Shown here in pieces: positions 1 through 44,591 of a stretch of DNA of 44,591 nt. The position numbers were made by a program, and so were the translations under genes. The notes under the pieces were generated by a model. It made no database searches and had not been told where the DNA came from. It saw only the letters and a program-made list of their open reading frames with translations. The stretch is from Methanoculleus sp. (lineage in GTDB: Archaea; Halobacteriota; Methanomicrobia; Methanomicrobiales; Methanomicrobiaceae), in the NCBI GenBank assembly GCA_011048835.1, contig DSDF01000036.1, positions 1 to 44,591 on the forward strand, given 5' to 3'. Position 1 is the first letter of the stretch; each line of letters starts with the position of its first letter.

Positions 1-7
1 AGGCCAT

Positions 8-175
8 TTAAACCTTGCCGAAACGTTCCGGATTTGCGCTGAAATCCGGGCTTCCCTCATCTCCCGGAAGCCGGAACACGCAGGGGGCCGCTCGCGCAGC
101 ACCCCGCAGCTCCGAGGTCCTCACAGGGGAACAATGTAGGTGCCGATCGATATTAAACCTTGCCTAGCTTCCGGA
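8..175. repeat. Imperfect direct repeat pair in gene-free left end
   Basis: The 12-mer TTAAACCTTGCC occurs at 8-19 and again at 153-164. In each copy a TTCCGGA follows (26-32 and 169-175) after a gap of 6 or 4 bases. The two copies lie 145 bases apart. No function is known to me. The surrounding 1-637 stretch has several weak open frames on both strands, but none shows a recognisable family, a ribosome binding site or sensible residue composition, so I see no gene in it. Confidence 0.4.
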
Positions 176-637
176 AAGGAGCTGATATCTGGCGTTGTAA
201 TATTGATCCCGATGCATAATTGATGCCCGATGTCATTCTGGCTCTCCGGCGCATTCTCTGGCGGTATTGTGGCGTGTTGCATGCGTGGTATCTCATCCTG
301 GTACCTATTTTCTCCGCTGGTCGCCGGAGATGGTGGTGGCGTACTGCGAGTGTGGTGACCCTCCACACGCGCTCTGCGCGCGACCCTCGACAGAGCGCGA
401 AATCCCTGCCGCAGTACGCGGTCTCATGGTCTGCCCGTCGCACTATGGCGCCAGCAACGCCTTGAGTGGCACACGCATTCGTGTCAAAAGGCCTCCCATG
501 ATCTCTGCGGGATCCACTAATGCGCATATCCTGACCATGATGTATGCGCTCGCATGGCCACCTTGCTAAGTGTGCGTCGTGCGAAAAAATGTATTCCTGT
601 CTACTGTGGGTGGGTTTGTTCTGCACGAGGGTTGCTT

Positions 638-931
638 CTATCTTCTTCTTGATTCAAGTTCTTCGAAGATGTCGTCAAGTTCGATGTCGAGTGCTTTGAG
701 GGCGACGAGAATGTGGAAGACGAGATCCGCGGTCTCGGAAACCTTTCTCTCGTATGATGTATTTTTCGCTGCAAGGAGAAATTCAGTGCATTCCTCCCCT
801 ACCTTCTCAAGTGCCTTGTCGACACCTTTCCGGTGGGTAAGGATCCCGCTGACATATGATTCTTCTGAAGGATGTCTTGCACGGTCGCCAATGATTTCCC
901 AGAGTTCTTCAAGTGTGCTGCACCCGCTCAT
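638..931 (-). CDS. hisE: Phosphoribosyl-ATP pyrophosphohydrolase
   Basis: Second step of histidine biosynthesis: it hydrolyses phosphoribosyl-ATP to phosphoribosyl-AMP and pyrophosphate in the cytoplasm. The 97-residue product has the all-alpha MazG-like HisE pattern, with the acidic metal-binding helix reading EKVGEECTEF near residues 41-50 and the ETADLVFH helix near residues 64-71. Length matches stand-alone HisE. The start at 931 is preferred because GGGAGAG sits about 8 bases upstream; an ATG at 937 is too close to that site, and a TTG at 964 lies inside the preceding gene. The start overlaps the 3' end of the nusA-like gene by 23 bases, so the two are probably co-transcribed, a pairing without obvious functional logic. 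Confidence 0.9.
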   Translation of the reverse strand: MSGCSTLEELWEIIGDRARHPSEESYVSGILTHRKGVDKALEKVGEECTEFLLAAKNTSYERKVSETADLVFHILVALKALDIELDDIFEELESRRR

Positions 932-1394
932 GTTCATCTCTCCCGGGTTCCTTTTCGACCACAATCTCTCCGATCTCGATTCCGAAACATCGCCTGCTTA
1001 GTATTCGCGCCTTTTCAATATTTGCCCCGCCTCTCCCTATCGCAATGCCGAGATCGGCTTTTTTCCGGATGATAACGTCACACTTTCCTGTTGTTTCATC
1101 TTTCTTGAGCCCCCCCACCTCAACCGGTTTGAAGATGTTGGCGATGAAGGATTCGGGTTCGGACGCCTCCTCGACCATCTCAATGCGCTTGCCGAGCACC
1201 CTTTGCATTTTTCTGATATTGTCTCCGTGTTTTCCGATAGCCATGCCCATATCGCCTTTTTTTATCACGTATATCACCCGGTCAAACTGGTCGTCAATGA
1301 TGCAGTCTATTGCTGTTGATCTGGTGAGAATACGTAATTCTTCAATATATCTCCGTTCTTTAAAACCCAGTGTGCGATGCATCGTCAAATTCAT
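909..1394 (-). CDS. nusA: Archaeal NusA-like transcription factor, two KH domains
   Basis: RNA-binding protein of the archaeal NusA type, which consists of two KH domains without the S1 and N-terminal RNA polymerase-binding parts of bacterial NusA. The two KH signature loops are visible as GKHGDNI (about residue 53) and GRGGANI (about residue 117). The 161-residue length fits the family (about 140-150) plus a short charged tail. In many archaea it lies in the rpo/rps operon; here it precedes hisE and overlaps it. The first ATG at 1394 lacks a Shine-Dalgarno site, so a leaderless or short-leader transcript is likely; a second ATG at 1382 is possible. Confidence 0.85.
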   Translation of the reverse strand: MNLTMHRTLGFKERRYIEELRILTRSTAIDCIIDDQFDRVIYVIKKGDMGMAIGKHGDNIRKMQRVLGKRIEMVEEASEPESFIANIFKPVEVGGLKKDETTGKCDVIIRKKADLGIAIGRGGANIEKARILSRRCFGIEIGEIVVEKEPGRDEHERVQHT

Positions 1395-1540
1395 AAGTGG
1401 TTAGATTCGATCTTCCATTAAAGCTATGGGTTATTTGGGATTTCCCACGGTTGGGGCCTGATGCTCTGCACCCGGCACGTTCCCGTGTGCGCGGGGTGGA
1501 GTATCGTTCATGAAAACATTTCTACACGACCAATTCTTGG

Positions 1541-1593
1541 AAAAAAAGGATATATATCACAATTAGAATATTACGCCGGCGAAATTATTTATT
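1541..1593 (+). promoter_or_regulatory. TATA-type promoter candidates for the DUF432-mscS pair
   Basis: A purine-rich BRE-like stretch (1541-1550) precedes TATATATC at 1551-1558, which would place the transcript start about 40 bases ahead of the ATG at 1624. A second AT-rich box, ATTATTTATT at 1584-1593, would give a nearly leaderless message. The ATG itself has no ribosome binding site, which favours the second box. Choice between them is inference. Confidence 0.45.
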
Positions 1594-1623
1594 TTGCCCT
1601 TACCGATAGTACGATGATAACCA

Positions 1624-2334
1624 ATGTTCGGGAGACATGACTATTCATTTCAATATTCCAGCGATTGTATTTCCTTCGGAATTGAGCGTGATGGGGATAT
1701 TCATCGATATTTCCGCAAAATCGAGGGAGGAGTGAAGGTAGAAAAAAGCGTCATCTCTCAGCGCGGGAAAATTGTCGTCTGCCCCATCGAACCGGTCAAT
1801 CTGCCGGAAAAAGTCGCCACCTACATGGAGATCGACTTCGATCCCCTTTTTCTGGAACCCTTCAGCAAGACAACAATATATCTTACGTTTCCAATTGAAA
1901 TCGGCGTATTTGTTGTTGCAAAAAAGGATATCAAACCTCTGGATGTTTTTTCATTTATCCCACAAAAATACTCCCTGTACGGTCCTTCAAATGGTGGGGT
2001 GATTTCTCGATGGGCATACAGTCCCGTCTATGCAGCGATACCTGAGGTCAATCCATTCGAGTGCGGGGTAATGCAACTCACCCTGCACAACACCACCCGA
2101 GAATGGGTCGAAGTTGCCCGTGCGCTCTTTGAAGCCTACAGCATGAAGATCTATTACTCCGATGAACTGGTCTCGATGTCGGCAATTATGCGAATACTCT
2201 CTTCGAAGACGGCGGAAACCGAATTTTTCAAGGAACCGCTGGTCGAGGGGATGAAAAAAGCCATTGAGTTCTACCTCGGCCGCGATATCCCTGTGGTAAA
2301 ACACAACGGCATGATGGAATGGGGGCTTGTGTGA
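1624..2334 (+). CDS. DUF432-like protein, partner of MscS channel
   Basis: A 236-residue soluble beta-rich protein with no signal peptide or membrane segment. It resembles the archaeal DUF432 family, which often sits beside mechanosensitive channels; assignment is from remembered family features and not a search. Its stop codon TGA overlaps the ATG of the downstream mscS gene as TGATG at 2332-2336, so the two are translationally coupled and probably act together. The function of DUF432 is not established; a role in gating, assembly or sensing for the channel is an inference from neighbourhood only. Confidence 0.65.
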   Translation: MFGRHDYSFQYSSDCISFGIERDGDIHRYFRKIEGGVKVEKSVISQRGKIVVCPIEPVNLPEKVATYMEIDFDPLFLEPFSKTTIYLTFPIEIGVFVVAKKDIKPLDVFSFIPQKYSLYGPSNGGVISRWAYSPVYAAIPEVNPFECGVMQLTLHNTTREWVEVARALFEAYSMKIYYSDELVSMSAIMRILSSKTAETEFFKEPLVEGMKKAIEFYLGRDIPVVKHNGMMEWGLV

Positions 2335-3197
2335 TGGTCATCCTGGAACGACTGCAGGAACTGCTCCAGACGCCCCTGTTCGGGACGTCACTGAGCGTGG
2401 GCAATCTGCTGTGGCTGGTGGTGATCCTCGCCCTCTCTGTGATCCTCGCACGTCTCACCGTGACCAATCTGCGGCGCGCCCTTGAGAACAGGATGTCGAA
2501 AAACGAACTGGAAATCCTCCTCAAACTCATATACTTCACCATCGTCATCCTTGGAGTTGTCATTGCACTGCCGAACATTATCGCCGATCTCTCCGGTCTT
2601 CTTGTGGCGGGCGGAATTCTGGGTATCATCATCGGTTTTGCAAGCCAGAGTGTGGTATCAAATTTTGTTTCCGGCCTCTTCCTGATGGTGGAACAACCGG
2701 TAAAGATCGGTGATAACGTGAATGTGGGATCGATTTCAGGAAACGTGGAGGATATTAGCATCCTCTCCACCACGGTGAGGACCTATGACGGCGTTTTTGT
2801 GCGGATACCCAATGAAAAGGTGTTCAACTCGGATATAACAAACTACTGGGCAAATGTAGCGCGGCGTTTTGATTATGCGGTGGGGATCCGATACCAGGAC
2901 GATGCCGGAAAGGCCATCGGCATCATCAAAAATGTCCTCAAGGATCATCCTTTTGTCCTGCAAAGGCCATCTCCAACGGTTTTTGTTGAAGAGCTTGGTG
3001 ATAACGGCGTCAATATCACTGTGAAAATCTGGTCGCCGGCCAGGGTCTGGTGGGACGTAAAAATCGAGCTCCTCTGGAAGATCAAGGTGGCGCTTGAAGC
3101 GGAAGGCATCGAGATTCCGTTTCCCCAGCGCACAGTCTGGTTCCCCGAACCGCTTAAAATGGAAGAGCGCCAGAAGGTTCCCCACGAAAAAGGGTAA
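2334..3197 (+). CDS. mscS: Small-conductance mechanosensitive channel, MscS family
   Basis: Membrane channel that opens under tension to release solutes after hypo-osmotic shock. The 287-residue protein has three N-terminal membrane helices (about residues 14-40, 56-80, 83-110); the third is the Gly/Ala-rich pore helix ending in QSVVSNFVSG. It is followed by the beta domain containing VEQPVKIGDNV and the NEKVFNSDITNYW segment typical of MscS, then an alpha/beta vestibule. The ATG at 2334 is chosen since it overlaps the upstream stop and has a G-run about 8 bases before it; an in-frame ATG at 2319 lies inside the upstream gene. Forms an operon with the DUF432-like gene. Confidence 0.92.
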   Translation: MVILERLQELLQTPLFGTSLSVGNLLWLVVILALSVILARLTVTNLRRALENRMSKNELEILLKLIYFTIVILGVVIALPNIIADLSGLLVAGGILGIIIGFASQSVVSNFVSGLFLMVEQPVKIGDNVNVGSISGNVEDISILSTTVRTYDGVFVRIPNEKVFNSDITNYWANVARRFDYAVGIRYQDDAGKAIGIIKNVLKDHPFVLQRPSPTVFVEELGDNGVNITVKIWSPARVWWDVKIELLWKIKVALEAEGIEIPFPQRTVWFPEPLKMEERQKVPHEKG

Positions 3198-3206
3198 CCC
3201 TTTTTT
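3187..3206 (+). terminator. Palindromic terminator with stop codon in loop
   Basis: AAAAAGGG at 3187-3194 and CCCTTTTTT at 3198-3206 form an 8-base stem whose three-base loop is the TAA stop codon of mscS. The T-run makes it a plausible terminator for the rightward transcript. The symmetry would also give a T-run to leftward transcripts arriving from 3916. Confidence 0.6.
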
Positions 3207-3253
3207 CTGTTGATTGCAGGTGAAGAGGATCCGGATCGAACCCGCCGCAGGGT

Positions 3254-3916
3254 TCAGAGCATATGCACTTTCCCTGCCCCCCCGGGAATATAGGTCCCGG
3301 GGATTGTTTCAACGATTGCCTCCAACCCCTGGGTGCAGTGCGAGGCAGAGACATAGGACAGTGACGTGAGAGCTTCGATATCTTCTTCAGACACGGTATG
3401 GAACCCTCCCATGGCTCCCCATACATTTCCTTTCGATGCGGTATACCGCAGAATGGCGCCGATATGCGGGTGGGCGCACCCGGTGATAAGAAAAAGCCCG
3501 CCTCGAGACGCGATTGCAAGTGATTGTTCGATAATTGCATCCCCGAGCGGCCCGGTGGAAAAGATCGTATCGGTGATTTCTGTCCACCGGTCGACAAACA
3601 CCGGCGTTGCATATCGCTCCACACGATCGAGGGTCTCGTCAGAAAATGCCCGCAACACATATGCCACCGGCGATGCACCTGCCTCAAAAAGGGCTGAAAG
3701 GCCGCCGTTATGGTCCCAGTGGTCGTGAGAAAGCACGAGCGCTTCCACATCGCGAGGATCAATCCCGAGTTTGTGCATGTTCTCGAGCAGTATTCGCCCG
3801 TCACCTCCTGTGTCGAAGAGCAGTCGTGCTTCTTCGATGTAGCAGGAAAACCCCCATTCCGCAGTGAGTCGGGGATCGTGGAGCATGTTGTTATACACTT
3901 CGATGATTTTCGTCAT
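3254..3916 (-). CDS. MBL-fold metallohydrolase, MJ0301/Tflp-like
   Basis: Metallo-beta-lactamase-fold enzyme of 220 residues. The zinc-binding motif reads SHDHWDHNGG around residues 63-72, the later metal ligands are in TGCAHPH and GGFH. This arrangement matches the subgroup often annotated as 7,8-dihydropterin-6-methyl-4-(beta-D-ribofuranosyl)aminobenzene-5'-phosphate synthase (MJ0301-like); that activity is poorly proven, so the safe call is MBL-fold hydrolase. The start at 3916 follows GGGAGAG by about 9 bases; an in-frame upstream start at 3958 lacks such a site. It stands alone, convergent with mscS. Confidence 0.85.
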   Translation of the reverse strand: MTKIIEVYNNMLHDPRLTAEWGFSCYIEEARLLFDTGGDGRILLENMHKLGIDPRDVEALVLSHDHWDHNGGLSALFEAGASPVAYVLRAFSDETLDRVERYATPVFVDRWTEITDTIFSTGPLGDAIIEQSLAIASRGGLFLITGCAHPHIGAILRYTASKGNVWGAMGGFHTVSEEDIEALTSLSYVSASHCTQGLEAIVETIPGTYIPGGAGKVHML

Positions 3917-4096
3917 TGTCGGTTCTCTCCCTACTTCCCGTATGTGCTGTTTGACCATCTACCTGTGGATTGTTGCAGGGAACGCTGCATCGCATGACGC
4001 CCTTGCGCGGATGTTGACTCTGCAGTTGCCTCCCCCGCCAGCACCGGTGGGGTGGCAACCTTTTTGAGACAGGAAAAGAGTGGTGTGGGTGAGATG

Positions 4097-4843
4097 CTAC
4101 CCGAGAAGATAGGTAATGGTCACGGTTGCTGTGACATCAACATCGCTCGGCTCGATCGGGGTGGGAACCGACATGGCCATGTCGTATGCAGGCGTCTCTG
4201 CGTAGCGGACAGGATATACCGGTCCCCCGACATGGATCTCCTTGACGCCGACGATGGCAAGATTCATTGCGCTGGTGACCGCGTCTGCATCGTTGCGGGC
4301 ATACCGGACCGCCCGGCTGAGCGCTTCAGTGCGCAGCTCAGCGGATTTTTCGTCGCTGAGGCCGAATGAGAGATAATTCATCCTGTCGGCGCCGGAGGCG
4401 ACCGCGAGATCGATGACCTCGCCGGCCCGGTCGATCTCGTCGAGAGATACCAGCAATGTGTTGCTCACGCGGTAATACTTAATTTTGTCATTCCAGCGTA
4501 TGGAACTTGAAACGGGTTTGTCATCGTACACCGGATAGATAGTATATCCGGTCGTGCTCAGGTTGTCTTCGGAAAGGTCCGCTGCTTTGAGGGCATTGAT
4601 GACTTTCGTCATTCGCGCAGCGTTTTCTGCCTGTGCGGTTTTCACATCGGTGTGCTCAGTCTCCACCGCGAGGGATATCTCCGCCTGATCGGGGGTGGTG
4701 GTCACCTTTCCTGTGCCGGTGACATGGATGACCCGATCATTGCATGAATCCTGCTCTGTCTGGGCTGCGCCCGGAGCTAAGATCGCAATGCATGCGACCA
4801 GCAGCACCGCCATGAAGAGGGCTAGCTTTTTATTGAGTGGCAT
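4097..4843 (-). CDS. Secreted SIMPL (DUF541) domain protein
   Basis: A 248-residue exported protein. The N-terminus has Lys-Lys followed by a hydrophobic stretch (about residues 7-24), a typical signal peptide or membrane anchor. The rest is a SIMPL domain, recognisable by the early VTGTGKVTTTPDQAEISL motif and the later TEALSRAVRYARNDAD helix. SIMPL proteins in bacteria include periplasmic oligomers and heat/oxidation-stress proteins; archaeal function is unknown. A start at 4867 would add eight residues and has a weak GGTAGG nearby; I prefer 4843 because it gives the more compact signal peptide. It lies downstream of the K+ channel gene on the same strand. Confidence 0.8.
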   Translation of the reverse strand: MPLNKKLALFMAVLLVACIAILAPGAAQTEQDSCNDRVIHVTGTGKVTTTPDQAEISLAVETEHTDVKTAQAENAARMTKVINALKAADLSEDNLSTTGYTIYPVYDDKPVSSSIRWNDKIKYYRVSNTLLVSLDEIDRAGEVIDLAVASGADRMNYLSFGLSDEKSAELRTEALSRAVRYARNDADAVTSAMNLAIVGVKEIHVGGPVYPVRYAETPAYDMAMSVPTPIEPSDVDVTATVTITYLLG

Positions 4844-4995
4844 AGAGGCATGGTTGGTTTTGCACATCAAAAGCCTACCCTTGGGTTCGAATTTTTTCGT
4901 AACTATCGCCGGGAATTCAGTATTCACCGTGAATTCTTCCCTCATACCGGTGCAATCAAACGCTGTGCGCTGCATTCCCTTCCCGTCGTCTCCTC

Positions 4996-5652
4996 TCACC
5001 TGGTGAGGGAGCTGACCAGGCGGGCGATCAGGACGGCGATATACAGCTGTCCTATCACCGCCTCGAACATGGCCATCGATTCCGTCACGGGGATGAGAGG
5101 GGTGATATCCCCATAGCCCAGCGTGGCGAGCGTAATGAAACTGAAGTACACGTAAGCCGTCGCGTTCTGCACATTGGAAAGTGCGCCGGGAATGAGCATG
5201 TCGACAAACTGGTAAGACAGCGCCCAGGTGATGCCGAGGCAGAGGTAGATGCCAATCGCACCAAAGATGGTATCCCTCGTAATCCGCTTCTCCCCCAGCA
5301 CGGATGAAAGAATAAAGAGGCACAGAAGTGAGAAAAAGAGGATTGAGAAGATCAAAACAGACAGTTCCGAGGAATCGAATGGAAGGTCGCTGACGATCCA
5401 GCGGGCGAGGATTGCCGGGATGCCGATGATTATCCCGAGAACGAGAATGACCCGGTTGCGTTGCATAGCATGGATGCCTGAGAAAATGACGAGTGTAAAT
5501 GGTAGTTTAAGGACAGATTCGCCATATCCAGCCTGATCGGCGAGAGGAAATGCAAGGAGCAGGAGGATGATTGAGAGCAGGAAGACTAAGAACCTGTTCT
5601 CATACAGAATTTCATGCGCGGTTGGTGGTGTTGTGGTTTTTCCATCTCCCAT
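4996..5652 (-). CDS. Potassium channel family protein
   Basis: A 218-residue integral membrane protein with about six hydrophobic segments. The pore loop near the C-terminus reads TLATLGYGDITP (about residues 173-184), the K+ selectivity filter with GYGD; it is followed by a final inner helix. There is no cytoplasmic RCK/TrkA domain, so gating must depend on the membrane part or a partner. Six-segment topology with a filter between the last two helices fits the Ion_trans_2/voltage-gated-like superfamily, but I see no clear Arg-rich S4 helix. The ATG at 5652 has no good ribosome binding site. A TATA-like box lies far upstream near 5783-5793. Confidence 0.85.
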   Translation of the reverse strand: MGDGKTTTPPTAHEILYENRFLVFLLSIILLLLAFPLADQAGYGESVLKLPFTLVIFSGIHAMQRNRVILVLGIIIGIPAILARWIVSDLPFDSSELSVLIFSILFFSLLCLFILSSVLGEKRITRDTIFGAIGIYLCLGITWALSYQFVDMLIPGALSNVQNATAYVYFSFITLATLGYGDITPLIPVTESMAMFEAVIGQLYIAVLIARLVSSLTR

Positions 5653-5926
5653 TGGACGTTCATCCCGGATTCGCCGCCTGCATCGCTCACACCAGCACTC
5701 ATATGTTTCACCGCATTGCGGAATTGTCTCATGATGCGTGCCGATTCACGTGCGGTTGGCAGGTGTTTATCATTATTCGCCACAATATATATTACCGATC
5801 TGTAAATGTTCTCGAAGAATGCCGTGTGCATCGACAGGCGCATGGACTGAACGAATATGTGCGTCAGTGAAGCATTCCGGGCGGAGGGCCGCAGATGGAG
5901 TGAGCATGCATCCGGCCGACTCCAGA

Positions 5927-7504
5927 TCAGAGACGTGTCTGTGCCTGTTCCCGCATATAGGAGAGCAGGTAATAGGGCCCCCCCACCCCGCGTCCCGTAG
6001 ATCCGCTGCCTTTCCACCCGCCAAAAGGCTGGGCGCCCGGCCATGCGCCGGTGGTCGCCCCACCCTCGCGGTTGGCGTAGACGACGCCGAACTGTATGTG
6101 GTCAAAGAAATATTCCACCTCGTGCTGATTCTCCGAAAAAATACCTGCAGTAAGGCCGTATTCGGTAGCGTTTGCCTGGTGGAGCGCCTCCTCGAGCGTG
6201 GTAAAGGTATCGACGACGAGGAAGGGTACGAAGAGCTCGTCGGTTAAGAGGCGATGTCCTCTCGGGATGCCGGTCACCACCGTCGGCGTTACATAGTAGC
6301 CTCTCGCAAACGCGCCTTCGTTGAGGATCTCTCCCCCGGTGACAATCGATCCGCCGTTTTTAATATCATTTTTCGCCATCTCGACGGCATCTTTATAGGT
6401 GCTCCGCGCCGGTTCATTGATGAGGGGGCCGACAAAAACGCCCTTCTCGCGCGGGTCACCGACCTCGAGCGCCTCGACGCGTTCTTTCAAGGCATGGATG
6501 AACGGGGAGGCGATCTCGTTCTGGACATACACCCTTGATGTTGCACTGCATTTCTGCCCTCCGTACCCGAAAGCTGCTCTGGTAATCCCTTCAACCGCGT
6601 GTTCAAGGTTCGCACTGGACATGACGATGGCGGGGTTCTTGCTTCCCATTTCGGAGACCACGGGCTTGGGGTATGGCTGCCGCGAGGTATATTCGCGGTG
6701 GAGCCACATGCCCACCTCCCGCGATCCGGTGAAAGCGATCCCGTCCACATCCGGGTGTGCCACAATTACATCGCCGAAGGGGCCGCCGGGCCCGGTCACG
6801 ATGTTCAGGACGCCGGGGGGGATGCCGCACTGTATCAGGATCTGGTAGAGTTTCAGCCCGGAAAAGGGGGCGACGCTGGTGGGTTTGAACACGACGGTAT
6901 TTCCCGTGAGGAGCGCTGCCGATGCCATGTTCGCTGCGAGGGCGATAGGGAAGTTGAACGGGGAGATGACCGCCCAGAGACCGTAAGGGCGCAGTACGCT
7001 CTTGCATTTCTCTCTTGGGTCGTTCGAGGTCTGGGGGAGCACGTAGCCTTCATGCTGTTCGTACACATCGCAATAGTAGCGGAGGAAATCGATGGCCTCG
7101 CTTACTTCAGCAATGGCTTCATACCGGTTTTTTCCCACCTCAAACGTGATGAGGGCGGCAAGGAGGAACCTCTTCTGTTCGAGGTGATCGGCGGCGTCAC
7201 GGAGTATGCGCACCCGCTGCCGCCAGTCCGTCTCCATCCACTCCGGTTGGGCCTTTTTCGCCACCTCGATAGCTTTTTTTGCATCATCCTCATGCCCTTT
7301 CTGGAAATAACCGATGAGAATGTGGGTGTCAATTGGTGACCTGACTTCGAATTCGACATTGGAAAAAATTCCCCGCTCCCCGATGAACATCGGATGGTGT
7401 TGCCCGAATTTTGCTGCGATCTGTTCAAGTGCATCCTCATATTTTGCATGGATACTCTCGTCGGCAAGAAGAGAGGTATACGTGATTTTCGTTCGTTCCG
7501 GCAT
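5927..7504 (-). CDS. L-glutamate gamma-semialdehyde (P5C) dehydrogenase-like
   Basis: NAD(P)-dependent aldehyde dehydrogenase of 525 residues, the length of stand-alone RocA/PruA enzymes, which oxidise glutamate-5-semialdehyde to glutamate. Visible motifs are the Rossmann segment FNFPIALAANMASAALLTGNTVVFKP, the glutamate in SEMGSKNPAIV, and the catalytic cysteine in GGQKCSATSRVYV. The C-terminus has GVVYANREGGATTGAWPGAQPFGGWKGSG as in P5C dehydrogenases. The ATG at 7504 is chosen because GGAGATGAT lies 5-13 bases upstream, an excellent ribosome site that would be inside the coding region if the 7519 start were used. The adjacent aminotransferase on the same strand could supply the semialdehyde from ornithine. 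Confidence 0.88.
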   Translation of the reverse strand: MPERTKITYTSLLADESIHAKYEDALEQIAAKFGQHHPMFIGERGIFSNVEFEVRSPIDTHILIGYFQKGHEDDAKKAIEVAKKAQPEWMETDWRQRVRILRDAADHLEQKRFLLAALITFEVGKNRYEAIAEVSEAIDFLRYYCDVYEQHEGYVLPQTSNDPREKCKSVLRPYGLWAVISPFNFPIALAANMASAALLTGNTVVFKPTSVAPFSGLKLYQILIQCGIPPGVLNIVTGPGGPFGDVIVAHPDVDGIAFTGSREVGMWLHREYTSRQPYPKPVVSEMGSKNPAIVMSSANLEHAVEGITRAAFGYGGQKCSATSRVYVQNEIASPFIHALKERVEALEVGDPREKGVFVGPLINEPARSTYKDAVEMAKNDIKNGGSIVTGGEILNEGAFARGYYVTPTVVTGIPRGHRLLTDELFVPFLVVDTFTTLEEALHQANATEYGLTAGIFSENQHEVEYFFDHIQFGVVYANREGGATTGAWPGAQPFGGWKGSGSTGRGVGGPYYLLSYMREQAQTRL

Positions 7505-7707
7505 GCATATCATCTCCATGGCATATCCGCAGACATGGCATCCGGGAACAGAGAAATTTCGGGCACTCCCTGTATTGATGCGGCGATAATGGGCGATCGG
7601 GCGCGTACAAATGCGTATTTTACCTCTTTCCCATCCTGATGCATGAAATCACTTCATTTCCACCGTCTGCTGAAGGGTAGTCTCATGTTATATGATAAAT
7701 AATATAT

Positions 7708-9033
7708 CTACGATCTCATACCTTCGCACCTGCCGAGGGCTATGTCCACGATATCCAGTCCCGTCGCAATATCCCCCTTCTCGATGGTGAGAGGGGGAAT
7801 AAACCTGATGGTGGACGCCCCCGCCGGAAGCAGCGTGAAGCCCTGCTCGAATGCCTGTCGGATGATCCTTCCCCGTTCATCGCAGGCGGGCTCTTTTGTC
7901 TCCCGGTTGGTGACCAGCTCGATGGCGCACATGAGCCCGATCCCCCGCACATCCCCGATCAGATCGTGCTTCTGCTGCAGACGGTGGAGCCCCTCGAGGA
8001 GGTACCTGCCCTTTTCAAGTACCTTTTCTCCAAACCCCCGCTCCTGAAGGATTTCAAGGACCGCAAGTCCGGCGGCGCATGAAAGGTTATTGCCGCCGAA
8101 TGTGCTGGCATGTGAGCCGGGAGGCCAGTCCATGATCTCGTCCCTCGCGACGGTGACGCCGAGCGGCATCCCCCCTCCGATCGCTTTTGCGAGGCACACG
8201 ATATCGGCTTTCACGCCGGAATGTTCCGAGGCAAGAAATGTGCCCGTGCGGAAACAGCCCGATTGCACCTCGTCTGCCACGAGCAAGATGCCGTATTCAT
8301 CGCAGATGTCACGAAGCCGCGGGAGAAAGGTGAGCGGGGGCACGATATACCCGCCCTCTCCCTGGATGGGCTCGACCACGATTGCGGCAATCTCCTCCGG
8401 GGAGACTTCCGTCCGGAAGATATGCTCTTTGATATACCGGATGACATCCACATCAGAGGTCGCGGCTTCACCGCCGAGCGGGCGGTACGGGTTCGCATAG
8501 GGTGCATGGATGACGGGTAAGAACGGCCCGAAATGTTTTCGCTGGATGACATTTGATGCGGTCAGGCTGAGGGCGCCGTAGGTCCTGCCGTGAAACCCCC
8601 CGTAGAATGACAGGAAGTACTTGCGTTTGGTATGGTAGCGGGCGAGCTTGAGTGCAGCTTCGACGCACTCCGCCCCTGAATTTGAGAAATATACCCTGTT
8701 GTGTCCTTCGGAGAGAAATTCGGTGAGTTTTTCTGCAAAGGCTACGGGAATTTCCGAGCAAAAGTCGAGAAATGCACCATGAGAGAGCAGCTTTGCCTGT
8801 TCTTCGACGGCATGGACCACGCGTGGATTGTTCCACCCAACGTTCATGACCGCGATGCCGGCGGTGAAATCAAGATACCTGTTCCCGTCCACGTCCCACA
8901 GGTTGACGCCGTCTGCGCGGTGGAGCACGAGAGGATATTCCCTGGCCATGGACTGGGACACGACGCGGGCATCCCTCTTCAAAATTTCAACCGCGGCGGG
9001 TCCGGGTGGAGTTAACCGCATTTCGGGCTTCAT
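7708..9033 (-). CDS. Class III aminotransferase, ornithine/4-aminobutyrate type
   Basis: PLP-dependent enzyme of 441 residues, the length of omega-aminotransferases. The motif VVEPIQGEGGY and the DEVQSGCFRTG segment are typical of class III; the PLP-binding lysine is in CLAKAIGGGMPLG; substrate-phosphate region HASTFGGNNLSCAAG follows. Archaeal homologues include ornithine aminotransferases, 4-aminobutyrate aminotransferases and amino-acid racemases, and motifs alone do not separate them. The P5C dehydrogenase-like gene about 200 bases downstream on the same strand makes ornithine delta-aminotransferase the best guess: ornithine to semialdehyde to glutamate. The ATG at 9033 has only a weak ribosome site; the reading frame stays open to 9132. 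Confidence 0.85.
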   Translation of the reverse strand: MKPEMRLTPPGPAAVEILKRDARVVSQSMAREYPLVLHRADGVNLWDVDGNRYLDFTAGIAVMNVGWNNPRVVHAVEEQAKLLSHGAFLDFCSEIPVAFAEKLTEFLSEGHNRVYFSNSGAECVEAALKLARYHTKRKYFLSFYGGFHGRTYGALSLTASNVIQRKHFGPFLPVIHAPYANPYRPLGGEAATSDVDVIRYIKEHIFRTEVSPEEIAAIVVEPIQGEGGYIVPPLTFLPRLRDICDEYGILLVADEVQSGCFRTGTFLASEHSGVKADIVCLAKAIGGGMPLGVTVARDEIMDWPPGSHASTFGGNNLSCAAGLAVLEILQERGFGEKVLEKGRYLLEGLHRLQQKHDLIGDVRGIGLMCAIELVTNRETKEPACDERGRIIRQAFEQGFTLLPAGASTIRFIPPLTIEKGDIATGLDIVDIALGRCEGMRS

Positions 9034-9308
9034 GATGGACAATAGGTCCCGGATGACAAATATTTTTCTTGAATTATAACCGGGAGTCTGACACCGGGCT
9101 ATCTGGTATACCATCGATGCTGTCTTGGCCATGATACACTCGATGATAAACCATATATTGATTCTGTGCCCTCTGCACTTTCGCGGGCACCATCGCTGCG
9201 GTGGGCAGCACCCGGCAAGACCGGTGGCGCCTGCAAGAAATCCCTGGGATTCCGGGAGTGGAAAAATGAAAAAGGAGGTGAGCTAGAGTTTGCACCTGGC
9301 AGTTGTAT

Positions 9309-9710
9309 TCAGGGAATCAGCACCCTGTCCAGTATGTGAATGATGCCGTTCGTCGCTTCGATGTCGGGTTGGATTACCCGCGCGTCGCCGATCATGACGT
9401 TGTTACCTTCTACCCTCACAGGAATCTCCTGACCGAGAAGCGTCCTGATCGTTTTCATCTCCCTGACGTCGTTCGAGGTGTAGATGCCGGATGCCACATG
9501 ATATTTGAGTACATTTGCGAGTTGATCGCGATCATGCATCAGTGCATCCAGTTTTTCCTCCGGTAATGCATCAAATGCGGCATCGTTCGGTGCACAGACC
9601 GTGAACGGGCCCTGACCGCTTAATACGTCTTCCAGACCGGCAGTCTGCACTGCCCTGACAAGTGTATTGAACGTACCTGCTTCCTGTGCCGTCTCGACAA
9701 TATTCTTCAT
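9309..9710 (-). CDS. Fasciclin (FAS1) domain protein
   Basis: A single FAS1 domain of 133 residues. The H1 motif reads GPFTVCAPNDAAFDALP (about residues 34-50), the YH motif is KYHV, and the end is TNGIIHILDRVLIP. No signal peptide or anchor is present, unusual for a domain that commonly mediates adhesion outside the cell, so it is either intracellular or exported by an unrecognised route. The start is firm: GGAGGAG lies 6 bases before the ATG. A TATA-like box at 9757-9764 on the same strand would start a transcript about 25 bases ahead of the ATG, so it is probably monocistronic. Confidence 0.9.
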   Translation of the reverse strand: MKNIVETAQEAGTFNTLVRAVQTAGLEDVLSGQGPFTVCAPNDAAFDALPEEKLDALMHDRDQLANVLKYHVASGIYTSNDVREMKTIRTLLGQEIPVRVEGNNVMIGDARVIQPDIEATNGIIHILDRVLIP

Positions 9711-9756
9711 GATTTCTCCTCCGGCCCGGAGCGGGCCACCAATCTATCTACAGGTA

Positions 9757-9764
9757 TAGTATAA
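9757..9764 (-). promoter_or_regulatory. TATA box of fasciclin gene
   Basis: Read on the minus strand the box is TTTATACT. It sits about 50 bases before the ATG at 9710, leaving room for a transcript start near 9735 and a leader containing the GGAGGAG ribosome site. Confidence 0.5.
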
Positions 9765-9880
9765 ATGAATTATTATACTATATTGGTGGATTATGCGGAT
9801 TCCATGCTCGACATTCCTTTTCCGGGGAAAACCATGCATGATGTGCATCTCCCCGCCTGCACCTGGGTGATTGGACGGTG

Positions 9881-10330
9881 TCAGGGGCGCACGATCAGCG
9901 TGGATATTGGGCTGTGTTCGACCACATACGAGCTGACGCTCCCGAGAAGAAGACGGTCGAGCCTGCTCCTGCCCACCGACCCGAGAACAATAATGTCGGC
10001 AGCAAGTTGCTGTGCAAGACGGATAATTTCGCTGCGTGCGTCCCCTGTCTGTATATGGATGCGGATCTCTGCTCCTATTTCTTCGGCAATACTCTCCATT
10101 CTGTGCTGCATGTGTTCGGTTTCTTTGTCAATGATTGTTGCCAGCGCGTCGTAGGTGGGATCGATCCTGGAGTATGCCGGTGTGGGGGGTGTGAGAGGAT
10201 AGTTCTTTGGAGGCGCAACATAGAGGGCGTGGAGTTCAGCGTTCAGCTCTTTGCCGAGGTGTAGTGCTTTCCTGAAGGCCTTCTCACCTGTAGCCGAGCC
10301 ATCCATGGCGACGAGTAATCTGGCTACCAT
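9881..10330 (-). CDS. Universal stress protein, UspA family
   Basis: Small cytoplasmic alpha/beta protein of 149 residues, the usual size of one UspA domain. It begins with RLLVAMDGSATGEKAF, and the nucleotide-binding motif G-x2-G-x9-G-S is present as GSVGRSRLDRLLLGSVSS around residues 119-136, so it is probably of the ATP-binding class. The start at 10330 places the first beta-strand right at the N-terminus; the frame continues upstream to 10507 but that part looks non-coding. No partner gene; a remnant of a CNNM/CorC-type protein lies divergently upstream. Confidence 0.9.
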   Translation of the reverse strand: MVARLLVAMDGSATGEKAFRKALHLGKELNAELHALYVAPPKNYPLTPPTPAYSRIDPTYDALATIIDKETEHMQHRMESIAEEIGAEIRIHIQTGDARSEIIRLAQQLAADIIVLGSVGRSRLDRLLLGSVSSYVVEHSPISTLIVRP

Positions 10331-10602
10331 TGAATCGACTCTCTGGGCAGGATCGGTATTAATTATTGTGAAATACCCTGGCGCCACCGCAACGCCCTTC
10401 AAATCATTGCAGGGTCGAATTCCAGTATTATGCCTTCGTCTGCTCATAATGTCTTGATTGGGGTGTGTGAATGTCTGTGTCTGAGCGGTGATGACGGACA
10501 TCGTCATGTTCCCTCCTTCTTGTGCTTACGTACGGGTTCTTCGCCCTCTCTGAAATGCCGTACTATCGGTGATGCGGGCCCTCCTGCACCGGCGGTCAGA
10601 AC

Positions 10603-11084
10603 GTGGCGATGAAGATTCCCGGGTTGCGCTGGGCCTTGCGGAGAGCATTTTTTGTCCCGGAGAGTATAGCCGTCTTGCGAGTTCATAAAGTGTTCAAAAA
10701 GACCGGGACGACCATCGTCCTCGCCAACGACGAGTATGGTTGCATCGAGGGTCTGGTACCCATCAATGTCCGTCTTGAATCCATCATTGGCGATATCCCC
10801 TCTAGAAATGGGGAAATTGCGGAATCACGCATCCTCCAGCGTGACAGCAGATTGTGGCTGACTGACGGTGCGCTGGGTATCGTAAAATTCGGGGGACGCT
10901 TCTCTCTCGACCCGCTTCCCGGTGAGGAGAGAGGCGACTTTTCGTCGCTCGGCGGTTGTTTGATGATGCAGCATGGGTCCCTCCTCCACCGGGTGACCGC
11001 TTTGTGGTGAGTGGATGGCAGTTCGTGGTCGTGCATATGGACGGGAACCGGGTGGTCAAGGTGCGGGTCACCTGGCGCGCGTAG
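10603..11084 (+). pseudogene. Remnant of CNNM/CorC-type CBS-pair protein, C-terminal half
   Basis: The plus strand encodes the end of a hemolysin-C/CorC (CNNM) protein. The second CBS domain is recognisable by FFVPESIAVLRV, then ANDEYGCIEGLVPINV and IIGDIPSR. The transporter-associated (CorC_HlyC) domain follows: LPGEERGDF, LGGCLMMQHG. The frame is then lost at the GGG run 10975-10977; adding one G restores PPPPGDRF, and then HMDGNRVVKVRVTW to a TAG at 11082-11084. The membrane DUF21 domain and first CBS domain are absent upstream, so this is a truncated relic even if the frameshift is a sequence error. Several normally conserved positions are altered, as expected for decay. Confidence 0.75.
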
Positions 11085-11131
11085 TCCGCAGGGGCGAGGA
11101 TTTGATGCGAAACCGCCAACTCCTCGAACGT

Positions 11132-11536
11132 TCACATCCCGTTTAAGAAGAGATCCATTCCGTTGTTATCGTATGCTTCTGCAAAGACTTCCGCAAGATC
11201 AAACTCTGTTTCCGGCATGTAGGGGGCTGATTTTTTGACAAGAATGCGCTGGATCTTTGCCCTGATCTCGGGCGGCCGCTCTGCGATGATGCTTCGGAGC
11301 AGGGCACTATGCCCCGGCAGGTTTTTTGTCGAATGCCAGCACTGGGCACACATGACCACCACCTGGCGCTCGTTTATCCTGCTGCTCTCACCAATCGCAT
11401 GTACTTCGAGAATATACCGTGGATACTCGCGTTTACAACATTCGCACCGGTTGGCGCAGGCCCTCATGATATGCTTCTGTTGAATGTCGCTGAGAACCCG
11501 CCCCACTCCCCCATGCGTACGGGCAGGTGGTTCCAT
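11132..11536 (-). CDS. HNH-like zinc-ribbon protein
   Basis: A 134-residue protein with a metal-site core of two Cys-x-x-Cys pairs: CECC (about residue 31) and CAQC (about residue 64), spaced by EVHAIGES. Cys-pairs flanking an EVHAI strand resemble HNH endonuclease-like folds (the family often reads LEVHHI), but the second catalytic His/Asn is not clear, so nuclease activity is uncertain. The C-terminal half is charged and helical. The ATG at 11536 has GGGTG upstream; a longer frame to 11626 looks non-coding. It stands alone downstream of nothing obvious. Confidence 0.6.
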   Translation of the reverse strand: MEPPARTHGGVGRVLSDIQQKHIMRACANRCECCKREYPRYILEVHAIGESSRINERQVVVMCAQCWHSTKNLPGHSALLRSIIAERPPEIRAKIQRILVKKSAPYMPETEFDLAEVFAEAYDNNGMDLFLNGM

Positions 11537-11921
11537 GCGCACCCTTATGATGCTATGGTATTTTGGTTTTTCCCCGATTCGCGGCTGCCAGGTGACCCGG
11601 AGGAGCCGCTGCAATATACATTCCACTCCCAGGCGCCCGCCCGGGGGTCTTACGGTGTCTCTGAAGTGCCGGTCCGTGGATCGAAGTGTTCATTCCCACG
11701 CTTCCGTGTTTTCATGACCTTCGAGCATTTGTAACAGGCATGGTCCTGTATGCAACCATTACGAGTCGTGGGGCGCAATCCCTCTCATCGCCGTGCATCG
11801 TTTCACGTCACCGGAGGTCAGTCGAACCGGATAACCTGCGAAATGGCTATATCACCGGATTTCCCGGGTATGGCGTATCCATGTGGGGTATTGTTGCACC
11901 GAAATCGGACTATCCGGTGTC

Positions 11922-12092
11922 TTACCTCTCCCGATGGATCCACTGCCAGTAGTCGATGCCGATGAGGATGAGAAGGATACACAACCCGCCGAGAAGAATC
12001 GGAAATTCCGCTCTGGTGCGGAAGATCACAGTGACCACGACGATGACGATGCCAAGCATTATCCCGGTAAATGCAGCAATGGCAACTGTCAT
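11922..12092 (-). CDS. Small two-helix membrane protein, 56 residues
   Basis: A short gene on the minus strand encoding two hydrophobic helices (about residues 3-23 and 31-48) separated by RTRAEF, with the tail YWQWIHRER. Composition is clearly that of a membrane protein and not chance. The ATG at 12092 has no ribosome site. Just upstream, another frame reads MPAFDDPPYRNRLLKGRARL from 12189; removing one base near 12117-12119 would join it to this frame and give a product of about 88 residues. Either the short form is real or the longer one is broken by an indel. Family not recognised. Confidence 0.6.
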   Translation of the reverse strand: MTVAIAAFTGIMLGIVIVVVTVIFRTRAEFPILLGGLCILLILIGIDYWQWIHRER

Positions 12093-12670
12093 TGGCTGTA
12101 TTTGTGCGCTCAGTAGGTCTCACCCCCATCAAACGTGCCCGCCCCTTGAGCAGGCGATTCCGGTAGGGTGGGTCATCAAATGCAGGCATTAATTTACCGA
12201 TATGCACTGAAGAAACCATGCCTTATCCAACCATCAGGCCGGCGCGACGGCGCAGATCGCTCCATGAAGAAGTGGGTGCCAGTTGGTATCCTGCGGTGCC
12301 GTGCGTGAGAATGGCAGGTATGCGGCATGTATGGCCCCTTGTTTTTAATTATCCCTGCGCTCCGTTGATGCACGTATCGCTACCTTTATGCGTGATGATG
12401 GTCCAGTGTATAAAAATACCGTGGTTTGAATCTTAATTCGTATTTAGCCCGCATATTTCTGGATAATTATAAAAATTGGGCTCAAATGGGATTTTTATCT
12501 ACTTTTCCCTGCGTTCGTCTTTATTACTTATTCTCTGCTATATCTCATAATTTTATTATTTTTTGCTATAAAATATATTATAAGTATGTAATAAATAATA
12601 TATTTTGTTCATCGTGTCCCAGTGCTACTGCACGGTGAAAAGTCTTATTAATCTTGGAAATGTATCTATT

Positions 12671-12686
12671 ACGATATTTATATCGT
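12671..12686. promoter_or_regulatory. Inverted repeat with embedded TATA in mcr upstream region
   Basis: ACGATAT and ATATCGT form 7-base arms around a TT centre, and the middle TTTATAT looks like a TATA box. It lies in a 360-base AT-rich stretch (12420-12780) that holds no gene on either strand and precedes mcrB by over 200 bases. It may be an operator, a distal promoter or just AT-rich symmetry. Confidence 0.35.
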
Positions 12687-12763
12687 GATTTTGGCCCCTA
12701 TTAATCAGATTTTTCTATAATAAATTATTATTTTTTGCTAACAATATACCAGTAATTAGGAAA

Positions 12764-12771
12764 TTTTATAT
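12764..12771 (+). promoter_or_regulatory. TATA box candidate for the mcrBGA operon
   Basis: TTTTATAT in AT-rich context. It would start transcription near 12795 and give a leader of about 110 bases before the mcrB ATG at 12907. Long mcr leaders are known in methanogens; the choice of this box over the one at 12675-12683 is inference. Confidence 0.45.
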
Positions 12772-12906
12772 CTTCTAGTCATTTATCTTTACTGTCCCAA
12801 AAGCGGGACTTGCATTGGTACTATTCAGGGATTTCGGCGCTGGAATGCGTCCGGCGTCCCTAGTGACAGGACTGTATTGCATAATGGGTAAATGGATGGT
12901 AATTTT

Positions 12907-14211
12907 ATGGCAAAATATGCAGAAACCATCGATCTCTACTCTGATGATGGCAAGATCCTGAAGAGCGGTGTGACGCTCGACAGGATCAGCCCGCTGGTGA
13001 ACCCCGCAACCAGCAAGATCATCGATCTGACGAAGAGAACGATTAACGTCAACCTTGGGGGTATCGAAACCGCCCTCAAGACCGGAAAGCTTGGAAAGGG
13101 AAAGATCAGGGGCCGTGAACTGGACCTTCCGATCATGGAGAACAAGGACGCGCTCGTCGCCAGGATCAGGGAAATGGTGCAGGTAGAAGAGGGCGACGAT
13201 ACCGAGATCCTTGAGTTCAACAATGGCAAGCTGCTGCTGGTGCAGGTGCCCCGAAAGCGCCTCGACAACGCAGCAACCTACGATGCAGCCATCACGTCTG
13301 TGGCGTCCGCGGTGACCTACGCGATCGTCGACCAGTTCGACATCGATGCGTTCAACGCCTCCACCGTCAAGGCGGCAACATGGGGCGGCTACCCCCACAC
13401 GCAGGATATGAACGGCGCTCTCGTGACCTCGATCCTCAACATTCCCCAGAACAATGAAGGTCTCGGCTACGCGCTCCGCAACATCCCCGTCAACCACGTG
13501 GTCATGATGACCAACAGGAACGCCATGCAGGGTGCGGCACTCTCCTCGACCCTCGAGATGGCAGGCGAATTCGAGATGGGCATGGGTATCGGGCCGTTCG
13601 AGCGCAACCTCCTGCTCAGCTACGCCTACCAGGGACTGAACGCAAACAACATGATCTACGACCTGGTCAAGGCCAACGGCGAGAGCGGAACCATCGGAAC
13701 GGTTGTCCAGTCGGTCGTCGAGCGGGCTATCGAAGACAGGGTTATTGCGCCCGGCAAGAAGGGCGGGTACTTCCAGTTCTACGACACCAGGGACCCGATG
13801 CTCTGGAACGCCTATGCGGCAGCAGGCAGCATGGCCGCGACCATCGTCAACTGCGGTGCAGGCCGTTTCGCACAGGCAGTCTCCTCGACGCTGCTGTATT
13901 TCAACGATCTGCTCGAGCACGAGACCGGTCTGCCCAGCACCGACTTCGGCCGGGTAATGGGAACTGCGGTCGGCTTCTCCTTCTTCAGCCACTCCATCTA
14001 CGGTGGCGGTGGTCCGGGTATCTTCAACGGAAACCACGTCGTGACGCGCCACGCCAACGGCGTTGCCATTCCGTGTGTGGTTGCCGCCGCAGCGATGGAT
14101 GCGGGCACCCAGATGTTCTCGCCGGAAAGCACGTCCAAGGTCTTCCAGGACACCTACGGCAAGATCGATGTGTTCAACAAGCCGATTGATCAGATCGCAA
14201 ACGGAGCCTGA
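12907..14211 (+). CDS. mcrB: Methyl-coenzyme M reductase, beta subunit
   Basis: Beta subunit of the alpha2-beta2-gamma2 enzyme that forms methane from methyl-coenzyme M and coenzyme B. The 434-residue product begins with KYAETIDLYSDDGK and shows the conserved GGYPHTQDMNGALV, NHVVMMTNRNAMQGAAL and GGGGPGIFNGNHVVTRH segments, the last lining the F430 channel. Length is that of the family. GGATGGT lies a few bases before the ATG at 12907; an in-frame ATG at 12892 is inside that ribosome site and is rejected. First gene of the operon; mcrG begins only 12 bases after its stop, so mcrD and mcrC are absent from their usual places. Confidence 0.97.
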   Translation: MAKYAETIDLYSDDGKILKSGVTLDRISPLVNPATSKIIDLTKRTINVNLGGIETALKTGKLGKGKIRGRELDLPIMENKDALVARIREMVQVEEGDDTEILEFNNGKLLLVQVPRKRLDNAATYDAAITSVASAVTYAIVDQFDIDAFNASTVKAATWGGYPHTQDMNGALVTSILNIPQNNEGLGYALRNIPVNHVVMMTNRNAMQGAALSSTLEMAGEFEMGMGIGPFERNLLLSYAYQGLNANNMIYDLVKANGESGTIGTVVQSVVERAIEDRVIAPGKKGGYFQFYDTRDPMLWNAYAAAGSMAATIVNCGAGRFAQAVSSTLLYFNDLLEHETGLPSTDFGRVMGTAVGFSFFSHSIYGGGGPGIFNGNHVVTRHANGVAIPCVVAAAAMDAGTQMFSPESTSKVFQDTYGKIDVFNKPIDQIANGA

Positions 14212-14223
14212 GGAGGAATAAAA

Positions 14224-14988
14224 ATGGCATATACACCACAGTATGGTCCCGGTACATCTGTTGTTGCTGACAACCGACGCAGGCAGATGAACCCCACTAC
14301 CGAGCTCGCGAAAGTTCGCGACATCAATGAAGAGGACATTGTGCTGATTCTCGGCCACCGCGCCCCCGGGTCCGCATATCCCACCGCACACCCCCCGCTC
14401 ACCGAACAGGTTGAGCCCGACTGTCCGATGCGCAAGCTGGTAAAACCCACCGCCGGTGCAAAGGCAGGCGACCGTGTCCGCTATATCCAGTTCGCCGACT
14501 CGATGTTCAACGCACCCAGCCAGCCGTACCAGCGTACCTACACCGAGTGCTACCGCTTCCGCGGTATTGACCCCGGCACACTCTCCGGCCGCCAGATCGT
14601 GGAGTGCCGCGAGCGTGACCTCGAACAGTACTCCAAGTTCCTGATCGAGACCGAAATGTTCGACCCTGCACTGGTCAGTGTCCGCGGTGCCACCGTGCAC
14701 GGGCACTCCCTGCGCCTCGCAGAAGACGGGATGCAGTTCGATATGCTCCAGCGCTGCGTTCTGGGAGATAATGGCGTCGTCCGCTACGTCAAGGACCAGA
14801 TCGGTGTTCCCCTCGATCGCGAGGTTGAGGTCGGCAAGCCGATGGACGAGGAATGGCTCAAGGCACACTCAACGATCTTCCACTCGCTCGTCGGTACCCC
14901 CCTGCGTGAGGATCCGGAATATATCGAATACTTGCAGCGCATTCACACGCTGAGGACAAAATACGGCTTTATGCCGAAAGAGGAGTGA
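14224..14988 (+). CDS. mcrG: Methyl-coenzyme M reductase, gamma subunit
   Basis: Gamma subunit of methyl-coenzyme M reductase, 254 residues. It starts with [23 protein letters not shown] and has the conserved [24 protein letters not shown]-like segment (here [15 protein letters not shown]) and the [21 protein letters not shown] core (visible as [19 protein letters not shown]). GGAGG lies 6-10 bases upstream of the ATG. It is 12 bases after mcrB and 5 bases before mcrA, consistent with one transcript and tight coupling of the three subunits. Confidence 0.97.
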
Positions 14989-14993
14989 TTTCA

Positions 14994-16700
14994 ATGGCAA
15001 AAATTGAGCGAGCACAAAAACTCTTCCTTGACTCCTTAAAAGAGAAGTTCCAGGGTGAGGACCCTGAATCCGAGAGGACCACCTTCTACCGCTTCGACGG
15101 TGTCCGCCAGTCCCCGCGCAAGCGGGAGTTCATGAAGGCCACCGAGGCAATCGAGAAAGAACGCGGCATCTCCATGTACGACCCCGAGCGCTGCCATCTC
15201 GGCGGCATTCCGATGGGCCAGCGCCAGCTGATGACCTACCAGGTCAGCCAGTCCGGCGTCTTCGTGGAGGGTGATGACCTGCACTTCGTCAACAACGCCG
15301 CCATGCAGCAGTTCTGGGACGACATCCGCAGGACGGTCATCGTCGGGATGGACATGGCTCATGCAACCCTGCAGAAGCGCCTTGGAAAGGAGGTCACCCC
15401 CGAGACGATCAACGAATACCTGCACATCCTGAACCACGCCATGCCCGGTGCAGCTGTGGTCCAGGAGCACATGGTGGAGACCCACCCCGGAATTGTGGAC
15501 GACTGCTACGTCAAGGTCTTTACCGGCGACGCGGAGATGGCCGACGATATCGAGTCCCAGTTCCTGATCGACGTCGAAAAGCTCTTCCCGGCAGATCAGG
15601 CCGAAGAGCTCAACGCCGACATCGGCAAATCCCTCTACCAGGCAATCCACATCCCGACCATCGTATCGAGGACCTGTGACGGTGGAACCACCAGCCGCTG
15701 GTCCGCCATGCAGATCGGTATGTCCTACATTGCCGCCTACCGGATGTGCGCCGGTGAGGCAGCAGTCGCTGACCTTTCCTACGCCGCAAAGCACGCCGGT
15801 GTCGTGCAGATGGCCTCGCTTCTGCCCGCACGGCGCGCCCGCGGTCCGAACGAGCCCGGCGGTATCAAGTTCGGGGTCTTCGGCGATATCGTACAGGCAA
15901 ACCGCAAGTACCCCAACGACCCCGCCCGCGCCTCGCTCGAGGTCGTCGGCGCCGGCGTGATGCTCTTCGACCAGATCTGGCTCGGATCCTACATGTCCGG
16001 CGGTGTCGGGTTCACCCAGTATGCAACTGCAGCCTACACCGACAACATCCTCGACGAGTTCACCTACTACGGTATGGACTACCTCAAGCAGAAGTACGGC
16101 TTCGATTACACCACCCCGTCCCCCGAGCAGATCATCAAGCCGACCCAGGAGATCGTCAACGATCTCGCCACCGAGGTTACCATTAACGCCATGGAGCAGT
16201 ACGAGCAGTTCCCGACCCTGATGGAGGACCATTTCGGCGGTTCCCAGCGTGCCGGCGTTATCGCCGCAGCATCCGGCCTGACCTGTTCGATCAGTACCGG
16301 CAACTCCAACGCTGGCCTGAACGGATGGTACCTCTCCATGATCGTCCACAAGGACGCATGGTCGCGTCTTGGCTTCTTCGGCTATGACCTGCAGGACCAG
16401 TGCGGTTCCGCAAACTCGCTCTCCATGGAGCCCGACCGCGGCGCAATGGGAGAACTGCGCGGACCGAACTACCCGAACTACGCAATGAACGTCGGCCATC
16501 AGGGTGAGTACGCGGCAATCGTTGCCGGCGCTCACTACGGACGCAACGACGCGTACTGTTTCGAGCCCCTCGTGAAGGTCACCTTTGCGGATCCCTCCCT
16601 CAAGTTCGACTTTGCCGAGCCGCGCCGTGAGTTTGCACGCGGTGCAATCCGTGAGTTCATGCCTGCCGGCGAGCGGTCCCTGATCATCCCGGTGCGGTAA
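14994..16700 (+). CDS. mcrA: Methyl-coenzyme M reductase, alpha subunit
   Basis: Catalytic subunit, 568 residues. Residues to note: the F430 axial glutamine in [10 protein letters not shown] (Gln157), the histidine that is N-methylated in other methanogens (KHAGV, His267), the arginine that is C-methylated ([10 protein letters not shown], Arg283), the glutamine in GGSQRAG (Gln418), the glycine made into thioglycine in [13 protein letters not shown] (Gly463) and the cysteine in the same motif (Cys470). The tyrosine before thioglycine in Methanothermobacter is Phe here, a common variant. Start ATG 14994 follows GGAGTGAT by 5 bases; the frame's earlier GTG at 14985 overlaps mcrG. The [22 protein letters not shown] region fits Methanomicrobiales-type McrA. 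Confidence 0.98.
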
Positions 16701-16758
16701 GATCAACTCTCAACCATTTTTTGCACGTTTCTGCTTCATTCACAAAAAAGATCGATAC

Positions 16759-16786
16759 ATCCCCTCGAATCAGGGATACCTTTTTT
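16759..16786 (+). terminator. Hairpin plus T-run after mcrA
   Basis: ATCCC at 16759-16763 pairs with GGGAT at 16773-16777, followed by six T at 16781-16786. It lies 60 bases after the mcrA stop and is the best candidate for the operon's terminator. A T-rich stretch at 16716-16722 is an alternative end site. Confidence 0.5.
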
Positions 16787-16822
16787 AGGGAGAAGTGAAT
16801 GCGCACCTCGACCCAGAATGAT

Positions 16823-16857
16823 CCGGCTCAGGAGAGGTCCCATATCTCTTGAGCCGG
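16823..16857. other. Strong 13-base stem-loop downstream of mcr operon
   Basis: CCGGCTCAGGAGA at 16823-16835 pairs with TCTCTTGAGCCGG at 16845-16857 (one G-U pair in RNA), with a nine-base loop. It lies in the 307-base gap between mcrA and dinB, which are convergent. No gene was found in the gap. It could protect the 3' end of either message or be a structured RNA element. Confidence 0.5.
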
Positions 16858-17007
16858 GCGGCTATCCTTAGCCTATTGATACTCCCCTCGTCCGGGTTTA
16901 ATTCTTTTGAATTTTCTCTTGCATGGAAATAGCCGGGGAATTTCACTCGATTGTCAAAAAAGGATGTATTCCCATTGCCGCCCCCTTCGCCCCCTTCAGG
17001 CGCTCCC

Positions 17008-18110
17008 TTAAAAAAATTCATCAATCGTTGCCTGCCGGTCTGCGTTCTGGTCAAATCGTGCGAGGCGTATTCCGATAAGGCGGATCTTCTGGTCACCGAG
17101 GAATTCCTGAATGAGCATTCTTGCGATGCGCTGGATGCTCGTGAGATCGGAGATGAAGTGGTCGGCGGTGTAGGACCTGGTATGGGTGACAAATCCTGCG
17201 AAACGGACTTTGATGGTGAGGTTCCTCAACTGCAGACCCTGCCCTGTCAGGGTTGCGTGCACATCCCCGGCAAGCGTGTCCAGGCTCGAAAGTATTACGT
17301 TGGGATCGCCGATATCTTCCGCAAATGTCACCTCTCTGCCGATGGATTTTCTCATCCCCTTCTCCCGAACCTCGCGGCGGTCGATCCCCCGGGCCAGCTC
17401 CTGCATTGCGATTCCTCCCCTGCCAAACCGTGCAATCAGTTCCTGCACGTCGAATGCGGCAAGCTGCCCGATGGTGATGATCCCCATGGTGCCAAGGACC
17501 ATGGCGGTTTTTTTCCCGATGCCAGGTATGGTGCCGACCTTCATCGGCGAGAGGAAGTCCGCCACTCCTTCAGGCCTCACCACTGTTAACCCATCCGGTT
17601 TCTGGTAATCGGAGGCAATTTTTGCGACGGTTTTGCCCGGCCCGATCCCGATCGAACAGGTGATGCCCTCCTCTGCCCGGATATCCTCCTTGATCACCCG
17701 TGCATACGCCTCGGCAGCGTCGTAGTTCGAAAGGCCGCTGATATCAAGGTACGCCTCGTCAATGCTCACCTGCTGGAACGAATCGGCGTACTTCCTGAGA
17801 ATCCTCATGACCTTCGCCGATACCGCATGATAGAGGGGAAAATTGACCGGCAGGAACACCGCATGCGGGCAGAGCTGGTAGGCCTTCGAGATGGGCATGC
17901 CCGAATGGATGCCGTACTTTCGCGCTTCGTACGAGCAGTGCTCACCACGCCCCGCCCCTGCCCCTGTTTCGGGTCGGCTCCCACCACCACCTGTTTGCCC
18001 TTCAGCTCGGGATGTTCCCGCACCTCTACCGAGGCGAAAAAACTGTCCATGTCGACATGGAGAATGATCCTGCCCGGCGGCGGGGGTTCGGCGTCGCGTG
18101 ATTCCCTCAT
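17008..18110 (-). CDS. dinB: Y-family DNA polymerase IV, frameshifted near 17934
   Basis: Translesion polymerase of the DinB/Dpo4 family. The N-terminal part (18110 to about 17934) carries the first catalytic site [13 protein letters not shown] and GRGVVSTA. The frame is then lost; from 17931 downward another frame continues with [22 protein letters not shown], the second catalytic site [11 protein letters not shown], the helix-hairpin-helix ([11 protein letters not shown]), and the little-finger domain. Restoring one base (GCTTCGTAC in place of GCTCGTAC) makes a continuous protein of about 366 residues. The C-terminus QATIDEFF is a PCNA-binding PIP box. One missing base is the only defect, so a sequencing error is as likely as gene loss. 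Last gene of the leftward operon with egtD. Confidence 0.85.
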
Positions 18111-18231
18111 GCGGTCCGGCATAGCTCCATGATCATTGGGATCCGTCGCGCCTTTATGTGTTCCTGCACGCTGTGAAGGTGGGGTGCGAGGCATCTCTCT
18201 TTCGGCGAAGGGAGCCGGACGCGCATGGGAT

Positions 18232-19233
18232 CTATGCACGCCGGGGGGCCAGTTCGACGAGGGAGAACCAGCGTCGCGGATCGGAAAACCAGCGAGAAAT
18301 GTCGAGGCCAGCCTGTGCGCACATCATTCTGGCACTCTCCGGGGTGAATTTTCTGCTGATCTCCGTATGAATGGTCTCTCCCTCTTCGAGGTCGATGGCG
18401 AGATCGATGTCGGCAATCCTCACGGTCATCGCCTCCCGCGCCCGCAGGTGCATCTCGACCTGCTCTTTCTCCTCGTGATAGAATGCCACATGGTCAAACT
18501 GCGCAGGATCGAAGTCCGCATGCAGGTGGCGGTTGATCACGGCGAGAATGTTTTTATTGAATGCGCTCGTGACGCCCTGGGAATCATTGTAGGCTGCGTT
18601 GAGGTGGTGCGGTGGTTTGGCCATATCGAGGCCCAGAAGAAAGCGGTCATCGGGCGCCATGATGGTCCGCACGTTGCGGAGCAGCCGGACCGCTTCCGGT
18701 CCGGGGAAATTTCCGATCGTGCTCCCGAAGAGAACAAACAGTCGTTTGCTCCCTTGCGGGATCAGGTGGAGGTGAGCGGTGAAATCCGCCACGTAGCCCT
18801 TGATGCACAGGTGCGGAAACAGCCGCGCGAGCTCCCTGGATGCCGCGAGGAGCGCATCCCTGGACACATCAACCGGAATGTACCGGAGTGTTGCCCCTGC
18901 GGTGCCGTTTGCCGCCTTGAGGAGACGGCAGATCTTTTTGTGCGAACCCGAGCCCATCTCGACGAGATCGCCGCGGGCGAACGACTGCATGATGGCAGGC
19001 GCGTGATCCCCGAGGATCTTCATCTCCGTGCGGGTGAGGTAGTATTCGGGAAGGGTGCAGATACGGTCAAACAGGCGCGAGCCGTGTGCATCGTAGAAAT
19101 ATTTTGAGGGCAATCGTTTCTGCTCTGCGGTCATGCCTTCGCGCACATCGTGGGCAAGGCTTGCATGGAAATCCGCCGTGAGGTGGTTGTGCAGTTCAAC
19201 CTTCGGATGAGTTCGGCGCTGGCGCAGCATCAT
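18232..19233 (-). CDS. egtD: EgtD/EanA-type L-histidine N-alpha-methyltransferase
   Basis: SAM-dependent enzyme of 333 residues in the DUF2260/EgtD family, which trimethylates histidine to hercynine, the precursor of ergothioneine. Key segments are all present: [20 protein letters not shown] (substrate tyrosines), [11 protein letters not shown] (SAM site), LFGSTIGNF with the histidine-binding asparagine, [16 protein letters not shown] with the binding tyrosine, and the TEIS motif (Glu and Ser contacting the imidazole) near residue 283. So it looks active and not a relaxed paralogue. It lies 25 bases downstream of the cysteine desulfurase stop on the same strand. No EgtB or rhodanese EanB is in the window, so the fate of hercynine is open. 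Confidence 0.9.
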
Positions 19234-19258
19234 TCATCTACATATTGCTCTTATTATA

Positions 19259-20419
19259 TTAACGGCAGACAGAAAACTGTAATAATACCCTCTGGTTGTT
19301 CACCACGTCATCGAATACCCGCAGTGTCTGTTCGATCTCTTCTTCGGTGGTGTGGATCCCGAGGGAGATCCGGATCGAGCAGTGCACCTCTTCTTCTGTC
19401 ACCCCCATGGCGAGGAGGACGTGCGAGGGGGCGGGCGAACCCGAATGGCAGGCGGATCCCGACGAGATAGATACACCCTTCTGGTCGAGTGCGAGCACGA
19501 CCGATTCCCCGCGAAGGCCCGGCAGGGTCATATTGACGGTGTTCGGCAACCGCTCCGTGGCATGCCCGTTGATGCGGGCATCCGGCACAATTTCCTGAAT
19601 GCCGCTCGCAAGCCGATCGCGAAGCGAGCGTATCCGCGCCATATCGCCGAGGTGCTGCCGGGCGAGTTCCGCCGCCCTGCCGAGCCCCACGATGCCGGGG
19701 AGGTTTTCCGTGCCCGCCCGGAGGTGGCGCTCCTGCTCCCCCCCATGGATGAGCGGGTCGATTGCAATGCCTTTCCGCATATACAGTGCACCGATCCCTT
19801 TCGGCCCGTAGATTTTGTGGCCTGAAAGGGTGAGAAAATCAACGCCGAGCGCATCCACGTCGATGGGCAGCTTTCCGATCGCCTGGGTGGCGTCGGTGTG
19901 GAAATACGCGCCGTGCGATCGGGCAATCCGTGCGAGCTCCGGGATGGGCTGGATCGACCCGGTCTCGTTGTTCGCATGCATGATGCTGACCAGCATTGTC
20001 TCCGGTGTTATCGCCGCTTCGAGATCGTCCGGGCACACCCTCCCCTCAGGGTCGACGGGGAGATATGTCACCCGGAAGCCCGCGGTTTCCAGCCATCTGC
20101 ATGGCTCGATGACCGACGAATGCTCGATCGACGAGGTGATGATGTGCGGTTTTTCCTCCCGGTGTGCGAATGCGAAGCCCTTGATCACGAAGTTGTTCGC
20201 CTCGGTGCAGCATCCGGTGAAGGTAATCCTCTTGGCGGTGCAGTTGAGCAGCTGGGCGATGCTCCGGCGGGCACCTTCCATGGCGGCTTTCGCTTCCCTC
20301 CCCTCCCGGTAGATGCTCGAAGGGTTCCCGAACCTCCCCCCGATCCACGGCAGCATCGCCTGCGTGACTTCGGGTGCGATGGGGGTGGTGGCATTATGGT
20401 CGAGATAGATCCGTCGCAT
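19259..20419 (-). CDS. Cysteine desulfurase (NifS/IscS type), in frame with molybdoenzyme
   Basis: PLP enzyme that takes sulfur from cysteine as an enzyme-bound persulfide. The module of 386 residues begins MRRIYLDHNATTP, the classic N-terminus. It contains HANNETGSIQPI, the PLP lysine in TLSGHKIYGPKG, and the persulfide cysteine in SISSGSACHSGSPAPSHVL near the C-terminus, so it is complete. No stop codon separates it from the molybdopterin oxidoreductase upstream: the frame runs through a linker of about 30 residues rich in Gly, Ala and Ser, and the ATG at 20419 has no ribosome site. The sequence as given therefore encodes a fusion. An indel in the linker could hide a normal gene boundary. 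Confidence 0.88.
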   Translation of the reverse strand: MRRIYLDHNATTPIAPEVTQAMLPWIGGRFGNPSSIYREGREAKAAMEGARRSIAQLLNCTAKRITFTGCCTEANNFVIKGFAFAHREEKPHIITSSIEHSSVIEPCRWLETAGFRVTYLPVDPEGRVCPDDLEAAITPETMLVSIMHANNETGSIQPIPELARIARSHGAYFHTDATQAIGKLPIDVDALGVDFLTLSGHKIYGPKGIGALYMRKGIAIDPLIHGGEQERHLRAGTENLPGIVGLGRAAELARQHLGDMARIRSLRDRLASGIQEIVPDARINGHATERLPNTVNMTLPGLRGESVVLALDQKGVSISSGSACHSGSPAPSHVLLAMGVTEEEVHCSIRISLGIHTTEEEIEQTLRVFDDVVNNQRVLLQFSVCR

Positions 20420-22730
20420 CGGTGCGCCGGTTTGCGCAGAAGCGCCGGCGTCGGCACGCGCATGCGACCCCTCACCGCTGCCGATCGCCACGCGGCCTGC
20501 GTCCTCTCCGGCCTTTCGCACATCGCAGAGCAGTGCCTTGTACACGGGAAACCCGGATATGGGATCGTAGCGCTCGAGATCGGTCAGTTCGTTGACATTG
20601 CCCTCCCGCCACGCCTGCGGCGCCTGATGGCAACCGCCACCCATGTTCGCCTCGATCGTACCCTCCATGATGTCGTCGGTGACAATCGCACGCAGAGGTA
20701 CCTGCCCTCGTGCCGTTTCGACTACCACGCGGTCGCCGTACCGGATCCCGCGCGCCCCGGCGTCCCGCGTGTTGATGCTCACGGTGGGCTCAGGCCGCTC
20801 CTCCAAAAAGCTCCTGATGCTGTGGTGCTGGGCATGGAAGTCGGTCGTCACCCGCGCGCCCGAGTTGAAGACCAGCGGGAATCGCTCCGCAAGATCGGGG
20901 CGGGACCGCGGGCTTTCCTGCGGTTCCGTGTAGACCGGGAGGGGATCGTAGCCGTACTCTTCGAGTATGGTGGAACAGATCTCGAATTTTCCCGTGGGTG
21001 TGTCGAACCCCGGGGCTCCATCGGGGCGCAGGAGGCCCTTTTCCCATTTCCTGTACTGCATCATCGGAACCGGCGCCTGCACCCTTCCTCCCGCCGCCCT
21101 CACCTCTTCGGGGGAAAACCCGGACCCTTTCAGGACATTGCGGAGCGGTTCTTCTTCGTTCTGGGGGAAGAGATGGCCGTATCCAAGCCTTCGCGCGAGC
21201 TCCGCCATGATAAAGACATCCGCTCGCGATTCCCCTCGCGGCTCGATCACACGCTCCCGAATCCGGAAGACCGGTCCGTAGGTCATGTAGGATTCGGTTT
21301 CAAAGAGCGTGGATGCCGGCAGAACGACGTCGGCATAGGCCGCGTCGGCGGTAAGGTGGCGGTCCACGCAGACCATGAAATCAATGTTTTTGAGCGTTTC
21401 CCGCCATATCGGCGTTTGCGGCCATGAGATCAGCAGGGATCCTGCCTGCACGATGAGAGCGCGTATCCTGTAGGGCTTTCCTTCAAGCACCGATTTGGGA
21501 AGGGCTATTGCATGCGATTCTTTGCGGTAATGCGTATAGACCGGAAAGCGGTCGGTCCCTAGCGCCTTTTTCATGTCGGGGTTGGGAAGGTACCCTGCCC
21601 GGTTGATGGGAAACTGGTATCCCGTCATGGTGAAGCAGCGTCCGCCCGGCACGTCCAACTGGCCCGCGAGCGCCCAGAGGACGATCGTCGCCCGTATCGT
21701 CTGGACACCGCTGTCACTGTATTCAAGACCGCTGTACATCGCCGTCGTTGCGCCATCCGCAGCAGCGATGCGCCGCGCGAGCGATGCAACGGCTGCTGCG
21801 GGGACGCCGGTGATATATTCCACGATTTCGGGACGGTAGTGCTGTACATAGCTGGAAAACTCTTCGAACCCATATGACCAGTCCCTGACAAATTCCTCGT
21901 CGTAGAGTTCTTCTGCGATGAGGACGTTGCAGAGCCCCAGCGCCAGCGCCCCGTCCGTTCCCGGGCGTATGGGGATCCAGACCGCATCGCAAAGTTCCAC
22001 CGTCTTCGTCTTCCGGGGGGTCGATGACCACGACCTCCGCGCCCCGCGCCCTCGCCGCGAGTATCCTGCGAAGCGTGATGGGGGGAAAGTCGGTGGCGGG
22101 ATTGGTGCCCCAGACCACGATGAGGTTCGCGTGTTCGTAATCCGAATAGGTATTGATGTGCATGCGTCCCATGGTGACGTGGGGGGCGATCATGGCGAAC
22201 GATACGTAGCAGAGCGCCCCGACGCCCATGGTGTTGGGGGATCCGAACGGAAACAGCACGCTCGAAGCGGATGAGACCGCCACATCCTTCGGCTGGAAGA
22301 TATCGCAGAACGAGAGTTCGAAACTGCCCGAGCCCGTATAGATCGCGACCGCTTCCGGGCCGTATTGCTCCTTGATGTCTTTGAGCCTCGCAACGATGCT
22401 GTCGTATGCCTCGTCCCACGAGATTCGCTCGAATGCGTGGGTTCCTTTCGGCCCGTTTCGTTTGAGCGGGTACAGCACCCTGTCTTCGGAGTAGACGATC
22501 TCCGCCGCATGTTCGCCGAGGTTGCAGACGATGCCCAGATCAGCATCCTCGTCCGCACGCACCCGCGCAATCCTGCCCTCATCGTCATAGGTCACGATGA
22601 CGCCGCAACCCGCCGAGCATATCCCGCAGAGTGCGCGGCGCTCCCGCATGCAATTCGCAGCAGTCTTTTCACCTTCGTTCACGTCAACCACAGATCCTCG
22701 GGAATACAGGGTATCAAAAATAACCTGCAT
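20420..22730 (-). CDS. Molybdopterin oxidoreductase, FdhA/PsrA-like, one frameshift
   Basis: Molybdenum or tungsten bis-pterin enzyme of the DMSO reductase superfamily. The N-terminal part (22730 to about 22020) has the Fe4S4 ligands CGICSAGC and GIVCNLG, then SWDEAYDSIV and a cysteine in GALCYVSF at the position where such enzymes ligate the metal. The frame breaks in a run of six G at 22015-22020; with five, DPRKTKTVELCDAVWIPIRPG follows, as in the family. The rest contains GLEYSDSGVQT, VDRHLTADAAYADVVLP and the C-terminal pterin-binding domain ending PVYKALLCDVRK, then a linker into the cysteine desulfurase. Substrate cannot be told from motifs: formate, polysulfide and thiosulfate enzymes all share them. 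The start is uncertain (22730 or GTG 22682). Confidence 0.85.
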
Positions 22731-22743
22731 TTTATAAAAATCT

Positions 22744-22759
22744 CCCGCGCTCGCGCGGG
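22744..22759. other. GC-rich hairpin upstream of molybdoenzyme gene
   Basis: CCCGCGC and GCGCGGG form a perfect 7-base stem with a two-base loop, ending 14 bases upstream of the ORF limit at 22730. On the minus strand it is directly followed by AT-rich TTTTTATAAAATG, which resembles a TATA box. It could be an operator or a terminator for incoming transcription. Confidence 0.35.
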
Positions 22760-22949
22760 CAACCTGATCCCCTGCCAGAACTGGTGTATTTTCCGGTGTT
22801 TATGGGCCGTTTCCTGAGGAATGCGCTCTCGGGACGGCGCAATGCCAACGCTCTTGTTCGGTATGCACCCTTCGAACATCCTCCCGCGCATCTTCGATCG
22901 TGCTTCACAATGCTCTTGTGGTGCCCCGGCGAACGGTACCTGCGTGACC

Positions 22950-23426
22950 ATGATGGCCATCGTTCCCTACGCCAAGGAGTATGCAGATGATTTCGAGCAT
23001 CTTGTGGCCGCATTCCGGGCGTTCAATGCGGAGGGGTTCGGCGAACCGTTCAGCCCCGAACGTGCGCACCAGGAGTACCTCGAGCGAATCGAGCGCATGC
23101 GCACCGATGATGACTGCGAGATCCTCCTGCTCATCGACGGGAACCGCCCGGTGGGTTTTCTCCAGATAACCGTGCTCGATCGCCCCCCCTTCAGAACGCC
23201 GGTGAAGGAACGCGTCGGCACCATCGATGCCATCTTTCTCCTGCCGGCGTACCGGGGGCGGGGGTGGGGGAAAACACTCTTCGAGGAGGGCGAACGGCGA
23301 CTTATCGGCCGGGGAGTCAGCCATATCGACCTCGATGTGACGGTGTTCAACCGTTCTGCATGCGCCTGGTATGCGCGGATGGGATACGAAGTCCAGCACA
23401 TCAGGATGTCAAAAAACGTCCACTAG
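22950..23426 (+). CDS. GNAT-family N-acetyltransferase
   Basis: A 158-residue GNAT domain that moves an acetyl group from acetyl-CoA to an unknown amine. The acetyl-CoA loop is seen as IDAIFLLPAYRGRGWGKTLFEEGERRL (motif A with R-x-x-G-x-G), followed by the DVTVFNRSACAWYARMGYE strand-helix at the end. The tandem ATGs at 22950 and 22953 are the likely starts since they place the first strand properly; the frame is open further up but reads like non-coding sequence. No ribosome site is evident. Divergent from the molybdoenzyme gene. Confidence 0.82.
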   Translation: MMAIVPYAKEYADDFEHLVAAFRAFNAEGFGEPFSPERAHQEYLERIERMRTDDDCEILLLIDGNRPVGFLQITVLDRPPFRTPVKERVGTIDAIFLLPAYRGRGWGKTLFEEGERRLIGRGVSHIDLDVTVFNRSACAWYARMGYEVQHIRMSKNVH

Positions 23427-23538
23427 GGTGCATTTATCTCGCGCGAAGCAGCATTTTACATGCAGGCAGTATCCGGCAGGGTCGTGCCGGATGCCCTTGG
23501 TGCTCGCCCATCCGGCATATGGCCATGAGAGGGAAGAG

Positions 23539-24105
23539 ATGGATGTCGTCGTGCTTTCTGTGTTGATCGGAATCGGGCTTGCGATGGATTGTTTTGTCGT
23601 CTCCCTCTCCGCAGGCGCGTCATACCCGACCGAACACCTCAAACTCGCGTCTGCCTACGCCCTTGCATTCGGGTTTTTCCAGGCAGGCATGTGTCTTCTC
23701 GGGTGGGCTCTCAGCGTTGGGTTTGCATCAATCGTCTCGGCCTACGATCACTGGGTAGCGTTTTTCCTGCTCCTGATCATCGGCCTGAAGATGATCCATG
23801 AAGGGCTTCGGGATGAGGCTCCGGAAGCGGCAAGGCCGGCACTCGCCGCGCTGACAGTGCTGAGCCTTGCGGTCGCCACGAGCATCGATGCGCTTGCCGT
23901 CGGCATCAGTTTCGCGGTGCTCGATCACTCCCCCTATCTGCCGGCGGCGATCATCGGCATGATCTCCTTGCTCTTCTCTTGTGCGGGTGTTCTGTCCGGA
24001 AGAAAGCTGGCGCGGCTGGTCGGCAGCAGGGCGGATATTGTCGGCGGTCTTATCCTCATACTGCTGGGCGTGAGAGTGCTTGCCGAGCACGTGGCGGTGT
24101 TCTGA
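23539..24105 (+). CDS. mntP: Manganese efflux pump MntP
   Basis: Membrane exporter of Mn2+ of the MntP/YebN family. The 188-residue protein has six hydrophobic helices arranged as two repeats of three. The key acidic residues lie in GLAMDCFVVSLSAG (about residue 13) and its repeat ATSIDALAVGISFAV (about residue 120). Length equals that of bacterial MntP. The ATG at 23539 follows AGGGAAG by a few bases. A CDF-type metal exporter follows on the same strand about 100 bases on, so this looks like a small metal-efflux cluster. No yybP-ykoY riboswitch could be made out in the 110 bases ahead of the gene. Confidence 0.92.
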   Translation: MDVVVLSVLIGIGLAMDCFVVSLSAGASYPTEHLKLASAYALAFGFFQAGMCLLGWALSVGFASIVSAYDHWVAFFLLLIIGLKMIHEGLRDEAPEAARPALAALTVLSLAVATSIDALAVGISFAVLDHSPYLPAAIIGMISLLFSCAGVLSGRKLARLVGSRADIVGGLILILLGVRVLAEHVAVF

Positions 24106-24203
24106 ACCCCAGGATCAGGAAACGGGAGTGCGCTGAGGCCGTGACGGGTATTTGCCCCTGTGCCCGCAATATTCATCTGGGCAGGGATGCATTCCTCCCC
24201 ATC

Positions 24204-25085
24204 ATGCACGCCCATGTTGCGGGCAGGAGTGAGGCGAACATCCGGACGGCATTCATCCTCAACCTCCTCTTCACCATCGTCGAGGTGGCGGGGGGGATCT
24301 ATACGGGAAGTCTGGCAATTACTGCAGACGCCCTCCACGACCTTGGGGATTCGTTCTCCCTCGGACTGGCATGGTTTTTTGAGCGAATCGCGCAAAAAAA
24401 GCCTTCGTCTCTCTTCTCCTACGGCTACCGGCGTTTCTCGCTCCTCGCCGCGCTCATCAACGCTCTGGTGCTGATCGGAGGGTCGATCCTCATCCTCTCT
24501 CTGGCAGTTCCGGGGTTGTTTTCCCCCGGCACCCCCGACGCCCCGGGTATGTTCCTGCTCTCGCTTCTTGGGATCACGGCCAACGGGGCGGCCGCGTACC
24601 GGATGCGGGGCGGAAAAACCCTCAACGAGCAGCTGGTTGTCTGGCACCTCCTCGAGGACGTGCTCGGCTGGGCGGCCGTGCTGGTGGTGAGCATCGTCCT
24701 GCTGTTCCGGGACATTGCATGGCTGGATCCCGCGCTTTCTATCCTGATCACGCTGTTCGTGCTCTGGAATGTGATCCGGAATTCGCGGCGGACGCTGCTC
24801 ATCTTCCTGCAGGGCGTGCCCCCCTCCCTCTCTATTGACGCAGTGGAAGAGGCGCTCGTCGCGCTCCTTGGTGTCTGCGAGGTGCACGACACCCATATCT
24901 GGTCGCTCGACGGCGAGCACCACATCCTCACCGCCCACGTGGTGATCGATGCCGACACCCCGGCGGACGCGGTCCGGGAGATCAGGTGCAGGGTAAAACA
25001 GCGTGCGGCGGAGATGGGGATCAGCCACGCAACCATCGAGATCGAAGAACAAGGAGAGGTGTGCGTGCGGCCGGAGGATTTCTGA
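24204..25085 (+). CDS. Cation diffusion facilitator (Zn/Co/Mn exporter)
   Basis: A 293-residue CDF transporter exchanging divalent metal for protons. Six membrane helices are visible, then a cytoplasmic metal-binding domain ending EIEEQGEVCVRPEDF. The transport site is visible as ADALHDLGD in helix 2 and HLLED in helix 5, a His/Asp pattern commonly found in Zn-type members. The usual His-rich loop between helices 4 and 5 is missing, and the loop instead reads AAYRMRGGKT. The cytoplasmic domain has VHDTHIWSLDGEHHILTAHV with conserved histidines. ATG 24204 gives a normal N-terminus MHAHVAG; ribosome site weak. Follows mntP. Confidence 0.92.
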   Translation: MHAHVAGRSEANIRTAFILNLLFTIVEVAGGIYTGSLAITADALHDLGDSFSLGLAWFFERIAQKKPSSLFSYGYRRFSLLAALINALVLIGGSILILSLAVPGLFSPGTPDAPGMFLLSLLGITANGAAAYRMRGGKTLNEQLVVWHLLEDVLGWAAVLVVSIVLLFRDIAWLDPALSILITLFVLWNVIRNSRRTLLIFLQGVPPSLSIDAVEEALVALLGVCEVHDTHIWSLDGEHHILTAHVVIDADTPADAVREIRCRVKQRAAEMGISHATIEIEEQGEVCVRPEDF

Positions 25086-25140
25086 GTCCTGGCGTTCGCC
25101 GGGGTAAGGGTCTTTTCGCGCGGGTTCCGGCGGTGAGCAC

Positions 25141-26265
25141 TCAGGGAATGATCTCGCAGCTGTTGAATTTTTCGTGGTCGAAGTCCTGGAGGGAAATGGC
25201 GTTGCACCTGATGAGACGCCGCACCTCCGGCAGGGCGTCCTTCATGGTCCGGTGGAGATGCGCGACGCTGCTGCAGACCTGGTTTCTCCCCTCTTCCGGC
25301 CAGGGTTTTGTGATGCTGGCATACAGGCACCTGCCGCCGCAGAAATCGCGGAGCGCGCAACCGGTGCAGGGCGCACCGACATCGACGCGGGGGAGGCGGA
25401 GGGGGTGCGCAGAGGCGATGTGGCCGACGCAATAGTCCTTCATGCCCACCATGATGGGGCAGGGCAGGATACTGCCGTCGGTCATGACGCTGTAATCCGA
25501 ATGGCCGCAGCCGCAGCGAAGCCGGCTGGGGCGCCCGAAGAGCATGTCCTGCATGGTGTCGAGGAAGGGGTACAGGCGCACCACCCTGCCTTCGGTCCGC
25601 ATCGTCTCGACCCAGTCTGCCGCAAGGAGGGTGATACCGGGATTGTAATTCTCTTTCAGCCACCGCCCGAAATCCCGCTGATGGTAGTCATACCAGAAGT
25701 TCGCATCCATCTGCCAGTGGATCGAGGCAAACGGGAACTGCTCGTTGTCGGCGAGAAAGCGCACGGCACCGGCGATATCGGTGGCCTCGGTCACGGTCAT
25801 CCTGCCGATAATCTCGCCTGAAAACCCACCATCCATGATCTTTCTGAGATTATCCGTGACCCGCGCAAACGTCCCCGCACCCCGCTGCCGGTCAGTGAGC
25901 TCCTCGGGCCCGTCGATGGAGACGAGGATGGTGGACAGACGATCGATCACATCGGGGTCGAGGGTGTGCAGGAGGGTGCCGTTGGTGTGGATGCCGAATG
26001 CCTTCACCGGCGCGTTGAGGGCGATCTCGGCGACGAGGTCGCTTCGCATCAGGGGTTCGCCGCCGTAGAAGGTGAGGGTGGCGTCCGGGTCTTGTGCGAG
26101 GAAGGCGTACAGGGTGGCGAGATCGATGGCGAGATCGACGGGAAGATCGGCATCGAGGGCGATCCCGGAGGGTGCGTGCTCCGGCTCGGGGCAATCGAAT
26201 ATCCGTCCCCTGCAATAGGAGCAGCAGAGGTTGCATTGGTCGGTGACAACGAGGTGGAAGTGCAC
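25141..26265 (-). CDS. SPASM-type radical SAM protein
   Basis: Radical SAM enzyme of about 374 residues. The SAM cluster ligands are in CNLCCSYC (Cys-x3-Cys-x2-Cys) close to the N-terminus, GGEPL follows about 60 residues later. The C-terminal SPASM part binds extra clusters: CGCGHSDYSVMTDGSILPCP, then CTGCALRDFCGGRC. It resembles the group of putative peptide-modifying enzymes known from methanogens and Archaeoglobus (AF1577/Mhun_1560-like), from memory. The start is taken as GTG 26265, giving VHFHLVVTDQCN as in homologues; an ATG at 26328 adds 21 unlikely residues. No precursor peptide gene is evident in the flanking gaps. Confidence 0.82.
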   Translation of the reverse strand: MHFHLVVTDQCNLCCSYCRGRIFDCPEPEHAPSGIALDADLPVDLAIDLATLYAFLAQDPDATLTFYGGEPLMRSDLVAEIALNAPVKAFGIHTNGTLLHTLDPDVIDRLSTILVSIDGPEELTDRQRGAGTFARVTDNLRKIMDGGFSGEIIGRMTVTEATDIAGAVRFLADNEQFPFASIHWQMDANFWYDYHQRDFGRWLKENYNPGITLLAADWVETMRTEGRVVRLYPFLDTMQDMLFGRPSRLRCGCGHSDYSVMTDGSILPCPIMVGMKDYCVGHIASAHPLRLPRVDVGAPCTGCALRDFCGGRCLYASITKPWPEEGRNQVCSSVAHLHRTMKDALPEVRRLIRCNAISLQDFDHEKFNSCEIIP

Positions 26266-26460
26266 GATAATCTGGAGGAATGTTTGAGAACCGGGACGAT
26301 AAAGTGGGATGATCTGCGCACCGATCAAGCGGCAAATACGGCCCGATTACCCTTTCGTTAGCCGATGAGGCGCCTGCTGGTGCGGGGGGGCGCCGGCGAT
26401 GCACAGGATGATGCATGGTGCGTGAGAAAAAGAGATTGGATTTGGTGATTGGATGAAATT

Positions 26461-26766
26461 TCAGCCTTTGATCTTCGCGATCTCTTCCTCGACTTCCTCG
26501 TAGCCTTCCTCGTAGAACCCCTCCTCGTCGGGGGCAAGCTCCTTGAGGAGCCTGAGGAATTCGCCGGCGTGAACCTTTTCTTCGTCGGCGATGTCGAGCA
26601 GCACTTCCTTCGCCAGATCATTGTCGATGGACTCGGCGAGCTGCACGTAGAGCTGGATCGCCTCATACTCTGCTGCAATCATGTAGCGGATGGCCCGGAC
26701 GAGCTCCGCATGGGTCAATTTTCTGTCACTGGCCAATCCGGAAAATGGAGATGCAAATTCTGGCAT
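26461..26766 (-). CDS. Ferritin-like protein, encapsulated-ferritin type
   Basis: A 101-residue protein with two long helices. The first has MIAAEYEAIQLYVQLAE (Glu in E-x-x-A), the second has DIADEEKVHAGEFLRLL with the E-x-x-H metal ligands. This half-ferritin layout matches the encapsulated ferritins and the N-terminal domain fused to the Pyrococcus encapsulin; two copies must pair to make a di-iron site. The acidic tail EGYEEVEEEIAKIKG is not an obvious encapsulin-loading peptide. No encapsulin shell gene is in the window. GGAGTG precedes the ATG by about 8 bases and a TATA box lies at 26809-26817, so it is a single gene. Confidence 0.85.
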   Translation of the reverse strand: MPEFASPFSGLASDRKLTHAELVRAIRYMIAAEYEAIQLYVQLAESIDNDLAKEVLLDIADEEKVHAGEFLRLLKELAPDEEGFYEEGYEEVEEEIAKIKG

Positions 26767-26808
26767 ATTCTAACACTCCTGGTAATACGGTATTGATTCG
26801 GTCGTTGG

Positions 26809-26817
26809 TATATAAAT
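26809..26817 (-). promoter_or_regulatory. TATA box of ferritin-like gene
   Basis: Read on the minus strand TTTATATAC, about 45 bases before the ATG at 26766; predicted transcript start near 26785 with a short leader holding the GGAGTG site. Confidence 0.55.
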
Positions 26818-26921
26818 TGGTGTTGGTGATGGGGGCGCTGGGAAATGTGCCGCATTGCCCTGCAGGATAGAGAGAGAAATGAGAGCATCGACGAGTGGCT
26901 GCGGCGGTGGATTGCAGGCTG

Positions 26922-27635
26922 TCATACCAGCCAAACGTCCGCGATGGACCCGATGCCGATCCCGAGGAACACCGCAGCGACACCTCTCTTCACCCAGAAA
27001 TCGACCGCCTGGGCCCGTTGCAGCAGCCGTGCCGCCTGCCCGACGCCGCGGACGAGCAGCAGGGAAACCACCATCACCGGCAGTGCCGTGGCGATGCCGA
27101 ACACGCCGGGCACAAGGAGGGCATCGCCGGTTTTCAGGGCAATGGGGATGAGCATGCCGAAGAAGAGCACGGCGCTGAAGGGGCAGAAACTGAGCGCAAA
27201 CAACACGCCGAGGAGAAAGCTCCCTGCTCCCCCCTTCTCTGAAAGTTTCTCCATGAGCGACGCGAGCCGTCTGCCCCCACCAGGAAGGTGAATGTCAACG
27301 ACATCGAGCATCAGGATGCCGAGGACCAGCAGCAGCGGCCCGAGGAGCATCATGCCGTAGTCCTGGAGGAAGAAGGAGACGGCCTGCACGTTGAGGCCGG
27401 CATACACGATCGCCGCGGCAAGGGCCACGTATGCAACGGTCCTCCCGGCGCCGTAGAGCGATCCGACCAGGAGCGTGTCGTGGCTGTTGCCCATGCGGCG
27501 GAGGACGTAGGCGATGGCGGTGATGTTGGTGGCGAGCGGACACGGGCTCATCGCCGTCATCAGCCCGATGAAAAACGCGGCGACGAGCGGGACGCCGCTC
27601 ATCCCCATCGCCTGCATGAACCCCATGATATCCAT
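26922..27635 (-). CDS. arsG: ArsG-like efflux permease (DsbD/CcdA superfamily)
   Basis: A 237-residue membrane protein with six or seven helices. MTAMSPCPLATNITAIAYV near residue 27 and ALSFCPFSAVLFFGMLIP near residue 149 are the paired Cys-Pro motifs of the DsbD/CcdA fold. In the ArsG branch this is reported to export trivalent aromatic arsenicals, together with ArsF; I use that name from the pairing and motif, not from proof. An electron-transfer role across the membrane is the alternative. GGAGG lies 8 bases before the ATG. It starts 11 bases after the stop of arsF. Confidence 0.75.
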   Translation of the reverse strand: MDIMGFMQAMGMSGVPLVAAFFIGLMTAMSPCPLATNITAIAYVLRRMGNSHDTLLVGSLYGAGRTVAYVALAAAIVYAGLNVQAVSFFLQDYGMMLLGPLLLVLGILMLDVVDIHLPGGGRRLASLMEKLSEKGGAGSFLLGVLFALSFCPFSAVLFFGMLIPIALKTGDALLVPGVFGIATALPVMVVSLLLVRGVGQAARLLQRAQAVDFWVKRGVAAVFLGIGIGSIADVWLV

Positions 27636-27646
27636 AACCCTGCCTC

Positions 27647-28138
27647 CTATGTCAGCTGCTGGTCGATCACGGCTCTGATGTATGCCGAGAACTTCTGCTG
27701 GTCGCCGATCATGTACCAGGGGCCGAGCAGTTCTTCCTTATAGAACCCGTTCTCGTCGTAGATGCCTATCCAGAGAGACGATCCTGTCGGGCCGTAGCGC
27801 TCGACGATCTCGCGGTTCTCGGACATCGCAATATCGATGTGATCGAAGACGATCTGGCCGGACTGGAGTTCCTGTGCATAGTAGGTATTCACGGTCTCTT
27901 CGGTGAGATCTCCCAGCATCACGCAGGAAACGCACCTGCTCGCGCCATAAAAGTGGAAGAGCTCGATCTTCTCAACATTCGATCCGATGTAGCCGACCTC
28001 TGCCGACTGGCCGGTCGCAGCCTCTCCCCCGTTCCCGGTGCAGCCGGCGGTGAGCACCGCTGCGGCGGCGATGACGAGAAGCAGGGATAGCGGGAGGATC
28101 CTGATCGACCGAGTATTTGGTGAGATTGATAATTTCAT
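27647..28138 (-). CDS. arsF: ArsF-like lipoprotein with Cys-x-x-Cys
   Basis: A 163-residue exported protein. The N-terminus has a basic region, a hydrophobic stretch and a lipobox-like LTAGC at about residue 33, so it is probably a membrane-anchored lipoprotein. The mature part is thioredoxin-like: FHFYGASRCVSCVMLGDLTEETV, with a Cys-x-x-Cys. This matches the family annotated as nitrophenyl compound nitroreductase subunit ArsF. It may pass electrons to or from ArsG across the membrane. GGAGGAACC immediately precedes the ATG at 28138. A sequence resembling the ArsR operator of this window lies about 85 bases upstream. Confidence 0.78.
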   Translation of the reverse strand: MKLSISPNTRSIRILPLSLLLVIAAAAVLTAGCTGNGGEAATGQSAEVGYIGSNVEKIELFHFYGASRCVSCVMLGDLTEETVNTYYAQELQSGQIVFDHIDIAMSENREIVERYGPTGSSLWIGIYDENGFYKEELLGPWYMIGDQQKFSAYIRAVIDQQLT

Positions 28139-28221
28139 GGTTCCTCCTCTTCGCAGTGGGGCCTGGGGAGCGGGCATGCGGATACGCACGGTTCGGCCGG
28201 CGTGTCCCCGCCCGCGAGTAT

Positions 28222-28237
28222 TTCAAAATTTTTTGTA
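28222..28237. promoter_or_regulatory. Operator-like site upstream of arsFG
   Basis: TTCAA-N6-TTGTA, differing at one base from the TTCAA-N6-TTGAA palindromes found in front of arsR. It is 84 bases before the arsF start. This suggests, without proving, that arsFG answers to the same ArsR regulator. One extra base is included at the 3' side. Confidence 0.4.
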
Positions 28238-28457
28238 ATACTAGGGTTTGCAGGGAGTGTATTGAATCTTTCGCGATCTGGGAATGCTGCCTCCTGCACT
28301 ATTCAGCGGCCGCAGCGCACCGCAAATCCGCTGCATCCCACTATCGAATCAGATCTGGCGGAGTTCCTGCGGCCGGATCGATAATGGATGCCCTCTCGCT
28401 CCCTCCAGTGATAAGTGCCTGTTTTGAAAGAGGAGCGGATGGCCTCCTGACATCACC

Positions 28458-28880
28458 TCATCTCGGAGAAAACGCAAAAATCGGGACGATACCCCGGAGG
28501 CCGGCCCCGGCACCCGTCTTCACTGGAGGCAATGACTCCTCTGCACCATCCACCCCCGGCCACCGGCGGGTTCGATGTGGATGGATCTCGGTGCGCTCAC
28601 CCATCACCCCCCCTGCCGGCGGAAAGAGGACGACACGGTCCCCGTCTTGGAGCACCGTATCCATCCCCCGGATAAAATGGATATTTCTCCCGTTCACAAG
28701 GATGTTCACGAACCGTTTCAGTTCGCCGGGGGTGTCGAAGAGCGCCTCTTCGAGGCCGGGATACCGGCGAAATAGAACTTCCATGAGATCGCCGACCGCG
28801 GCCCCCTCCCCGATGCGAACCATGGTCTCCCGCTCCGCAACATCCCGGAGCGAGGCAAACGTCTTCACCAGTACCTGCAT
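28458..28880 (-). CDS. MoaD-like sulfur carrier with apparent C-terminal extension
   Basis: Ubiquitin-fold sulfur carrier used in making the pterin cofactor of tungsten or molybdenum enzymes. The first 91 residues are a normal MoaD: MQVLVKTFASLRD at the start and DGDRVVLFPPAGG at the end, the Gly-Gly being the site of adenylation and thiocarboxylation. As given, the frame runs 49 residues beyond Gly-Gly. The cause is a run of seven C at 28607-28613; with six, the codon after Gly-Gly is TGA (28604-28606). The extension is thus very probably a sequence error. GAGGTGAG precedes the ATG. It is 4 bases after the thiF/moeB gene and belongs to the AOR operon. Confidence 0.85.
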   Translation of the reverse strand: MQVLVKTFASLRDVAERETMVRIGEGAAVGDLMEVLFRRYPGLEEALFDTPGELKRFVNILVNGRNIHFIRGMDTVLQDGDRVVLFPPAGGVMGERTEIHPHRTRRWPGVDGAEESLPPVKTGAGAGLRGIVPIFAFSPR

Positions 28881-28884
28881 GCTC

Positions 28885-29631
28885 TCACCTCGCACTCGCA
28901 TTCCTCCTGTGGTCCCCGCAGACAGGACAGGCCGCATCCCCTTCAACTGCCAGCACCTCGGCCTCTGCCCGCAACCCGTCCCAGAGCAGGAGACGGCCGG
29001 CGAGGAGTTCCCCTGTCCCGGCCAGCCACTTGATCGCCTCGGCCGTCTGCATGCACCCGATAACACCCGCGGTGACACCGAGGATCGGCACCGCTCCGCC
29101 CGGCGGAGGGTGCGGCACGATACACCGGAGGCAGGGCGTTGTTTCCGGTATGATCGTCGTCACCTGGCCGAAGAACCCGTGGATGGCGCCATGGATAAAG
29201 GGGACCCCACATTCCCGTGCAGCATCGGCGAGAAGGTAGCGCGCATTGAAGTTATCCATCCCGTCGAGAATGAGATCGACCCCTTCTGCGAGTTCGCGCA
29301 CGTTTTCTGCATCGATGCTGGCCTCGACCGGTTCGACACGCAGGTGCGGGCCGGCCCCCATGAGCCGTTCCGCCGCCGCTACGGCTTTGGGCGTGCCGAG
29401 GTCTGCATCGCGGTAGAGGATCTGGCGGTTGAGGTTGCTCAGATCGACCCGGTCCTGATCCACGATCCGGATCCTGCCGATTCCTGTATAGGCGCAGTGG
29501 AGGGCGATGGAAGTGCCGAGCCCTCCTGCACCGGCGACAAGCACGGATGCTTCCCTGAGCCGTTCCTGCCCCTCTTCGCCGATAAGCGAAAGCTGCCGCC
29601 GGTACCGCTCGCGGTCGGCAGGGGTGAGCAT
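28885..29631 (-). CDS. ThiF/MoeB/HesA-family adenylyltransferase
   Basis: Activates the C-terminus of a ubiquitin-like sulfur carrier with ATP. The 248-residue protein has the nucleotide motif GAGGLGTSIALHCAYTG (about residue 33), DQDRVDLSNLNRQILY, and Cys pairs near the end, CLRC and CPVC, forming the structural zinc site. It lacks the rhodanese domain of eukaryotic MOCS3. GGAGGGAAGG precedes the ATG by a few bases. Position between AOR and the MoaD-like gene shows its job: the maturation of the tungstopterin cofactor, probably dedicated to this AOR. Confidence 0.9.
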   Translation of the reverse strand: MLTPADRERYRRQLSLIGEEGQERLREASVLVAGAGGLGTSIALHCAYTGIGRIRIVDQDRVDLSNLNRQILYRDADLGTPKAVAAAERLMGAGPHLRVEPVEASIDAENVRELAEGVDLILDGMDNFNARYLLADAARECGVPFIHGAIHGFFGQVTTIIPETTPCLRCIVPHPPPGGAVPILGVTAGVIGCMQTAEAIKWLAGTGELLAGRLLLWDGLRAEAEVLAVEGDAACPVCGDHRRNASAR

Positions 29632-29645
29632 ACCCTTCCCTCCGG

Positions 29646-31421
29646 TCACTCCAGCCCGAGCTCTGCACGTTTCTCCTTCGTCGGAACCCCTTCCGCGTCC
29701 CATCCCCTGAGTGCGTAGTACTCGTCGAGGAGGGGTTGGCGCTCCCAGACCCTGCCCTTCGGCGCCAGATCCTGCAGGGGCTCGGTGAGCAGACGCTTGG
29801 GAAGGGTGTCGTCCGCTTTCGTATACCCTGCTTTGATATTGAAGAGTTTCTGGAGGTTCCAGATACGCTCGCCAATCCTGAGCAGGGCGGTTGTATCGAT
29901 CGGCATGCCGGTCGTCGCCGCGCACAGGTCGGCGTAATCCTCCGCCCCGAGGGCAAACGAGGTGAAGAGGCACATCCCGGAGGCGTCGATGGCAGCCGTG
30001 AGGTCCTGGAAGATCTTTGTCCACCGCGCCTTGCCCTCGTTGACAAAGGGATCGATCTTCTCCGGGGACCCGAGGACCTCCGGAGCAATCATATAGCCAT
30101 AGACATGGTCGCCCCCCCTGACCGAGGTGGCGTAGGCCAGACCATGCCCCTGCAGCCCCCGGGGGTCGTAGGCGGGCAGGTCCTGCTTTTTGACGCTCAT
30201 CGAGAGTTCGGGGTGGCCGTGCCGTTCGGCGAACCGGTAGGAGCCGTCGGCGAGTTCGGCGCCGAAACCTTCACGATAGCCGATCTGCCGTACGAGGTCG
30301 ATCAGTCCTTCCGTCTCCCCGAACCGCGGGCCGTCGGTGATGTAGCCTCGCTCGCGCATCTCCATTGCGCAGGCGATGGCCGCCGGGGCACCGATGGCAT
30401 CCAGGCCCAGCTTGTTGCATTCCCAGGTCGCCTTCGTCACCATCCGGATATCGTCGATGTCGAGGTCTGCGCCGAACGCCCAGACAGGCTCGTACTCCGG
30501 ACCTTCGTGCACCTCTCCGTCGACCTCGCAGACCCGGCTGCAGCGGACGATGCAGGCGTAGCAGCCGCTGTTCTTCTGCAGGATCGTGTCGGCGATCGTC
30601 TCGCCGGATATCTTTTCCGCGTTCTCGAAGTACCCGCGCTGGAAATTCCTCGTCGGGAGAATCCCGTTCTCATTGATGATGTTGACAAGCACCGAGGTGC
30701 CGTACTTGGTCAGTGCTTCGCAGATCCCGTTTGTCTGGATCTTTTCACGGATCCGCTCTTTCACGACGTCGAGCTGGTCACGGTCCGCCTCGGTGATCGG
30801 GAGGTTCCCTGTAGCGACAATCGCCTTGAGGTTCTTTGCGCCCATGACAGCGCCTGCACCGCTCCTTCCTGCTGCCCGATCATAATCGTTCAGCACGCAG
30901 GCAAGCAGGCTTTGCTTCTCCCCGGCGGGGCCGATGCAGGCGACCTTCGCTTTCTCGTCGCCAATGTCGGCGATCAGCGCATCCGTTGTCTCATGCACCG
31001 TCATTCCCCAGTACGCCGCCGCATCTCGGAGTTCTGCGGTTCCTTCGCTGAGGAAGAGGTAAACGGGTTTGTCGGATCTGCCGAAGAAGACCGCCGCGTC
31101 GAATCCGGCCTTTTTGATCTTCCAGCCGAAGGTGCCGCCGCTGTTGGCCGACATCAGCGTCCCGTTCAGCGGTGATTTTGCGTTCACCTCGTACCTGCTC
31201 CCGAGAGGGATGCCCGTGCCGGTGAGGGGTCCCGATGCTACCACGAATACGTTCTCGGGGGAGAGCGGGTCAGCGGCCGGATCCATATGATCCGTCACGA
31301 TACGGGCGCCGAATCCCCTGCCGCCCAGGTAGTCGCGTTTCAGGTCGTCGGGTGTCTCCTTGAAATCAACCGTCCCGTTCGTGAGGCTAACATAAGCCAT
31401 CTTTCCTGCATATCCATCCAC
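29646..31421 (-). CDS. aor: Aldehyde:ferredoxin oxidoreductase (tungsten enzyme)
   Basis: Tungstopterin iron-sulfur enzyme that oxidises aldehydes to acids with ferredoxin, or the reverse. About 591 residues. Visible: GYAGKMAYVSLTNG start, GGRGFGARI, NAKSPLNGTLMSANSGG, DRAAGRSGAGAVMGAKNLKA (pterin contacts), the cluster ligands CYACIVRCSRVC, and a later cysteine in DASGMCLFTSF. The start is probably GTG 31421, with GGTGAT just upstream; a TTG at 31436 is possible. A good TATA box lies 32-40 bases upstream. First gene of the operon with ThiF/MoeB and MoaD. Whether it belongs to AOR proper or a related aldehyde-specific branch cannot be told. Confidence 0.9.
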   Translation of the reverse strand: MDGYAGKMAYVSLTNGTVDFKETPDDLKRDYLGGRGFGARIVTDHMDPAADPLSPENVFVVASGPLTGTGIPLGSRYEVNAKSPLNGTLMSANSGGTFGWKIKKAGFDAAVFFGRSDKPVYLFLSEGTAELRDAAAYWGMTVHETTDALIADIGDEKAKVACIGPAGEKQSLLACVLNDYDRAAGRSGAGAVMGAKNLKAIVATGNLPITEADRDQLDVVKERIREKIQTNGICEALTKYGTSVLVNIINENGILPTRNFQRGYFENAEKISGETIADTILQKNSGCYACIVRCSRVCEVDGEVHEGPEYEPVWAFGADLDIDDIRMVTKATWECNKLGLDAIGAPAAIACAMEMRERGYITDGPRFGETEGLIDLVRQIGYREGFGAELADGSYRFAERHGHPELSMSVKKQDLPAYDPRGLQGHGLAYATSVRGGDHVYGYMIAPEVLGSPEKIDPFVNEGKARWTKIFQDLTAAIDASGMCLFTSFALGAEDYADLCAATTGMPIDTTALLRIGERIWNLQKLFNIKAGYTKADDTLPKRLLTEPLQDLAPKGRVWERQPLLDEYYALRGWDAEGVPTKEKRAELGLE

Positions 31422-31452
31422 AGCTATCACCAGCAAAACCCTCTGTCTTGAT

Positions 31453-31461
31453 GTATATAAA
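31453..31461 (-). promoter_or_regulatory. TATA box of the aor operon
   Basis: Minus-strand TTTATATAC preceded by an A-rich stretch. Transcript start would be near 31432. The stretch 31437-31735 between aor and the DGC gene holds no recognisable gene besides this promoter. Confidence 0.55.
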
Positions 31462-31735
31462 CATTTTTTTCAAAAGAATGAAATGTCTGTGTTCTTCTGC
31501 CCGCAGGGACATCCGGCAGGTCCAGAGGTTTTTCGGCGGGCGGATGCTGCAACTTCACGCCCATGACAGGAGGAGGCTTCCCGGATCCTGGCGAGGTGGA
31601 CGCGATGGATCTTTTCGACAACCCCGTTTTGCGACGACCTCACATCCCCGGTGGCACGATCCGCTCGTGCGGGCGCATCGTTCCGGCGGAGATGCCAGAA
31701 TGAAACGAGCAAGCGATACGACCGTCACCGGGACG

Positions 31736-32011
31736 TCATGTGCGCCCGACCGGAATACTCCCGTCAGCAGCACCCGTCACGCTCTCGCAGCGGCCTGAGA
31801 CGGTCTTTCTCCCGCAGCAGTCGGCGCAGCCGTCGAGAATGAGGATTTTCTCCGCATGGCCGATCGCCTCCTCGACCGATTGGGTCGGGTGGGTCGCCGA
31901 AATGTAGGCCTCTATCTCCCTTCCGCAACGATAGAGGAGTGTACTCCCTGTCTGCGTGGTCAGCTTCCCGGTATTCGAGATCCCGGAGCAGGTGATGATG
32001 GTGAACGCCAT
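31736..32011 (-). CDS. DGC-domain putative zinc-binding protein
   Basis: A 91-residue member of the DGC family, named for its Asp-Gly-Cys motif. TCSGISNTGKLTTQTG at the start and LILDGCADCCGRKT near residue 58 give the conserved cysteines. Such proteins are found with metalloid and metal resistance genes; the function is unknown. It is shorter than the paralogue at 34107-34511, ending soon after the DGC motif, so a lost tail by indel is possible. Its ATG directly follows the stop of the small upstream frame. Last gene of the ArsR-controlled operon. Confidence 0.72.
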   Translation of the reverse strand: MAFTIITCSGISNTGKLTTQTGSTLLYRCGREIEAYISATHPTQSVEEAIGHAEKILILDGCADCCGRKTVSGRCESVTGAADGSIPVGRT

Positions 32012-32173
32012 TCACCGAACCCCGAATGTCTCATCAATCCATCTGCATATATCGTCACGGATGCGGTGCACACCGTCCATAATCTCTACATCGGTGCCGG
32101 TGAGGATCGTCTGCTTCACCCGGTCAACTCCGGCGGACCCGGCTGCTCTGCCGCACCCTGCCTCTTGTTGCAT
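32012..32173 (-). CDS. Small frame, possible tail of the DUF2703 gene
   Basis: A frame of 53 codons whose last 36 residues (VKQTILTGTDVEIMDGVHRI and onward, ending ETFGVR) look like genuine helical protein. It overlaps the end of the DUF2703 gene in another frame, and its TGA abuts the ATG of the DGC gene. It may be a separate short gene, or the true C-terminus of the DUF2703 protein displaced by one extra base in the overlap. Family not recognised. Confidence 0.4.
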   Translation of the reverse strand: MQQEAGCGRAAGSAGVDRVKQTILTGTDVEIMDGVHRIRDDICRWIDETFGVR

Positions 32174-32624
32174 CGTCCTCTATCAGCGGCGCCCCACAGC
32201 CGCATTCCGAACAGCAGGGCTCATCCGGGCCGTTCATCTCCGCCACCAGCTTCAGGATCACCCGGTGGATCAGCTCTGCGGGGATCGCCTCGTGGAGTTC
32301 TCCTTCATACTCGATCGCCCGGCACTCCACATCGTCCTGCCCGGTGATGCAGGCGCAGGATGCGCAGGCGGTGGCGGTCACCGTCATCCCCTCGATGAGA
32401 TCCTCGAGCGGGGTTCCGTTGAAGAGGATGTTGTTGGACTCTTCGATCCCCTCATCGGGGAGGACCGTCTCGATGATCCTGACCTCGATCCCCACCTTCT
32501 CGAGAACCGGCCGGATCTCCTCGACCGCCCGGATGACCGCAAAGCCGGTCTCCCCGCAGCGTTCGCAGGTGTTCGTAACGTCTTTTCCGATGTGCTTCCA
32601 CTCGATGACGATTTCGTTGTGCAT
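32124..32624 (-). CDS. DUF2703-like cysteine-rich protein
   Basis: A 166-residue cytoplasmic protein. It begins with IEWKHIGKDVTNTCERC and later contains ILFNGTPLEDLIEG and TATACASCACITG; this pattern is that of DUF2703, a thioredoxin-fold-like family often beside metalloid resistance genes. Cysteine pairs CERC, CASCAC and CCSECGCG suggest metal or metalloid binding. The final 15 residues are Arg/Ser-rich and unlike the rest, so the true end may be altered by an indel (see the overlapping small frame). Start 32624 follows GGAGATGA by 6 bases. Function unknown; inferred role in arsenic or other soft-metal handling from context. Confidence 0.75.
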   Translation of the reverse strand: MHNEIVIEWKHIGKDVTNTCERCGETGFAVIRAVEEIRPVLEKVGIEVRIIETVLPDEGIEESNNILFNGTPLEDLIEGMTVTATACASCACITGQDDVECRAIEYEGELHEAIPAELIHRVILKLVAEMNGPDEPCCSECGCGAPLIEDDATRGRVRQSSRVRRS

Positions 32625-32659
32625 TGGTTTCATCTCCAATTTTTTGGTATCGCTGTTCT

Positions 32660-33087
32660 CTACCGCACCATCAGCACGTGCGCCGTTGCCCGGTGCACCA
32701 CGGCCTCGGCCACTCCGCCAAGGAGTGCTCGTACTGCGCCGTGCCGGCCTTTTGCGCCCATCACGACGATGGTGGGCTCAAATGCATCTTCTACCTCGAG
32801 GATCTCGTCGATTGCATTCCTGGTGACCAGCTCGGTCACGACCTGGGGGATACCGAGGGGGTAAACCGGGCCTTCAGGTCGGCGAGCCGCTGTTCGTCCT
32901 TTCTGTTGAACGCTGTGATCTCTTCCTGCGATGCAGTCCAGAGCCGCCGTGTGTCCTGGACGTGCAGAAGGACGAGCCGTTCAGGCTTCGCCCCCGCCAT
33001 CCACTCGATGAACGGGATGCACCGTTCGGCCTCTTCAGAGAAGTCGGTGAGGTAGAGGATCCGGCGGAAGATGCCGGTGGTCAGCAT
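32660..33087 (-). CDS. UspA domain, joined to ACR3, frameshifted
   Basis: Universal stress protein module. It begins [17 protein letters not shown] and continues to the run of five G at 32857-32861, where the frame is lost. Adding one base gives [22 protein letters not shown], then [24 protein letters not shown] (the nucleotide-binding motif), ending VLMVR at the TAG 32660-32662. So the domain is whole apart from one base. Upstream, the frame runs without a stop into the ACR3 permease. The ATG at 33087 could be an independent start but has no clear ribosome site. Confidence 0.72.
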
Positions 33088-34079
33088 ACACGCATCCGGG
33101 TCCCCTTCTTTCATGATGGCGATGGCCACCTCGAAGTGGTTCGAGGCGCCGATCATCCCGGCAGGCGCGGCGTCCCGGTAGGGCAGGCCGAGCCGGCGGG
33201 AGAGGACAAAGTAGCCCAGGGTGAAGATGAGCACCGTCTGGATGAAGAGCGGGATCGCAATCCAGAGGATGGTCAGGGGGTTTTCGACGATGACGTCCCC
33301 TTTGAAGGTGAAGAGGAGGACGAGCGTCCCGAGCAATGCCACGATGGAGACCGGGGTAAGCAGGTGGAGAAACCTTGTCTCGAACCACGCCTTCCCCTTC
33401 CGTGCGATGATCCATTTCCGGGTGAAATACCCGGCGATGAGCGGGAGACCCACATCGATGGTGACCGAGAGGAGGATCGTCTCCCAGGGGATGGGCATGG
33501 CGTTCACCCCGAGGAGGAACCCGCCGAGGGGGGCGTAGAGCACGAGCATGGTGAGCGAGTTGATGGCTACCATGATCAGGGTCAGGCCGTCGTTTCCCCG
33601 CGCGAGATAACTCCACATCAGCACCATCGCCGTGCAGGGGGCGATGCCCAGCAGAATGCAGCCGGCCACATAACTCCGCCAGAGCTCGACCGTGGTCCCG
33701 TCTGGAAGCACCTCGGTCCCCGGAATGAATCCTACGAAGAAATACCCAGGAAGAGGGTGGCGATGAGGTACATCGAAAACGGCTTTACCGCCCAGTTCAC
33801 GAAGAGGGTGAGGGCAACCGGTTTCGGGGTCTTTGCTGCCCGCAACACCTCCGCAAAATCGATCTTGACCATGATGGGATACATCATGAAGAAGAGGGCG
33901 ATGGCGATCGGGATCGAGACCTGGTAGACGGAATACGAGTCGAGGGCGACGGCGATGCCGGGCGCGGCCCTGCCGAGCGCGATGCCCGCCACGATGCAGA
34001 GTGCGACCCAGACCGTGAGGTATTTCTCAAAAGTGGAGAGGCGGCGTTCCCCAAGGGTTGCTTCCGCCACGTTGTTCAC
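33088..34079 (-). CDS. acr3: ACR3-type arsenite permease, frameshifted and C-terminally shortened
   Basis: Arsenite efflux carrier of the bile/arsenite/riboflavin transporter superfamily. The N-terminal part (34079 to about 33747) has the first helices and ATLFLG; there the frame is lost in CCC at 33745-33747. Adding one base restores [14 protein letters not shown] and onwards. The functional cysteine in [10 protein letters not shown] and glutamate in [11 protein letters not shown] are present, so it could transport. After the latter motif the last helix found in ACR3 proteins is missing, and the frame passes instead into a UspA domain. About 330 residues remain where family members have roughly 350-390. 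Fourth to fifth gene of the ArsR-controlled operon. Confidence 0.82.
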
Positions 34080-34106
34080 CTGGTCATCCGGGACCTTGAG
34101 TGTTCA

Positions 34107-34511
34107 TCAATCGTTTCTGCCCACCCCTTCCCATGCGGCGGACACGACGGTCTCGACGTCAGCATCGGAGAACTCTCTCGATCCTGCCTTGGCGATGCCG
34201 AGCGCCGTGACCACGATATGCTGGTCGGGGGTGATTCCCTGCGCCCCCGCGATCTCCCTGCCGCACGCAATGGGGCAGCCGTCGATGACGATCACTTCGT
34301 CGGCATCCCCGATGCTCTTCATCAGCCCTTCCGCTCCGGTGGCGAGCAGCGCCATGCAGGCGGCAGCCCCGAAGCCCTCCTCGGTGAGCTGCAGCGCCGC
34401 AAGGTTCGAGAGCTGCCCCACGTTGGCGACGCCGGCGCAGGGGAAGATGTTCCGTTTTTTCCCGGTCTGGGCGGAGGTGTCGCCGCAGGAGCAGGATGGT
34501 TGCTCAGGCAC
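34107..34511 (-). CDS. DGC-domain putative zinc-binding protein, full length
   Basis: A 134-residue protein of the same DGC family as 31736-32011. It has an N-terminal CSCGD, then FPCAGVANVGQLSNLAALQL, a GFGAAACMA segment and VIDGCPIACGREI with the DGC motif, and a complete C-terminal part HIVVTALGIAK. Cysteines suggest zinc or metalloid binding; no enzyme activity is established. Start is a GTG at 34511 preceded by GGTGAGGGGG; alternative starts are not evident. It lies between the redox-disulfide protein and ACR3, with gaps of under 30 bases, so it is firmly in the operon. Confidence 0.82.
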   Translation of the reverse strand: MPEQPSCSCGDTSAQTGKKRNIFPCAGVANVGQLSNLAALQLTEEGFGAAACMALLATGAEGLMKSIGDADEVIVIDGCPIACGREIAGAQGITPDQHIVVTALGIAKAGSREFSDADVETVVSAAWEGVGRND

Positions 34512-34518
34512 GTCCCCC

Positions 34519-34755
34519 TCACCCCTGCAGGATCTCCTTGAGTTCGTTCACGTCCGCGACCCGGCCGGAGACCTTCAGTTCGCCGTCGACGATCAGCCCC
34601 GGGGTGAGCATGACCCCCCGGTCCATGATGGCGGTGATGTCCTCGACCTTGATGATCTCGGCATCGATCCCGAGGTCGGCGACCGCTTTCTCGACATTCT
34701 TCACAAGCCGCCTGCATTTGGCGCAGCCGGTTCCCAGCACTTCAATCCTGACCAT
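34519..34755 (-). CDS. Redox-active disulfide (thioredoxin-like) protein
   Basis: A 78-residue mini-thioredoxin of the MTH895 type. The active site is GTGCAKCRR at residues 8-16 (Cys-x-x-Cys), and the cis-proline loop is GVMLTPGLIVDGEL. These proteins in archaea lie beside predicted permeases and ArsR regulators, as here, and may reduce a metal(loid) or a permease disulfide; that role is unproven. ATG 34755 is preferred, with GGAG 10 bases upstream; the frame's GTG at 34764 lies inside the ribosome site. Five bases separate it from the preceding small gene. Confidence 0.88.
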   Translation of the reverse strand: MVRIEVLGTGCAKCRRLVKNVEKAVADLGIDAEIIKVEDITAIMDRGVMLTPGLIVDGELKVSGRVADVNELKEILQG

Positions 34756-34760
34756 TGGTT

Positions 34761-35036
34761 TCACACTCCTTTCCGGTATTCCCTCAGCAGGGCGATGGCA
34801 TAGGCATCCTCTGCCTGACGAGGGACGTAGTTATAGATTTTCGCTCGCCTGAGCAGTTCGTTCTTCAGCGGTTCTTGCGCGGAGATGCCGAGCGAGGCCA
34901 CCTCCTCGAAGATGGCATCGAGCATGGCAAGCCCGACGGTGACCCCGTCCACGTTCACCCGGCGGATACTCCGCAGGGCCTCCGCAGCGCAGCAGGGTTG
35001 TTGTTCAGCATCTCTGTTCGTCAATTCACACCACAT
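34761..35036 (-). CDS. Conserved-looking small protein of unknown family
   Basis: A 91-residue protein I do not recognise. The N-terminus has a CC pair (QQPCCAAE), then RRVNVDGVTVGLAMLDAIFEEV and RRAKIYNYVPRQAEDAYAIAL, an amphipathic helix-turn pattern that looks like real protein. No membrane segment. The start overlaps the permease end by 16 bases and its stop lies 5 bases before the redox-disulfide gene, so it is translated as part of the operon. The true start may be further in. Likely a partner of the permease or the redox protein. Confidence 0.65.
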   Translation of the reverse strand: MWCELTNRDAEQQPCCAAEALRSIRRVNVDGVTVGLAMLDAIFEEVASLGISAQEPLKNELLRRAKIYNYVPRQAEDAYAIALLREYRKGV

Positions 35037-36121
35037 CCGGGGAGGCCGAGGGCGGGGAAGAAGTTCCCGAAGATCAAGCCCGCCACCGTCGAGAAGATCA
35101 CGACGAGGGCGACGTAGACCGCGGTCTTCTGTGCCCCCATGATCCGCAGCAGCACCAGGATGCTCGGCAGGCTGATGGTGGGCCCGGCGAGCAGGAGCGC
35201 CAGTGCCGGACCTCCGGCCATCACTCCCTGGGTGTAGCCGAAGGTGCCGCCGATGATGGGCACCTCGAGGAGGGTGGGCATATAGAGGATCGCCCCGATG
35301 ACGGCTCCCATGAAGCAGGCGAAGACCGAGTTGTCCCCGAAGAGGGGGGCGAATGTCTCAGGCGGGAGGAAGTAGGCGATCACGCCCACCACGAAGGTGC
35401 CGGCTATAAGTATAGGGAAGATCTTCTTCGTGAGATCCCAGATTTCGTAGCCCCAGTCGGTCACCTCGTCCCGCTCAAAGTAGTAGATGAGCAGGAATGC
35501 CACCGCCACGGTGAGCAGGTAGACGATGCCGAGGCGGAGGGTGAAGTCGAGCTGCGAGGCCCCGATGACGAGGATGAGCACGAGCAGCACGAAGAATGTC
35601 GGCACGACCCACCTCGGTCGCTCTTCTTCGCCTCCGGTCACCATCATCGGCCCGGTGGCGCTCTTCCGGATCTCCTCATCGTAGGCCCGGAAGACGATCG
35701 CCATGATCAGCCCGATGCAGATGGCCATGATGATGGCGAAGAGGGCACGGGCGAAGCCGATATCGAACCCCAACACGCTCGCCGTGTAGATGATGGCGAG
35801 GATGTTGATGGCCGGGCCCGCGTAGAGGAAGGTGATGGCCGGGCCGATCCCGCTGCCCTTCTTCATGATCCCGGCGAACATCGGCAGGATGGTGCAGGAG
35901 CAGACGGCGAGCACGATACCGGAGACGGACGCGATCCCGTAGGAGACCGACTTTGTTGCGTCCGGGCTGAAGTACTTCAGGATCGCATCCTTCCGGACGA
36001 ACGCGGCGATGGCCCCGGCGATGAAGAACGCCGGCACCAGGCAGGTGACGGTGTGCGCTGCGAGATACTCGACGACCGCATCGAGCCCTGACAGGAGTGC
36101 TCCGATGATGGGATCACCCAT
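35021..36121 (-). CDS. Predicted permease, DUF318/ArsP-like
   Basis: A 366-residue membrane protein with about nine or ten helices in two halves. The first half holds VLAVCSCTILPMFAGI, a Cys-x-Cys plus Pro pattern typical of DUF318 permeases including ArsP, which exports trivalent methylated arsenicals. The repeat half reads ILYMPTLLEVPIIGG. A hydrophilic loop (about residues 150-175) joins them. ArsP function is an inference from fold, the ArsR neighbour and the ACR3 gene; some relatives export Cu or Zn or are of unknown substrate. Start ATG 36121 follows GAGGAACC. First gene of the long leftward operon, with the operators upstream. Confidence 0.82.
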   Translation of the reverse strand: MGDPIIGALLSGLDAVVEYLAAHTVTCLVPAFFIAGAIAAFVRKDAILKYFSPDATKSVSYGIASVSGIVLAVCSCTILPMFAGIMKKGSGIGPAITFLYAGPAINILAIIYTASVLGFDIGFARALFAIIMAICIGLIMAIVFRAYDEEIRKSATGPMMVTGGEEERPRWVVPTFFVLLVLILVIGASQLDFTLRLGIVYLLTVAVAFLLIYYFERDEVTDWGYEIWDLTKKIFPILIAGTFVVGVIAYFLPPETFAPLFGDNSVFACFMGAVIGAILYMPTLLEVPIIGGTFGYTQGVMAGGPALALLLAGPTISLPSILVLLRIMGAQKTAVYVALVVIFSTVAGLIFGNFFPALGLPGCGVN

Positions 36122-36268
36122 GACAGGTTCCTCTGTGGGTTTTTTGTGTGAAGAATATGGTGCTCATTCTGTGTTCCTCATTGTTCATGTCATAGCACTG
36201 TCTGTGCCCGGAACGCCGCGCCGGTGATTGGTTCCCTCTGCGCTGCACGCCCCACCTCCGGATGCGAT

Positions 36269-36284
36269 TTCAACATTGTTTGAA
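36269..36284. promoter_or_regulatory. ArsR operator copy 1 (TTCAA-N6-TTGAA)
   Basis: Perfect inverted repeat TTCAA and TTGAA with six bases between. On the permease side it falls around the expected transcript start, downstream of a minus-strand TATA-like box (36306-36314). Binding here would block transcription. Confidence 0.7.
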
Positions 36285-36305
36285 CTACTATTGAGGCACT
36301 CCTGC

Positions 36306-36314
36306 ATAAATCTT
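36306..36314 (-). promoter_or_regulatory. TATA box of the permease operon, between two operators
   Basis: Minus-strand GATTTATGC. It is bracketed by operator copies 1 and 2, a layout typical of repressor control. Transcript start would be near 36285, giving a leader of about 160 bases. Confidence 0.5.
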
Positions 36315-36320
36315 GCTGCT

Positions 36321-36336
36321 TCAAACAATTTTGAAA
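36321..36336. promoter_or_regulatory. ArsR operator copy 2 (TTCAA-N6-TTGAA)
   Basis: Perfect inverted repeat, in fact TTCAAA and TTTGAA around CAAT. It is just upstream of the permease TATA box on the minus strand. Confidence 0.72.
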
Positions 36337-36439
36337 CACGTGCTGGGGGTTGTGGTGATGCACGAACCTGCGAGTCCGGGACAGATGGGGGTGACTGACG
36401 AGGGCTTGCGGTACCGGAATGCTTATCGGCCCGGATATT

Positions 36440-36455
36440 TTCATTATAGTTTGAA
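36440..36455. promoter_or_regulatory. ArsR operator copy 3 (TTCAT-N6-TTGAA), next to arsR ATG
   Basis: One mismatch to the other two copies. It ends at the base before the arsR ATG at 36456. A TATA-like GCTTATC lies at 36421-36427, so arsR is probably leaderless and this operator covers its transcript start, giving autorepression. Confidence 0.65.
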
Positions 36456-36839
36456 ATGGTTGATACCGGTGAGAACGAAGATATATCTCACGCTGAGGGG
36501 CCGATTGACACTTGCCTTCCGGAGGGTATCGCAGCAGCCCTGTGCACCTGCGGGGGGATCGAGGGGCTTGAAAAGATGCTGCCCTCCGATGCGTACCTGG
36601 AGCGGATGAGCGCCCGGCATCGAGCCTGCGCCGATCCGATCCGCCTGAAGATCCTTGCCATGCTGAACGTCCAGCCGCTCTGCGTTTGCGTGATCAAGGC
36701 GGTGATCGGCATCGCAGACTCGAAACTCTCCTACCACCTGGGCGTGCTCAAGAAGGCGGGCCTGATCCGGGGGGAGCAGCAGGGCAACTGGATCATCTAT
36801 TCGTTGACCGAAGCGGGGGCCGGATGTCCCGATCGATGA
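36456..36839 (+). CDS. arsR: ArsR/SmtB-family metalloid-responsive repressor
   Basis: Winged-helix repressor of 127 residues. The DNA-binding part has RHRACADPIRLKILAMLNVQPLC, then helix-turn-helix DSKLSYHLGVLKKAGLIRGEQQG and wing NWIIYSLT. A Cys pair CVC at about residue 75, at the start of the helix before the HTH, matches the metalloid-sensing site of ArsR (CVCDL in E. coli). There is also an N-terminal CTC at about residue 30, a possible third ligand. No ribosome site precedes the ATG, and an operator lies directly against it. Divergent from the permease operon, with which it shares the 330-base control region. Confidence 0.92.
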   Translation: MVDTGENEDISHAEGPIDTCLPEGIAAALCTCGGIEGLEKMLPSDAYLERMSARHRACADPIRLKILAMLNVQPLCVCVIKAVIGIADSKLSYHLGVLKKAGLIRGEQQGNWIIYSLTEAGAGCPDR

Positions 36840-37140
36840 GGGGCCGATGAGTCTTCAAAACCCGTCCATTGTGAACCATCTTTTTATGTACTGACGGCAG
36901 GGGAGCATGGTTGCTTGCCTTCGCTGGGGCTGCACCAGTGGCCTGCGTTGTCAGGATGCAGGACTGGTGGTCCCCCCATGGGTCCGATCTCCACCTGTCC
37001 GCCCATCGTCTCAGGCAACTGTGGGTACACCTGCGTATTACGGCACCGTGGCGGGTTCGAGGAGGATGTGCGGTCGCCATGGTGGCGGTATCGATGGCCC
37101 GAAGGCGGGAACAGTGGGACAACGTGACGAAAAATCAGGA

Positions 37141-37215
37141 TGCTGATATGGGGATTCGAACCCCAGTCGCAGGAGTGAGAGTCCTGCATGATTGGCCGGA
37201 CTACACTATATCAGC
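37141..37215 (-). tRNA. tRNA-Glu, anticodon CTC
   Basis: A complete cloverleaf on the minus strand: acceptor GCTGATA pairs with TATCAGC, D-arm GTGTAGTCCGGCCAATCAT as in archaeal tRNA-Glu, anticodon stem CAGGA/TCCTG with loop CTCTCAC, T-arm TGGGG/CCCCA with TTCGAAT, and discriminator A. No CCA is encoded. A minus-strand TTTATGTA near 37250 may be its TATA box. The flanks hold no gene: 36840-37140 and 37217-37554 have only weak open frames without family features. Confidence 0.92.
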
Positions 37216-37554
37216 AAGGATTTGTGCCTTACAATATTGGCCGCGCTGCTACATAAACCTGATGGTTCGCGTGCTTCCTCTGCCCGTTCGGGCGCTTCGA
37301 AGGGCATTTTGGGGGGAGAGGACGCGCACGGAGAGGAGACGACGATGTGACGGAGGGGGGATGGCGGGGACTGTGGTATGGAGGGTGCGGCGGTCGCTGC
37401 TCACCGGCGCGAGAAGCCCCGGATGCAGGGGGCCTGACGCACGCGGCGCTGGTGTGCCCGCACGTCACAGCGTCGCACAGCGCCCCATATCCCCGCGGTA
37501 CAACCGATACAGTCATGCATAAGTAGGCCCCCGCCCCACGTATATAACCAAACC

Positions 37555-38667
37555 ATGAGCAGCCTCGAGGATCAGATACGGGAGATCGAAGACGAGATCA
37601 AAACCACCCCTTACAATAAGGCGACGTCAAAACACATCGGGCGGCTGAAGGCGAAGCTCGCCAAAATCAAGGACGATGCCGTGGCGCGGGCGATGGCCTC
37701 CAGCGGTGGTGGCGAGGGGTATTCGGTCCGCAAATCCGGCGACGGGACGGTGGTGCTGGTCGGGTTCCCCTCGGTCGGAAAGAGTACGCTGCTCAACAAG
37801 CTCACCAACCAGGAGAGCGAGACCGCCGACTATGCTTTCACCACGCTCACCGTGGTGCCCGGCGCCATGGAGCACCGCGGGGCAAATATCCAGATCCTCG
37901 ATATCCCGGGCCTGATCGCCGGTGCGGCGATGGGCAAAGGGCGCGGCAAGGAGGTCATCGCCGTGGTGCGCGGCGCCGATATGATCCTCATCCTCGTCGA
38001 TGTCTTCAACCAGGAGCATGTCGACGTCCTCATCAGGGAGCTCTACGACGCCGGGATCCGCATCAACCGGGAAAAGCCCGACATCACCATCAAAAAATCC
38101 GGTATGGGCGGCGTCCGGGTCAATTCGGTGGGCCGGAGCGGCCTCGACGATGGCGAAATCCGCTCCATCCTCGCGGAGAACAAGATCATGAACGCCGATG
38201 TGCTCATTCGCGGCGAAGTGACGCAGGAGGACTTCATCGATGCCATGTTCGGCAACCGCGTCTATGTCCCGGCATTCATCGCGGTCAACAAGGTGGACCT
38301 CGTCGACGGCGAGACGAGACGGGCCATCGAAAAGAACCTGACCGAGCGCTTCGGCACCCCGCCCATCATGGTCTCGGCGGTGAGCGGCTACCACATCGAA
38401 GAGCTGAAAGACACGATCTATGAGCAGCTTGGATTTATCCGCATCTTCCTCAAACCCTCGGGAGAAAAAGCGGACCTGGAAGAGCCGCTCATCGTGCGCA
38501 CCCCTGCCACCGTGGAAGGGGTGTGCAACAAGCTGCACCGCGATTTCGTGGAAAAATTCCGCTATGCCAAGGTCTGGGGGAGCTCGGTCAAGCACGACGC
38601 CCAGCGAGTGGGCCTGCCCCACACCCTGAACGACGGCGATATCCTGAGCATCGTCACCCGCGCGTGA
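37555..38667 (+). CDS. DRG-family GTP-binding protein with TGS domain
   Basis: Translation-associated GTPase of the developmentally regulated GTP-binding (Rbg/DRG) family, 370 residues. It has an N-terminal helical part, then the G domain: GFPSVGKSTLLNKL (Walker A), switch ending TTLTVVPG, DIPGLIAGAAMGKGRGKE, NKVDLV (base recognition), and a C-terminal TGS domain ending GLPHTLNDGDILSIVTRA. DRG proteins bind ribosomes and aid translation of difficult sequences. GTATATAACC lies only 7-16 bases ahead of the ATG, so the message probably starts very close to it. The 3' end overlaps that of the convergent trm1 gene by 14 bases. Confidence 0.95.
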   Translation: MSSLEDQIREIEDEIKTTPYNKATSKHIGRLKAKLAKIKDDAVARAMASSGGGEGYSVRKSGDGTVVLVGFPSVGKSTLLNKLTNQESETADYAFTTLTVVPGAMEHRGANIQILDIPGLIAGAAMGKGRGKEVIAVVRGADMILILVDVFNQEHVDVLIRELYDAGIRINREKPDITIKKSGMGGVRVNSVGRSGLDDGEIRSILAENKIMNADVLIRGEVTQEDFIDAMFGNRVYVPAFIAVNKVDLVDGETRRAIEKNLTERFGTPPIMVSAVSGYHIEELKDTIYEQLGFIRIFLKPSGEKADLEEPLIVRTPATVEGVCNKLHRDFVEKFRYAKVWGSSVKHDAQRVGLPHTLNDGDILSIVTRA

Positions 38668-39769
38668 GGGCTTCCTGTAGCACACCGACCGGGGCATCGG
38701 TCTTGAGCCCCGTCCCTGCGTGATGGGTCCGTGAGGCGGCAAAGCCTTTCTCCTGCAGCCGCGCGATGAGGGCAGCGATATCGGGCGGGGAGACGCGCCA
38801 CCGTTTTGCCAGGCGATGGTAGTCGTAGAAACTCGCCATATCGAGTTCACTCTCGCAGGTCTGCATCAGGCGCTGGAGCTGCGCTTTTTTCCCGAGCTCC
38901 ATCTTTTTCAGCTGCTCCTGCATGGAAGCGAGCAGGAGGCGGTCGCTGACCGGGCCGAGCCAGAGGGGGCCGATCGGCTGGAGCAACGATGCGCATTCGG
39001 GGCAGGTATGCGTGCGGGCGATGAGCCCGTGCTCCTCGACACGGGCGGGACAGGCAGGGCACTGGTGCACGAACCCGATGCGGGCGAGCGTGCGGTCGGC
39101 GGCCTCCGCGCCGTTGTTCAGCCGGAGGTGCAGCCTCACGAAATGCTCCCGTGCAAAGCAGAAGAGCGGCTCCACTCCCCGGTCATACTTCACCACCTCG
39201 CGGGCGACGAAGCCCAGCAGGATGCGAAGCCCGACCTCACTGTGATAGTCGGTATTCAACGGCCGGGCGAAGTAGCGGCGCATACCGGCCTTGAGGTGCG
39301 CCCCGCAGAGCGGTGCCGTATCGGTGGCGGTGACGAAGAGGTAGCGTGATGCGCTGCGGGCGGCGGCATCGACGAAGTAGGCGGGTGTCCCGAAGGGATC
39401 GATGTCCACCGCATCGAAGCGCCGTCCCGAGAGCAGGACATTGATATCGGCCTGCGTGACCTGCACCAGCTCGCCGAGCCCCTCCGCGTTCTGTTCGATC
39501 AGGTCGACCGCATCGGAATTCCGGTCGTTGATGGTGACCGGCACCCCGCACTCGTTGGCGATGCGCAGGCCGCGCACGCCGGTCGCCCCCATCGCGTCGA
39601 GGTAGCGGTCCGGCCTGAGGAGGGAGACGAGGAGCACGGTTGCGTCCCGGTTGAGCTCCATCCGCGCATTGAAGAAGACGGCGGCGCTCGCAGGGGGGAA
39701 CGCATGGTTCGGATCCTGACGCGGTGCAAAAAACGAGGTCATTCCTTCCCGTATTCGTTCAAGATCCAT
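38654..39769 (-). CDS. trm1: tRNA (guanine26-N2)-dimethyltransferase Trm1
   Basis: SAM-dependent enzyme that methylates G26 of tRNAs, 371 residues. FFNARMELNRDATVLL, the SAM loop DAMGATGVRGLRIANECG, the catalytic DIDPFGTPAYFVDAA and TATDTAPLCGAH are the Trm1 hallmarks; zinc ligands CPAC and CPEC follow around residue 230-255, and a winged-helix-like end. The ATG at 39769 lies after TATA-like boxes at 39797-39826, consistent with a very short leader; an upstream TTG at 39796 is less likely. It faces tRNA-Arg with a shared promoter region. Confidence 0.95.
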   Translation of the reverse strand: MDLERIREGMTSFFAPRQDPNHAFPPASAAVFFNARMELNRDATVLLVSLLRPDRYLDAMGATGVRGLRIANECGVPVTINDRNSDAVDLIEQNAEGLGELVQVTQADINVLLSGRRFDAVDIDPFGTPAYFVDAAARSASRYLFVTATDTAPLCGAHLKAGMRRYFARPLNTDYHSEVGLRILLGFVAREVVKYDRGVEPLFCFAREHFVRLHLRLNNGAEAADRTLARIGFVHQCPACPARVEEHGLIARTHTCPECASLLQPIGPLWLGPVSDRLLLASMQEQLKKMELGKKAQLQRLMQTCESELDMASFYDYHRLAKRWRVSPPDIAALIARLQEKGFAASRTHHAGTGLKTDAPVGVLQEALTRG

Positions 39770-39796
39770 TGCACCATTGAGGTGTATGTTCGACAA

Positions 39797-39826
39797 CCTT
39801 ATACCTTCTCCTGTGGAAATTTATAC
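39797..39826. promoter_or_regulatory. Divergent promoter region of trm1 and tRNA-Arg
   Basis: Two AT-rich boxes, CCTTATACC (39797-39805) and ATTTATACG (39819-39827), are readable as TATA boxes on both strands (GGTATAAGG and CGTATAAAT on the minus strand). The first is at the right distance for tRNA-Arg to the right, the second for trm1 to the left. Confidence 0.4.
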
Positions 39827-39836
39827 GCACCTTTGA

Positions 39837-39911
39837 GGGCTTGTGGCCTAGTCAGGATAGGGCGTTAGCCTCCTAAGCTAATGGTCGGGGGTTCAAATCC
39901 CCCCTAGCCCG
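39837..39911 (+). tRNA. tRNA-Arg, anticodon CCT
   Basis: Cloverleaf on the plus strand. Anticodon stem TTAGC/GCTAA with loop CTCCTAA (anticodon CCT, reads AGG), T-arm GGGGG/CCCCC with TTCAAAT, D-arm with GCCTAGTCAGGATAGGGC. The acceptor GGGCTTG/CTAGCCC has a T-T mismatch at the sixth pair, which is unusual but tolerable. Discriminator G, no encoded CCA. 39912-40320 following it contains no gene I can support; an AT-rich patch lies at 40055-40100. Confidence 0.9.
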
Positions 39912-40320
39912 TGAGTGTGCAGCTATTCTTGCGTGCTTTCTCGTTCCGAACGATGTATACCCGTTTCAGATATAGCATGGTGAATGGATGTTCATGCCGT
40001 GGTTGCCGGCGAATCTGTGGTGCGCCGCCGCGGGCAGGAAAAATTCACGGGGCGAATAATTAGTTCCTTTTATAATATATTAATAAAAATATAAATCCTT
40101 TCCCCACCACCAACTGCTGGTGAGAGAATCGCCACGCTCCCGCATCAGTGCAGTGCCCCCTTCCAGGTACATGCGGAATTCGCCCCCATATCTCCGTTGC
40201 CGGCGTTCGATCAAAGAATGGAGGGCGGGATTGCCTCCGTAGTGCTCTGCATGCCGTTGCATCTGTAGAGTATGTGGCATTCTCTCGATGTGCATTGCGA
40301 GAGAAGCTGGAGGAGTGATG

Positions 40321-42420
40321 ATGGAGAGTCTTCGATATTCCATGCCTGTATTGATTGTTGTAGCGTTCATTCTACCCGGTCTCCTGGCCGGATCCGTTTC
40401 GGCGGCAGACGCGAACGATCACGCGTCACGCGATGAGCGAGAGATCTCGTGTGTGCCGGAGCGATCTGAGATGCCTGCAGGCCCCGATTTTGCCGTTTCC
40501 AATCTTCGTGTGCCTGCATCGGTCCCCGAGCAGTCGGCCTATGAGGTATGCTTCGACGTGAAAAACCTGGGCGATTCCTATGCAGGGGACATCCGTTGGG
40601 AGGTCGAATATCGCGGGGCTATCCTTACTGCATCAGAATATGGATCGATTGAAGGGCTTGATAGAGGCCAGATTGTATCCGTGACGGTGGAATTGATGGC
40701 GGATGTGCTGGTCGATGCACGCGATGAGGGATCGGTGACCGTCATCGTGGATCCCGATGAGTCCACCGGCGATGCGGATGATGGCAACAATGCAGCGCAG
40801 CAATCCTGTGTGGTGGTGGGGGGGCCAGAATTTATTGTCTCAGACCTCTTCGCTCCGTCGGATATCGATGAAGGCGGCGAGGTGGATATCCAGTTTTCCA
40901 TTCGCAATTACGGATCCGCATGCGAGAGCGATATCGAGTGGGAGGTCGCGATCCAGTGCAATGAATTTTCCCGGGACGATGTGGTGCTCGCCGGGGTCGT
41001 GGAAGGTCTCGGCGAAGGGGAAACTCGTCGGGTGACGGCATCGTGGAAGACAGGACCGGGCGATGCAGGCGATTATGTGATTTACGCGGTCATAACCACC
41101 CCCGATGACGAATTCGACGATAATGAGGAAATTCGGAGCCTGAGGGTTGTAGCTGACGGCGATCTGCCGGATCTCGCCATCGTCGATCCGCACATCCCCG
41201 AGAGAGTGCAACCGGGGGTGGAGTTCCCTGTTCAATTTATCGTCGAGAACCTCGGTGCGAACTGTGCAGAGGAGTTCAGATATGATATCGTGTATTATGA
41301 TGGGCGGACGGACGAGGATATCTGGTATGGTGATGTGATCCCAGGGCTTGCCATGGGAGAATCGGTGCAGATCACCGATTACTGGGTGGAGTACCATGAA
41401 GGGGATTACCGGATCGACATCATGCTCGACGAAAGCAACCATGTTGAAGAACTAACCCGAGAGAACAACCAGGTCAGGATAGTCTACCATCTGCCGCCGG
41501 GCATGGCGTGTTTGTATGGGTATGGAGGCAAGGTGCCGACCACACCCCCTATCGCTGCGGGGGATACGGTCCCGATATCCTTTTCCGTATTCAATGTCGG
41601 CGAAGACTATGAGGGTGTGATCGATTGGAGCATTCGGTTCTACAACGATTCCGATGAAGATGAGATTGTGGGGGTCATTGATGGGATCAAATGCGACGAA
41701 ACAAAAGATGTAGATACCTCCTGGGAGGTTCCACAGGGATGGGAGGGAGAGTACCATACGGTTCTGGATCTCAATCCCAATGCAAGGCCCGACTACGTGT
41801 TTGAACCCTTCCAAAATACAGGGACGTGTACCATAGTTGGAAGGAATTCTGAAGATTCGGAGATCCGATCGGACGCTTCTTCGACAGAGAAAAGCACCGC
41901 CGATTCCGATGTCTGCACCAGCTGTGCGGCAAAAGGTGAGAACGATTCTGCTATTGAAGATGCAGATCAGGAATCTTCCGATGAGAGCGATGAACCATCC
42001 TCCGGCGGATCCTCCACTGCGATGCTCGTTTCAGCGGATGCCGCTGATGAGGCTTCTCAGGCTGCCGGCGGTATCGGGGGGTATGAACCGTCGGCGCATC
42101 ATTCTCACATGGTGGAGGCGGAACCATCCGAATTGCAGAGTACTATCTCGGGAATGGAGTCGCAATTAGATGGAATCCCCGCAAATCCGGGCAATACCTC
42201 CTCCGATACGAGGGATCCCGGAACCAATACCGCTGCAAATTCTTTCTTGAGCGAACGTGGCATGAATGAGATACCCGGGGATGATCCCGAGACCGATGCA
42301 TGGGCTGCGATGTGGAATGCGCTCGTTGAGGGCGATGTATGGTCATTTTTCTCACATTTCTACGATCTCCTCGTTAACGGCACCGTTTCCTGCGCTGCGC
42401 CGTTCGGAGCCGATCAATAG
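40321..42420 (+). CDS. Secreted CARDB-repeat surface protein
   Basis: A 699-residue exported protein. The signal peptide is visible (VLIVVAFILPGLLAGSVSA, about residues 10-28). Four CARDB-like beta-sandwich repeats follow, each opening with a variant of PDFAVSNLRVPASV and holding NLG or NYG and a D-rich DDGNN or DDNEE turn (about residues 60-160, 165-275, 285-385, 395-495). A low-complexity Ser/Asp/Glu-rich linker with a CTSC pair (about 500-640) and a C-terminal domain follow. It likely acts as a cell-surface adhesion or binding protein; acidity suggests exposure to salt or calcium. GGAGGAG precedes the tandem ATGs; 40321 has the better spacing, 40318 is possible. No C-terminal membrane anchor or sorting motif seen. 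Confidence 0.85.
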   Translation: MESLRYSMPVLIVVAFILPGLLAGSVSAADANDHASRDEREISCVPERSEMPAGPDFAVSNLRVPASVPEQSAYEVCFDVKNLGDSYAGDIRWEVEYRGAILTASEYGSIEGLDRGQIVSVTVELMADVLVDARDEGSVTVIVDPDESTGDADDGNNAAQQSCVVVGGPEFIVSDLFAPSDIDEGGEVDIQFSIRNYGSACESDIEWEVAIQCNEFSRDDVVLAGVVEGLGEGETRRVTASWKTGPGDAGDYVIYAVITTPDDEFDDNEEIRSLRVVADGDLPDLAIVDPHIPERVQPGVEFPVQFIVENLGANCAEEFRYDIVYYDGRTDEDIWYGDVIPGLAMGESVQITDYWVEYHEGDYRIDIMLDESNHVEELTRENNQVRIVYHLPPGMACLYGYGGKVPTTPPIAAGDTVPISFSVFNVGEDYEGVIDWSIRFYNDSDEDEIVGVIDGIKCDETKDVDTSWEVPQGWEGEYHTVLDLNPNARPDYVFEPFQNTGTCTIVGRNSEDSEIRSDASSTEKSTADSDVCTSCAAKGENDSAIEDADQESSDESDEPSSGGSSTAMLVSADAADEASQAAGGIGGYEPSAHHSHMVEAEPSELQSTISGMESQLDGIPANPGNTSSDTRDPGTNTAANSFLSERGMNEIPGDDPETDAWAAMWNALVEGDVWSFFSHFYDLLVNGTVSCAAPFGADQ

Positions 42421-42563
42421 ACAATACCCCTTTTTATTCTTACCCGGTCAAGCATAGTGAAAGATACAATGCGATACCTGAGATTATCCGTTCATTGTAC
42501 CGTGAAACTGGCCCGTGTGTATATCGTCCGGAACAGAATAACGACAATCATGACGCAATAACC

Positions 42564-43406
42564 ATGCAGCCCGCTGGATTTTTCAAGATCATCCGTCCGC
42601 TCAATGCGTTTGTGGCCGGGTTCGCGGTCCTTCTCGGGTACCTCATCGCAGCGGGAACCATCGTGCCTGAGGCATGCATCCTCGTTCCGATCGTATTTTT
42701 CGCCACCGCCGGCGGGAACGTGATCAACGACTATTACGACCGTGAGATCGACCGCATCAACCGCCCCGACCGCCCCATTCCCTCGGGAGCGATCACGCCT
42801 GCAGCGGCCCGCGCCTATAGCGGCGCCCTTTTCCTCGCCGCCATCGGCCTGAGCATCTTCACCAATTATCTCTGTATGACGCTGGCGGTGGTCAACTCAT
42901 TGCTCCTCTGGGCCTACGCGGCACGGCTGAAAAAAGTCCCGCTCGCGGGCAACCTTGCGGTCTCGTACCTCGCCGCGAGCATCTTTCTCTTCGGCGGCGC
43001 ACGTGCCGGCATCGACGGCCTTCTCCAGAACGTCCCCCTCGCCGGGATCGTGGTGCTCGCAATGCTCTCGCGGGAGCTCTTGAAGGATGCCGAGGACGTG
43101 GAGGGCGATGCCGAGGGAGGGGCGCGCACCCTGCCGGTGATCGTCGGTGTCCGCGCGACCGCCGCGGTCGCCCTCGTCGCCGCCCTCGGCGCGGTGATTA
43201 TGAGTTACCTGCCGCTCATGCGCTGGTGGGGCGGTGCCTATCTCGCGGCCATTACGGTTGCCGATCTGGTCATCCTCGCCGGAGCGCTGCGTGGATTCCA
43301 GTGCGATACTTCGGCATGCATCCGATCCTCGTCTGCCACCGGACTGCTCAAGGGGGGCATGTTTGCTGCGCTCCTCGTGTTCATCATCGCCGCCGTCCTC
43401 GTCTGA
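42564..43406 (+). CDS. UbiA-family prenyltransferase, DGGGP synthase-like
   Basis: Membrane enzyme of 280 residues in the UbiA superfamily. Archaeal digeranylgeranylglyceryl phosphate synthase attaches the second geranylgeranyl chain to make the core of ether lipids. The first Asp-rich motif is NVINDYYDREIDRINRPDRP (about residue 52), the second is ELLKDAEDVEGDAEGG (about residue 175), both required for Mg-diphosphate binding. Around nine helices. ATG 42564 gives the standard MQPAGFFKIIRPLNAF start; no ribosome site is seen. Other UbiA members (for quinones or heme) are excluded by the archaeal context but not by motifs. Confidence 0.9.
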   Translation: MQPAGFFKIIRPLNAFVAGFAVLLGYLIAAGTIVPEACILVPIVFFATAGGNVINDYYDREIDRINRPDRPIPSGAITPAAARAYSGALFLAAIGLSIFTNYLCMTLAVVNSLLLWAYAARLKKVPLAGNLAVSYLAASIFLFGGARAGIDGLLQNVPLAGIVVLAMLSRELLKDAEDVEGDAEGGARTLPVIVGVRATAAVALVAALGAVIMSYLPLMRWWGGAYLAAITVADLVILAGALRGFQCDTSACIRSSSATGLLKGGMFAALLVFIIAAVLV

Positions 43407-43484
43407 GGGCCCGGGATGCATTGGTCATCAACCCCCGGTGCGATGTTGAAACTTTAATATGCGACAGGGTGAGAGATTTATAGA

Positions 43485-43895
43485 ATGAAATTATACCGGC
43501 ATGGGGATACCTGTATTGCATCAAAAGGCTCATTTTTTGATGGGAACGTGAAAATCGAGGGCAATTTGATCCTCCCCGCCGAGACCCATGTGTGGGGGAG
43601 CCTCGATGTCGGGGGAACGCTCGAACTCGGACCCTATTCCACGGTGGGCGGGGGCATCACCTGCCAGAATGCGGTCATCGGAAAGGGAGTAAAAATCAAA
43701 GGAAGCCTGCATGCACTTGAACATATCACCGTCTGCGACGAGGTTCGGGTGCGCAGCCTGATCGCCGGGGGAAATATTGTCCTGCGCCCGGGGGTGACGG
43801 TCGGGGAGGTGAAGAGCGACGAGACCATCTTTGTGTATGGAAAAATCAAGAGCGGCAGGTTAACCGGGCGGAACGTCAAGGTGCTCGGCAACTGA
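43485..43895 (+). CDS. Bactofilin-like polymer-forming protein
   Basis: A 136-residue protein made of beta-helix rungs, with repeated hydrophobic and glycine patterns such as GNVKIEGNLIL, WGSLDVGGTLEL and AVIGKGVKIKGSL. This is the bactofilin fold, which forms filaments in bacteria; archaeal members are of unknown role. No signal peptide or membrane part. GGTGAGAG lies about 10 bases before the ATG and a TATA-like TTTAATAT at 43453-43460. Convergent with the DUF116 gene, overlapping its end by 36 bases. Confidence 0.82.
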   Translation: MKLYRHGDTCIASKGSFFDGNVKIEGNLILPAETHVWGSLDVGGTLELGPYSTVGGGITCQNAVIGKGVKIKGSLHALEHITVCDEVRVRSLIAGGNIVLRPGVTVGEVKSDETIFVYGKIKSGRLTGRNVKVLGN

Positions 43896-44561
43896 AGGCT
43901 CCTCGATGCCTATGCCGGCCACCTCGAGGACATCGTGCCAGTCGACGATGGTCTCCACACACCCGTCTTTCAAGGTGACGACCCCCATCGAAACCAGCCC
44001 GAAGCGGTCGGTCATCTCGAATCCCTCTTTTACTTCCATCAGGCAGCCGACGCCGATGATCCCCTCAGGCCGGTATTTTTTCACGATCCGCTTGATGAAG
44101 GTCGAACCCGGCACGATGAAGACCCGGTAGCCCATCGATTCCAGCGTGGCGATCGATTCTCCGATGCCGCACCGCCCGCACCGCCTGCAGACCAGTCCTT
44201 CCGGGGTGAGGTGGGCGGGGCATTGGGCCGAACGCAGGCATTGCGGCAGGAAAATCGCCCGCTTTTCGAGAGGGATCTCCCCGAACGCCGACATGTTCAT
44301 GGTGTTGTGGAGACGGATGAAAAACAATGTGAGCTCTTTGTCGTCAAGTCCGCACAATTTGCAGATTGCCTTGACCGTTCCCTCCATCATCACCAGCCCG
44401 GATGCCATAAGCCGGGGGAAATAAAACCTGCCGTTTTTAATGGATAAAAAGGCCACCATGACAATCATCGAGGCAAAAAGGAGGGCCCCGACGACAAGGA
44501 TGACCGTCAGTTCCCCGACGACAACCATCAACTGGGTCCAGAGGAGCGCATCAAAAACCAT
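43860..44561 (-). CDS. DUF116 protein
   Basis: A 233-residue protein with one or two N-terminal membrane helices (residues 8-40) and a cytoplasmic Cys-rich domain. The conserved part reads FLPQCLRSAQCPA, then GLVCRRCGRCGIGES, and later GVGCLMEVKEGFEM, the DUF116 pattern. The cysteines likely bind zinc or an iron-sulfur cluster. Function unknown. GAGAAGAA precedes the ATG. Nothing else is seen in the last 30 bases of the window. Confidence 0.85.
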   Translation of the reverse strand: MVFDALLWTQLMVVVGELTVILVVGALLFASMIVMVAFLSIKNGRFYFPRLMASGLVMMEGTVKAICKLCGLDDKELTLFFIRLHNTMNMSAFGEIPLEKRAIFLPQCLRSAQCPAHLTPEGLVCRRCGRCGIGESIATLESMGYRVFIVPGSTFIKRIVKKYRPEGIIGVGCLMEVKEGFEMTDRFGLVSMGVVTLKDGCVETIVDWHDVLEVAGIGIEEPSVAEHLDVPPG

Positions 44562-44591
44562 TTCTTCTCGTCCATTGGGTGTAAATGATTA

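Follow-up and report, generated by a model that had tools for sequence, protein, structure and literature searches.

A probable ergothioneine operon with a fused metallopterin-dependent synthase in a methanogenic archaeon of the order of Methanoculleus

The DNA analysed here, a stretch of 44,591 nucleotides from a draft assembly of Methanoculleus sp. (referred to as the window), carries on its minus strand a molybdopterin oxidoreductase which is joined in frame to a cysteine desulfurase and is directly followed by the gene of the histidine methyltransferase EgtD. Judged from its sequence features, this locus is, with a probability of about 0.94, the ergothioneine operon of a methanogenic archaeon of the order of Methanoculleus, the fused protein being metallopterin-dependent ergothioneine synthase (MES). 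Observed for the window locus were the architecture, the residues, the gene pairing, the co-occurrence and the selection. The same fusion is described as MES in Beliaeva & Seebeck 2022 (PMC9516567), so that the statement of the earlier note on this DNA, which knew of no described protein of this layout, had been overtaken by that publication. The enzyme class has been known since 2022, and what is added here is a wider distribution and not a new kind of enzyme.

Architecture and genuineness of the fusion

Positions 19259-22000 (-) hold an open frame which runs for 913 aa, or for 976 aa when counted between stop codons, and which starts within a molybdopterin oxidoreductase and finishes as a complete NifS/IscS-type cysteine desulfurase, whereby the Pfam domains PF00384 and PF01568 are followed in frame by PF00266 (class-V aminotransferase/NifS; E=3e-85, residues 531-891). 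The 5' part of the molybdoenzyme, comprising the Fe4S4 domain PF04879 and the start of PF00384, lies in a different frame at 22018-22730 (-) and forms the N-terminal piece upstream of the frame break, for which translation could alternatively begin at the ATG at 22649 (-). Numbered from the ATG at 22730, this piece contains the Fe4S4 cysteines Cys35/38/42/69 and the metal-ligand Cys174 (codon 22209-22211). The rest of the metallopterin (bis-MGD) module occupies 20513-22014 (-) and ends ...FPVYKALLCDVRK, followed by an open, sequence-variable Gly/Ala/Ser-rich linker at about 20417-20512 (-) and by the desulfurase module at 19259-20416 (-; TIGR03402, 505 bits). Within the latter, the PLP lysine is encoded at 19814-19816, the persulfide cysteine at 19448-19450, a third conserved cysteine at 19379-19381 and the penultimate cysteine at 19265-19267. 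The earlier note had placed the fusion, and the meeting point of the two frames at 22015-22020, correctly.

That both modules form one protein, as the earlier note had read from this single assembly, is confirmed by the relatives. The linker is free of stop codons in the window and in 22 other aligned fused proteins, two of which are of the same genus, and in both other genomes of the genus examined (G001 and G002) a single uninterrupted frame, of 1212 and 1170 aa respectively between stops, covers the entire protein, with 89% identity to the window. A scan of genome contigs for the two-domain architecture, a search the earlier note had proposed, yielded 19 fused loci, 17 of them intact in one frame. 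The archaeal loci, found in the two other genomes of the genus, in Methanoculleus sp. FWC-SCC1 (73% identity to the window) and in further methanogens of the order, form one clade with full support in the tree, while the bacterial loci (about 55–63% identity) are labelled Desulfobacterales (Desulfobacterota), Geobacteraceae, Gemmatimonadota, Myxococcales and Rokubacteria, among others; besides strain FWC-SCC1, named strains with the fusion include Pelotalea chapellei DSM 13688 and Geotalea sp. SG265. In a draft assembly with a frame error close by, one might suspect that two separate genes were wrongly joined during assembly, but the chance of it is vanishingly small and the idea was ruled out, since the same fusion occurs in independently assembled genomes, named strains included. 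An internal restart at the NifS ATG was likewise rejected: the ATG is not conserved, and in the relative L031 the codon is not ATG with the frame still open; the earlier note had seen no ribosome site at this ATG.

When the window was compared to its congeners, each of the two modules gave a dN/dS of about 0.1, as did the sequence on either side of the frame break; for the metallopterin module (20513-22014), values of 0.07-0.08 were obtained against its relatives. The linker gave 1.1 and 0.39, as compared to about 0.1 on its flanks. In a structure predicted from a 22-sequence alignment, the linker has a pLDDT below 50 (residues 716-743 of the relative L032); the prediction of the metallopterin module from an alignment of this size was poor (mean pLDDT 62). 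By their dN/dS values, both modules are under purifying selection and the linker is relaxed: the protein is maintained as a single functional unit whose linker is free to vary.

The frame break of the window copy

The homopolymer frameshift which had been noticed in the molybdoenzyme part was found again as one extra C in the C6 run at 22015-22020 (-). Nucleotide alignment with the relatives L031, L032 and L033, all three of which are intact, revealed a single gap in that stretch, namely the extra base in the C run. The gene dinB (DNA polymerase IV, named from sequence; 17008-18239 (-)), two genes downstream of MES, is interrupted at about 17938 by an indel of one base when compared to both congeners, probably through the same kind of assembly error. 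The two single-base indels are about 4 kb apart, in genes that are well preserved apart from them, and the source is a draft of 139 contigs. As the extra C is missing in the relatives and dinB close by is hit by an indel of its own, the simplest reading is that the extra base likely is an assembly or sequencing error, a recent real mutation being less probable. Unlikely by comparison is that the frameshift marks a decaying MES copy in an organism that no longer makes ergothioneine: the extra base does break the frame, and the aligned relatives are without it, but no further lesion occurs across more than 1,100 codons, dN/dS is low on both sides of the break, the downstream EgtD is intact and the dinB indel suggests errors in the draft contig. 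In the assemblies of a Rokubacteria MAG and of Geotalea toluenoxydans (L047 and L048), MES is likewise split by frame breaks.

Proposed assignment to ergothioneine synthesis

The gene directly downstream of the fusion, at 18232-19233 (-) and separated from it by 25 bp, encodes EgtD, the L-histidine N-alpha-methyltransferase (TIGR03438, 363 bits, cut-off 290.9; E=8e-76 against M. smegmatis EgtD, 4pim), and its position points to the ergothioneine pathway. The earlier note had seen the fusion and missed this neighbour. EgtD adjoins the fusion, upstream or downstream, in 17/19 loci and is the only conserved neighbour: around the 19 fusions, all other clusters either overlap MES/EgtD in a different frame or are limited to a small number of close relatives. 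Two fused loci (L039 and L043) have no EgtD within the stretch examined.

According to PMC9516567, MES is co-encoded with a histidine methyltransferase in 55 genomes, four homologues, one of them from a Euryarchaeota genome, made ergothioneine in E. coli, and both modules were required there to put the sulfur of cysteine onto trimethylhistidine. For the MES of Caldithrix abyssi the same paper lists Cys153 (metal ligand), Lys952 (PLP), Cys1074 and Cys1135 as essential and Cys1097 as conserved with a two-fold effect. Two half-dead C. abyssi chains failed to complement each other, from which it was concluded that sulfur moves within one polypeptide. In the mechanism proposed there, the imidazole attacks the metal-bound sulfido as nucleophile and a protein persulfide resulfurates the centre.

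All residues named in PMC9516567 have counterparts in the window, the matching being based on the position numbers printed there. In the 913-aa piece, K729, C851, C874 and C912 show spacings of 122, 23 and 38, identical to those of K952, C1074, C1097 and C1135 in the 1136-aa C. abyssi protein as printed, and C14/17/21/48 and C153 of the latter correspond to window Cys35/38/42/69 and 174. In L044, whose open frame begins near the N-terminus, the matching cysteines are at 13/16/20/46 and 151. The four Fe4S4 cysteines and the ligand cysteine are invariant in 17/17 relatives and in 22/22 aligned proteins, and in every one of the 17 intact relatives the last two residues are Cys-Arg or Cys-Lys. The window protein and the MES of C. 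abyssi share the module order, a similar length (1136 aa; relatives of the window protein about 1120-1150 aa), the Fe4S4 cysteines, metal-ligand Cys, PLP Lys, persulfide Cys and penultimate Cys, the pairing with EgtD and an anaerobic host, and differ only in sequence, in the host being a methanogen and in the frame break of the window copy.

By analogy with the recombinant MES homologues, the window protein would catalyse the same reaction. EgtD would trimethylate histidine, and the C-terminal PLP desulfurase would take the sulfur of cysteine as persulfide; via the loop cysteine and the C-terminal cysteine, this persulfide would reach the Mo/W bis-MGD centre in the N-terminal module. From its site on the metal, the sulfur would then be placed on C2 of the trimethylhistidine imidazole ring, a step that would proceed without oxygen. 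Two further cysteines, C115 and C708 (numbering of L032), are invariant in 22/22 aligned fused proteins and are not among the residues named in the part of PMC9516567 at hand; C708, the last invariant residue ahead of the linker, corresponds to window codon 20525-20527. Judging from their conservation, these two might relay the persulfide from the C-terminal cysteine to the metal and so provide more relay stations than described, a tentative suggestion with the odds rather against it.

The earlier note had supposed that the desulfurase serves the metal of its own partner. Of this, direct transfer is most likely, transfer in the C. abyssi homologue being intramolecular according to PMC9516567. 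The maturation of the formate dehydrogenase type that went with it was not borne out: in MES, sulfur is a co-substrate which is spent in each turnover to make ergothioneine. It is very improbable that the molybdoenzyme is of the formate dehydrogenase type and that its fused desulfurase, in place of IscS-FdhD, sulfurates the cofactor a single time during maturation. Sulfur transfer from desulfurase to metal is a known theme, the domain order permits it and TIGR01591 (Fdh-alpha) gives partial matches, but with 179 and 106 bits the two molybdoenzyme pieces score far under the cut-off of 666 bits. Furthermore, among solved structures the larger piece is closest to acetylene hydratase (2e7z, E=9e-52), no neighbour other than EgtD is conserved, and C-S bond formation by homologues with the same essential residues is documented in PMC9516567. 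A formate dehydrogenase identity was therefore rejected on the basis of the TIGR01591 score and the gene neighbourhood.

Related systems, distribution and meaning

Acetylene hydratase of Syntrophotalea acetylenica (2e7z) shares with MES the bis-MGD fold, the Fe4S4 cluster and a probable cysteine ligand, but is without a desulfurase module and hydrates acetylene. In the E. coli IscS-FdhD-formate dehydrogenase system, desulfurase sulfur reaches a bis-MGD metal as in MES, whereas three separate proteins, a one-time maturation and a different reaction are involved. EgtB and EanB lead to the same product from the same upstream enzyme, EgtD, yet are unrelated to MES; EgtB depends on O2 and iron, and EanB, a rhodanese-like enzyme, draws on polysulfide. 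The source genome has no EgtB, the enzyme that requires oxygen.

Among 232 genomes of the class, 11 have EgtD, counted only above the TIGR03438 cut-off, and 11 have the fusion: both occur together in 10, EgtD alone in 1, MES alone in 1 and neither in 220 (Fisher p about 1e-15, a value not corrected for relatedness among the genomes). Of nine genera examined in the window's own family, only one had the MES pathway. In a genome of the same order that is 99% complete (G080), EgtD (L139, 9866-11077) occurs without MES, and the surrounding 20 kb hold no MES match; here either MES was lost or trimethylhistidine has another use. In another genome of the same family (G025), EgtD is in pieces with a stop codon (L140, 10939-11342), and no MES match was found within the 20 kb examined.

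Elsewhere in the window, mcrB, mcrG and mcrA (methyl-coenzyme M reductase) follow one another at 12892-16700 (+) with neither mcrD nor mcrC between them, and their presence marks the organism as a methanogen. A stretch of about 10 kb (26836-37120) has no nucleotide match in the syntenic contig of either congener; it contains an ArsP-type permease at 35021-36121 (-), and eight longer plus-strand open frames tested between 26845 and 34803 gave no Pfam match.

With the locus assigned as an ergothioneine operon, methanogens that are strict anaerobes would possess a full pathway to ergothioneine which works without oxygen, as a patchy trait (11/232 genomes of the class), and this bears on the role of ergothioneine under such conditions.
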